Both the position numbers and the translations under genes were made by a program. The notes beneath the pieces are model-generated. The model was not told the DNA's origin and ran no database searches. It was given only the letters and a program-made list of their open reading frames with translations. From the IMG/VR virus record IMGVR_UViG_3300010938_000090, positions 1-36,084 of that record: a DNA stretch of 36,084 bases; one strand, given 5' to 3'. Below are positions 1-36,084 of this stretch, one piece after another. Within the stretch, counting starts at the first letter, position 1. Each line of letters starts with the position of its first letter. This DNA comes from a virus.

Positions 1-1
1 C

Positions 2-2014
2 ATCGATATCGGACTCGATGGCAACACAGAGGTCGAGTTCGTAGTCAAGATCGCGGACTCCGTAACCGACGGCACCCAGTTCAAGTTCCGCGTCACTGAC
101 AACGGGACGCCGCTCGATACCTACACGGTCACGCCCGTCGTCACGGTCGGCACGCCTGCCGCTCCGACGCCTCCGGAAGGGTTGAGAGCGACCCCGCTCG
201 CGCCCGACCCGGACATCGAATACGCGGCGAGGGAGTGGCGGCAGGCTGAGATCGAGTTCGCGGCGCAGTGGCGCGCGGCAGCGCAGGAAACCCAGTCCGA
301 CCTTTCCACTGCGTTCATCAGTGTCGTCGGAGCGCAGCAATCCGCGACGCTCACCGCGACCAATGACGCGGGAAGGGTTGTCGTCGCAGGTGAGCCTCAG
401 TCCGCCACACTGTCGGCGACGGAGGAAGCCGGAAGGATTCTGGCGGTTGGACAGCCGCAGTCGGCATCGATCTCGGCATCGAATGAGGCCGGTGTCGTCC
501 TGGTCGTTGGGCAGGAGCAGTCTGCATCGACATCGACCGTCGTCGATCTCGACACGGCGCGCATCCTGGTATCGCAGAAGCCGCAGTCCGCAAGGTTCGA
601 TGCTACCGCCGACGCAGGCGGGATCAGGGTTCTCGGACAGCAGCAGTCTTCGTCGCTGTCGGCACAGCACGAAGGCGCAGTCGTCCTCGTCTCCGGCCAA
701 GAGCAGAGCGCGTCGATCACGCATGGTGCCGATCTGTCGACGGCAAGCCTGTCCGTCGTCGGTCAGCAGCAGCAGTCTTCTGTATCCACCATTGAGGATG
801 CAGGACGAATCGTCGTTGCCGGACAACCACAGCAGTCTTCCGCATCCGTTGCTGATGAAGCCGGGCGAATCTTCGTTGTCGGGCAGGAGCAAAGCGCGTC
901 CATCACGCAGAGTGCAGACCTGTCGACCGCGATCATGTCCGTCGTCGGGCAGGAACAGACCGCGACGATCGCTCCGACCGGAATCGACCTCGGCACGGCA
1001 TTCATCATCGTCCACGGGCAGGCCCAGTCCGCGACGCTTTCTGCCGTCTCCGACGCTGGGAACATCCTCATCGCCGGGCAGCATCAGTCCGCATCGATCG
1101 AGCAGAAGGTTGACCTCGACTTCGGCATCGTCGCGGTCGTCGGGCAACAGCACAGCGCCACGATCGAGGCGTCGAACGGCGGCACGAGTGCGCTCGTTTC
1201 CGGTCAGACGCAGTCTTCCGCGCACTCGATCAAGGTCGGCGATGCCGGCATCGCATCGGTTGCCGGCCAGCCCCAGTCGTCCACCGCGAACGCGATCGCA
1301 GACGCGGCCCGCATCGTCGTTCTCGGCGGAGACATTTCAGTCACGCAATCCGCCTCCGGCTCGGCCGACCTTGAGACCGCAGTCATCCTCGTCGTCGGAC
1401 AGCAGCAGTCGGCAGAGATCGCGCAGCCGATCGATCCGAGACTGATCGGCGGGCATCGTCGCAAGTACCAGAACATCGAATTCAAGCCGGTCTCTGCGCG
1501 CAAGCGCAAGAAGAAGAAAGAAGAGCACGAGCAGCCGGAGGAACCGAAGGCGAAGGTTCCTGGCACCGGCATCGGCAGCATCCCGCAAATCGGGGACGGC
1601 ATCGGCGTCGTTGAGGTTCCGGAGGCGGCACAGGAAGAGCAGAAGACCGTCGCCAGGCCGAAGGCGAAGCCGGCCGCAGCAGCACAGAAGGTCCAGAAGC
1701 CAAAGCCGGACGAAGGTCTTGGTCCGGAGGAGCCCGATGCCGTTCCGCAGGAACCGCAGCCTCCCAAGCCTGAACTGCCGCCGAAGGTCGGGATCGACCT
1801 TGAGCAGATCAAGCGCGAGGTCGCCGCCGAAGTCCGCGCCGCGATGGCCGCCGTCGATGAGGTGAACTCTGCTTTGGCCGAACTGCGAGCCCAGTTGGAG
1901 CAGGAGAAGAAGCGGCGGTCCGAACTGGAAAAGGAACTCGTCAGGCAGCGCAACAACAGGGTGGCGATCGAGATGGCGATTTCCAAACTTCTGGAGGGAG
2001 AAGATGTTGACTAG
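2..2014 (+). CDS. Repeat-rich virion structural protein, 5' end outside window
   Basis: The frame is open from base 2 with no stop, so the true start lies left of the window; 670 codons are visible. The first ~60 residues (IGLDGNTEVEF, FKFRVTDNGTPLDTYTV) resemble beta-rich phage structural proteins. Next come about 18 imperfect tandem units of ~22 residues built on DAGRIVVVGQ-QSASI, then a very basic stretch (KRKKKKEEH), a Pro/Ala/Glu-rich linker, and a C-terminal coiled coil of about 65 residues ending in GEDVD and TAG. It precedes scaffold and capsid genes, where portal or head proteins usually sit. I infer a virion protein with an extended beta-repeat region; no exact function is recognised. 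Its unit motif recurs at the end of the protein at 9591-10085. Confidence 0.75.
   Translation: MDIGLDGNTEVEFVVKIADSVTDGTQFKFRVTDNGTPLDTYTVTPVVTVGTPAAPTPPEGLRATPLAPDPDIEYAAREWRQAEIEFAAQWRAAAQETQSDLSTAFISVVGAQQSATLTATNDAGRVVVAGEPQSATLSATEEAGRILAVGQPQSASISASNEAGVVLVVGQEQSASTSTVVDLDTARILVSQKPQSARFDATADAGGIRVLGQQQSSSLSAQHEGAVVLVSGQEQSASITHGADLSTASLSVVGQQQQSSVSTIEDAGRIVVAGQPQQSSASVADEAGRIFVVGQEQSASITQSADLSTAIMSVVGQEQTATIAPTGIDLGTAFIIVHGQAQSATLSAVSDAGNILIAGQHQSASIEQKVDLDFGIVAVVGQQHSATIEASNGGTSALVSGQTQSSAHSIKVGDAGIASVAGQPQSSTANAIADAARIVVLGGDISVTQSASGSADLETAVILVVGQQQSAEIAQPIDPRLIGGHRRKYQNIEFKPVSARKRKKKKEEHEQPEEPKAKVPGTGIGSIPQIGDGIGVVEVPEAAQEEQKTVARPKAKPAAAAQKVQKPKPDEGLGPEEPDAVPQEPQPPKPELPPKVGIDLEQIKREVAAEVRAAMAAVDEVNSALAELRAQLEQEKKRRSELEKELVRQRNNRVAIEMAISKLLEGEDVD
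299..1434 (+). repeat. About 18 tandem degenerate ~66-bp coding repeats
   Basis: Each unit encodes ~22 residues with a core V(V/A)GQ-x-Q-(S/T)-A-(T/S)-(L/I), preceded alternately by DAGRI-type or DL-TA-I-type segments. The core varies at one or two positions (GQEQ, GQPQ, GQQQ, GQHQ), and the unit near 1321 is degenerate. DNA copies have diverged but keep CAG-CAG-TC-style stretches. The units are in frame throughout, so copy number can change without breaking the gene. Confidence 0.8.
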
Positions 2015-2037
2015 CGCTTACCATCGCGTGGTATGCT
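2007..2037 (+). promoter_or_regulatory. Weak promoter-like site with inverted repeat
   Basis: TTGACT (2007-2012) is followed after 19 bp by TATGCT (2032-2037), and TACCA-tcgcg-TGGTA forms a perfect 5-bp inverted repeat at 2019-2033. The spacer is longer than optimal and the transcript would begin almost on the ATG at 2044. It may mean nothing beyond a gene junction. Confidence 0.2.
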
Positions 2038-2043
2038 GAAAGC

Positions 2044-2313
2044 ATGGATTTCGTCAGGCTCGACGCAAATCAGCTTGGCACACTCGCGTCGATTGCCCGT
2101 TCTGCGGAAGGGCAATTCCTGCGCGAGCGCGTGCTCAAGCCGATGCTTGACGAAATCGACAGGAAGCTCAGAAAGTGTCCCGTGTCCGAAATTGCAGTGC
2201 TGCAAGGCTACGCGCAGGCAATCGACGGCATGATCGACCTTCTGAGTCCTCAGCCCGCTTTCATGCGCAAGCAAGCGGAGCGTGGCGTGACCGCTTTACA
2301 AGATGACGCCTAG
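2044..2313 (+). CDS. Small conserved-type phage protein of unknown function
   Basis: An 89-residue, largely helical protein (MDFVRLDANQLGTLAS...) between the repeat-rich structural gene and the scaffold gene. It has charged helices (RERVLKPMLDEIDRKLRK) and no signal peptide or membrane segment. Its place in a packed head module suggests a small head or packaging accessory protein, but no family is recognised. The upstream region has no strong Shine-Dalgarno sequence. Confidence 0.65.
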   Translation: MDFVRLDANQLGTLASIARSAEGQFLRERVLKPMLDEIDRKLRKCPVSEIAVLQGYAQAIDGMIDLLSPQPAFMRKQAERGVTALQDDA

Positions 2314-2331
2314 CGTCAATTGGAGCAAGCA

Positions 2332-3306
2332 ATGGAGACTGGAGTCGAGACGAAGCTGCCTGCGGCAGTCCGCAGGCGGGTGGAAGCGGCAAAGAAACTG
2401 GCGGATGCCGAGCAGACCCCACCGCAGAACGATGAGGTCAGCGCGAAGCAGGACGCAGAAGAGGAGCCGCCTCAGCCTGTGCAGCAGCAACAGCCACAGG
2501 AGAAGCCCGCTGAAGACCCGCGTGAGCGTGACCCGGCGTACTGGAAGCAGAGATTCAACTCGACGATGGGCATTCTCCGCAAGGAGCGGGAAGAGCACGT
2601 CGCCGAGATTCGCAAGATGGCGGAACAGATCGCGGAGCTGCACGCCGAACTGGCGAAGCTGCGCGAGGCGAAAGACGACGATACCGTCGAACTGGAGTCG
2701 TACCTGACGGCCGAGCAGATCGCCAGCCTTGGAGAAGACAAGGCGGGAGAGATCGTCGGTCTGGCGCGCAAGGTTGTGGCAGCCGAGGTCAAGAAACTCG
2801 TCGACGCCCAGGTTGCGCCGGTACGGCAGCGTCAGGAGACGGAAGAACGGGTGAGACTGAGGGAGAAGCAGCAGCGCATGATCGACGCTCTGACGGATGC
2901 CGTCCCGAACTGGCAGGAAATCGACCAAGACCCACAGTGGCTGGTTTTCTGCGGAGAGGAAGACGAGTCAACCGGCATGACGCGGCAGGAGATCATCGAC
3001 AACGCGAAGGCGCGCTTCGATGCTCGACCGATCATTGCCCAGTTGCGGCAGTACATTGCGAAGCAGGGCTTCGTCCAGAAGCCCGTTCCGCAGCAGGCTG
3101 TTCCGCAATCCGCCTCGACGGGAAGGGCCGCTGACACGCTCGCTCAGGAACAGACTCCCGTTCCGCAGTTGTCCCGCGCCGAAATCAAACGCCGCTACAC
3201 GGAAATTGCGATGAATCGCAGGCTTTCGGATGAAGAACGCGCCAAGCGGGTCGCCGAGCTCGACGCCCTGGTAAAAAGGGCGCAGGAGGCAGGCACGATT
3301 ACCTGA
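2332..3306 (+). CDS. Capsid scaffold-like protein
   Basis: A 324-residue, highly charged, helix-rich protein directly before the capsid gene, as expected of a scaffold that guides procapsid assembly and then leaves. Residues ~40-70 are Pro/Gln/Glu-rich (PPQPVQQQQPQEKP). Residues ~75-115 form a coiled coil (ILRKEREEHVAEIRKMAEQ) and a second helical region runs to ~190. The C-terminal ~45 residues are basic and helical (RAEIKRRYTEIAMNRRLS), the part that binds capsid in other scaffolds. I chose the ATG at 2332 because GGAG lies 6 bp upstream; a TTG at 2320 would add four residues. Function is inferred from composition and position. Confidence 0.75.
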   Translation: METGVETKLPAAVRRRVEAAKKLADAEQTPPQNDEVSAKQDAEEEPPQPVQQQQPQEKPAEDPRERDPAYWKQRFNSTMGILRKEREEHVAEIRKMAEQIAELHAELAKLREAKDDDTVELESYLTAEQIASLGEDKAGEIVGLARKVVAAEVKKLVDAQVAPVRQRQETEERVRLREKQQRMIDALTDAVPNWQEIDQDPQWLVFCGEEDESTGMTRQEIIDNAKARFDARPIIAQLRQYIAKQGFVQKPVPQQAVPQSASTGRAADTLAQEQTPVPQLSRAEIKRRYTEIAMNRRLSDEERAKRVAELDALVKRAQEAGTIT

Positions 3307-3350
3307 TTCCTGCGTGTTGAAGCACACGAACAGGAAAGGAAGGTAACGCA

Positions 3351-4280
3351 ATGGGCGTTGCACGCGGAGCGGGTGTCCCGAACTACGGACCAGGGGCGGG
3401 CACCTCGAACTTCATCCCGGAGGTTTACTCCGGCAAACTGGTCGAGAAGTTCTACAAGACGACTGTCTTCGGCGAGATCGCGTCCACTGATTACGAGGGC
3501 GAGATCGCTGGATTCGGCAGCAACGTCATCATCCGTGGCGTTCCGGACATCACCGTCTCGGACTACGTGATCGGCAACAACCTCACGTACGAGCGGCCGA
3601 CGAAGGTCTCCACGAATCTGTCCATCGACCGGGCCAAGTCGTTTTCCATCGTGCTCAACACGGTGGACATCCGGCAATCGGACCTCGATCTGACGGACAT
3701 CTTCGCGGAAGCCGGTTCGATCCAGCTCAAGATCGCTGCTGATGCCGACATGCTCGGGGTCATCCCGGCGCAGGTGTCGGCGCAGAACCAGGGCGCTACG
3801 GCGGGCGCAGACTCCGGCAACCTGAACCTCGGCACGGTGACGACTCCCCTGACGTTGACCAAGACCAACGTCGTGGACTGGATTACCGACCTCGGGCAGG
3901 TGCTCGACGAACAGAACGTCCCGGACGAGGGACGCTGGCTCGTCCTGCCGCCGTGGACCATCAAGCTGATCAAGCAGAGCGACCTGAAAATCGCGTCGCT
4001 TGCCGGCGACGGTGTGTCCATCCTGCGCAACGGCAAGGTCGGCATGATCGACCGGTTCACCGTGTACCAGTCCCGCAACGTGCTCAAGAACCAAAGCCCG
4101 GCGCTGAGTTGGGCTGCGATGGCCGGGCACTCGGCAGGGCTGGCTTTCGCGGCGCAGGTCACGGAAGCCGAGATGATCTCGAACCCGAACGACTTCGGTT
4201 ACCTCGTCAGGGGGCTGATGGTCTACGGCTACAAGGTCATCGAAGGCAAGTACCTGTCCGTGTCGTACGTCAAGTCCTGA
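3351..4280 (+). CDS. Major capsid protein
   Basis: A 309-residue protein with a strong Shine-Dalgarno run (AGGAAAGGAAGG) before its ATG, directly after the scaffold gene and before a terminator hairpin, as expected for the most abundant virion protein. Motifs are typical of HK97-fold capsids: an N-terminal FIPEVYSGKLVEKFYKTTVF segment, an IRGVPDITVSDYVIG beta region, a spine-like helix (DLDLTDIFAEAG), a WLVLPPWTIKLIK segment and a closing MVYGYKVIEGKYLSVSYVKS region. No signal peptide or membrane segment is present. The identification rests on these patterns and on gene order. Confidence 0.85.
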   Translation: MGVARGAGVPNYGPGAGTSNFIPEVYSGKLVEKFYKTTVFGEIASTDYEGEIAGFGSNVIIRGVPDITVSDYVIGNNLTYERPTKVSTNLSIDRAKSFSIVLNTVDIRQSDLDLTDIFAEAGSIQLKIAADADMLGVIPAQVSAQNQGATAGADSGNLNLGTVTTPLTLTKTNVVDWITDLGQVLDEQNVPDEGRWLVLPPWTIKLIKQSDLKIASLAGDGVSILRNGKVGMIDRFTVYQSRNVLKNQSPALSWAAMAGHSAGLAFAAQVTEAEMISNPNDFGYLVRGLMVYGYKVIEGKYLSVSYVKS

Positions 4281-4301
4281 TCCTGAAACTGGAGGTAAAC
4301 C

Positions 4302-4505
4302 ATGATCCCGAAGGCCTACACCTACAAGGGTCTGAACACGGTGAAGGTGGACGACGAGGCAATCAAGTCTCTGAAGTCCAGCGCATCCGGCAAGGCCAAG
4401 GCACGCTACGTGCATCAGCCTTCCGACCCGTGCCAGGACTCCAGCACGGCAGGCTCCGGCGTGAAGCGTCGCGCTTACACGCCGGGCGGCCCGGCCGGTA
4501 GCTGA
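4302..4505 (+). CDS. Small protein co-transcribed with capsid
   Basis: A 67-residue protein preceded by CTGGAGGTAAACC, a good ribosome binding site, 21 bp after the capsid stop and just before the terminator hairpin. It is basic and Ser/Gly/Lys-rich (SLKSSASGKAKARYVHQ) and ends in a flexible TPGGPAGS tail. Its location suggests an abundant virion-associated peptide such as a decoration or cement protein. No family is recognised. Confidence 0.6.
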   Translation: MIPKAYTYKGLNTVKVDDEAIKSLKSSASGKAKARYVHQPSDPCQDSSTAGSGVKRRAYTPGGPAGS

Positions 4506-4520
4506 GCGATGTGAAGGGTG

Positions 4521-4545
4521 GCGGGCCGGAGAGCATCCGGCCCGC
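4521..4545 (+). terminator. Hairpin after the capsid unit
   Basis: GCGGGCCGG and CCGGCCCGC form a perfect 9-bp GC stem around a 7-nt loop (AGAGCAT), followed by TGTTCATC rather than a clean U tract. It sits between the 4302-4505 gene and the next gene. It probably reduces read-through so that the capsid transcript exceeds downstream genes. Confidence 0.65.
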
Positions 4546-4572
4546 TGTTCATCAACCCACATGGAAGCGACG

Positions 4573-4971
4573 ATGGACATCCACGAGAAGGAAGAAGCGC
4601 TTGAGAAGACCAGCCCGAACAGTGTGGCCAAGATCGGCCGTGGGCTTGCGATCCGCGACGACGGCGTGCTCGTTCCGCTGACTGACGACATCCTTAAGCT
4701 GCCGGACGTCCGCCCCTATCACGGCGATCCGAACTGGACGCTCGAACAGCGCATCATGTGGCTGAAGGGAATGGTTCCGACGGCGAAACAGGAGCAGGTC
4801 GATGACGCCGAAACGCTCAGGAAGAAGATCGACGAACGTTTCGGCGTACCTGTTCCGAAGAATGCGACGCGCGATCAGCTTGAGGCGATGCTGTCCCGCC
4901 TTGAGAAGGAGCAGGCGATCGAAGATACGAAGCAGGCGATCAGCAAGGTGTCGTTCGGAAAAGTGAAGTAG
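4573..4971 (+). CDS. Hypothetical head-tail region protein
   Basis: A 132-residue acidic, helical protein with a Pro-containing middle (LKLPDVRPYHGDPNWTLEQ) and a charged C-terminal helix (QLEAMLSRLEKEQAIEDTK). I favour the ATG at 4573, with GGAAG 5 bp upstream; an ATG at 4561 in the same frame adds four residues but has no visible Shine-Dalgarno sequence. Its place between capsid and adaptor genes suggests a virion assembly role. No family is recognised. Confidence 0.6.
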   Translation: MDIHEKEEALEKTSPNSVAKIGRGLAIRDDGVLVPLTDDILKLPDVRPYHGDPNWTLEQRIMWLKGMVPTAKQEQVDDAETLRKKIDERFGVPVPKNATRDQLEAMLSRLEKEQAIEDTKQAISKVSFGKVK

Positions 4972-4977
4972 TGCGAC

Positions 4978-5625
4978 ATGGCGATCCAGGCACAGACGAT
5001 CATCAGTCGGGCGTCGAGGACGCTGTCCGATCCGAACGCCGTTGCCTGGTCTGGCACAGAACTTCTCGACTACCTGAACGCCGGCCAGCGGGCGGTTTGC
5101 CACGTCAACCGTGACGCATACACGAAGGTCGGCGACGTGACGCTCACGGCTGGCGTCGTCCAGACGCTTCCGGCTGACGGCCTCGTCGTCGTGCGCGCGC
5201 TGTACAACGTTGGATCCGGCAGGGCGATCCGCCACGTCGGATTCGACGCATTGAATACGTCGCTGTCCACGTGGGCATCGTCCACCCAGGCGACGGACGT
5301 TCTGGAATACGCAGCGGACTCGCGCGAATGGAAGACGTTCTTCGTCAATCCGCCGAACAACGGTACCGGCGTCATCAAGATGATGTACGGCGCGATTCCT
5401 CCGGTACTTACGTCGCAGACACAGAACATCGTTCTTCCTGACACCTACGACACGGCCTTGTGGGCGTATGTCTGCGCGATGGCGTACGCGAAGAACACGA
5501 GGCGGCAAGACCTTCAGAAAAGCACCGGCATGATGCAGATGTTCATGGCTCTGGTCACGGCTGGAACGACGGCAACGAAGGCGTCGATGCCCGACCTCAA
5601 GCAGATCGAGCAGCATCAGGCGTAA
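4978..5625 (+). CDS. DUF6682-like phage protein, probable head-tail adaptor
   Basis: A 215-residue protein starting AIQAQTIISRASRTLSDPNAV and continuing WSGTELLDYLNAGQRAVC. From memory this N-terminal pattern, followed by GDVTLTAGVVQTLPADGLVVVRALYNV, fits the DUF6682 family of podovirus-like phages. The helical N-terminus and beta-rich middle fit a connector component that links the portal to the tail. It is 7 bp from the upstream gene and 10 bp from the next, which has a similar length and layout, so the two may act together. Confidence 0.65.
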   Translation: MAIQAQTIISRASRTLSDPNAVAWSGTELLDYLNAGQRAVCHVNRDAYTKVGDVTLTAGVVQTLPADGLVVVRALYNVGSGRAIRHVGFDALNTSLSTWASSTQATDVLEYAADSREWKTFFVNPPNNGTGVIKMMYGAIPPVLTSQTQNIVLPDTYDTALWAYVCAMAYAKNTRRQDLQKSTGMMQMFMALVTAGTTATKASMPDLKQIEQHQA

Positions 5626-5634
5626 GGAGAACGC

Positions 5635-6261
5635 ATGGCGCTCGTCATCGACCTCGTGCGCGACATCCAGCAGATCATCCCGAAGTGCCCGATCAATGCG
5701 ATCACTGCGGCATACGTCAGGGCAGCGCGCTCGTTCTGCGGTCAAACACGCTGGTACGTTACCGCGCTGACCGCAAACCTGACTGCGAACGTGGCCGGGT
5801 ATTCGCTTGGATCGGACCCGTTGCTGGAAGTCATCGACGCGCCGATCGCCCAGATCAAGGACACGAACGGCTCGATCCACCCGCTTCATCCGAGCGATCC
5901 GAGGACATTCGACCCCAACACGAAGCCGGCCATGCCGCTGACGTACGCCTACATGCCGGAGGGGAGCGTCGTTTTCCATCCGAAGCCAGACAAGGTGTAC
6001 GAGGTCACGATCACGCTGGCCGTGCAGCCGAAGGATGGTGTTGCCGAGATTCCCGACCCTCTGCTCAACAAGTGGCGTCTTGCGATCGAGCACGGCGCGC
6101 TGGCGTTCCTTCTCATGCTGCCGGAGGCGTGGAAGGACGCTCAGGCAGCGGCTTTCCACGACCGGGAATTCCGTTCCGCAGTCAACAACGCCAAGGCCGA
6201 CATCGCGCGCGGATGGCAAAGCGGGACGGTGATCGCGCGCACCAAGCCATTCATCGTGTGA
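5635..6261 (+). CDS. Probable head-tail adaptor protein
   Basis: A 208-residue protein with ribosome binding site AAGGAGAACGC. It opens with a helical MALVIDLVRDIQQIIPKCPI segment, has a RAARSFCGQTRWYVTALTAN strand region and a C-terminal helical part (LEHGALAFLLMLPEAWKDAQ-like). The layout parallels its upstream neighbour: an N-terminal helix bundle, a beta section ending in PLTYAYMPEGSVVFHPKP, then helices. That is the general plan of podovirus adaptor or gatekeeper proteins. Assignment is by position and layout, not by a firm family match. Confidence 0.55.
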   Translation: MALVIDLVRDIQQIIPKCPINAITAAYVRAARSFCGQTRWYVTALTANLTANVAGYSLGSDPLLEVIDAPIAQIKDTNGSIHPLHPSDPRTFDPNTKPAMPLTYAYMPEGSVVFHPKPDKVYEVTITLAVQPKDGVAEIPDPLLNKWRLAIEHGALAFLLMLPEAWKDAQAAAFHDREFRSAVNNAKADIARGWQSGTVIARTKPFIV

Positions 6262-6268
6262 GGACAGA

Positions 6269-7144
6269 ATGCCGTCGTTCTCGCTGACTCCGCTCGATCC
6301 GTTTCCTCCGGTCGCCGGGCCTTTCCCGGGCGGAACGCAGTTTCAGGACGAACAGGTCAACGTCGGCCCACCGGAGCCGAGGTACGTCAACTTCACCGGG
6401 CCTGGCGTGAATGCCACGTACGACAACAACGCCGGCCGCGTGAATGTCTTCGTGTCGCAGACGGGCGGGACACAGTTTCAGGACGAAGGGGTAAACCGTG
6501 GCGGGCCTGCGCCTTCATTCGTGAATTTCACAGGCAACGGCGTCACGGCTTCGTACACGCCGTCGTCCGATACCGTTGTCGTGAACATTCCTGGTGGTGG
6601 TGGTGGTGGCGGCGGCGGAACGCCGGTCATGAGCGCGAGGCGTGTTGGGACAGATCAAAAAACGGGGAGCAATCTGATCTACGACGCTGTTTCCCTGTAC
6701 AACCCAACATTAGGGTCGTACGACACCTCCACAGGCATATTTACTGCCCTCAGCTCAGGCTTCTTTTCGTTCTACGCGTCTTGCGTGCTGACTTACGAAT
6801 TTGCACCAGGATCCAGTAACCTCACCTTTTACATTGGCGTCGGAAAATACGACCAAAACCTTGATATCTCTTACATCTTTGCGATGAATCAGATCAACCA
6901 CCTTTATCCATCGCAGAGTACCCAATCTTTGGGTGCGTCGGTTTGCGCTAGCTTTTCGTTAGTTGATGGCGAAAAAGTAATAGTCGCAATTCTTAATAAA
7001 AGCAACTTTGGTCCTGAATTTGCGAGGGTAGGTTTTAGTAACTCCTTTTACTTCATGAGAGGCCACCCAATCCTTGGACTAAATTCCGTATCAATACCGA
7101 TGTTCAGCGTCATCTACTATCCACTTCCACCTGGTGAGTGGTGA
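6269..7144 (+). CDS. Fibre-like protein with two repeats, Gly hinge and C1q-like tip
   Basis: 291 residues. Residues 21-65 and 66-108 are two copies of a module starting GGTQFQDE and containing VNFTG-GV-A-Y, a motif common in phage adhesins. Residues 109-117 are a glycine run acting as a hinge. Residues ~120-285 look like a C1q/TNF-type jelly roll: YDTSTGIFTA near its start, then FSFYAS, LVDGEKVIVAILN and a final FSVIYY. Such domains trimerise and bind receptors. From about base 6640 the DNA becomes AT-rich and uses codons rare in the neighbours (tta, ata, aat), while the first part matches them. I infer a host-binding tip acquired by domain exchange. The stop overlaps the next ATG (TGATG). 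Confidence 0.7.
   Translation: MPSFSLTPLDPFPPVAGPFPGGTQFQDEQVNVGPPEPRYVNFTGPGVNATYDNNAGRVNVFVSQTGGTQFQDEGVNRGGPAPSFVNFTGNGVTASYTPSSDTVVVNIPGGGGGGGGGTPVMSARRVGTDQKTGSNLIYDAVSLYNPTLGSYDTSTGIFTALSSGFFSFYASCVLTYEFAPGSSNLTFYIGVGKYDQNLDISYIFAMNQINHLYPSQSTQSLGASVCASFSLVDGEKVIVAILNKSNFGPEFARVGFSNSFYFMRGHPILGLNSVSIPMFSVIYYPLPPGEW
6640..7135 (+). other. AT-rich segment encoding the C1q-like tip
   Basis: Row 6961-7020 has 20 G/C of 60 bases (33%) by direct count, against roughly 60% or more in flanking genes. The shift begins just after the glycine codons (6591-6620) and ends at the gene end. It coincides with a protein domain, so the composition change marks a recent import rather than a non-coding region. 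Confidence 0.75.
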
Positions 7145-9591
7145 TGAAGATTTCGGTCTCGCAGTTCAGAGGCGAGGCCCCGAGGATTTCCCCTCGCGCC
7201 CTGCCGGAAGGATTCGGGCAGTCCGCAGTGAACTGCCGCCTTCTGTCGGGCGATCTCGAAGCGTGGAGGAACTTCAAGCCGGACACGACGCTCTGCAAGA
7301 CGAACGTCGTGTCCGTCTACCCGCTGAGAAGCGGCTCGACGCTGTACTGGCTGGAGTGGTCTCAATCCGAGCTTGACGTTGGGGCCTACACGGTTCATGT
7401 CGCACGCCCTATGATCGGCGGCGACGAGACGCAGCGCATCTATTTCACCGGTACTGATCTGCCTCGTTGGACCAACTTCACGATGGCGACGGGCGGAACG
7501 GGTTGCATGCCGAAGGCAAGCCGTCCGCTTGGAGTTCCTTCTCCATCGTCCCCTCCGACCGTTTCCGGGAACGTATCCGGTGGAGCGCCGATCGACATCT
7601 TCGACGACCTGAACTCTGCACAGAATGGCATTCCGCCAGGCTGGCAGTTCTGCCCACAGGTCAACACTGGCTCATCTACCAGACTCGTCGAGTGGGTTTC
7701 CACCGGAGGCGTCGGCAACACCGGCCGTCTGAGGTACAGCATCTTCAACAACGGCAACGGATACGCGGTCAGGGATTTCGGTGTTGGCAACAGCGACACG
7801 GTAACCGTCGAGTTCGATTTCAGGCTGGACAAGAAATTCGCGGACAAGTACCCAACCGAGAACCTTTGGTTGCCGAACGACTTTCAGTTTTGGGGTATCT
7901 CGTTGATGTGCGACTCGTCCGGTGCCGGGACGATGGTCGAGGTGACGGCTCAGGAACCCGCTCCAAGTTTCTCAGTCCTCGGGCGGGCGCCAACGACTGC
8001 GTTTGGCGGCGGCCCGGTGATCTCGTCGGTGGCGATCAGCACAGCCCCACCTCTCGGCACGTATACGCATTTCAAGCTGGTCGGTACGAAACAAAGCGGA
8101 GGGACGTACTCGTGGAACGTCCAGGCGTTCGTCGGCTCGACACAGATCATCAACGCAACCGTGTCAGGACTGCCCGCGAAGGGTGGTTTCTGCGGCGTCA
8201 CGGCATATGCGTCTTCAGCGCCTAACCACGGAGACCAGATTTTTTCGATCGACAACTTCCACGTCACCGGGACCGCTCCACCGGCAGACGCAAGCGATGA
8301 TCTGGCGACGAGTTACGTCTACACGTTCGTCAACGACATCGGCGAAGAAAGCGGACCGAGCCCGGCGAGTGCGACCGTCATTCGTGATTCTGGCTCGACT
8401 GTCGTCGTGACGACGCCGACGACGGTTCCAAGCGGAATCGGACCCGAGTGGGGGATTACGTCGAAGCGAATCTACAGGGCCGTGACCGGAGCGACCGGAA
8501 CGGCTTTCTACTTCGTCGCGGAGATACCGCTGGCGACGGCGACGTACAACGACAACTCCCTCGACAGCGAGGTCGTTGCCCGCGGATTGTTGATCTCCGA
8601 GAACTGGGCGCTTCCGCCGGACGACCTGCGCGGGATTCTCGCGCTGCCGAACGGCATCATGGCCGGCTTCAGAAAGAATCAGCTTTGCCTGAGCGCGCAA
8701 GACAGGCCGCACGCATGGCCGGTTGAATACCGACTGGCAACCGACTTCGAGATCGTCGGCATCGGCGCGATCGACACGATGGTCGTGATCTGCACGGAAG
8801 CCTTCCCTTACATTGCGGCAGGCAACTCTCCGGACGCCTACAGCATGGCGAAGCTGGAGATTCCTCAGGGTTGCGTCTCCGGGCGCTCGATTGCATACAT
8901 CGCCGGCATCGGCGTTCTGTACGCATCGCCGGACGGACTGGTCGCCGTGTCAGGGCCTGGACGGGTCTCCGTCGTTACGGAAAAGCTGTTTTCACGGAAA
9001 GAGTGGCAGGCACTGAAGCCGTCGTCGATCATTGGTTTGTCGCACGACAACAGATACTTCGGCTTTTACGACACCGGAACGGAGAATGGCGGATTCGTCA
9101 TCGACTTCGGAGATGCCGGATTCGGCAAGGTGTCGCTTGCGTTCCACGCAAGAGCTGGCTACTCCGACCCGTTGACGGATTCGCTGTTCATCGTTCTCGA
9201 CCAGAACAGTCCACCAGGACCGCTAGGAAGTCCGGCTTCAGGCCAGTTCACGGTCAACGGCGGGACACTCTACCGGTTCGACGAGTACGATGGTTCGCCG
9301 CCTGGGTTCAACGCCAGGATTCCGTATCGGTGGAAGAGCAAGTCGTACCTGCTGCCGTACGCCGCCGACTTCCGCTACGCGGTCGTCAAGGCCGAGTCCT
9401 ATGACGACCTGACGATGGTGTTGTATGCGAACGGGCAGTCCTACTACTCCGTCGAAGTGACCGGGGACACCGAGATCGCTCTTCCGACACCTCCGAGGAC
9501 ATCGGCGGCGACGCAGTTTCACGTGGAACTCTACGGGACTGCAAGGGTGTACTCGTTGCAGATCGCAGAGGATGTATCGGAGATCGACTGA
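7144..9591 (+). CDS. Large tail protein, nozzle/tail-tube-like, with inserted beta-sandwich
   Basis: An 815-residue protein starting KISVSQFRGEAPRISPRALP. This N-terminus (small greedy FRG-x-PR motif, then many strands) is typical of the long beta-rich tail proteins that follow adaptors in podovirus-like phages; by position it corresponds to the T7 gp12-type nozzle. Residues ~150-375 look like an inserted lectin/concanavalin-like sandwich (DIFDDLNS...GIPPGWQF, then VTVEFDFRLDKKF and FSIDNFHV). A Fn3-like stretch (YVYTFVNDIGEESGPS) and propeller-like strands follow. ATG at 7144 has GGTGAG 5 bp upstream and overlaps the previous stop; a GTG at 7138 is less likely. The exact fold is inferred. 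Confidence 0.7.
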   Translation: MKISVSQFRGEAPRISPRALPEGFGQSAVNCRLLSGDLEAWRNFKPDTTLCKTNVVSVYPLRSGSTLYWLEWSQSELDVGAYTVHVARPMIGGDETQRIYFTGTDLPRWTNFTMATGGTGCMPKASRPLGVPSPSSPPTVSGNVSGGAPIDIFDDLNSAQNGIPPGWQFCPQVNTGSSTRLVEWVSTGGVGNTGRLRYSIFNNGNGYAVRDFGVGNSDTVTVEFDFRLDKKFADKYPTENLWLPNDFQFWGISLMCDSSGAGTMVEVTAQEPAPSFSVLGRAPTTAFGGGPVISSVAISTAPPLGTYTHFKLVGTKQSGGTYSWNVQAFVGSTQIINATVSGLPAKGGFCGVTAYASSAPNHGDQIFSIDNFHVTGTAPPADASDDLATSYVYTFVNDIGEESGPSPASATVIRDSGSTVVVTTPTTVPSGIGPEWGITSKRIYRAVTGATGTAFYFVAEIPLATATYNDNSLDSEVVARGLLISENWALPPDDLRGILALPNGIMAGFRKNQLCLSAQDRPHAWPVEYRLATDFEIVGIGAIDTMVVICTEAFPYIAAGNSPDAYSMAKLEIPQGCVSGRSIAYIAGIGVLYASPDGLVAVSGPGRVSVVTEKLFSRKEWQALKPSSIIGLSHDNRYFGFYDTGTENGGFVIDFGDAGFGKVSLAFHARAGYSDPLTDSLFIVLDQNSPPGPLGSPASGQFTVNGGTLYRFDEYDGSPPGFNARIPYRWKSKSYLLPYAADFRYAVVKAESYDDLTMVLYANGQSYYSVEVTGDTEIALPTPPRTSAATQFHVELYGTARVYSLQIAEDVSEID

Positions 9592-10085
9592 TGGCCGATT
9601 TCGGCAAGCCGGCCATTCCGACGCCGCGCGGAATCGAGCGCGATCTGGCGACTGCGATCTCCAACATCAGGGAGCGCATCGAACGGATCGAGGCGAGCCT
9701 GTCGAGAACCGTCTCGATACAGGAAGCCGCTCGCCCGTCAGCATCTTCTTCGTCCACGGCCTCGCTTTCCTCGTTGCAGGCGCAGATCGACAGCCTGAAG
9801 ACGACCATTGACGCATGGCTTGCAAATGGCGCTCCCGTCCGCGTCTACATCGACGGGGCCGATATCGGCGTTACGTTCGGCATCGACTTCATTGCCACTG
9901 ACGCGGCGCGGGTCAGCGGCTTGAACGCCGGGACCAAGGCCGATGTCTCCATCGGGACGAACATGGACATCAACGCCAGGTCCGACGCCGGCATGATCGC
10001 GGTGATCGGGCCAGCCCCGGATATGGACAGCGGCACGATGAGAATCGCGGTCATCGGCCAGGAGCAGACGGCGACGATCGCATGA
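9591..10085 (+). CDS. Small virion protein with C-terminal copy of the GQEQTATIA motif
   Basis: A 164-residue protein. Residues ~15-40 form a coiled coil (ERDLATAISNIRERIERIEA), followed by a Ser/Ala-rich linker, a second helix and a beta-rich half with VRVYIDGADIGVTFGIDF. It ends in MRIAVIGQEQTATIA, nearly the same as one unit of the repeat array in the protein at 2-2014. Good ribosome binding site (GGAG, 8 bp) and TGATG overlap with the upstream gene. A coiled-coil trimeriser plus strands suggests a short fibre or tail accessory. Confidence 0.65.
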   Translation: MADFGKPAIPTPRGIERDLATAISNIRERIERIEASLSRTVSIQEAARPSASSSSTASLSSLQAQIDSLKTTIDAWLANGAPVRVYIDGADIGVTFGIDFIATDAARVSGLNAGTKADVSIGTNMDINARSDAGMIAVIGPAPDMDSGTMRIAVIGQEQTATIA

Positions 10086-10492
10086 TCTGGAGGGTTGCGG
10101 ACGACGAACTGGACGATGCTTGGCCGGTCTTGCAGCGTCTGGCACCGCCGCAGATTGAAGGGCATAATGTCGGGATCGAAGAAGTCAGGCGGCAGATCGA
10201 GCAGGGTGTCGCAGCCCTGTTCGCCTCGGATGAGGGCTACGTGCTGCTTGCCATCGACGGTCTCGACCTTGTGATCTGGTGTGCTGTTGCAACCAGCGGA
10301 CACGCTGACATTGCGAAGTACCTTGGCGAGATCGAGAGGATCGCCGCGTACATCGGCGCAAAGCGCATCGTGATGCGCTCGCCACGCATTGGCTGGCTCC
10401 GCAGGTTGCCACAGCGATGGAAGGTTGTCGATGTGACGTACTGCCTGGAAGTCGGCGATGCGAAGGAACAAGGGCACCGTTCAGGAAACTGA
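10082..10492 (+). CDS. GNAT-fold-like small protein (T7 gp13 position)
   Basis: A 136-residue protein starting MIWRVADDELDDAWPVLQRL, with LFASDEGYVLLAIDGLDLVI and a later YLGEIERIAAYIGAKRIVM helix-strand pair. This order resembles an N-acetyltransferase (GNAT) fold, though the acetyl-CoA loop (Q/RxxGxG/A) is not clear. GNAT-like proteins are common just before internal virion proteins in T7-type phages. The start overlaps the previous stop (ATGA), and the 3' end overlaps the next gene by 35 bp. A catalytic role is doubtful. Confidence 0.55.
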   Translation: MIWRVADDELDDAWPVLQRLAPPQIEGHNVGIEEVRRQIEQGVAALFASDEGYVLLAIDGLDLVIWCAVATSGHADIAKYLGEIERIAAYIGAKRIVMRSPRIGWLRRLPQRWKVVDVTYCLEVGDAKEQGHRSGN

Positions 10493-11105
10493 GGCCGAGC
10501 GCGCTGCCGCCGCAATGGCGCAGGCGAAATTCGCCGATTACAAAGCCCGTTGGGCACCGCGCCACGCCGCTCTGGCGAAAGCCGTGGAGGCGATGGGAAG
10601 GCCGGACTCTTTCGAAAGAGAGACGGCCAAGTCAACCATCGGCGCGGATACGTCGCTTGCCTATCAAGGCATCATGGACAAGCTCGCCTCCCAACGCAGG
10701 CAGGCGGGCATCACTCCGCTTTCTCCGGCAGCGAAGCTTGGCACTTCCGGGATGCTGGCAGACCGCGCCACGTCGGTCGGCATCGGCATGGAGCGCGGAA
10801 ACGAAATCGTGGATGAGGCATACCTGCGCGGACTCGGCCAACTGATGGCGATCGGCCGAGGTCAGGGAGCCGCCGCTTCACGTGGGATCATGGATCAGGC
10901 GTCTCTGGCGGCGCAGAACGCGCGAAGCCAGGCCGAGGAGGCCGCCGCCCGCAGATTCGGCAACGCGCAGCTTCTTGGGACGGCGATGGGAATGGGTGCG
11001 CGCTACATGACCTCACCTATGGGCACGAGGATTCCGCAGCCGCAGTACGGCACCGACGTGATGGACTACTCGGACTACGTGCCGATGCCTGAGTGGAGAC
11101 CGTAG
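10458..11105 (+). CDS. Internal virion protein (T7 gp14-like position)
   Basis: A 215-residue, Ala-rich helical protein. The N-terminal part is charged (ETEAERAAAAMAQAKFADYK); the centre has small-residue helices (GRGQGAAASRGIMDQASLAA, LLGTAMGMGARYM); the C-terminus is an extended acidic tail (YGTDVMDYSDYVPMPEWRP). Start ATG follows CTGGAAGTCGGCG. In T7-like phages a protein of this size and composition precedes the larger ejected proteins and inserts in the outer membrane during infection. Assigned by position and composition. Confidence 0.55.
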   Translation: MRRNKGTVQETEAERAAAAMAQAKFADYKARWAPRHAALAKAVEAMGRPDSFERETAKSTIGADTSLAYQGIMDKLASQRRQAGITPLSPAAKLGTSGMLADRATSVGIGMERGNEIVDEAYLRGLGQLMAIGRGQGAAASRGIMDQASLAAQNARSQAEEAAARRFGNAQLLGTAMGMGARYMTSPMGTRIPQPQYGTDVMDYSDYVPMPEWRP

Positions 11106-11107
11106 CC

Positions 11108-11491
11108 ATGCCGATGCTGTACGAGGCCCTTCCACAGGTGGGCTCTGCGCAGGCTGCATACGCAGCGATGACGCGGGACATGTGGAATCAGTGGGTGAGC
11201 CAGTTCATCCCGATCGAGAACACGCTGATCGACTACTCTTCCGACGTGACTTTGCCGGCGAAGAACATGCAGCGCGCAATCGAAGGCGTCAGGTCGTCGT
11301 TCTCCGGGATCGGAGACTTGTCGCGCCGCATGTATCCTGGCATCAACCTGACGCCGGAAGAACGTCAGGCTGCCGATCTTCAGAAGAGCCTCGCGCAAGC
11401 CAAGGCGGAAGTCGGAGCAGCGAACATCGCGCGTCAGCGCACCGTAGAGCGCCAGCGGGGGATTCTTGGCGCACCCATGCCGGCGGTGTGA
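11108..11491 (+). CDS. Hypothetical internal virion protein
   Basis: 127 residues starting MPMLYEALPQVGSAQAAYAA, helical throughout, with a charged C-terminal helix (LQKSLAQAKAEVGAANIARQ). ATG at 11108 has GGAG 9 bp upstream. It lies in a tight run of genes between two Ala/Gly-rich virion protein genes. No family is recognised, but the context suggests a component of the internal core. Confidence 0.55.
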   Translation: MPMLYEALPQVGSAQAAYAAMTRDMWNQWVSQFIPIENTLIDYSSDVTLPAKNMQRAIEGVRSSFSGIGDLSRRMYPGINLTPEERQAADLQKSLAQAKAEVGAANIARQRTVERQRGILGAPMPAV

Positions 11492-11494
11492 CAG

Positions 11495-11809
11495 ATGGCA
11501 GGCATCGGAATCAATCCGGCCACCGGATACGCAGGCTTCAATACGAGACTGTACGGCATCGAAGGCTATGGTGTCCGTCAGGGCGCAGAAGCCTTGTCGC
11601 AGATGGGTGCGGCAGCGCGCGCTGAATCCGACAGGGAGCGGTTGAACCGCAGCATCGTCTCGGCGAACAGGGCGGCAAACGTGCAGCTCGGGGCGGCTGC
11701 TGGCGGTGTAGGTGGTGCTGCCCTTGGTGCCAAGATCGGCGCGGTCGGCGGACCCGTCGGAGCAATCGTCGGCACCGTCATCGGCGGACTTCTTGGAGGG
11801 CTCTTCTGA
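11495..11809 (+). CDS. Glycine-zipper membrane-active virion protein
   Basis: A 104-residue protein. The first ~65 residues are polar. The last ~40 (from GAAAGGVGGAALGAKIG to GTVIGGLLGGLF) are a glycine-zipper segment with G-x-x-x-G spacing and almost no charge, typical of proteins that insert into or span membranes as oligomers. Its position in the internal virion protein cluster suggests a part of the ejection channel; a role in lysis is less likely since the lysis genes lie 9 kb away. The stop overlaps the next ATG (TGATG). Confidence 0.65.
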   Translation: MAGIGINPATGYAGFNTRLYGIEGYGVRQGAEALSQMGAAARAESDRERLNRSIVSANRAANVQLGAAAGGVGGAALGAKIGAVGGPVGAIVGTVIGGLLGGLF

Positions 11810-13392
11810 TGCAATACACGCCTCCGGCCGCCGGTATTCTGTCCGGTTTCGAGAAGGGAATCGACCTCTACCAGAAACTGGTCGAGCGCCCGAAGATCGA
11901 GCAAGAAGAGCGCGCCTACAAAACGCGCCAGCGCGAGCGCGAGGAAATCGAATTCCAAGGCCGGCAGGAAGACCGCGCAACGCAGCGTGAAAGAGGTATT
12001 CGCAACGAAGAGGCGGCGCGCATCAAGGGCCAACTCGACCTCATCGCGAACGAACAGGAAAGCCTTGCCCAACAGGCGGCCGCGCTGCGCATCCAGTACG
12101 GCAGCGAGATTCCAACCGAGGCCAAGGCCAAACTCGGGGCGGCGTTTCGTGCGCTTCAGGCCAAGCGGGAAAAGCTCCTGTCCGATGCGGAAGGTCTGTG
12201 GAAGAAAGTCAACGAGACGGGAACCGGCGCACTGCAAAGGCTGAACGCAGGAGACACGAACGTCGGCAACAAGGATCTGCTTTCCGCGGTGGCGATCACC
12301 GGGTACGACCCGAGGCTTCTGACGCAGCCCGATCCGACGCTTCCGTCGCCTCTACAGAAAGCCGTCATGGATGTCCATGACGCGATGGAGAGCGGCAATT
12401 TCGAGAAGGCGGCGGACGCGGCGAACGTGATTCTGTCGCCAGAGCTTCGCAAGGGAGTCGGATCGCCCGGCGCGGACGGCACGACGATCACGAAGAAGGA
12501 GATCGTCGGCTTCGTCCCATCGCCGGACGGAGGGAGGGTCAGCCCGGTCCTGCGCGTGTACACGGTGGGCAATCCGCAGGGGTACATCGCGCCGGTGACG
12601 AAGAATCGAACCGCCGATCCGAATGACGAGCCCGTGTTCCTCTCGATGGAAGACCTGCTTGATCGCGTCGGCAAGGTCAAGCAACTGGCCGACGTGTTCA
12701 GCACGCCGGCGATGCAGCAGAAGCTTCAGGAGGGACTGCAAAAAGGCGCGGACGACATCGACGTTGCACTCGAATACTTCGGCCGGATACCTCTGCCGAA
12801 GAACATCGGTGGCATCTACGGCCGCACCAAGGTCGATCGCATCGACGCTGGAGACAAGGTAATTATCGTCGTGCGCGATCGCCTGACAGGGGAAATCCTC
12901 GATCAGCAGGAGGTGCCAAAAGGCGTCTCCCCGGACGCCGCGACGAAGGCGCAAGCCACCGTCACCGCCGCGGGTATCCGCGCCGGCAGCGCGGAGAGAG
13001 TTGCCCAAACGAGGCAGGCAGGGAAGACCCCCTCAGGAATCGGCGCGGGCGCCACGCCGAAGCTTACGGACAGGAACATCGAGTCGCTCGTCGACAATGC
13101 AGCATCGAAGATCGGTCTGTTCAGGGACAAGGGCACCTGGTACAAGCTGGAAGAAAGGAACGGCCGGCAGGTGCGCGTCGAGCCGAACCAGGATGACCTG
13201 AAGCTCATCAATCAGGTTCGCGCGGGGATCGTCTCGTACGCGAAGGGCGGAACGAAGGGAACGGAGCAGACGCGGGTGTACACCAGTCCGTCCGAGTTGC
13301 CGCCGCCTGAGCAGCGTGCCGTTGGTCAGCCGTTCAACCTGAACGGCAAACTCCGCGTGTGGATGGGGTCGGGATGGCTGCCGCTGGATTGA
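11809..13392 (+). CDS. Internal virion protein (T7 gp15-like position)
   Basis: A 527-residue protein. Residues ~25-110 form a long charged coiled coil (ERAYKTRQREREEIEFQGRQ), followed by mixed alpha/beta sequence, an Asp/Gly-rich middle and a C-terminal segment ending KLRVWMGSGWLPLD. It lies between the glycine-zipper protein and the giant ejected protein, overlapping both by one base (TGATG at each end), so the three are probably made in fixed ratio. This is the place of T7 gp15. There is no firm family match. Confidence 0.6.
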   Translation: MQYTPPAAGILSGFEKGIDLYQKLVERPKIEQEERAYKTRQREREEIEFQGRQEDRATQRERGIRNEEAARIKGQLDLIANEQESLAQQAAALRIQYGSEIPTEAKAKLGAAFRALQAKREKLLSDAEGLWKKVNETGTGALQRLNAGDTNVGNKDLLSAVAITGYDPRLLTQPDPTLPSPLQKAVMDVHDAMESGNFEKAADAANVILSPELRKGVGSPGADGTTITKKEIVGFVPSPDGGRVSPVLRVYTVGNPQGYIAPVTKNRTADPNDEPVFLSMEDLLDRVGKVKQLADVFSTPAMQQKLQEGLQKGADDIDVALEYFGRIPLPKNIGGIYGRTKVDRIDAGDKVIIVVRDRLTGEILDQQEVPKGVSPDAATKAQATVTAAGIRAGSAERVAQTRQAGKTPSGIGAGATPKLTDRNIESLVDNAASKIGLFRDKGTWYKLEERNGRQVRVEPNQDDLKLINQVRAGIVSYAKGGTKGTEQTRVYTSPSELPPPEQRAVGQPFNLNGKLRVWMGSGWLPLD

Positions 13393-16300
13393 TGTCCGAT
13401 GAGGAAGCGTTCGGCGTCGTCCGGGAAGAAACCGGCGGTCCGCAATTCGTTTCCGGAAGGCAGCTTCTCAGCGACGATGAAGCGTTCGGCACGTCGCCCG
13501 CAAGCGGCGATCTGCGCGATCCGCGCGACATCGCGGCGACTCGCGGACGACCCTATGCGCCGGCGATTCAGCAGCAGAACATTCAGCAGCCACTGATCCC
13601 TGGCTCTGCCGGGATTTCTGGTGGATCGCTGTCTGACGGCATGGCCGAGTACGTGTCGTTCGCGTCTCGGCTTGATGAGGAGCAGCAGACGCCGAAACCG
13701 CCGCCCGGCGCCGGCGTCATGTGGGGATACAACGGACAGATTCCGTCCGTCGTACGGCTTCCACCTGCCGGACCGGGTGGGATCAGGCCGACAGGCGAGA
13801 TCGGTCCGATTACCGGACCCAAGCCGACACTCGGCACGATGGCGCGCCACCTCGGGCGGGTGGTCGAGGACGTGCCGAAAGACATGGTGTACGGCACGGC
13901 GGCTCAGATTGCCGGCCTTCTGTCGAAGGCTGGAGTCGACGGCATGGCCGGCGCTGAGAAGCGCGCCCTGCAAAAGCAGGCCAGACTGGAGCTCGAACGC
14001 CTGTCGATGCGCCCTGAGTTCGAGGAAGACGGCCTTGCCGCGCTCGCATACGGCGGTCTTGAGAACATCGCCTACATGGCCCCGGTCATCGCCGGCTCGC
14101 TGTTGCTTGCCCCGGGAGAGACGATCCCGGCATTGGCGGGGATTTTCGAGCAGCAGGCCGCACGGAGCTACGGCGAGTACAGGCGCAAGGGGATAGGGGT
14201 AGAAAGGGCGCTTCCGCTCGCCCAGTTGCAGGGCCTGATCGAAGCCGGGACGGAAGCCCTTCCGATGGCGACGGTCGTCAAGATTCTGGGGAAGGGCGGG
14301 CTCAAGACGCTTCTTTCACAACGTCTGCGGGAATGGGCCGGAAGGGAAGTTCCATCTGAACTTCTGGCGTCGCTGTCCGAGACGGCCGTTGATCGCTACC
14401 TTGCCGTTGGTCCGGACGAGAAGACGCCGACGCTTGCCGAGTACCTCGAAGAAGTCAAAGGCCAGATTCCGCAGATTCTCGTGACAACCGGCATGATGGC
14501 CGGCGGGCTTGGGCTTGCCGGCAGGGCCGCCCAGCGCGCCGAGCGGAAGGCGACTGGCATCAAGCCAAGGGAAGAGAAGGCCACGCCGGAGACGCTTGAG
14601 GCGATCGAGCAGATGAGGCAGGCGTCGGCCGCTCAACCGCCGCCGTCGAAGTCGTTCGAGGCCGTCAAGGACAAGTTCGTCGCCGAGAAGGACGAAAGCG
14701 GCAATGTCGTCTATCGCGCCCCGAATGGAGCGAGGATCACGCCAGATCAGTGGGAGAACGCATCTGACCGGCTCAAGACTGCGTGGCTGACCCCGGTAGA
14801 AGGAGTGGCCGAGCAACCTGTACAGCAGGGACAGCCGCAGGAGCAACCGCAGAAACGCGAGTCGAGAAGGGTTGCGACTCTGCGAGAAGCGCTCGACCGC
14901 GAGACCGACCCGAAGGCCCGCGTCGAACTGCAACGCAAGTTGCAGGAGGCTGTTCGTGATGAGCAAATCCAGGCGGCCGCCCTGGACAAGGCGCAGCGCC
15001 TGACCGAGCTTGCGGCATCCGTAGAGGATGAGGGAATCCGCAGGGAATTCCTCGACGAGGCGAAGGATCAGCTGCGTAGGGCTGGCATCCTTGCGGAGAA
15101 AGAAACGCCGCCGGCAACTGGCATTGCGGTCAGGGAGCTCACTCACGAGGAGTCCGTCGCATCCGATCTCGAATCCCTGACAGAGCAGAGGCCAAGCGCC
15201 AAGGGAATCAGCGTCTCCGAATCCACGCTGGATGAGGCCGTCGGGCAGGAAAAGCCGGAAGCGAAACCGAGCGCCAAGGGAATCAGCGTCGAGACGATCC
15301 CGTTCGAACAGGCTCTTCCAAAGGACGTGACGGAGAAAGCGGCCCCAACGGCCGGCATAAATGTCACCGAGATGACGCCGGAAGAGGCTCGATCCTCTGG
15401 GCTCATCGAGCATGCCGAAGCGATCACGCCGGAAGAATACGCGACCGAGAAAGCCAACAGTGAGGCGCAGATTGCCGCTCAGGAGGCGGCGGCGGCAGAG
15501 CAGCCGGTCCCCCCGGCTGGTGCGAAATCGGCAGACCGTGCGCTTGGTCTGATCGCCGAGGCGCGCCAGAGGATCCAGACGCTTCAGTCGGATGCGGAGC
15601 AGAACCCGGAGATCGCAGCAGAGGCGAAGAAGGAAATCGCTTTCGAACGGAACAAGATTCGCCGCCTCGTCGAGGCGAGGAGCGCGCTCGCCAAGGCGAC
15701 CAAGGTGAAGGACAAGGCTCTCCAGGCCAAGGTCGTCGAGAAGGCGAACAAGGTCATCGAGTCCTACGCCACGAAAGAGGAGCCCGCCAAAGTCGAAAAG
15801 GCCGGCAAGGAGCAGCCAGAGCCGAAGTACAAGGACAGCCGCCTGCTGACCCTTTTGGTGAAAGTCGGAGGCATCAGCAGGTCGATCATGCACGACCTTG
15901 GCCTGGACGACGTGTACAAGATCACGACCAGAATCGACAAGCGTGGCGTGCGCGTTCCTCAGAAGAGGAAACTCACCCAACTCATCATCAACGGGAAACC
16001 GCTCTTTCCGAAGGATGGCGGTCTACAGGAGGATGGGGTTCTCTACTACCTGAAAGAGGCCGGATTCCTCCAAAGCGATGATGTCGGGATAGATCAGGCA
16101 GGCAAGCTCATCGAGAGGGAACTTGAGTCTCCGGGGTCCGTTCGCCCAATCGGAGAGGCCGAACTCTTCGAGCAGGCGAAAGCGCAGAAGGCGCAGGATG
16201 AAGAGCACAGGGAAGAGCTCATCGACGACCTGCGCAGCATCGGCGTACACGTAGACAAGAACGCCAGCCTGAAGGACGTTCGTGAAGCGCATGCGCGAGC

Positions 16301-19300
16301 ATTCGCCAACGAATGGATTTCCGAGATGGACAATCAGGAACGCGAGGCTTATGACTTCTGGAAGAAGAAGCTCGGCCTCGTGGACGAAGACGCAATCAAT
16401 GCCGCATTGACCCGTCAGGCCGCCGAGATCGACCCGGATGCGATCGAGGAGGCGGCTCTTAGGCATGCAGATGATGACGATGCGTTCATGCGCGTCGTCA
16501 GGGAGGTGTTACGTGAGGGTTCCGCAAATGGACGTGAAAGCCGTGCAGGGCGGCCGCAGGTCACTGAACCGGCTGTACAAGGCGGCGCTGGTAATGCCCC
16601 CGTCGGTCTACCAGAGATGGCTATCTACACAGGAGGCCCTGAAAGCCGCGCACAGGATCAGGCCGGAGGTCAGGAAGGCGCCGCCAGGGGTCAACCCGAA
16701 CCTCGTGCCGTCGGCGAAGGTGCTGCCGTTTCCGAAGCTCAACCAGGGGCTGAACGCGGCGGAGGTGGCGCAGCCGGACGAGATCAGAAAAGGGACAACG
16801 TAAGGGAGTACAGGGAGGTACTGGACAACGCATCGAAGAGCCTGTCCGACTATTTCAAGCGTAACGTCAAGTTCGTCCTCGACGTTCCACGCACTCCGGA
16901 GCACAGGTTCTGGTTGGAGTTCATGAAGAACATCGGCGGCGAGGCCGCGTTCTTCAGGGATGAAGGCGACCACGTTGCCAACGGCTTCTACAACCGCAAG
17001 TCGAATGTCATCTTCATCAACGTCAATGCCGACAAGCCTGGGTTCGTCATCGCAGGCCACGAGTTCGGTCACTGGCTCAAGCAAAACCACGAGGATCTGT
17101 GGAAGCAGTTCCTGAGAGACATCCTGCCGAACATCAAGAACCTTCACGAGTACCACAAGGAACTGGCAGACAAGTACGTCCGGATGGGCGGCGAGCCATT
17201 GTCTGGCAGTCGAGTCATCGAGGAATTCGTTTCGGATGTGTTCTCGGACGCCCTGCACAGCAGGGACTTCCTGTTGGAAGTTGCGAAACAGGACGAGACG
17301 TTTTTCAGGAAACTGGCAAAAGCGATCGTCGATTGGATCGCCCAATTCGTTCGGAGAGTCAAGGCTGGTTCTGCGACGCATAGCCTCGTCGCGGATCGGT
17401 TCATCGAGGACATGCAGGCTGTTCGCTCACGCGCCATCGAAATCATGTCGATGTTGCAGCGAACGGCGAAAGAAACCAGAGAACTGGAGGCCCAGGTTCA
17501 GTCCGGTCTTGAGGGGATCGCGCTCGAACCGAAGAAAGAAGACCTCGACTTCGCGCTTGCCATCGCCGGACAGAACCTGCCATCGCCTCTCGGCACCAAC
17601 CAACCGGGCCAGCAGCTTGCGATGCTGCCAGAAGAGCGCGCGTGGGTTCGCAGGTGGTTCGACGTGTTCGATCGTGCGCTCGATGTCGAACGCGCTGCTG
17701 CCGAAGTAGGCAGGCCGCTGTCCGACAAGGAGTCGATCAGGCTTGCAGAGAAGCTGTTTCACGGCAAGGTGGAGCACGTCGGAAAGCAGTTCGACGAGAA
17801 GTACGTGAGACCTCTGGTCGAAGAGCTTCGCAAGATCAGGAAGCTCGACCTGACCGTCAAGGACGCGGGCGACTACCTGATGGCGAAGCACGCGCCCGAG
17901 CGCAACGCGACGATGGCGCTGCGCGATCCGCAGGGAAGGCAGGGGCTTTCCGGAATCACCGACCAGCAGGCCAAGCAGATCATCGGATCGTTCACCCCGG
18001 AGCAATCCGCCGCCCTGGAGCGTGTTGCCGATCTGGTCTACAAGATCAACGAGTTCAAGCTGGACACGCTGGTCAATTCCGGACTCATCAAGCAGGAAAG
18101 CGCTGACTTCCTGCGGCAGCAGTGGAAGTATTACGTGCCCCTGAAGGACATCAGCGTCGAGGACGAAATCACCGGCGTAGGACGCGGCTTCCAGATTTGG
18201 GCGAACGACATCAAGAAGGCGTTCGGACGAACGACGGCTGCCGGGAACCCGATCGCCAACGCGATCCACGACGCCACCCGCGCCATTCTTCGCGCAGGCA
18301 AAGCCGAGGTCGAGCAGACGATCTGGCGAGCCGCGCAGGTTCCGGAGCTGCACGACATCATCAGGCCGTACGATCCGGACAATCCCCCGGATGAAGTGAA
18401 GACCCGGAAGGACGACCCGGAGACCGGCACATGGAAGATGGTCGTCGATCCGGCAAAAGTCGATGCGCTGACCATGAACATGGTCATCAACAGCGAGAAC
18501 GTGCGCGTGTTCGTCCCGGACGAAACGCTTCTGACAGCACTCAAGAAGGCCGGGAACATCGAGAAGCTGGACGCGGTTTTGCGAGGAACGGCGGTCGTCA
18601 CGAGGACGCTCGGCCGGACGCTCACGGAATGGAACCCGACGTGGAGCCTGCCGAATGCCGTGAAGGATGCGATCGTGGCGACGCTGCGGTCGCGGGCGAT
18701 CAAGGGGATGAGTGCCGCGCGCGTGCTTGCCAGAATTCCGAAGGCGTGGGCGCAGATCATCGCATATCACGCCAACGAGAATTCCCCCCTTGCTGCGCCC
18801 TACAGGGAGTTTCTGGAGCAGGGAGGCAAGACGGGGGCATATGGACTGACCGGACCTGCAGAAATCCTTGCCGGCCTGGCAAGAAGCGGAGCCAGGGTAT
18901 CGGAAGAGCAGGGAGTCCTGACCGACGTTGGAAGGTACGCGCTCGCAGGCCCGAAGGCGATTCTCGACACGATGAGTTTCCTGAACGAGGTCGTCGAGTA
19001 TGCGACCCGCCTCGCGGCTTACACGGAGGCGCGCAGGGCCGGCTACTCGAAGGAGCGAGCAGCGGAGATCGCCAAGGAAATCACCGTGAACTTCAACCGC
19101 AAGGGCGAGATGTCGAAGCCCTTCGGCGCTCTGTACGTGTTCTTCAACGCTGCCATGCAGGGCACGTATGGAACGTTCAACCTCTTGAGCGGTGACCAGC
19201 GCCTCATCAAGGCGGGGAGCACGTCTCCAGCCAGGATGGTCACGGCCCTGTCCATCCTGCCTGCGCTCGGGATGGCAACCGAGTTCGTGAACTGGCTCGT

Positions 19301-20276
19301 CGGCGGTGACGATGAAGAATCCGGCCTGAAAAATCCGCAGACGATCAGCGAGTACACACTGGATCACAACGTCACCCTGTTCAATGGCAGGGAGAATGGC
19401 GGTCACTTCAAGATTCCGCTTCCGCCTGAGTACACGTTCCTGTACGCGATGGGCAGGAGGTCGGCGAACGCCGTTCTGACCGGGAAGTACATGCACAACG
19501 CGGCCGGCATCGTCGGCGGGATCATCGACTCGCTTGTGCCTGTCAGGCTGTCGGAAGCGGACAGCGTGCCGGAACAGCTTGCCAAGGCCGCGATTCCGTT
19601 TCCAGCAGCGCCGATTTACGATGTCATCATCAACAAGAACTTCCTCGGCGGAACGATCGTTCCTCCGCAGCGGACGCCGAACGCGCCTGTACCGTATGCG
19701 TCGATCGCGCGCAGGAGCACGTCGGATGTTGCGAAGCTCGTCTCCAAAGGGCTTAACGTCGCCACCGGAGGAGACGAGGTAACTCCTGGATACGCGCAGA
19801 AGGTTCTCGGACCGTTCGCAAGCGCAGAAGCGATCGAGTACATGACGAGGGCGTACACCGGCGGGCTCGGGCAGTTCGTCCTGCAAACGTCGAATCTGGT
19901 CAAGGCGCTCAAGGGCGACGAGTCTGCATTCGACCGGAACAAGGCCCCGGTCGTCTCGCGCTTCTATTCCGAGAGACCGAAGGGATACATGGCGCGCGCT
20001 TTCGACAAGGTGGAGGGCGCGATTCAGCGCGAGATGCGCAGACAGAAAGCCGGACTCGCCGAAGAGGATGATGCTGCGCGGGATGTGATTTTCACCTACA
20101 GGTCGGTAAACTCTGAACTCAAGAAGCTGTTCGACGAACAGAAGAAGGCCGCAATCGAAGGAGACCTGAAACGGTCCGAAGATCTTCAGGAAAGCATCAG
20201 GGCCGTTCAGGCACGCTTGGTCAGGGCATACCTTGATGCCCGTCGTTCCAAAGGGCTGAAGCCCGTTCTGCCGTAG
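13392..20276 (+). CDS. Giant ejected internal virion protein with metallopeptidase motif and LPD38-like C-terminus
   Basis: 2294 residues, the T7 gp16 position. The start ATG overlaps the previous stop (TGATG). Regions: Gly/Pro-rich N-terminus (1-130); membrane-seeking helices (~190-380; APVIAGSLLLAPGETIPALA); charged helical linkers with four short GI(S/A/N)V repeats (~570-690); coiled coil (~715-800); low-complexity G/A/Q/E linker (~1041-1137) that overlaps a nested gene; a zincin-like domain with HEFGH at 1223-1227 and a candidate third ligand at E1277/E1278 (VIEEFVSD); helical middle; and from ~1747 a region like the large polyvalent protein associated domain LPD38 (NPTWSLPNAVKD, then FNRKGEMSKPFGALYVFF). 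I infer entry into the host with the DNA, where the peptidase may act. No lytic transglycosylase motif was seen. Confidence 0.8.
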   Translation: MSDEEAFGVVREETGGPQFVSGRQLLSDDEAFGTSPASGDLRDPRDIAATRGRPYAPAIQQQNIQQPLIPGSAGISGGSLSDGMAEYVSFASRLDEEQQTPKPPPGAGVMWGYNGQIPSVVRLPPAGPGGIRPTGEIGPITGPKPTLGTMARHLGRVVEDVPKDMVYGTAAQIAGLLSKAGVDGMAGAEKRALQKQARLELERLSMRPEFEEDGLAALAYGGLENIAYMAPVIAGSLLLAPGETIPALAGIFEQQAARSYGEYRRKGIGVERALPLAQLQGLIEAGTEALPMATVVKILGKGGLKTLLSQRLREWAGREVPSELLASLSETAVDRYLAVGPDEKTPTLAEYLEEVKGQIPQILVTTGMMAGGLGLAGRAAQRAERKATGIKPREEKATPETLEAIEQMRQASAAQPPPSKSFEAVKDKFVAEKDESGNVVYRAPNGARITPDQWENASDRLKTAWLTPVEGVAEQPVQQGQPQEQPQKRESRRVATLREALDRETDPKARVELQRKLQEAVRDEQIQAAALDKAQRLTELAASVEDEGIRREFLDEAKDQLRRAGILAEKETPPATGIAVRELTHEESVASDLESLTEQRPSAKGISVSESTLDEAVGQEKPEAKPSAKGISVETIPFEQALPKDVTEKAAPTAGINVTEMTPEEARSSGLIEHAEAITPEEYATEKANSEAQIAAQEAAAAEQPVPPAGAKSADRALGLIAEARQRIQTLQSDAEQNPEIAAEAKKEIAFERNKIRRLVEARSALAKATKVKDKALQAKVVEKANKVIESYATKEEPAKVEKAGKEQPEPKYKDSRLLTLLVKVGGISRSIMHDLGLDDVYKITTRIDKRGVRVPQKRKLTQLIINGKPLFPKDGGLQEDGVLYYLKEAGFLQSDDVGIDQAGKLIERELESPGSVRPIGEAELFEQAKAQKAQDEEHREELIDDLRSIGVHVDKNASLKDVREAHARAFANEWISEMDNQEREAYDFWKKKLGLVDEDAINAALTRQAAEIDPDAIEEAALRHADDDDAFMRVVREVLREGSANGRESRAGRPQVTEPAVQGGAGNAPVGLPEMAIYTGGPESRAQDQAGGQEGAARGQPEPRAVGEGAAVSEAQPGAERGGGGAAGRDQKRDNVREYREVLDNASKSLSDYFKRNVKFVLDVPRTPEHRFWLEFMKNIGGEAAFFRDEGDHVANGFYNRKSNVIFINVNADKPGFVIAGHEFGHWLKQNHEDLWKQFLRDILPNIKNLHEYHKELADKYVRMGGEPLSGSRVIEEFVSDVFSDALHSRDFLLEVAKQDETFFRKLAKAIVDWIAQFVRRVKAGSATHSLVADRFIEDMQAVRSRAIEIMSMLQRTAKETRELEAQVQSGLEGIALEPKKEDLDFALAIAGQNLPSPLGTNQPGQQLAMLPEERAWVRRWFDVFDRALDVERAAAEVGRPLSDKESIRLAEKLFHGKVEHVGKQFDEKYVRPLVEELRKIRKLDLTVKDAGDYLMAKHAPERNATMALRDPQGRQGLSGITDQQAKQIIGSFTPEQSAALERVADLVYKINEFKLDTLVNSGLIKQESADFLRQQWKYYVPLKDISVEDEITGVGRGFQIWANDIKKAFGRTTAAGNPIANAIHDATRAILRAGKAEVEQTIWRAAQVPELHDIIRPYDPDNPPDEVKTRKDDPETGTWKMVVDPAKVDALTMNMVINSENVRVFVPDETLLTALKKAGNIEKLDAVLRGTAVVTRTLGRTLTEWNPTWSLPNAVKDAIVATLRSRAIKGMSAARVLARIPKAWAQIIAYHANENSPLAAPYREFLEQGGKTGAYGLTGPAEILAGLARSGARVSEEQGVLTDVGRYALAGPKAILDTMSFLNEVVEYATRLAAYTEARRAGYSKERAAEIAKEITVNFNRKGEMSKPFGALYVFFNAAMQGTYGTFNLLSGDQRLIKAGSTSPARMVTALSILPALGMATEFVNWLVGGDDEESGLKNPQTISEYTLDHNVTLFNGRENGGHFKIPLPPEYTFLYAMGRRSANAVLTGKYMHNAAGIVGGIIDSLVPVRLSEADSVPEQLAKAAIPFPAAPIYDVIINKNFLGGTIVPPQRTPNAPVPYASIARRSTSDVAKLVSKGLNVATGGDEVTPGYAQKVLGPFASAEAIEYMTRAYTGGLGQFVLQTSNLVKALKGDESAFDRNKAPVVSRFYSERPKGYMARAFDKVEGAIQREMRRQKAGLAEEDDAARDVIFTYRSVNSELKKLFDEQKKAAIEGDLKRSEDLQESIRAVQARLVRAYLDARRSKGLKPVLP
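16513..16803 (+). CDS. Nested out-of-frame gene within the giant virion protein gene
   Basis: A 96-residue frame starting GTG at 16513, with GGGAGGTG at 16501-16508 as a near-perfect Shine-Dalgarno sequence (4-6 bp spacing). It is shifted relative to the 13392-20276 gene. By hand count 81 of 96 nested codons end in G/C (84%), against 44 of 96 (46%) for the host frame over the same bases; in the host frame near 17041 about 84% do. The nested product is basic and ordinary-looking (SLNRLYKAALVMPPSVYQRW), while the overlapped host residues are a low-complexity G/A/Q/E linker. This suggests that selection acts on the nested frame. No family is recognised. Confidence 0.65.
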   Translation: MRVPQMDVKAVQGGRRSLNRLYKAALVMPPSVYQRWLSTQEALKAAHRIRPEVRKAPPGVNPNLVPSAKVLPFPKLNQGLNAAEVAQPDEIRKGTT

Positions 20277-20285
20277 GAGAAGGAA

Positions 20286-20597
20286 GTGGACGTTCCAACC
20301 GAAGTGAAAGAAGCCGCACCTGGGGCGCTTGGTGCGCTCGTTGCGCTTCGGTGGTATGCCAGATACGGAAGATGGCAGGCCGCTTCGATGTTCGTTGGAG
20401 GGTGTGCCCTGAGTTACTTCGGCTCGGCGACCGTCGCCGGCTGGTTGTCTCTGAGCGGAAGCATCGGGTTGACCGGATTTCTGCTTGGCATGTTGGGCAT
20501 GGCGATCGTTGCCAAGCTGTTCGACCTGATCGACCAGATTGACCCCGCTGCAATATGGACGATCGTGCGCGATTGGATTGCAAAGAAACTGGGGTGA
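20286..20597 (+). CDS. Holin-like membrane protein
   Basis: 103 residues, GTG start preceded by AGGAGAAGGAA. After an N-terminal amphipathic stretch (VPTEVKEAAPGALGALVALR) there are two or three hydrophobic segments: AASMFVGGCALSYFGSATVA and GSIGLTGFLLGMLGMAIVAK, with a charged C-terminus (DWIAKKLG). The size, topology and position at the head of the lysis module fit a phage holin that permeabilises the inner membrane. The alternative is the antiholin, with the next gene as holin. Confidence 0.7.
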   Translation: MDVPTEVKEAAPGALGALVALRWYARYGRWQAASMFVGGCALSYFGSATVAGWLSLSGSIGLTGFLLGMLGMAIVAKLFDLIDQIDPAAIWTIVRDWIAKKLG

Positions 20598-20600
20598 CGT

Positions 20601-20870
20601 ATGGCAAACGCGGTGGCGTTCATGTCGCTCGTCGCAGTGCTGTTCATGAGCCTGTGGCTGATTATGTCCACGTGTTACAGAGAGACTTGGACGCAGTTCA
20701 TCGGCCTCAGCATTCTCGTATTGGCGTCTGGAGCGAGGATCAACGATGCGCTGGCTGGAGAACTTGGTACTGAAGACGTGGCTTTCTTCCTTGGGGCGGC
20801 GCTCTTCCTCGCAGGACTCGTCCACAAAGTCCTCAAGTACAGAAAGCGAGCCATCGGCAAGGAAGCCTGA
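20601..20870 (+). CDS. Second small membrane protein of the lysis module (holin or antiholin)
   Basis: 89 residues with three hydrophobic segments (VAFMSLVAVLFMSLWLIMS, FIGLSILVLASGARI, VAFFLGAALFLAGLVHKVL) and a basic tail (KYRKRAIGKEA). It lies 3 bp after the upstream holin-like gene and 4 bp before the DUF5675-like gene. Paired small membrane proteins next to a spanin pair are usual for holin/antiholin systems; which is which cannot be told from the sequence. Confidence 0.65.
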   Translation: MANAVAFMSLVAVLFMSLWLIMSTCYRETWTQFIGLSILVLASGARINDALAGELGTEDVAFFLGAALFLAGLVHKVLKYRKRAIGKEA

Positions 20871-20874
20871 GCCG

Positions 20875-21285
20875 ATGGGCATGGAGCTCGACCTGCGGCG
20901 TGTCGAACTGTCAGCGATCTGTACGATCGGTGAGCTGTACGTCGATGGCGAGTTCGAGTGCTACACGTTGGAGGATGCCGTCCGTGACCGCAAAATCCCA
21001 GGAGAGACTGCGATCCCTCCAGGCAGATACCAGGTCGTTCTCAACTGGTCGCCAAGGTTCAAGCGGATTCTGCCGCTTCTCGTGGATGTTCCAGGCTTTG
21101 AGGGTGTTCGCATCCACCCCGGCAATACCGCTGCTGATACCGAAGGCTGCATCCTCGTCGGCAGAGTGCGCGGTGCGTCGGCTGTGTTTCAGTCGAGGGA
21201 TGCCTTCGATGGGTTATTCATCAAGCTCGAAGCGGCGACTATAGTCGGTCGGGAAATCTGGATCACGGTTCGCAACGTGACATGA
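20875..21285 (+). CDS. DUF5675-family protein in the endolysin position
   Basis: 136 residues. The pattern STIGELYVDGEF-like start (ICTIGELYVDGEFECYTLED), IPPGRYQVVLNWSPRFKRIL and the strongly conserved-looking RIHPGNTAADTEGCILVG are the hallmarks I remember for DUF5675. The His...Gly-Cys order recalls the active site of YkuD-type L,D-transpeptidases, but that link is only my inference. It lies between the holin-like genes and Rz/Rz1, where an endolysin is expected, and no other muralytic enzyme is visible in this window. The ATG at 20875 has AAGGAAG upstream; an ATG at 20881 is also possible. The stop overlaps the next gene by ATGA. Confidence 0.75.
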   Translation: MGMELDLRRVELSAICTIGELYVDGEFECYTLEDAVRDRKIPGETAIPPGRYQVVLNWSPRFKRILPLLVDVPGFEGVRIHPGNTAADTEGCILVGRVRGASAVFQSRDAFDGLFIKLEAATIVGREIWITVRNVT

Positions 21286-21416
21286 AGAAGACTCTTGCCC
21301 TGTTGATGTTCCCGGCGTTCGTGTCGGCGCAGCCGTCGTGTTGGCCGAACACGACGCTTCCGATCAGCGTGCATCGCGCAGATGTTTCCGCGCCCAAGCT
21401 CGGAGACATCGTGTAA
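21282..21416 (+). CDS. Tiny exported peptide in the lysis module
   Basis: 44 residues. KKTLALLMFPAFVSA followed by QPSCWP is a compact signal peptide: two lysines, a hydrophobic core and an AxA-like VSA cleavage site. About 28 mature residues would remain, with one cysteine. The ATG overlaps the previous stop (ATGA), so it is likely translationally coupled to the DUF5675-like gene. It could be a periplasmic lysis accessory. It is below usual annotation length limits and has no recognised family. Confidence 0.5.
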   Translation: MKKTLALLMFPAFVSAQPSCWPNTTLPISVHRADVSAPKLGDIV

Positions 21417-21455
21417 AGCGCATCGAGCATCGGTCTCTTGTACGCATGCCGTAAT

Positions 21456-21665
21456 ATGGGCGATCAAAACGGCAGACTGCCTCCAGAAGAAGTCAATCGG
21501 CGGCGAGCCGAGGGGATGGCTGCGTACCTCGCGCGCAGGCGCGAGGAGCTTGCGTTGCCGCAGGAAATCAACCTTCTGCTTCAGAAGGCGCAGGAACGCG
21601 GCTCTTCGTTCGTCGTCTTCGACAAGAGAAAACTGATTGCGCTGTTCAGGGGAGATGGCAAGTGA
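21456..21665 (+). CDS. Small charged protein of unknown function
   Basis: 69 residues starting MGDQNGRLPPEEVNRRRAEG, rich in Arg/Glu helices and ending in a hydrophobic-basic segment (SFVVFDKRKLIALFRGDGK). The start is uncertain: there is no clear Shine-Dalgarno sequence before the ATG at 21456, and a TTG at 21438 would extend it by six residues. It ends overlapping the Rz start (GTGA). It resembles small cytoplasmic proteins found near phage spanins, without assigned function. Confidence 0.5.
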   Translation: MGDQNGRLPPEEVNRRRAEGMAAYLARRREELALPQEINLLLQKAQERGSSFVVFDKRKLIALFRGDGK

Positions 21666-22207
21666 TCCAGTCTTTGTTGCTGAATCCTGTCACGACGAGA
21701 ATCCTGACGTACGCAGTGATCGCCCTGTCCGGCTTCATCGCAGGCTATGCTCTGTCGAACAGGATCAACGCAACCGTGATCGAGAAGATGCGCGCCGAGC
21801 ATCAGACTGATCTGCGCATGATCTCCGAGAAGGCGCGAGAGATCGAGGAGCGCAACAGGGCGCTGGAAGCGCAGATGCGTCAGGCTGCCGACAGGGCGAG
21901 AAGGGAGTTGGACGATGCTCTCAGGGAAATTCAGAATCGTGAAGCTGCTCTTGCTGGTCTTCGTCGTGATCGTGACACTCTTCGTGTCGGCCTGCGCAAC
22001 GCACTCATTGCCTACGCCGGCGGCTCAGGCTCCGCAGATTCCATCGCCGCCTGTCGCGCTCGGGCCGGAGCACTCGCAGCCGCTGCTGCCGACGGCGCAG
22101 ACCTTCTCGCGGAAGGTGCTGGACTACTTGAACAGGCTGCGCTCGCTCACGACAGGAGAGCAGCAGAAGTGAAGGCGCTTATCGAAGCATGGCCTCGATC
22201 GAAATGA
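21662..22207 (+). CDS. Rz: Rz-like inner membrane spanin subunit
   Basis: 181 residues starting with GTG. A single N-terminal membrane anchor (ILTYAVIALSGFIAGYAL, ~14-31) is followed by a long periplasmic coiled coil (~40-105; EKAREIEERNRALEAQMRQA) and an Ala-rich second helical part. That is the standard architecture of i-spanins, which link to the Rz1 lipoprotein and fuse inner and outer membranes at the last step of lysis. Rz1 is encoded within it in another frame, the arrangement known from lambda. Confidence 0.85.
   Translation: MIQSLLLNPVTTRILTYAVIALSGFIAGYALSNRINATVIEKMRAEHQTDLRMISEKAREIEERNRALEAQMRQAADRARRELDDALREIQNREAALAGLRRDRDTLRVGLRNALIAYAGGSGSADSIAACRARAGALAAAAADGADLLAEGAGLLEQAALAHDRRAAEVKALIEAWPRSK
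21915..22172 (+). CDS. Rz1: Rz1-like outer membrane spanin lipoprotein, nested in Rz
   Basis: 85 residues in a different frame of the Rz gene. A signal sequence with a very hydrophobic core (KLLLLVFVVIVTLFV) leads to the lipobox VSAC with Cys27, then a proline-rich mature region (PTPAAQAPQIPSPP) and a short helical C-terminus. The lipobox, proline content and nesting in Rz are diagnostic of an o-spanin. Confidence 0.88.
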   Translation: MLSGKFRIVKLLLLVFVVIVTLFVSACATHSLPTPAAQAPQIPSPPVALGPEHSQPLLPTAQTFSRKVLDYLNRLRSLTTGEQQK

Positions 22208-22362
22208 GAGCCCTGAACCTCATCACCAAGATCGCGGCATTGCCTGTTGCCGCCGTCCTTCTCGTCTGCCTCATCGCGTTGGGCGCGATTCTTGCGATCG
22301 TGAAACTTGCCTTCGTCACCGTCGCCGCAATGATCGACGTGGTTACGTCGATCAAGGCGTGA
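22189..22362 (+). CDS. Small membrane protein at the end of the lysis module
   Basis: 57 residues overlapping the last 19 bases of Rz. One long hydrophobic stretch (AALPVAAVLLVCLIALGAIL then AIVKLAFVTVAAMI) could form one long or two short membrane spans. The C-terminal codons lie within the terminator stem at 22355-22380. It is too short for usual gene callers. It may be another holin/antiholin or a superinfection factor. No clear Shine-Dalgarno sequence precedes it, so moderate confidence only. Confidence 0.45.
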   Translation: MASIEMRALNLITKIAALPVAAVLLVCLIALGAILAIVKLAFVTVAAMIDVVTSIKA

Positions 22363-22380
22363 CGATGTAATCTCACGCCT
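22355..22380. terminator. Hairpin between convergent transcription units
   Basis: AGGCGTGA (22355-22362) pairs perfectly with TCACGCCT (22373-22380) across a 10-nt loop. It lies just where the rightward lysis unit meets the leftward early unit (last stop at 22383). No U tract is present on either side, so it could be a weak bidirectional terminator or a transcript-end stabiliser. Confidence 0.55.
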
Positions 22381-22382
22381 GG

Positions 22383-22748
22383 TCACGAAGCTTGGCTTGG
22401 CACTCCGTGCGCAATCGCCCACCACGCGCTCGGTGTCCCTTCTACCCAGTGTCCGGCGGCACCCAACCAGCGGCAACGCCACGGCTGCCTGTCCTGCCTG
22501 TACATCAGCACGGGAATGTGGTTGATGCCAGCCTGTGCAATCGCCTGCTCCCACCAATCGTCAACGATTGCGGCGGTGACGCGCTTGGCGATCTTGACCT
22601 CGATCGAGTAGCTAGCCAGACCTAGTAGATCACTGTCTCCGTCGTGCTGACGGACACGACGTGTTACCTCGCACCCGGTGACCTCACTGAGAACCTTGGC
22701 CGCCTCGCGCTCGCCACGCTTGCCCTTGTTCCGCTGCATCAGTCCCAT
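22383..22748 (-). CDS. PD-(D/E)XK-type nuclease, resolvase-like
   Basis: 121 residues. The motif sequence fits a small PD-(D/E)XK nuclease: a conserved N-terminal Glu (KGKRGEREAAKVLSE), Asp in HDGDSDLLGL, and the E-x-K pair in SIEVKIAKR, followed by a helix (DDWWEQAIAQAG) and a strand with PVLMYRQDR. Small phage proteins of this type process recombination or replication intermediates, often as Holliday junction resolvases. It is the last gene of the leftward early operon, which also has exonuclease, annealing protein and SSB. The start has GGTGGA upstream. Confidence 0.72.
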   Translation of the reverse strand: MGLMQRNKGKRGEREAAKVLSEVTGCEVTRRVRQHDGDSDLLGLASYSIEVKIAKRVTAAIVDDWWEQAIAQAGINHIPVLMYRQDRQPWRCRWLGAAGHWVEGTPSAWWAIAHGVPSQAS

Positions 22749-22760
22749 TCGTCCACCATT

Positions 22761-23243
22761 TCACTTCGGCTTGCGGCCATAGATTGGTTGCGCGAACGCT
22801 TGTCCATGGAACCGAACCACATCGACACCGAACCCAGTGTTCACATCAAGCTTGGACGCAATAATCACTGCGCGCTCTGCCGAGGCTCCGGCATACATCG
22901 CCCCGAGGGCGTAATCGCAGCCAGAGCCGATAGCCCAAACTCTTCTGCCGTGCGGAGCCCATCCGTTCGAGAATGACGCGCGGACCCACGCATATCCGCT
23001 ATGGTCAATCAGCAGCAGCGACCAGTGATCATCTTCCCGCCAGCGCGGCTCGTCGCCACCACTAAGCCAGTGCAACCAGGCGCGGTACATGTAGACGCTG
23101 CCTGAGAAGCCTATCAGGCAAGGCCTGCCGTCCGGGTCGTTGATCCGCAGTACTTTCGGTTGCAAGCTGCGTAGAGGAGTGTTGCCAGCGTTGATTTGTC
23201 GGTCGGCGGCCATGGTGCGGCCGTCCCATGCGATCGTCGTCAC
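22761..23243 (-). CDS. Proteasome/HslV-like N-terminal nucleophile threonine peptidase
   Basis: 160 residues from a GTG at 23243, with AGGAGGTAG just upstream. This start encodes fMet-Thr-Thr, so removal of Met exposes Thr at the N-terminus, the nucleophile of this family (TTIAWDGRTMAADRQ). A TTG 18 bp upstream would bury the Thr. Family marks seen: AADRQ (the Asp), QPKVLRI (the Lys33-like position), IGFSGS, and AIGSGCDYALGAMYAGASAE (the GSG loop and following helix). Proteasome beta/HslV proteins form compartmental proteases. No HslU-like ATPase is visible in this window, so a host partner or self-contained activity is possible. Whether it is active is not known. Confidence 0.75.
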   Translation of the reverse strand: MTTIAWDGRTMAADRQINAGNTPLRSLQPKVLRINDPDGRPCLIGFSGSVYMYRAWLHWLSGGDEPRWREDDHWSLLLIDHSGYAWVRASFSNGWAPHGRRVWAIGSGCDYALGAMYAGASAERAVIIASKLDVNTGFGVDVVRFHGQAFAQPIYGRKPK

Positions 23244-23244
23244 C

Positions 23245-23289
23245 CTACCTCCTATCCACAAGCTTGTAACCGACAGTCACGTTTTTCAT
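23245..23289 (-). CDS. 14-residue linker reading frame before the peptidase gene
   Basis: ATG at 23289 overlaps the stop of the 23286-23705 gene (ATGA). The frame encodes MKNVTVGYKLVDRR and ends at TAG (23245-23247), within the Shine-Dalgarno region of the peptidase and one base before its GTG. It fills the intergenic gap exactly. It may act as a relay for ribosomes between the two genes rather than make a functional peptide. Confidence 0.3.
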   Translation of the reverse strand: MKNVTVGYKLVDRR

Positions 23290-23705
23290 CGTGACTCCGC
23301 AAGCGCGCGGTCCACCAGCGCAGAGATGGTGTTGTCGGATCTGTCCAATACTGGAATCCTGATCACGGCATCCAAAGACGGCAGACAGGCAAAACCAAGC
23401 CTTGCGTTGCTATCCAGCCAGCGCCACCGCTGCGCGTCCTCACGCAGCGCGCAAACCTCTGCACTGAGACGCTCGATCTCCTCGCGCGCGATCTTGAGTT
23501 CCTCCTTCAGCTTCTTGTGCTCATCACTTGCATTCAGCGCGGCGCACACCTCATCAGCGGCCTCCCTGCTGAAGCACTCGCACACAACCTCGTAAACGGG
23601 CCGTCCGTTTGCCACAATGTGGGTTTGCTTCGTCGTGTCAACGACCGTTGCCACAAAGCAGCAGTGCCCAGACTCTGAGCCGTCACGGACTTCGTAGTGT
23701 TTCAT
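23286..23705 (-). CDS. Hypothetical early protein with central coiled coil
   Basis: 139 residues starting MKHYEVRDGSESGHCCFVAT. The N-terminal part is beta-rich with several cysteines (VYEVVCECFSREAADEVCAA); the centre is a coiled coil (KLKEELKIAREEIERLSAEV); the C-terminus has WRWLDSNARLGF, a pattern seen in small phage proteins. The coiled-coil phrase EL-IAR-EIERL recurs in the protein at 25829-26116, so the two may share origin or partner. No function is recognised. Confidence 0.65.
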   Translation of the reverse strand: MKHYEVRDGSESGHCCFVATVVDTTKQTHIVANGRPVYEVVCECFSREAADEVCAALNASDEHKKLKEELKIAREEIERLSAEVCALREDAQRWRWLDSNARLGFACLPSLDAVIRIPVLDRSDNTISALVDRALAESR

Positions 23706-23724
23706 CGTTTGTCCTCTGTTAGCG

Positions 23725-25371
23725 TTAAGTGTGAAGCGCGTCCACGTACGCGGCTATGAATTCGGCCGCAACTTGCGGGACGATGGCGTTGCCGTAGGCG
23801 CGCAGTCGTCCCACTCGGGCGGGTATCCCATGAGCCAGCGGCAAAAGGCCGGGTTGAGTTGGCCGCGCTTTTCCGTCGGAGCATGGGAGCCAGACGAGAC
23901 CGGACCATGGGTCAGGTACACCTGCCGCGGCAACTGATCCAGCCGTTTCGTGCCGTCCGCTCTGTCCTTGATCGGTCCGGTGTCCTTCCAGTCCCTCGTC
24001 GTCGGGGTTGTCCATCCCGCAAGCTGCGCTGCCGACTGGATGTTCATTCCCCCGTTGCGTCCAGATGTTCCGGCCCCTGTAGTACTGCTTGCTGTCGGTG
24101 TGGGCCAACTTGCCAAGTTCGCCGTGCCCGGCAACTTCAGAACTTTCGCGCGCGATCCGTCCGGTTTCTTCGGCCCATAGCAGTGCGTGCCCCCTGTTGC
24201 ATCGTTCGCCATTGGTGTCGGCCACGGGACCAGCAGCACTTGACCCTGCAAGTTCAAGGTGTGCCCCTTCCGTTTCTCCGGGTGCTGCCCGCTCCAGTCT
24301 CCGTTCGACTTCGTCGGAGATCGCCACCCAGTACAACCGCTGTCTGTGGTGCGGGGCACCGACGCTGCAAGCCGGCAGATCTGCCGCCCCGACGGCGTAG
24401 CCTGCGTTTTCCAGGTCAGAGAAAACAGAGGACTGCCCCGACCAGCCAGTCTTTCCTTCAGTCGTTCGTTCAAGGAGTTCTGCAAGTGCTCGCTGCGCGC
24501 TTTCCGTTGACTCAAAATCGCCGACGCAATCAGCGTTATCTTGTCTGGCCCCCAAGTGTTCGCCATCACATTCAGCGAATAGAGAACCACTCGGACGTTG
24601 TCCATCGTATACCCGCAGGCAGGGTCGATCCGATCCAGCGACGGCGCATTCCACGCTCGCGGCGTTGAAGTGTCGAACGGAATCCCGGTCAACTCGCATC
24701 GTCCGGCGTCGATCCTCCGCTGAATGTCGGCAGGGTCCAGATCGAATGGAAGCTGCTTCAACTTCGCCCGATGCTTCGCAACATTGGTCAATGCATACCC
24801 GCGTTTCTTGTCGCGCCACGACTTCTGGGCGGCGGCCACCTTCGGCGTGTGACGCCTCTTGCGGTCGCGCTCCGCCGACGTGACGCACGCCTTGCAGGTA
24901 CTGCGGTAGTTTCCCTTGGAATTGGCGTAGAACTCGCTCAACGGTTTCTCTGTCGCGCAGCGTTTGCACGTCCGAACCCTGAGCAGATAGCCATCTGAGC
25001 CCAAGCGCGCCGCTGACTTGTTCGCCGAATACAATGGGCGGTCGGCACTCGCGGATGAGCCTGAAGAACTCGGGCCAGAGGTGGCGCTCATCGTCGCTGC
25101 CACGCTGTTTGCCTGCGACGCTGAATGGCTGGCAGGGGCAAGAGCCTGTCCAAACAGGTCGGTCGTCTGGCCATCCTGCGAGTCGCAGGGCGAGTGACCA
25201 TCCGCCGATGCCGGCGAAGAAGTGGCATTGCGTGTAGCCTCGTAAGTCATCATGGTGTACCTCGGTAATGCTGCGCTCGTCCACGTCACCCGGCGCGATG
25301 TGGCCGGCTGCGATCAGATTGCGCAGCCACTGAGCTGCGTATGGCTCTATCTCGTTGTAGTACGCTGGCAT
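23725..25371 (-). CDS. DNA cytosine-5 methyltransferase with ~190-residue insertion
   Basis: 548 residues from ATG 25371 (GGTGG upstream). Motifs: I at 51-57 (FFAGIGG, SAM binding); IV at 79-84 (PCQPFS; catalytic Cys80 that attacks cytosine C6); VI-like EQV at 117-119; after a long insertion, [20 protein letters not shown] and RQRLYWVA (motif VIII-like); and motif X-like [14 protein letters not shown] at the end. Normally ~20-30 residues separate motif VI and the RQR region; here ~190 do. That stretch has no methyltransferase features and corresponds, in another frame, to an HNH nuclease domain. The target recognition part is also overlapped. The gene probably modifies phage DNA against restriction. 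Catalytic competence with the insertion is uncertain. Confidence 0.78.
23754..25253 (-). CDS. Long nested gene in the methyltransferase: HNH nuclease-like domain plus methylase-associated sequence
   Basis: 499 residues, wholly inside the methyltransferase gene in another frame, from ATG 25253 with GAGG 6 bp upstream. Residues 30-50 ([16 protein letters not shown]) and 260-499 ([17 protein letters not shown], repeated W-TPT phrases, [16 protein letters not shown]) resemble sequences I remember from phage methylase-associated proteins. Residues ~95-245 are an inserted HNH-like unit: a Cys4 zinc knuckle (C96, C99, C120, C123), CELTGIPF, and [19 protein letters not shown]. In a 39-codon sample of the HNH part about three quarters of codons end in G/C, against under half in the methyltransferase frame, so this frame is favoured there. 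It could be a separate protein or be joined to the outer frame by a frameshift. Confidence 0.68.
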
Positions 25372-25402
25372 CGTAACCACCATTCGCGCATGGCGAACAC
25401 GG

Positions 25403-25753
25403 TCACCGACGCTTCCGGGACTCGCCACCGCGTTCCAGAGCGTCTCGTGCGCAGTCCGCGACCTTCTGGGCGTACTCCTCGCCGATCTGCGCCGAGATCA
25501 CGCGCAACGTCGAATGTCGCCCGATCTCGTCCTGCCTCAGCATCAGTGAGACCGCGCAGCACAGACGCTCCAGCGGGTACCGTCGCGTTCCGGTCGGCAC
25601 AGTCCGCCCATGTTTGTCCGTCGTCACGTCGATACACGACTTGTCGCACTCCATGTCAGTCTCAAAAATTATGGTGCGGCGGGCAGGATTCGACACCTGC
25701 TCCACGTCTGGCCAGTCGAGGTCCAATGTTGGCGACCCGCTAACTCGGGTCAT
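25403..25753 (-). CDS. Hypothetical early protein, start uncertain
   Basis: 116 residues if begun at ATG 25753, or 83 if begun at ATG 25654 (MECDKSCIDVTTDKHGRTV). Neither has a strong Shine-Dalgarno sequence. The C-terminal part is helical (YPLERLCCAVSLMLRQDEIG, then IGEEYAQKVADCARDALERG), followed by a basic end (ESRKRR). If the short start is right, the 174 bp upstream are non-coding and hold the tRNA-like element at 25672-25817. No family is recognised. It ends 31 bp before the methyltransferase start. Confidence 0.55.
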   Translation of the reverse strand: MTRVSGSPTLDLDWPDVEQVSNPARRTIIFETDMECDKSCIDVTTDKHGRTVPTGTRRYPLERLCCAVSLMLRQDEIGRHSTLRVISAQIGEEYAQKVADCARDALERGGESRKRR

Positions 25754-25817
25754 ACCTTATGGGCGTGGCGTTCCCTCCACTACTCCCTCCGGGCGCGTCC
25801 TTCCGCGCTGCCGCCGC
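25672..25817 (-). ncRNA. 146-nt tRNA-like element (possible remnant or small tmRNA-like RNA)
   Basis: Read on the - strand, the segment starts GCGGCGG and ends CCGCCGC-A-CCA, so the ends form a perfect 7-bp helix with discriminator A and encoded CCA. Just inside the 3' end is a T-arm-like hairpin: GCAGG, loop TGTCGAAT, CCTGC. A D-arm-like hairpin follows the 5' end (GCGCG-GAAGGA-CGCGC), and GACCCG-AGTTAG-CGGGTC lies in the middle. No anticodon arm is found, the T loop has one extra base, and the spacing is twice that of a tRNA. It may be a decayed tRNA, a tRNA-derived attachment remnant, or chance in GC-rich DNA. It overlaps the long-start version of the adjacent gene. Confidence 0.3.
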
Positions 25818-25828
25818 GTGTTCTGTAC

Positions 25829-26116
25829 TCACTCTCCATCCTTGGCGCGAAGACGCTCGATCTCCTGGCGTGCGATCTCAAGCTCATCACGAACCTTCGT
25901 CAGCTCCTCTTTCAAGATTTCTCCGCACGAAATTGCGACGCGACGCGCTTCCCTCCAGTGATTCACGTCAGCCTTCAGGCGCACGATCTCCCTCGCAGCC
26001 TCTGCGCACAGTTCCCCGGCTCCACTTCTAACTACCGGGAGGATTCCAGACCTGTAAACGAACACGGCCCGGGCGGGAACCGCATCGAGCCTTTCAAGTA
26101 ACGTCACTTGATTCAT
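25829..26116 (-). CDS. Hypothetical coiled-coil early protein
   Basis: 95 residues from ATG 26116, which overlaps the stop of the upstream mini-gene (ATGA). The N-terminal half has a beta pattern (VTLLERLDAVPARAVFVYRS); the C-terminal half is a coiled coil (TKVRDELEIARQEIERLRAK). The shared EL-IAR-EIERL phrase links it to the protein at 23286-23705. No function is recognised. Confidence 0.6.
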   Translation of the reverse strand: MNQVTLLERLDAVPARAVFVYRSGILPVVRSGAGELCAEAAREIVRLKADVNHWREARRVAISCGEILKEELTKVRDELEIARQEIERLRAKDGE

Positions 26117-26232
26117 AGCCACCACACCACGAAGAAGAACGCAGCCACCATCAGGATCACGATGATGGCGTCTGCAACGTCTGGAGGCGGCAGGTGTCGA
26201 GCAATGCGCAAGATCCAATCGTTTTCCCTCAT
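26113..26232 (-). CDS. 39-residue single-span membrane protein
   Basis: ATG 26232 has GGAGATAGGCAG upstream and overlaps the previous stop (ATGA); its own stop overlaps the next start (ATGA). A polar N-terminus (RENDWILRIARHLPPPDVAD) leads to a hydrophobic segment (AIIVILMVAAFFFVVWWL) running to the end. The ribosome binding site and double coupling argue that it is a real gene. Small phage membrane proteins of this type often act in host takeover or exclusion, but none is recognised here. Confidence 0.6.
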   Translation of the reverse strand: MRENDWILRIARHLPPPDVADAIIVILMVAAFFFVVWWL

Positions 26233-26423
26233 CTGCCTATCTCCTTTTCGATCATCTTGCGAAGGATGAAGCACATCCATTGCGCGTGCGTGCGGGAATC
26301 GTGATCTGGCCCGGCGTTCCAGAGAACGAACTTCCAGAACGCCAAGCGCAGCACGATCAACGACGCACGAAGCGGGCTGAATCCATCAGAACGGAATGTC
26401 ATCGTCCATTTCGGCAATTCCAC
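26229..26423 (-). CDS. Hypothetical small early protein
   Basis: 64 residues from a GTG at 26423, with AAAGGAG 7 bp upstream. It overlaps the 3' end of the SSB gene by 38 bp, and the Shine-Dalgarno sequence lies within ssb. The middle is moderately hydrophobic (LIVLRLAFWKFVLWNAG), followed by a polar end with HAQWMCFILRKMIEKE. Four genes in this stretch are linked by overlaps. No family is recognised. Confidence 0.6.
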   Translation of the reverse strand: MELPKWTMTFRSDGFSPLRASLIVLRLAFWKFVLWNAGPDHDSRTHAQWMCFILRKMIEKEIGR

Positions 26424-26808
26424 CTTTTTTCTCCTTTACGTTTGGCGCATCCTTCTCGGCATGCGTTTCCTTTGCTTGGGCGTCCGGCTTATTTCCTCCA
26501 CCGAGAAACGCGATCTCCGCGACTCTGCCCACCAGAGAATATCCTGACGTTCCGCCATTCTTCTGGAACTGCTGCACGTGCGGATCGCGCACCTCGACGT
26601 AGACTCGCGTTCCCTTCGTCAAGTAAGGCGCGAGTGATTGCGCCCGTTCTCCAAACACGGTGCCGCTAACCCACTGAGTCTGCCGTTTGCCGTTGGCGTC
26701 CTTGCGCCCGAAGTTGAACGCGAGAGAGAGGTTGGCAATCGTCGAGCCGTCACTCGTTTCGCGCAGTTCTGCATCTCGTCCCAGCGTTGCAATTCCGATG
26801 AGTACCAT
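26386..26808 (-). CDS. ssb: Single-stranded DNA-binding protein
   Basis: 140 residues. An OB-fold N-terminal domain is clear (IATLGRDAELRETSDGSTIA, then LSLAFNFGRKDANG, WVSGTVFGERAQSLAPYLTK and VYVEVRDPHV). It is followed by a Gly/Lys-rich linker and the acidic tip MDDDIPF, the standard SSB tail that binds replication and repair partners. Upstream AGGAG sits 9 bp before ATG. It coats ssDNA in phage replication and recombination and sits with a putative annealing protein and exonuclease gene. Confidence 0.93.
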   Translation of the reverse strand: MVLIGIATLGRDAELRETSDGSTIANLSLAFNFGRKDANGKRQTQWVSGTVFGERAQSLAPYLTKGTRVYVEVRDPHVQQFQKNGGTSGYSLVGRVAEIAFLGGGNKPDAQAKETHAEKDAPNVKEKKGGIAEMDDDIPF

Positions 26809-26831
26809 TTACTCGTTCTCCTGTTGTTCGG

Positions 26832-27122
26832 TTAGTTAGACTGAATTAGTGACCACGGTCCGAACGGCTCCAGGTCTTTCTGTGCCCTCGCGCATTCGTC
26901 CGTGTAGGGTACCGGCATTGCATCGGCTTGCTCTTCGGTCGTCGGGACAACGTGTATCCGGTAGCCCTCGCCGTCACAGCAGAACGCCTCTGCAACTGCC
27001 GGCGCGTTGCGGATCAAGGCGCGGTCAATCGCATCGCGCAGCGCGTGCAGGGCATCTCTGGTGCCGGCAATGTAGGCTTCGTCGTGCCATACCTTTTGCG
27101 CGTAAATGTGTAGCGTTTTCAT
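26832..27122 (-). CDS. Hypothetical early protein
   Basis: 96 residues from ATG 27122, with AAGGAG 7 bp upstream. It starts KTLHIYAQKVWHDEAYIAG, has an Ala/Arg-rich helix (TRDALHALRDAIDRALIRN) and a beta section with CCDGEGYRIHVVPTTEEQ. No membrane segment or known motif. It lies between the annealing-type protein and SSB, so a role in DNA metabolism is possible but not shown. Confidence 0.65.
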   Translation of the reverse strand: MKTLHIYAQKVWHDEAYIAGTRDALHALRDAIDRALIRNAPAVAEAFCCDGEGYRIHVVPTTEEQADAMPVPYTDECARAQKDLEPFGPWSLIQSN

Positions 27123-27135
27123 GTGCATTCTCCTT

Positions 27136-28017
27136 CTATTCTTTCTCCTGTTGATCATTCCTGGCGTCTACCTTTTCCTGCTCTTCAGTCTCCTGCCTCT
27201 GCTTGCGCACACTCATGATCTTGCCGGCAAGGGACTTCTTCTCCTGCTCCTGCGGCGCGCCGGCCTGCTGCACCTCGAACCAGTCGGACACGTTCGACAT
27301 GCCGTCGCGCAGGCTCGCGTAGATTTTCTTCAGTTGCACGACCTGCGCAGGCGTGATGCTGTCAAGCCGGCGCTGGATGCGCAGTTCGATCTGTTCGCGC
27401 GTCACGCCGACGGCGGCGAACGCCTCGACCATCTTCTTGATCGACTCCGGAGAAACGTCAGCCTTCGCCTTCATCGTCGCTTCGCACTGCTCGACGGCCG
27501 CATCCACGACATCGCCAGGGATGAGGGCGAGAATGCAGGCGCGCACTCGGCGCGCTCCCTGATTGGCGACGGTTTCGTAGATGTCGCGCGGGTCTTCGAG
27601 CCGATAGCTTCCCTTCTTCGTCGACCGGATCAGCGGCACCTGAAACGTGACTTCCCGCCTCGTGCCGGTTTCCAGGTCCCACGCATACGCCTGCACCGTC
27701 GCATTCTCGTGATCGCGCGACAGTTCGCGCACTCCATACTGGAGATTGCCCCACGCCTGCGCAATCGCCTCGGCGAGCCTGATGGACGGGCCGCTGATGT
27801 CCGTTCCACCGCGCGCGTACTGATAGACGGCCTGTTCTGCCAGCGACGGGCGGGCGCATGACATCAGGATGCGGTCCATTGCCTTTCGCTCGTCGCGCGG
27901 ATTGGCGCGCGCCAGCATCATCGCGGCCTGCACTTCAGCGATTGCGCGCTGCTGTTCCGTAGCCACGACAGCGCCCTGGATGGTCTTCGTCACTTCGTAT
28001 TTCGCTTCGTCTTCCAT
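27136..28017 (-). CDS. Putative ssDNA-annealing recombination protein
   Basis: 293 residues from ATG 28017. The sequence RPSLAEQAVYQYARGGTDIS, GPSIRLAEAIAQAWGNLQYG and VANQGARRVRACILALIPGD matches a protein type I remember next to YqaJ exonucleases in many phages. The exonuclease gene is 2 bp upstream and SSB is two genes downstream, the usual partners of a RecT/Erf-type annealing protein. The last ~50 residues are a charged tail. It contains none of the classic RecT motifs I could confirm, so the role is mainly from context. Confidence 0.68.
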   Translation of the reverse strand: MEDEAKYEVTKTIQGAVVATEQQRAIAEVQAAMMLARANPRDERKAMDRILMSCARPSLAEQAVYQYARGGTDISGPSIRLAEAIAQAWGNLQYGVRELSRDHENATVQAYAWDLETGTRREVTFQVPLIRSTKKGSYRLEDPRDIYETVANQGARRVRACILALIPGDVVDAAVEQCEATMKAKADVSPESIKKMVEAFAAVGVTREQIELRIQRRLDSITPAQVVQLKKIYASLRDGMSNVSDWFEVQQAGAPQEQEKKSLAGKIMSVRKQRQETEEQEKVDARNDQQEKE

Positions 28018-28019
28018 AC

Positions 28020-28928
28020 TCACTCTCCGGTTTTCAGTTTCAGGCGCATCGTGCGCACCTCTTTTTCGGAGGTACACTCTCCAACGACGGTGCCGAGTTC
28101 GTCGATTGGCAACCTGGCCGAAAGCGTCTGGATCACCTTCTGCCAGTCCGTGCTCTTGCGCGTATATCCGCCGTACGAAAGCAGCACCTCTCCATTCGGC
28201 GCGATCAGTTCCGTTGCGTCCAGCATGTAGGCGGCGATCTTGTCGCGCCTGTCTTGCTCGGCCGCCTCCAGTCCGTTGATCTTCGCGCGGATGTCGGCGA
28301 TCTCTTGCGCCAAACGCTCGATCTCTTTGGTCGCAACGATCCGCTTTCCGGTCTTGGCCGACCAAAGTTTCTGAACATCCGCCTCGGATCGTGGAGCGGG
28401 CGGCACCTTTGCAAGAACGTGGTCCATCCAGAACTCGACGGCGATCTCGATCAAGGCGTTCTGCGCCTCTTCGTCGGCGTCGACCTTGTAAACGGACAGG
28501 TACTGCCCCGATACCAAGGCCGCAACGTGCGCGACGTCGGCTTTCGCCAGCGCCATGTACCACTGCACCTGCGTCTGATAGTAGTCAGGCACTTCATCCC
28601 ACTGGCTGGACGCTGCCTTCGCCTCAACCACGACGCGCGCGCCGTCGTCCGACTTGCTCATCGCATCCACGTGGCCGCGAATGAAGGCATGTTTCGGATG
28701 CACGAAGGGCTTGGCAACGCGCCTGACTTTCCTGTTCTCGCGCCTCGAATACTCGGCAATGATCAGCGGTTCCAGAAGCGTGCCCCACTTCATCCGCTCG
28801 GTCACGACGACTTCGCGGCCTTGGCCGGTCTTTTCGAGATACACGTCGAGCGGAGAGCGCCACGGACTGAGGCCGACGATAGCTCCGATGTCGGAACCGC
28901 CGATGTACTGGGTGCGGTCGTCCGTCAT
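28020..28928 (-). CDS. YqaJ-type viral exonuclease
   Basis: 302 residues from ATG 28928, which overlaps the previous stop (ATGA). Landmarks of the lambda-exonuclease/YqaJ family: YIGGSDIGAIVGLSPWRSPL near the start, MKWGTLLEPLIIAEYSRREN, GHVDAM (catalytic Asp), VVEAKAASSQ (the E-x-K pair) and YYQTQVQWYMALAKAD. The C-terminal ~100 residues form a coiled coil (ATKEIERLAQEIADIRAKIN) and a strand region. It resects DNA ends to give ssDNA for the annealing protein encoded just downstream. Confidence 0.9.
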   Translation of the reverse strand: MTDDRTQYIGGSDIGAIVGLSPWRSPLDVYLEKTGQGREVVVTERMKWGTLLEPLIIAEYSRRENRKVRRVAKPFVHPKHAFIRGHVDAMSKSDDGARVVVEAKAASSQWDEVPDYYQTQVQWYMALAKADVAHVAALVSGQYLSVYKVDADEEAQNALIEIAVEFWMDHVLAKVPPAPRSEADVQKLWSAKTGKRIVATKEIERLAQEIADIRAKINGLEAAEQDRRDKIAAYMLDATELIAPNGEVLLSYGGYTRKSTDWQKVIQTLSARLPIDELGTVVGECTSEKEVRTMRLKLKTGE

Positions 28929-29221
28929 TTCATCTCCCTCAGTTGCCGCTTGGACCTGACCCTGACTTCGCAGCACGCTTTGCACGAGCAGCCCACTTCA
29001 TGGCCGGTCACATTGGAGGCGTGTTTGTCGATCGCCTCTTTCATGATCTCATCGTATGTCATCGGATGCGCCCAGTCGATGGCATTCGTTTCACTCTCGT
29101 CGCACTCGGCGCAAAGGTAGATCGTGTCGTCCTTTCCTTCGACATGCCACGTCACGGGCCATGTCGGCGTGCGCTCGCAGTATGCACATGGGATGTCGTG
29201 TCCTTTCTCCAGATTCTTCAT
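28925..29221 (-). CDS. Small zinc-binding-type protein
   Basis: 98 residues with several Cys pairs: CAYC near residue 12, CAEC near 37, and CSCKACC near 80. The spacing fits one or two zinc knuckles. The middle is helical (MTYDEIMKEAIDKHASNV) and the end is basic (RVRSKRQLREMK). It overlaps both neighbours by ATGA. It may bind nucleic acid or a host protein; no family is recognised. Confidence 0.65.
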   Translation of the reverse strand: MKNLEKGHDIPCAYCERTPTWPVTWHVEGKDDTIYLCAECDESETNAIDWAHPMTYDEIMKEAIDKHASNVTGHEVGCSCKACCEVRVRSKRQLREMK

Positions 29222-30066
29222 GCCAGCCTCTCGAATTTGCTGTCAGGCCTGATTCTCTCCGGTCTGTCGTCGATGAAATCAGGATCGAAAATCTCCTCGA
29301 CCCTGCGCTTGTGACGCCTCACGCTTTTTCCGAATCCGTGAAGCATCATGTTCCTTCTCCACAGGCAATGCCCGCAGACCCACGTCACGTGCGCCGACCA
29401 CTTCGTGCGCCACGGAATGAGCCATGTCGCATCGCTCCCGCAGCTGGGACACTGGCGCTCGACGTGGGAGTGATTGGTAATCAGGCCGCTGCAACAATCG
29501 TGCCTGTTCTTCGAGCCGCAGTTGAAGCAGTGATACTCTGGTATCAGGTCGGCGATGATTCTGGACTTGCCGACGATGGACTGCATCACCTTGTTCATGT
29601 GATGCCGGACTACCCTCATTCCGGAGACGCACTGGAACTCGAAACCGGCGACCCATCCAAGGTAGAAGCCCGCCGACTGCGCGAGGCTGTACGTATTGCC
29701 TTCGCAGAATTCAGAAAACACGGAATTGTCGATGGCGATCAGCGGCAACGAACAGTAGTCGCGGCTGATGTTCGGGCGGAACCTGTGCGCAAACACCTTG
29801 AACCACAGATTGCCGGCGATGATGTTCATCGCGGCTGCATCGACGCCGTGCTTCTTCGCGGCCAGACTGAGCGGAACCTGGTGGACGAGCGCGTCGCGCA
29901 TCGCCGAACGAAGCTCGTGCTTCGAGGTGCGAAGCTCGACGTACTTGTCCCACTCGTGCTGCGAGATGTAGAACCCGGGACTGTCGTCGAGCGCGCGATC
30001 ACACGCGGCGATGATGCCGGCGACCTTGGCCGACCTGTGGATGGTGAGGGACATCTCTCCTTTCAC
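29218..30066 (-). CDS. First early gene: zinc-ribbon protein with helix-turn-helix-like segment
   Basis: 282 residues from a GTG at 30066 with AAGGAG 8 bp upstream. The promoter at 30103-30131 would start the RNA near 30096, which rules out the GTG at 30090 and supports this start; ATG 30054 is an alternative. Around residues 60-85, VPLSLAAKKHGVDAAAMNII looks like a TrfB/KorA-type helix-turn-helix. The C-terminal half has Cys pairs of two or three zinc ribbons (CFNCGSKNRHDCC, CPSCGS, CGHC). It is encoded right behind the palindrome at 30096-30110, so I infer that it may regulate its own promoter. No exact family is recognised. Confidence 0.65.
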   Translation of the reverse strand: MKGEMSLTIHRSAKVAGIIAACDRALDDSPGFYISQHEWDKYVELRTSKHELRSAMRDALVHQVPLSLAAKKHGVDAAAMNIIAGNLWFKVFAHRFRPNISRDYCSLPLIAIDNSVFSEFCEGNTYSLAQSAGFYLGWVAGFEFQCVSGMRVVRHHMNKVMQSIVGKSRIIADLIPEYHCFNCGSKNRHDCCSGLITNHSHVERQCPSCGSDATWLIPWRTKWSAHVTWVCGHCLWRRNMMLHGFGKSVRRHKRRVEEIFDPDFIDDRPERIRPDSKFERLA

Positions 30067-30069
30067 CGC

Positions 30070-30098
30070 TTGCTCTCCTTGTTTTCGCACGCTACAAT
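30070..30098 (+). promoter_or_regulatory. Weak rightward promoter candidate
   Basis: TACAAT (30093-30098, 5 of 6 matches) has TTGCTC (30070-30075) 17 bp upstream; the -35 matches only at TTG. It would serve the small winged-helix gene at 30132 and the following cassette, and would need an activator or be weak. Confidence 0.35.
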
Positions 30099-30110
30099 AG
30101 CAATGCTATT
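30096..30110. promoter_or_regulatory. Palindromic operator candidate
   Basis: AATAGC-AAT-GCTATT is a perfect inverted repeat with 6-bp arms, centred between the divergent genes at 30066 (-) and 30132 (+). It covers the -10 and start point of the leftward promoter and the -10 of a possible rightward one, so a bound protein could shut off both. Confidence 0.6.
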
Positions 30111-30131
30111 GAAGGCTGGAGCGTTTGTCAA
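30103..30131 (-). promoter_or_regulatory. Leftward sigma70-type promoter of the early operon
   Basis: On the - strand a perfect TTGACA (30126-30131) is followed by a 17-bp spacer and TAGCAT (30103-30108, 4 of 6 matches to TATAAT). Transcription would begin near 30096 and give a ~30-nt leader before GTG 30066. All genes from 30066 down to 22383 run this way with gaps mostly under 50 bp, so this is the natural early promoter. Confidence 0.65.
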
Positions 30132-30326
30132 GTGAGAGGGAAGCTCGTCGAGGAACTGATGCGCAGGATGCCAGCCGGCAGGAAGATGTACGCTCACGAG
30201 ATTGCTGCGCTGTCGAGCGTCTTGCACTCGCGGTCCCTGCATGACATGCTAAGGCGTGCCGCAAGGCGCGGCCTCATCAAGAGGCACAAGGCCAATGGCA
30301 GGTATGTGTACGAAAGGAGAAAGTGA
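30132..30326 (+). CDS. Small winged-helix DNA-binding protein
   Basis: 64 residues from GTG 30132, or 55 from ATG 30159, which has GAGG 5 bp upstream. The order of helix (KLVEELMRRM), turn helix (MYAHEIAALSSVLHSRSLHD), helix (MLRRAARRGLIKRH) and wing (KANGRYVYERRK) fits a minimal winged helix, and it is very basic. It is divergent from the early operon across the palindrome, so it may be a regulator of that switch. Its stop overlaps the next ATG (TGATG). Confidence 0.6.
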   Translation: MRGKLVEELMRRMPAGRKMYAHEIAALSSVLHSRSLHDMLRRAARRGLIKRHKANGRYVYERRK

Positions 30327-30727
30327 TGGAGAAAACGACTGAGTTGCCGGCGGATGGTCCGTACGAGAACGGGGATGTCATCGTCGGCACGGCGCGAAAC
30401 GAGACGACCGGGCAGCAAGAAGTCATGGTGACCGTGTTCGGTCCGCATGACGAGCGGTTCGATATGTACATGGACCAAGATGAAGCATTGCGGTTGGCGT
30501 TCATGTTGACGGCCGGCGTATTCGAGGCGATCGCAAGGCACAAGGCAGGGACGAGCGTTCGTGAACTGGTGGTTGAGGTCAAGCGCGAGATGGACGACGG
30601 CAGGGTTTTCGATCTTCGCCTCAATCTCGAACAGACGAAGCAGGTCGTCTCCTCCATCGTGGAGGCGGCGACGTACGTGTCGGCGCTGAACGGCGAGCAA
30701 ATGCAATGCGTTGGCCCGATGCAATAG
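30326..30727 (+). CDS. Hypothetical protein before the sugar cassette
   Basis: 133 residues from ATG 30326, with AAAGGAG 6 bp upstream. A beta-rich N-terminus (DVIVGTARNETTGQQEVMVT, VFGPHDERFDMYMDQDEALR) is followed by helices (ALRLAFMLTAGVFEAIARHK) and a helical end. No motif is recognised. It overlaps the next gene by 22 bp and so is likely co-expressed with the cassette. Confidence 0.6.
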   Translation: MEKTTELPADGPYENGDVIVGTARNETTGQQEVMVTVFGPHDERFDMYMDQDEALRLAFMLTAGVFEAIARHKAGTSVRELVVEVKREMDDGRVFDLRLNLEQTKQVVSSIVEAATYVSALNGEQMQCVGPMQ

Positions 30728-31353
30728 TCATTGCAGGCAGCGGCCCGTCGCTGACCGAGGACGCCGCAAACTGGATTCGGCATGTGCCAGTGCTGGCGGT
30801 CAACGATGCGTATCGCAGGGTGCAGCATGCTTTCGCAATCTATGCGGCCGACTTCAACTGGTGGCAGTTTCATTGCCAGCACCACGACCGCTACGGAAAG
30901 CCTGGCATCCTGACGATCTGCCCGGGGGCTATGCGCTTCTCCGCAGAGCCAGCAGCGCGGGAAAGGTTCGGATGTGAGATCGTGACTCTCGACAGCGGTC
31001 GCGGCATCAGCCGTGGCGGCAACGTGGTGCGCAGGGGCTACGGCAGCGGCTTTCAGGCCGTCGGTCTGGCGATCAACATGGGCGTGCGGCGCATCGCCTT
31101 GATCGGGATGGACTGCAAGCGCGGTGACGACGGGAGGTCGCACTTCTTCGGCGATCACCCGCAGGAGCTTCCTGTACCGCAGCCATTCGAGCTTTGGGTG
31201 GACGATTTCAATTCGCTCGCAGAGCCGGCCCGGATGCTTGGGATCAGGATTGCAGACGCATCGAATGGTGCGATCACGGCTATCGAGAAGATCAATCCGC
31301 AGGACATCGAGGAGTGGCTTCGTGAAGAAGAAGGCGTGGGTCAATCTGCGTAG
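30706..31353 (+). CDS. MptE/DUF115-like Rossmann-fold protein
   Basis: 215 residues. It starts with DAIVIAGSGPSLTEDAANWI, the glycine-rich GSGPSL loop of the DUF115/MptE-like superfamily that also contains glycan-modifying proteins. VPVLAVNDAYRRVQHAFAIY, ADFNWW, GFQAVGLAINMGVRRIALIG and MDCKRG follow the same order. Phages often carry such genes next to glycosyltransferases, sometimes labelled norphogenetic protein. I infer a sugar-related role in this cassette; the substrate is not known. Confidence 0.7.
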   Translation: MRWPDAIVIAGSGPSLTEDAANWIRHVPVLAVNDAYRRVQHAFAIYAADFNWWQFHCQHHDRYGKPGILTICPGAMRFSAEPAARERFGCEIVTLDSGRGISRGGNVVRRGYGSGFQAVGLAINMGVRRIALIGMDCKRGDDGRSHFFGDHPQELPVPQPFELWVDDFNSLAEPARMLGIRIADASNGAITAIEKINPQDIEEWLREEEGVGQSA

Positions 31354-32125
31354 CGACCCGCACTACAGAAAGGAGGCGTTCGTCCGAGGATTGGTCAGAG
31401 CCGGTTACGACGTGTACGACGGCATGCCCGGAAAGTACGAACGCGGCGATGCGCTTGTGTTGTGGAACCTGAAAGCTGGAAACGAAGAGCGCGAGGCGAG
31501 GATCGCCAAGGAATGCGGCGCGCACGTGTTCGTCTGCGAGAACGCATACACAGGGAACGAGTTCAACGGCGACATCTGGTACGCGATCGCGCTGGACGGA
31601 CACAACGGCAGCGGCAGATGGTATGTCGGAGGTGCCGACAGGCTGCACAGAAACCCGATCCAGATGCGTCCTTGGCGAAGGAAAGAGCCGCCGCGCTCGG
31701 TGTTGATCTGCGGACAGCGTGGGATCGGATCGTCCACGATGGCATCACCACCCAGGTGGGAGAGGAACGTCGCAGCGGAGTGCCTGCTGCCAAGCGAGGT
31801 TCGGCCACACCCGGGGCAGGGCATGCACACCATTTCCCTGTACGCGCAGATGGAGCGGCATGATGCCGTTCTCATCTGGTCGAGCAGCTCCGGAGTGCAT
31901 GCGCTGTGCAACGGCACCCCGGTCTGGTTCGCCGCGCCTCACTGGATATGCCAGCAGGCAGCGCGCGGGTACGAAGGTACGGACTCTCTGAGACAGGCAC
32001 CGATCTGCGACGACGAATCCAGATACTCGGCCTTCGTCTCGATGATATGGGCACAGTGGAGCGTCGGCGAAATCTCTACAGGGCTTCCTTTCATGATTCT
32101 GACAGATGCGTTTCCTGTTCATTGA
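31322..32125 (+). CDS. Putative glycosyltransferase-like protein
   Basis: 267 residues from GTG 31322, with GAGGAG 7 bp upstream, overlapping the previous gene by 32 bp. It begins KKKAWVNLRSDPHYRKEAFV and contains RGDALVLWNLKAG, SVLICGQRGIGSS, HTISLYAQMERHDAVLIWSS and SSGVHALCNGTPVWFA. The last phrase (serine run, then a helix with GTPV) resembles the donor-binding C-terminal half of GT-B enzymes such as capsule synthesis proteins. It has no certain catalytic residues, so the activity is only likely. Confidence 0.6.
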   Translation: MKKKAWVNLRSDPHYRKEAFVRGLVRAGYDVYDGMPGKYERGDALVLWNLKAGNEEREARIAKECGAHVFVCENAYTGNEFNGDIWYAIALDGHNGSGRWYVGGADRLHRNPIQMRPWRRKEPPRSVLICGQRGIGSSTMASPPRWERNVAAECLLPSEVRPHPGQGMHTISLYAQMERHDAVLIWSSSSGVHALCNGTPVWFAAPHWICQQAARGYEGTDSLRQAPICDDESRYSAFVSMIWAQWSVGEISTGLPFMILTDAFPVH

Positions 32126-32894
32126 CTGCAAAAAGCGCAAGGCCGAACTGATCTTCCGCGCGATGGCCGCGGGCGTGGAGAAGCGCGGTCACATCGCCGA
32201 ATACCGGACTTCGCCTTTCTGGTACGAGCGGACCATCGTCGATGCGGGGGAAGACGACGTGTGCGTGTTCTACGGGGTCACGGGAGAAACGAAAACCGCG
32301 TGGGATGGATGCGAGTTCACGAGGACCAAACGCCTGTACGTGGACAACGGGTACTTCGCCTCGACGTGGCAGAAGGACGACATCTACGAGGCGTACTTCC
32401 GCGTGACGCACGACGCGCCGCAGATCAATCCAAAGAATTGCAAGTGGGTCAAAGGCAGGGCGGCAGAGATCGGGGTCAGCGTCATCCCGTGGAGAGGGTT
32501 CGATTCTGCGAAGCCTGTGATCATCGTTCCGCAGACAAAGAAGTGGTACGAGATGCACGACACGACTTACGAGGCGTGGCTGATGCAGGCCGATTCGATC
32601 GCCCGGAACATGCCGTGCGCCGGCGTCAGCATCCTTGGCCAGAAGAACGACATCAAGATTCGCATCAAATCCTGGGCAAGCATCGCTTCAGGAATCGTGA
32701 CGCATTCGAGCGCAGCCGCGTTCGAGTGCATCGTTCAAGGTGTTCCAGCGGTGTCAACGTCTCCGGTCAGCGCGGCACATGGATTCGACGACACGTCGAT
32801 GGAAGGTCGCACGGAGTTCGCCGACAAGCTGTGCAGCAATCAGTGGCGGCTGGATGAGTTCGTGAAAGGCGATTGGCTTGACGTGGTGTTCTGA
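32106..32894 (+). CDS. Putative glycosyltransferase-like protein, GT-B type
   Basis: 262 residues, overlapping the previous gene by 20 bp and sharing one base with the next. The N-terminal Rossmann-like part (MRFLFIDCKKRKAELIFRAM) is followed by KRLYVDNGYFASTWQKDDIY, PVIIVPQTKKWYEMH and the GT-B-like donor segment IASGIVTHSSAAAFECIVQG followed by VPAVSTSP. The same layout occurs in the upstream neighbour, suggesting an old duplication. Probably transfers a sugar to a phage or host surface component; the acceptor is unknown. Confidence 0.65.
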   Translation: MRFLFIDCKKRKAELIFRAMAAGVEKRGHIAEYRTSPFWYERTIVDAGEDDVCVFYGVTGETKTAWDGCEFTRTKRLYVDNGYFASTWQKDDIYEAYFRVTHDAPQINPKNCKWVKGRAAEIGVSVIPWRGFDSAKPVIIVPQTKKWYEMHDTTYEAWLMQADSIARNMPCAGVSILGQKNDIKIRIKSWASIASGIVTHSSAAAFECIVQGVPAVSTSPVSAAHGFDDTSMEGRTEFADKLCSNQWRLDEFVKGDWLDVVF

Positions 32895-33409
32895 TGGCGC
32901 ACATCGACGACGACATTCTGGACAACTACCGGAGTCTGGCATCCTCCGGCCAGCAGTTCATCGGATACACCGTGATGAAGCATGCCGAGTCGATTGCCGG
33001 AATCGTCGGCGCATACGACGTTGCCTCGATCCTCGACTACGGCAGCGGCGGAGGGGTCGTGTGGAGGACCGGCAATCCGCTGTCGAGGATCGTCGAGGAG
33101 CGGTTCATCAAGGTCAGGATGTACGATCCTGCGTTCGAGGGGATCGACGAGTATCCCACCGGAACGTATGACCTCGTGATCTGCAGCGAAGTGCTGGAGC
33201 ATGTTGCAGAGCATCACCTAGACGGCGTTCTCGACGACCTCCGGCGGTTTGCCACCAAGGCGCTTTTCGTGACGACCTGCTCGCGCCCGGCCAAGAAGGC
33301 GTTCAAGGATGGCAGAAACATGCACCTGACGGTGAAGCCGTTCGAGTGGTGGGCGAAGAAGATCGTGGTGAATGACGGCGTTGCACTGTTCCACATCGAC
33401 ACGCCATAG
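32894..33409 (+). CDS. SAM-dependent methyltransferase, class I
   Basis: 171 residues. Motif I ILDYGSGGG near residue 47, the acidic post-I strand KVRMYDPAF, and motif II YDLVICSEVLEHVAEHHLDG identify the class I methyltransferase fold; the last motif is typical of small-molecule or sugar methyltransferases. It is short for a full enzyme, lacking part of the C-terminal strands. Its start shares one base with the previous stop (TGATG). It may methylate sugars added by the cassette. Confidence 0.78.
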   Translation: MAHIDDDILDNYRSLASSGQQFIGYTVMKHAESIAGIVGAYDVASILDYGSGGGVVWRTGNPLSRIVEERFIKVRMYDPAFEGIDEYPTGTYDLVICSEVLEHVAEHHLDGVLDDLRRFATKALFVTTCSRPAKKAFKDGRNMHLTVKPFEWWAKKIVVNDGVALFHIDTP

Positions 33410-33417
33410 CGCGGGAC

Positions 33418-34215
33418 ATGGGGATAGGCGACTGGCTGATGGCGATCGGCGAGGCCGAGGCCATGTACAGAAGCAACGGGATGCCGGTCGCATTCGTCAA
33501 GCCCATGACGAATGCGGTCTACTGGGACGAGTTCCTGTTTCGTGGGCTGCCGTTCCTGTCGAAGCGCGTCGGTGAAGGCGTGCAGATCATCACTCAGGGT
33601 GGAGGCATTCGGCCCTACGTGCAGTACAAGACGGACAGCCGCTGGTTCTGGCGGCCGTACAAGCCCAAGCCTGGACGAATTTCCCTTACGGATCAAGAAC
33701 TTAGCGCAGGGAAACGGTGGGCCGGCTCGGTGATCGTCGAGCCCAAGCTCAAGACATCGAGGCGGGAGTGGTGCAATCGAAGCTGGGGCGAGGAGAAGTG
33801 GAGGGCGCTGGTCGAGGAGCTTTCCGATCTGCCGCTGCTGGAGCTGTACGAAACCGCCCCGAGCGGGATCGTGCCGAACATCGCCTACACGCCGAACATC
33901 AGGGTTGCAGCTTCGATCGTCGCCCACTGCGCCGGCGTGGTGACGCACGAAGGAGGAATGCACCACCTGGCGGCCGCCATGAGAAAGTACGCGGTCGTGA
34001 TTTTTGGGGGATTCGTAGGACCGGAGAATACAGGTTACGATTTCCACATCAACCTGACAGGCGGCGCGAAGGCGTGCGGCAGCAGGCTTCCGTGCGAGCA
34101 TTGTCTGGAGGCGATGCGCTCGATCAGCGTTTCAGAAGTTGCAAGATCGGTTCGCAGGATTCTGCAAAGGCCACCCTATGAAGATGACAGTGCACGGCTG
34201 GTGCATGCCCGTTGA
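33418..34215 (+). CDS. Heptosyltransferase-like (GT9-type) protein
   Basis: 265 residues. It starts GIGDWLMAIGEAEAMYRSNG, which resembles the GxGDxIxA opening of ADP-heptose:LPS heptosyltransferases. The C-terminal half has VAASIVAHCAGVVTHEGGMH, then HLAAAMRKYAVVIFGGFVGP, the GT9-type donor pocket, and a Cys-containing end (CGSRLPCEHC). It is shorter than bacterial heptosyltransferases (~320-350 residues). It could alter LPS-like sugars or virion glycans. It overlaps the next gene by 38 bp. Confidence 0.72.
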   Translation: MGIGDWLMAIGEAEAMYRSNGMPVAFVKPMTNAVYWDEFLFRGLPFLSKRVGEGVQIITQGGGIRPYVQYKTDSRWFWRPYKPKPGRISLTDQELSAGKRWAGSVIVEPKLKTSRREWCNRSWGEEKWRALVEELSDLPLLELYETAPSGIVPNIAYTPNIRVAASIVAHCAGVVTHEGGMHHLAAAMRKYAVVIFGGFVGPENTGYDFHINLTGGAKACGSRLPCEHCLEAMRSISVSEVARSVRRILQRPPYEDDSARLVHAR

Positions 34216-34834
34216 GGAAACACACCTCATCGAGTGGATGGACAGGAACGGAACGAAGGTCAACGGCCGGACGGCCTATCAGTGGCCCAAGATCAGCGCA
34301 TGCCTGGAGCTGTGCGGCAACCGGAGGCAGGTTGCGATCGACGTGGGGGCGCATATCGGACTGTGGTCGTGGTATCTGGCGGACCACTTCGATCAGGTGC
34401 TCTGCTTCGAGCCCATCCAGGCGCATCGTCAGTGCTGGCAGAAGAACATGGAGCACGTAGCCCACAAGGCCGAGCTTTATCCGTTCGCGCTCGGCGAGTC
34501 CGATGGCTTCGTGCGCATGAAGACGGAGCAGACCAGCACCGGCGACACGTGGGTCGAGGGCAAGGGCGACATCCCGATGCGCAGGCTTGACGCCTTCGGA
34601 TTCAGGAACGTGGCCTTCATCAAGGTGGACACGGAGGGATACGAGTATTTCGTTCTGCGCGGCGCGGAGGACACGATCCTAGAGAACAAGCCGGTCATCT
34701 GCGTCGAACAGAAACCCGGCAAGGCGCAGAAATTCGGACTCGGTGAAACGGCTGCGGTCGAGTATCTGAAGTCGCTCGGATACAAGGTCCACCGGGAAAT
34801 GGGCGGCGACTACATCATGGTTCCAGACGGCTGA
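34178..34834 (+). CDS. FkbM-family methyltransferase
   Basis: 218 residues from ATG 34178, with AAAGG 7 bp upstream. VAIDVGAHIGLWSWYLAD is motif I, followed by VLCFEPIQAHRQCW, AELYPFALGESDGFVRM, RLDAFGFRNVAFIKVDTEGY and EYFVLRGAEDTI, the closing signature of the FkbM family. These enzymes O-methylate sugars and related hydroxyl groups. It overlaps the heptosyltransferase-like gene by 38 bp, so the two may act on the same glycan. Confidence 0.88.
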   Translation: MKMTVHGWCMPVEETHLIEWMDRNGTKVNGRTAYQWPKISACLELCGNRRQVAIDVGAHIGLWSWYLADHFDQVLCFEPIQAHRQCWQKNMEHVAHKAELYPFALGESDGFVRMKTEQTSTGDTWVEGKGDIPMRRLDAFGFRNVAFIKVDTEGYEYFVLRGAEDTILENKPVICVEQKPGKAQKFGLGETAAVEYLKSLGYKVHREMGGDYIMVPDG

Positions 34835-34836
34835 AG

Positions 34837-35577
34837 ATGAGCATTCCTGCGCCTGAAGTTCTGAAAGTCTTCATCGGCCACGACGAGAGGGAGCAGAAGT
34901 CGTGGGACGTGTGCGCGTACACGTTGCGCAAGCACGCAAGCGTCGAGCTTCAGATCGAACCGATCAGCATGCACACGCTCGGCGACATGTACCGAAGACC
35001 GTGGTCGCGCAGTGACAACGGAATCCTCTTCGACGAGATCAGCAATGCGCCGATGAGCACGGCGTTTGCGGTCGCCAGATTCTTCGTCCCAAGGCTGTGC
35101 AGAGCCGGAGATGTTGCCCTGTTCGTGGACTGCGACTTCGTGTTCACCGGAGACATCGCCGAGGTGTTCGATGACGCGCAACCTGGCGCTGCGGTACACG
35201 TCGTGAAGCACAACTACCGCACAGGGCGAAGCGGCATCAAGATGGACGGGCAGTACAACATCGCCTATCCGCGTAAGAACTGGTCGAGCTTCATGCTGTT
35301 CGACATGCGCCACCAAATTCTTCAGAGCACTCCGACTCTGGAAATCCTGAACTCTGCGACAGGACTGCAACTGCATTCGTTTTCATGGATCTCCGACGAA
35401 TACATCGGATCGCTTCCGTTCGAGTGGAACTGGCTGGACCTTGAGCCGATGGCGATTCACTACACGCTCGGCACGCCTGAGCTTGGCAAGACCGGGCACC
35501 TGTACGCTTCGCTGTGGCAGTACGAACTCGCTTTGATGGAGGCGAATGCCCGAAAAGATCAAGGGCAATCGTCCTGA
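34837..35577 (+). CDS. GT-A fold glycosyltransferase
   Basis: 246 residues. VLKVFIGHDEREQKSWDVCA is the strand-loop that binds nucleotide sugar in GT8-like enzymes. VARFFVPRLCRAGDVALFVD leads into CDFVF, giving the metal-binding D-x-D (DCD), followed by GDIAEVFDD. NWSSFMLFDMRHQ and a C-terminal WNWLDLEPMAIHYTLGTPEL fit the acceptor side. Starts 2 bp after the FkbM gene. It is the clearest sugar transferase in the cassette. Confidence 0.82.
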   Translation: MSIPAPEVLKVFIGHDEREQKSWDVCAYTLRKHASVELQIEPISMHTLGDMYRRPWSRSDNGILFDEISNAPMSTAFAVARFFVPRLCRAGDVALFVDCDFVFTGDIAEVFDDAQPGAAVHVVKHNYRTGRSGIKMDGQYNIAYPRKNWSSFMLFDMRHQILQSTPTLEILNSATGLQLHSFSWISDEYIGSLPFEWNWLDLEPMAIHYTLGTPELGKTGHLYASLWQYELALMEANARKDQGQSS

Positions 35578-35746
35578 GCCTATGCCGTGGACTCCGAAAG
35601 ACGCCAAGCGTCACACGAAAGCGGCCTCGACCCCGAAGAAACAGCGTCAGTGGGCGGATGTTGCCAACTCCGTCCTGAAGCGCACCGGGGACGAAGGGCT
35701 TGCCATCAGGCAGGCCAACGCCGTCATCAAAAAACGCCGGGGCTGA
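35546..35746 (+). CDS. Small basic phage protein
   Basis: 66 residues, overlapping the glycosyltransferase gene by 32 bp. PEPMPWTPKDAKRHTKAAST and KRQWADVANSVLKRTGDEGL (with QRQW here) recall a small protein type that I have seen in many phages, with a helix ending GLAIRQANAVIKKRRG. No function is known to me. It is likely co-expressed with the cassette and ends at the structured gap. Confidence 0.7.
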   Translation: MPEKIKGNRPEPMPWTPKDAKRHTKAASTPKKQRQWADVANSVLKRTGDEGLAIRQANAVIKKRRG

Positions 35747-35769
35747 TCCGGTACCCTGATCCGGTACCC
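35744..35769 (+). repeat. Two tandem 13-bp repeats
   Basis: TGATCCGGTACCC occurs twice without spacer (35744-35756 and 35757-35769). The first copy includes the stop codon of the preceding gene. Each copy contains the palindrome GGTACC. It may be slippage or a protein binding site. Confidence 0.7.
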
Positions 35770-35995
35770 TGAAGGGGTTTGGGTTGGGTCCGCCCGCCTG
35801 CGCGGGCGGCCGCGCGCTCGCGCACCGGCGCGCGCCTCGACTCCCGCGCTGCCAGGCGCGGCTCCAGACTCCGACTATCCACCATCGGAAGCGTGCGCAA
35901 ACTAACCTAGCAGCGCGGCGACGTGCGCATCCGCTGGCATAAATCCTGCGAGCGGATCGGTGCCGCAGCCGTTGCGGCTATTTGGAGAACGGGGA
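35747..35995. other. GC-rich structured intergenic gap
   Basis: About 250 bp without a convincing gene. It contains the tandem repeat, the hairpin at 35790-35809, a CG-dinucleotide-rich stretch (35810-35836), a second hairpin CCGCGC-TGCCAG-GCGCGG (35844-35861) and a third, GCCGCA-GCCGT-TGCGGC (35962-35978), just before the ribosome binding site of the next gene. No clear promoter was found. It could hold a regulatory or replication signal. Confidence 0.55.
35790..35809 (+). terminator. Strong GC hairpin after the sugar cassette
   Basis: CCGCCCGC and GCGGGCGG form a perfect 8-bp stem around CTGC. It follows the last cassette gene by 43 bp. There is no U tract, so it may be a rho-independent-like attenuator, an mRNA end stabiliser or a binding site. 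Confidence 0.5.
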
Positions 35996-36084
35996 ATGCT
36001 CAAGATCGGTGAAGTCATCAGTTGGACCGCCCGCGAGTGCGCGCTGTCAGATTTGCGCGCTGCGTGCGGCGCGGTCGGCGCGCC
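35996..36084 (+). CDS. Start of a further rightward gene, cut by window end
   Basis: ATG 35996 is preceded by TTTGGAGAACGGGGA, a good ribosome binding site, and the frame stays open for 29 codons to the window edge (MLKIGEVISWTARECALSDL...). The base composition fits the neighbours. Too little is visible to name a product. Confidence 0.55.
   Translation, partial: MLKIGEVISWTARECALSDLRAACGAVGA

Follow-up and report, generated by a model that had tools for sequence, protein, structure and literature searches.

The locus analysed here raises the question of whether a 96-codon open reading frame (ORF), lying inside a giant phage gene, is itself a gene. The window, by which we mean the whole stretch of DNA that was analysed, is a complete IMG/VR virus record of 36,084 bases. 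The host gene encodes a 2305-residue protein whose residues 1995–2184 match Pfam LPD38 (E 3e-22; 80.1 bits against a cut-off of 27), identifying it as a member of this family. Its PHROG matches (14770, 616 and 10691) are to families of unknown function, and the host domain on the 3′ side of the linker gives a weak match to the Pfam DUF6782 metallopeptidase (E 0.016, under the DUF6782 cut-off). The features referred to below are as follows.

13359–20276, plus strand: host gene for the 2305-aa giant polyvalent (LPD38) protein (from the open frame, Pfam and PHROGs)
15801–16511, plus strand: host domain 5′ of the linker, with no Pfam match and no tblastn match in phages
16512–16802, plus strand: host linker, assigned by composition; the candidate nested gene read out of frame
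16501–16508, plus strand: GGGAGGTG, Shine-Dalgarno-like site (GGAGG at 16502–16506), from the sequence
16513–16803, plus strand: candidate nested gene of 96 aa, from GTG to the stop TAA (16801–16803), +1 frame relative to the host
16438–16803, plus strand: longest form of the same frame in the ORF list, alternative start ATG 16438, 121 aa
16465–16803, plus strand: alternative start ATG 16465, 112 aa, same +1 frame
17058–17072, plus strand: HEFGH, zincin-type metallopeptidase motif (from the sequence) in the host domain 3′ of the linker
19341–19910, plus strand: LPD38 domain of the host protein (Pfam)

The ORF at 16513–16803 lies wholly within another gene, in a different frame, and has its own start and stop. 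An earlier note on this DNA had described it as a GTG-started frame of 96 codons with a ribosome binding site inside a 6.9-kb gene, and the coordinates, the GTG, the TAA and GGGAGGTG are as described there. GGAGG sits 6 nt 5′ of the GTG, which qualifies it as an initiation signal. GGAGG or AGGAG is found 4–9 nt before four distinct starts in the host gene; 16513 opens 96 codons, and the other three open 14, 15 and 18. We looked for an unusually unstructured start region at 16513 and did not see one (MFE −13.0 vs a gene mean of −13.4). The product differs in composition from the host linker encoded by the same bases: G/A/P/S/Q/E/R/D/N make up 59% and hydrophobic residues 29% of the former, vs 88% and 9% of the latter, a contrast that fits a nested gene. 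Single-sequence structure prediction of the 96-aa product was poor (pLDDT 63), giving two low-confidence helices (residues 8–27 and 30–48) and a disordered tail.

To evaluate codon usage, we kept the host amino acids fixed and reshuffled the codons 2000 times. Openness of the frame was rejected as evidence for a gene, being ordinary here: the stretch remained open in 43% of the shuffles (P about 0.43), and a +1 frame of at least 122 open codons arose somewhere in the host gene in 98% of them. The third-position counts given earlier proved correct, with G or C at 81 of 96 positions in the nested frame and at 44 in the host frame (of 97 triplets with the stop); over the 97 triplets including the stop, GC1/2/3 is 62/44/81 in the nested frame and 82/62/44 in the host frame. 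The high nested GC3 was also rejected as independent evidence, because each third position of the nested frame is a first position of the host frame, and these are fixed by the G/A/E/Q/P/R-rich host sequence. Of the codon-bias switch that had been put forward as evidence, this half falls, whereas the dip on the host side stands. The host frame has 44 GC-ending codons of 97, where 69.2 (sd 4.2) are expected from the same amino acids and the lowest count in the 2000 shuffles was 51 (z about −5.8); the host codon dip over the ORF thus exceeds chance. Host GC3 reaches its minimum for the whole gene, 0.48, in 16527–16814 and is back to 0.82–0.84 by 16815–17198, in agreement with the recovery noted before. 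The best-fitting dip segment is 16455–16790, with support ranges (start 16434–16524, end 16766–16820) that enclose the start and the stop of 16513–16803. Scored against the phage's own codon usage, the nested frame averages +0.109 for each codon, with a permutation z of 2.6.

A compensated double frameshift, with indels near 16510 and 16800, would likewise produce this switch in codon bias and a nested frame that looks coding: it would have left the former host frame as today's nested frame, with nothing translated from it; the borders of the dip are fixed only to about 50–90 bases. Such an event needs no Shine-Dalgarno site, start or stop at its borders, and all three are present. Further evidence on this point comes from relatives.

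Searches with the window's own sequence found no homologue. The earlier note had proposed a tblastn search with the 96-residue product; in phages this gave weak matches only, at E 2 and above, and no homologue was found in viral_contigs or genome_contigs. As that note had also held, the product belongs to no recognised family: it has no match in Pfam or PHROGs (in PHROGs none at E≤1, which excludes it from the phrog_2423 family discussed below) and no similarity to the other nested products with which it was compared. Homologues of the flanking host stretch were searched for and none was confirmed. Scanning with A1, the C-terminal alignment, found again only the contigs of L004–L006, and the nearest relatives of the host gene are without the stretch 16513–16803.

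One of the three nearest relatives, L004 (41% identity in the C-terminal alignment), carries a nested ORF of its own. This 77-aa ORF (8358–8591) is a profile match to phrog_2423 (E 3.7e-19); tblastn with its product matched 436 phage records, and in all of the best 20 of these the match begins at residue 1. In Bcep781, phrog_2423 is annotated as a stand-alone gene next to a structural gene of the virion; in MW202867 it again stands alone, with the P22-like coat protein on one side and a tail accessory factor on the other. The L004 ORF resembles that of the window in lying in a linker before an HExxH domain, in the same giant-gene family, with an internal Shine-Dalgarno-like site; it differs in encoding another protein family and in being inserted elsewhere in the host protein. 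In L009 also, as in the window and L004, the host domain directly 3′ of the nested ORF has an HExxH motif, and this L009 domain matches that of the window (tblastn E 1.7e-5). In L034, L018, L038, L047 and L052 the nested ORF is 5′ of a helicase-like domain (judged by eye from the motif).

A second group, family A, comprises the homologous nested products of L034, L018 and L010 (z 9.5–18.9); the 96-aa product falls outside it (z −0.2 vs the ZX1 nested product). Family A matches the +1 frame inside two annotated genes, ‘PLxRFG’ in Klebsiella phage ZX1 and ‘DarB-like’ in Serratia phage Parlo, and is also present in Pseudomonas phage Skulduggery, for which P. fluorescens SBW25 serves as a laboratory host. 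Its predicted structure is all helical (pLDDT 76), and a fold search of the model in PDB and BFVD gave no match at E≤0.001. Between ZX1 and Parlo, the same bases give an identity of 0.64 in the nested frame and 0.48 in the host frame; third positions of the host change at 0.22 per codon, vs 0.51 in the flanks (p 1e-9), and substitutions favour the nested third position (57/117). LASTA and SopranoGao have an upstream domain in common with ZX1 (about 70%) and the same GAGGTAAC-CCGA-ATG context, and encode a nested protein of 108 aa that is unrelated to that of ZX1 (z 0.0) and whose similarity lies with the C-terminal end of phrog_938 (E 5.9e-21), as if cassettes had been exchanged at a single site.

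Reduced host-synonymous change was seen in other sets as well. The third-position rate is 0.02 vs 0.10 for LASTA/SopranoGao (p 0.002) and 0.07 vs 0.19 for DC1/BcepMigl (p 0.003), the share of third-position changes in the latter pair being no different (p 0.81). DC1 and BcepMigl have a 107-aa nested ORF with AGGAGG before its ATG (z about −14 for the 124-aa form), and L016, L025 and L035 have nested ORFs of 88–89 aa (three pairs, p 0.0024 or lower). For L038/L047, the nested alignment has z 14.2 vs 1.2 for the host. Overall, the host third-position rate over the first nested ORF of each gene was reduced in 8/8 pairs, which make up four independent sets, and host synonymous change over the nested ORFs of cultured phages was 1.7- to 5-fold lower. 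The comparison of synonymous change and nested conservation that the earlier note had suggested, made on these similar ORFs in other giant genes, thus favours selection for first ORFs and fails in the one pair of second ORFs (ZX1/Parlo, 1/1 pair, p 0.9). Its claim that selection acts on the nested protein is supported mainly via relatives.

The second ORFs of ZX1 and Parlo are possible nested +1 ORFs at L058:4252–4554 and L059:3772–4017 (2993–3295 and 2360–2605 in gene coordinates), with similar products (z 6.3). DC1 and BcepMigl also have a 54-codon +1 ORF (L066:2716–2880; giant-gene coordinates 2714–2878) with AGGAGG before its ATG and a host z of about −11; it shows few substitutions (5, 4 and 3 in 55 codons), and its product is Leu/Pro-rich.

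In these comparisons of sequences, the relatives show conserved nested proteins, reduced host-synonymous change and, for two products, in-frame relatives elsewhere. Relatives' nested ORFs begin and end as genes, that of L004 matching stand-alone genes from residue 1, and the conserved nested frames of ZX1, Parlo and Skulduggery are ill-suited to a dead frame. With the signals at the borders, these observations make the double frameshift very unlikely for the window.

How general the arrangement is was examined in a scan for nested ORFs of at least 60 codons with host z<−4. It returned 18 nested ORFs in 33 giant genes vs 3 in 265 other genes, and all 21 were in the +1 frame. These counts leave out 20 loci that were refetches, duplicates or near-duplicates (L001, L011, L017, L019–L024, L027, L031, L041, L042, L044, L048 and L053–L057); a separate pass, which also gave the alternative starts 16438 and 16465, kept duplicates save L001 and L053–L055. 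By eye, at least 2 of the 3 ORFs outside giant genes are apparently real genes under spurious long ORFs, and some of the 18 in giant genes look non-coding (e.g. L025, L040, L005/L006, L050 and one in L035). The giant genes of BKO1-TP3, Vibrio 252E42.2 and ctsTn925 had no nested ORF at z<−3.3, a comparison of little power at their GC3 of 0.43–0.47. Short +1-frame ORFs with similar products were also seen near the 5′ end of giant genes (L052:228–389, L050:465–620 and L049:495–650).

Codon scores were compared between 13 homology-supported nested genes and 12 other candidates, the ‘positive’ and ‘other’ labels being assigned by us and not blind. All 13 of the former score between +0.065 and +0.390 per codon, a range within which the window's +0.109 falls; of the latter, 9 score below zero and 3 above it, namely one ORF in DC1 and the second ORFs of ZX1 and Parlo. 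Linker-like stretches with lower GC3 are frequent in other LPD38 giant genes, and several of them contain, in the +1 frame, a protein-like ORF that has a start and a stop of its own. A codon dip is not a specific sign; such dips are found in linkers whether or not these hold a plausible nested gene. Outside the listed nested ORFs, 18 of the 66 linker windows taken from 11 giant genes fall below z −3, and one of them, in L006, covers a +1 frame containing stops. The least probable account, marginally behind the double frameshift, is that low-complexity linkers simply lose third-position GC through local GC balance or relaxed codon choice, the +1 ORF being a side effect; in many giant genes low GC3 does accompany linker composition, but the five other linker windows of the window's own gene average z −1.06 vs −4.09 over the nested ORF, and presumed non-coding +1 readings mostly score negative (the 9/12 above) where that of the window scores positive.

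The best-supported reading is that of a nested gene; its support comes mainly from relatives, the decisive part being comparative. With high confidence, resting on sequence evidence, we consider 16513–16803 to be a real same-strand nested gene in a giant phage gene, and we infer that it is translated. On the giant-gene mRNA, GGGAGGTG would direct ribosomes to initiate internally at GTG 16513; translation would proceed through 96 codons of the +1 frame to the TAA ending at 16803, so that a small protein is made in addition to the giant virion protein. Both flanking host domains would be kept, the same DNA being stop-free in the host frame and encoding a hydrophilic, disordered linker. Across LPD38/DarB-like giant genes the architecture appears to recur, with different small genes in interdomain linkers; the gene at a given linker would be exchangeable, and the homology-supported cases found are in the +1 frame.

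The earlier suggestion that the linker tolerates overprinting probably has the relation reversed: the disordered linker is probably, in large part, the out-of-frame shadow of the nested gene. It is rich in G/A/Q/E/R/P because a GC-rich gene read in this frame yields such a composition. When the gene's own third position serves as the first position of the host codon, a stop can arise only where a nested third position is T; this is rare, so the frame stays open; the host codons are then rich in G/A/D/E/R/Q/P, and the same frame is linker-like. We infer that base composition explains the +1 preference, consistent with the linker composition and the scan.

By extension, interdomain linkers of giant polyvalent proteins may quite generally conceal small genes that can be exchanged, the stop-poor −1 reading giving a disordered linker that lets neighbours fuse across an intact small gene so that both survive; we give this generalization an even chance. 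If it is true, unannotated genes would account, as their shadow, for much of the ‘low-complexity linker’ in DarB-like proteins, polyvalent-protein linkers would gain an evolutionary explanation, a recurrent phage gene class would be missing from databases, and some such hidden genes would be virion parts or helpers of the giant protein. Our guess, by analogy, is that the nested product might help load or assemble the giant protein: in two phage records (Bcep781 and MW202867) phrog_2423 genes lie among morphogenesis or structural genes, and the small Ulx of P1 is listed as aiding DarB localization in a table of PMC9024508.

The lambda-type spanin gene Rz1 embedded in Rz, which the Burkholderia phages DC1 and BcepMigl have as an annotated pair, is likewise a small same-strand gene wholly within another in a shifted frame. 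Rz1/Rz are lysis genes, whereas the window product, which by inspection has no cysteine for the lipoprotein signal of an Rz1-type spanin, sits in a linker of a giant virion-type protein. Closer parallels are the nested ORFs of ZX1, Parlo, Skulduggery, LASTA, SopranoGao, DC1 and BcepMigl, which like that of the window are same-strand, +1, in an interdomain linker of DarB-like/PLxRFG genes and under a host codon dip, although those of their proteins that were compared show no homology to that of the window. As a rule gene finders reject an ORF that lies inside a long gene, and none of these nested ORFs is annotated in the feature tables of the seven cultured phages, in which the nested-gene claim is immediately testable. 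For the Bcep22-like phage JC1, virion mass-spectrometry data exist (PMC9144972). The text available to us of the polyvalent-protein survey (PMC5512222) does not mention overlapping, frameshift, linker or low-complexity, and uses ‘nested’ of a fold; that of the Parlo announcement (PMC6606913) covers only the DarB homologue and embedded spanins. A search of open-access papers turned up no title or abstract opening that describes genes nested within DarB-like or polyvalent ones, which falls short of proving novelty, most subscription papers being beyond its reach.

Two minor observations concern the window. The nine bases CAGGGAGGT occur at both 16499–16507 and 16811–16819, flanking the nested ORF on either side; the copies are separated by 312 bases (104 codons), and in the host frame each encodes REV; the pairing could be chance or an insertion mark. 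On the minus strand, a 475-aa ORF (27136–28563) overlaps a second minus-strand ORF (about 28020–28556) whose codon choice is more gene-like (z −5.8), and gene calling there needs care.

What the first reader, a model, noticed from the sequence alone, without database searches (positions are those of the whole stretch)
23754..25253. 1.5 kb of dual-coding DNA: methyltransferase in one frame, HNH nuclease plus methylase-associated protein in another
The outer frame keeps methyltransferase motifs before and after the central insert (FFAGIGG, PCQPFS, then RQRLYWVA and [14 protein letters not shown]). The inner 499-residue frame has its own ATG with GAGG, a Cys4 knuckle plus SLDRID...GY...NVRVV HNH-like core, and flanks ([41 protein letters not shown]) that I recall from proteins annotated as phage methylases. 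Both flanks therefore look conserved in both frames. The HNH insert seems to have gone into an already overlapping gene pair, with a length that kept both frames open. In a sample of the HNH region codon bias favours the inner frame. A long overlap with two constrained frames and a nuclease inserted would be a remarkable modification/nuclease pairing.
Basis: partly seen in the sequence, partly recalled or inferred. Interest (0 to 1): 0.85.

Follow-up and report, generated by a model that had tools for sequence, protein, structure and literature searches.

The report
Split methyltransferase hiding an HNH nuclease
One stretch of this phage's DNA is read in two frames at once: one frame gives most of a DNA-methylating enzyme, the other gives what looks like that enzyme's missing piece with a DNA-cutting (probably mobile) nuclease built into it, and the methylase frame has stayed free of stop codons straight across the nuclease.

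Summary
On the minus strand a C5-cytosine methyltransferase ORF ("alpha") overlaps a +1-frame ORF ("beta", 23754-25253). The +1 frame is coding throughout this phage family: 15 stops against 360 expected in 119 genes, with third positions constrained only where the frames overlap. Beta is not an accessory protein. It carries conserved motif IX, which alpha lacks, while alpha carries motifs I-VIII and X. That is the anatomy of the two-subunit enzyme M.EcoHK31I, so beta is most likely a subunit. In the window an HNH nuclease sits inside beta, in beta's frame, just after alpha motif VI, and alpha stays open across it (0 stops, 4.9 expected, P 0.001). This recurs. A related HNH occupies the same site in two other contigs, and a different HNH family sits just behind beta in dozens of viral loci. 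In 43 non-redundant loci the methylase frame has 0 stops across the HNH against 203 expected, so it is translated through, not spliced. Hidden out-of-frame HNHs in phage methylases were published in 2025 (ShiLan domain), and split C5 enzymes are old knowledge. The nesting in a conserved subunit frame, the HNH-beta fusion and the scale appear new. Expression, methylation and cleavage are untested.

The parts
23725..25371 (-). alpha: C5-cytosine methyltransferase ORF (548 aa from ATG 25371; GTG 25428 and ATG 25383 are alternative starts), motifs I-VIII and X, interrupted by an in-frame read-through of the HNH insert
   Evidence: phrog_363 E 4e-84, PF00145 E 2e-19; relatives begin at the same position with M(S/A)AYYNE
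23754..25253 (-). beta-HNH fusion: +1-frame ORF, 499 aa, N- and C-terminal parts are the nested beta subunit, middle is the HNH nuclease
   Evidence: phrog_1008 E 6e-32, phrog_31772 2e-25, phrog_3322 3e-28, phrog_1035 2e-23
25260..25263 (-). GAGG, Shine-Dalgarno-like, six bases before the first beta ATG (25253)
   Evidence: sequence; related genes that start beta elsewhere often use AGGAG formed by the alpha Arg-Ser codons
24487..25041 (-). approximate extent of the insert relative to uninterrupted relatives (about 555 nt, multiple of 3; edges inferred, cannot be fixed to the base)
   Evidence: alpha FGEQV-to-GYA spacing 210 against 25 residues; beta SSASA-to-LQ
24504..24980 (-). HNH/endonuclease VII-like domain in the beta frame (beta residues 92-250): CxxC..Cxx[22 protein letters not shown]
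   Evidence: phrog_3322/1035/3118; 36% identity to the HNH at the same site in L084
25201..25221 (-). alpha motif I, FFAGIGG
   Evidence: alignment A6
25120..25137 (-). alpha motif IV, PCQPFS (catalytic Cys)
   Evidence: alignment A6; aligns to M.HhaI
25015..25026 (-). alpha motif VI, GEQV; the insert follows it
24328..24345 (-). alpha motif VIII, RQRLYW
   Evidence: aligns to M.HhaI
23773..23796 (-). alpha motif X, YGNAIVPQ
   Evidence: motif IX-X profile hits alpha only at its motif X part
23811..23858 (-). beta motif [18 protein letters not shown]
   Evidence: motif IX-X profile hits beta only at its motif IX part; short helix modelled, pLDDT about 85
24360..24437 (-). beta hairpin [23 protein letters not shown] (residues 273-298), best-conserved element of beta besides motif IX
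   Evidence: strands 278-285 and 291-298, pLDDT about 90; conserved columns of A5

Best explanation
This is a split C5-cytosine methyltransferase of M.EcoHK31I type that has been invaded by a homing-type HNH nuclease. Alpha (motifs I-VIII and X) and beta (motif IX plus a variable repeat region) are read from the same DNA in frames 0 and +1, and are inferred to assemble into one enzyme. The HNH entered the shared DNA after alpha motif VI, in beta's frame, and here is fused within beta, so it is translated from beta's own start. Alpha is translated straight through the HNH sequence, which it reads as an apparently disordered stretch of about 185 residues. Neither RNA nor protein splicing is involved. 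Shown by sequence: dual coding, the distribution of motifs, and the open alpha frame across HNHs here and in dozens of relatives. Inferred: assembly of alpha and beta, activity of the methylase with its insert, and cleavage or homing by the HNH.
For: +1 frame coding: 15 stops against 360 expected (outer-recruited subset 10 against 176); third-position constraint confined to the overlap; AGGAG made by alpha's Arg-Ser codons in 25 of 61 genes with the commonest beta ATG, background for such codon pairs 2%. Split motifs: a profile of motifs IX-X from single-chain actinophage enzymes hits alpha only at motif X (83/137) and beta only at motif IX (135/137), shuffled or reversed beta 0-1; M.EcoHK31I has just this split (PMC3404938). 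HNH: alpha stops across it 0 against 4.9 (window), 7.8 (L084), 6.9 (L165); a second HNH family behind beta, 43 non-redundant loci, 0 against 203, third frame 133 against 126. HNH is under protein-level selection: L084 against L165 differ at 6/7/32 by HNH codon position, 11 HNH against 31 alpha residues. The HNH ORF starts within two codons of beta's stop in 37 of 47 loci. Known beta/alpha pair annotated in phage K1ind2.
Against: No protein, transcript, methylation or cleavage data. No Pfam model finds motif IX in beta, and the PDB search with it found nothing. The beta and alpha models have low overall confidence (pLDDT 58 and 56), so whether alpha tolerates the insert is not shown. The window's own HNH has no close relative, so selection on it was not measured directly. 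The LDRID-type core lacks the usual HNH histidine at the expected place, so activity cannot be assumed. Staphylococcus phage CUB-EPI_14 hides a related HNH in the +1 frame of a single-chain methylase without beta, so beta is not always needed to express such an HNH.
Confidence: 0.78

Rival explanations
1. The inner frame is a shadow: only alpha (and the HNH segment) is real and the flanking +1 frame is open by chance or composition.
For: Alpha is the recognised enzyme; the middle of beta is low-complexity and poorly modelled.
Against: Stops 15 against 360 under synonymous shuffles while the +2 frame is undepleted; third-position constraint only in the overlap, and in the variable region the most variable position is beta's wobble (0.41/0.28/0.29); beta has its own PHROG families and motif IX.
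Confidence: 0.03
2. Beta is a separate protein (for example an anti-restriction or regulatory protein overprinted on the methylase), not a methylase subunit.
For: Most of beta has no known fold or function; databases label it only by position; in several actinophages motif IX is in alpha's frame although a +1 ORF with PTP repeats is still present.
Against: Motif IX present in beta in 135/137 pairs and never detected in alpha; GordDuk1 carries motifs IX and X together in the +1 frame behind an alpha that ends after motif VIII; the part kept after disruptions (beta restart in L084/L165, after the intein in L219) is always the motif IX part.
Confidence: 0.15
3. The HNH lies in a self-splicing intron or is part of an intein, and alpha and beta are restored by splicing.
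For: HNH nucleases are common in group I introns and inteins; insertion is next to a conserved motif.
Against: No group I/II intron match in the region and only tens of bases beyond the HNH reading frame; no intein motifs, and a true intein in the same family (L219) looks quite different; 0 of 203 expected stops in the alpha frame across related HNHs makes sense only if alpha is read through unspliced. The ShiLan study also found neither (PMC11855218).
Confidence: 0.05
4. The HNH has become a functional part of a new alpha/beta-HNH enzyme (for example cleaving unmodified DNA) and is no longer a selfish element.
For: In-frame fusion with beta in the window; methylase and nuclease would always be made together.
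Against: Two unrelated HNH families at two sites, present in some members and absent from most; usually a separate ORF behind beta (34 of 47) rather than a fusion (3 of 47).
Confidence: 0.1

Closest known systems
M.EcoHK31I (two-subunit C5 methyltransferase, YGGCCR; Lee, Kam and Shaw 1995, as described in PMC3404938)
   Same: Large chain with motifs I-VIII and X, small chain with motif IX; both needed in vitro. I recall, but could not check, that the small gene also lies inside the large one in another frame.
   Different: M.EcoHK31I belongs to a restriction-modification system and has no HNH insert that I know of; here the genes are in a phage, beta is longer with PTP-type repeats, and carries a nuclease.
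ShiLan domain (hidden out-of-frame HNH in mycobacteriophage methylases; Arsenault, Gosselin and Gogarten 2025, PMC11855218)
   Same: HNH hidden out of frame in a phage DNA methylase, methylase frame open through it, no intron or intein detected, sporadic distribution.
   Different: ShiLan gp65 is a DPPY-type methylase; its HNH is in the third frame with its own GTG and TAA, and there is no pre-existing nested gene. Here the host gene was already dual-coding, the HNH is in the conserved beta frame and is fused to beta or starts at beta's stop.
phrog_1008 / phrog_31772 ('DNA methyltransferase') and 'Mte8-like protein' of phage K1ind2
   Same: Same nested beta family; K1ind2 annotates both frames, as does Paenibacillus phage Pagassa gp59/gp60.
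   Different: Database names probably come from position only; role as motif IX subunit not stated; no HNH.
M.AquI (alpha I-VIII, beta IX-X)
   Same: Two-chain C5 enzyme; Gordonia phage GordDuk1 shows this arrangement with beta in the +1 frame.
   Different: Here motif X stays in alpha.
Free-standing HNH/endonuclease VII-like homing nucleases (phrog_3322, phrog_1035)
   Same: Domain order Cys4 finger then LDRID..NVRxV core.
   Different: Normally separate genes between genes; here fused inside a nested subunit.

Membership tests
C5-cytosine DNA methyltransferase (outer ORF) | Motifs I, IV (PC), VI, VIII, X | tested here: met
   [33 protein letters not shown]00145 E 2e-19, M.HhaI E 2e-7
C5-cytosine DNA methyltransferase (outer ORF) | Motif IX in the same chain | tested here: not met
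   Profile hits alpha only at motif X
M.EcoHK31I-type split C5 methyltransferase | Large chain I-VIII and X, small chain IX | tested here: met
   definition from PMC3404938
M.EcoHK31I-type split C5 methyltransferase | Sequence homology to M.EcoHK31I chains | not tested
   The sequence was not found under that name in the collections searched
M.EcoHK31I-type split C5 methyltransferase | Both chains required for methylation | not testable with these tools
   needs expression
Hidden out-of-frame HNH insertion (ShiLan type) | HNH in another frame of a methylase gene, host frame open across it beyond chance | tested here: met
   0 stops against 4.9, P 0.001; family 0 against 203
Hidden out-of-frame HNH insertion (ShiLan type) | Own start and stop in the third frame | tested here: not met
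   Window HNH is in the +1 frame and fused to beta at both ends
Hidden out-of-frame HNH insertion (ShiLan type) | Mobility (present or absent among close relatives at the same site) | tested here: inconclusive
   Same site occupied in L084/L165, empty in most relatives; no pair of near-identical occupied and empty alleles found
HNH nuclease | Profile match to HNH/endonuclease families | tested here: met
   phrog_3322, 1035, 3118
HNH nuclease | Catalytic His in the core | tested here: inconclusive
   Core is SLDRID..N without the usual His at the first position, shared with L084
Group I/II intron | Intron RNA structure in the insert | tested here: not met
   No intron family up to E 1
Intein | Splicing motifs in the alpha frame | tested here: not met
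   None in alpha's insert by inspection; contrast L219, with CFPAGT..VHN

The most novel reading that the evidence does not exclude
Split phage C5 methyltransferases are a standing niche for 'frame-parasitic' HNH elements: the nuclease uses the nested beta subunit's frame and translation (fusion, or restart at beta's stop), carries a substitute beta end or start, and is shaped so that the alpha frame can be read straight through it. Three functions are thus encoded in one stretch of DNA without any splicing. This would answer, for these loci, how hidden HNHs are translated.
Probability: 0.6. Interest if true: 0.75.

Novelty: new variant of a known kind. Interest (0 to 1): 0.62.

Why it matters
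Long same-strand dual-coding genes are rarely proven. Here more than a hundred natural variants show it by stop depletion and codon-position divergence, and the second frame has an assignable role (motif IX subunit) instead of 'unknown'. It shows that a mobile nuclease can live in a protein-coding gene without intron or intein if it keeps the host frame open, and it offers a concrete answer (fusion to, or restart after, a nested subunit) to the question left open in the ShiLan work: how hidden HNHs are translated. It also corrects annotation: the inner proteins are now labelled 'DNA methyltransferase' or hypothetical, or are not called at all.

Tried and rejected
Shadow-frame hypothesis: rejected by stop depletion and codon-position divergence. 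Intron: no Rfam match. Intein: no motifs. A conserved alpha-frame domain of about 145 aa near motif X in L002/L089/L119/L135/L223: at first taken as a real domain, then found to be the shadow of an HNH in the beta frame. Ascertainment worry that only intact alpha ORFs had been noticed: tested with a search that started from the HNH protein; still 0 stops. Direct-repeat target duplication around the window insert: no DNA similarity between flanks (P 0.73), although protein-level flanks suggest each frame kept its own copy. Pfam, NCBIfam and PDB searches for beta: nothing for the flanks or motif IX. AlphaFold of beta and alpha: low confidence; only the beta hairpin, the motif IX helix and the alpha core usable. 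Plasmid search gave further phage-type alpha genes but no identified restriction partner. Literature searches for the overlap found nothing until the ShiLan paper and M.EcoHK31I.

Full report
WHAT IS THERE. The window is a 36-kb virus contig. On the minus strand a methyltransferase ORF (stop 23725, probable start ATG 25371) contains a second ORF, 25253-23754, whose first codon position is the second position of the outer codons. The outer product matches phrog_363 and PF00145; the inner product matches phrog_1008/31772 at its ends and endonuclease families in its middle.

IS THE SECOND FRAME REAL. I collected relatives from IMG/VR with the inner and the outer protein separately and shuffled synonymous codons within each outer gene. 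In 119 non-redundant genes the +1 frame has 15 stops against 360 expected and the +2 frame 1298 against 1202. Among genes found with the outer protein only, the +1 figures are 10 against 176. Substitution rates at outer codon positions 1/2/3 are .04/.02/.25 before the overlap.06/.03/.14.07/.03/.12 and .11/.05/.10 in successive overlap blocks, and .09/.06/.22 after it. In the variable region they are .41/.28/.29, i.e. the inner wobble position varies most (the variable region is hard to align, so that last figure is soft). In genes whose inner ATG lies at the commonest place, the outer Arg-Ser codons spell AGGAG in 25 of 61 cases against a 2% background for such codon pairs. The overlap is therefore a conserved dual-coding gene pair. 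Public records sometimes annotate both frames (K1ind2 ORF29/ORF28; Pagassa gp59/gp60).

WHAT THE INNER PROTEIN IS. Its C-terminus, [16 protein letters not shown], resembles C5-methyltransferase motif IX. A profile made only from enzymes that carry motifs IX and X in one chain (phages ShiLan gp70, Neville gp75, Yorick gp69, ReT1v, Soondubu gp44) was searched against 137 alpha/beta pairs. Beta matched only the motif IX half (135/137 at 5 bits or more), alpha only the motif X half (83/137), and shuffled or reversed beta 0-1. Alpha lacks a detectable IX; beta supplies it. Published descriptions of M.EcoHK31I give exactly this division: I-VIII and X in the large chain, only IX in the small one (PMC3404938); the title of the 1995 paper cited there says that two proteins are required for in vitro methylation. 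My memory that its small gene is nested in another frame could not be checked because that paper is not held. Gordonia phage GordDuk1 shows an AquI-like variant: alpha ends after motif VIII and the +1 frame carries IX and X. Natural disruptions agree that the C-terminal part of beta is what must be kept: an intein in a Dokdonella alpha breaks only beta's start, and in L084/L165 beta restarts with ATG directly after the HNH stop. I conclude that beta is the motif IX subunit; assembly with alpha is inferred.

THE HNH INSERT. Compared with uninterrupted relatives the window carries about 555 extra nucleotides after alpha motif VI, a multiple of three. In the beta frame they encode an HNH/endonuclease VII-like domain, fused to beta on both sides. 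In the alpha frame they are open although 4.9 stops would be expected from the HNH codons (P 0.001). A homologous HNH (36% identity) occupies the same site in two other contigs, there as a separate ORF with its own start and stop that splits beta. Alpha is again open (0 against 7.8 and 6.9). Between those two contigs the HNH changes mostly at its own third positions (6/7/32); 11 HNH residues differ while the alpha reading differs at 31. So the HNH protein is selected, and alpha is selected mainly for being open. Around the window insert the 5' side keeps alpha's [14 protein letters not shown] and the 3' side keeps beta's [13 protein letters not shown]; the two flanks show no DNA similarity, so a duplicated target is only suggested.

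A RECURRENT PHENOMENON. An apparent 145-residue alpha-frame domain before motif X in several relatives proved to be the shadow of another HNH family in the beta frame. A search that started from that HNH protein, so not conditioned on an open alpha frame, gave, together with loci already held, 43 non-redundant loci with methylase parts upstream and the HNH in the beta frame. Alpha stops across the HNH: 0 observed, 203 expected; third frame 133 observed, 126 expected. Beta usually ends in a stop and the HNH ORF begins within two codons (37 of 47 loci; directly in 24), which suggests termination-reinitiation; in 3 of 47 they are fused, as in the window. The phage isolates phiKX1 and Staphylococcus CUB-EPI_14 carry examples. 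In CUB-EPI_14 the methylase is single-chain and there is no beta frame, yet the HNH is again +1 and the methylase frame has 0 stops against 11.2 expected. So beta is not a general requirement.

MECHANISM. Because the alpha frame is under such strong selection against stops across the HNH, alpha must be translated through it. An intron would remove that constraint, and no intron or intein signal exists. The simplest account is a homing-type nuclease that tolerates its host by (i) keeping the alpha frame open, (ii) sitting in beta's frame, and (iii) providing beta with a substitute end, a restart, or a seamless fusion. In the window it is expressed from beta's Shine-Dalgarno and ATG as an internal domain. 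Alpha would carry about 185 extra, probably disordered residues after motif VI, which the low-confidence model neither supports nor excludes. Homing itself is inferred from the sporadic distribution, not shown.

COMPARISON AND NOVELTY. Hidden out-of-frame HNHs in phage methylases are known since the ShiLan study (PMC11855218), which left open how they are translated and proposed leaderless initiation. Split C5 enzymes are known since M.AquI and M.EcoHK31I. What I did not find described is that the host gene is itself a conserved dual-coding split enzyme, that the HNH shares the frame of the nested subunit (fused here, coupled elsewhere), and the statistical proof over dozens of loci. I rate it a new variant of a known kind.

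LIMITS. All evidence is sequence-based. The papers library holds only open-licence papers. Beta's role rests on one conserved motif and on analogy; scores for a 16-residue motif are modest, although the control sets are clean. Synonymous shuffles draw on each gene's own codons, which makes the expected stop counts conservative. The window's HNH has no close relative, so its current activity is unknown.

Noticed in passing
L219 (Dokdonella MAG JADJQH010000006.1), 2367-4422: True intein of about 375 aa inserted in the alpha frame within motif IV (CPC^CQPFS); it breaks the beta frame near its start while the rest of beta stays open.
   Followed up: partly
L314 (Staphylococcus phage CUB-EPI_14), 330-2135: Single-chain C5 methylase without a beta frame hides a site-2-type HNH in the +1 frame; 0 stops against 11.2 expected in the methylase frame despite AT-rich DNA.
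   Followed up: yes
L084 and L165, about 20-70 bases upstream of the HNH start: Near-perfect inverted repeat (TGCAACCTGTTCACC..GGTGAACAGGTTGCA) with TATAAT in its loop, overlapping the alpha motif VI codons at the HNH insertion site; possible promoter or target feature.
   Followed up: no
L226 2800-3966, L233 1300-2163, L231 1350-2600, L230 1279-2160 (actinophages): Single-chain or AquI-like C5 methylases with a +1 ORF of PTPxxxD repeats (SETWPxxGM..LLPTP); the frame holding motif IX differs between phages, suggesting frame switches in the history of the split.
   Followed up: partly
L057 1635-3072: A second, ENV-type C5 methylase directly upstream of an alpha/beta pair also has a +1 frame with WPTP repeats and LNPVFVCWLMGMP.
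   Followed up: no
phrog_1008 and phrog_31772: These PHROG families labelled 'DNA methyltransferase' are the nested beta proteins, i.e. apparently annotated by overlap position rather than by a catalytic domain.
   Followed up: partly
window 22764-23261 (-): Peptidase HslV-family protein (phrog_1040) downstream of the methylase in the same minus-strand cluster as SSB (26389-26808) and a RusA-like resolvase (22386-22748).
   Followed up: no
window 30706-31350 (+): Match to phrog_4603 'alpha-2,3-sialyltransferase' (E 6e-29), with a methyltransferase-like gene at 32894-33406; a small surface-sugar-type cluster at the right end.
   Followed up: no
window 13359-20276 (+) and 17427-20882 (-): A 2305-codon ORF matching phage families of unknown function has a 1151-codon open antisense ORF; not tested whether this is more than composition.
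   Followed up: no
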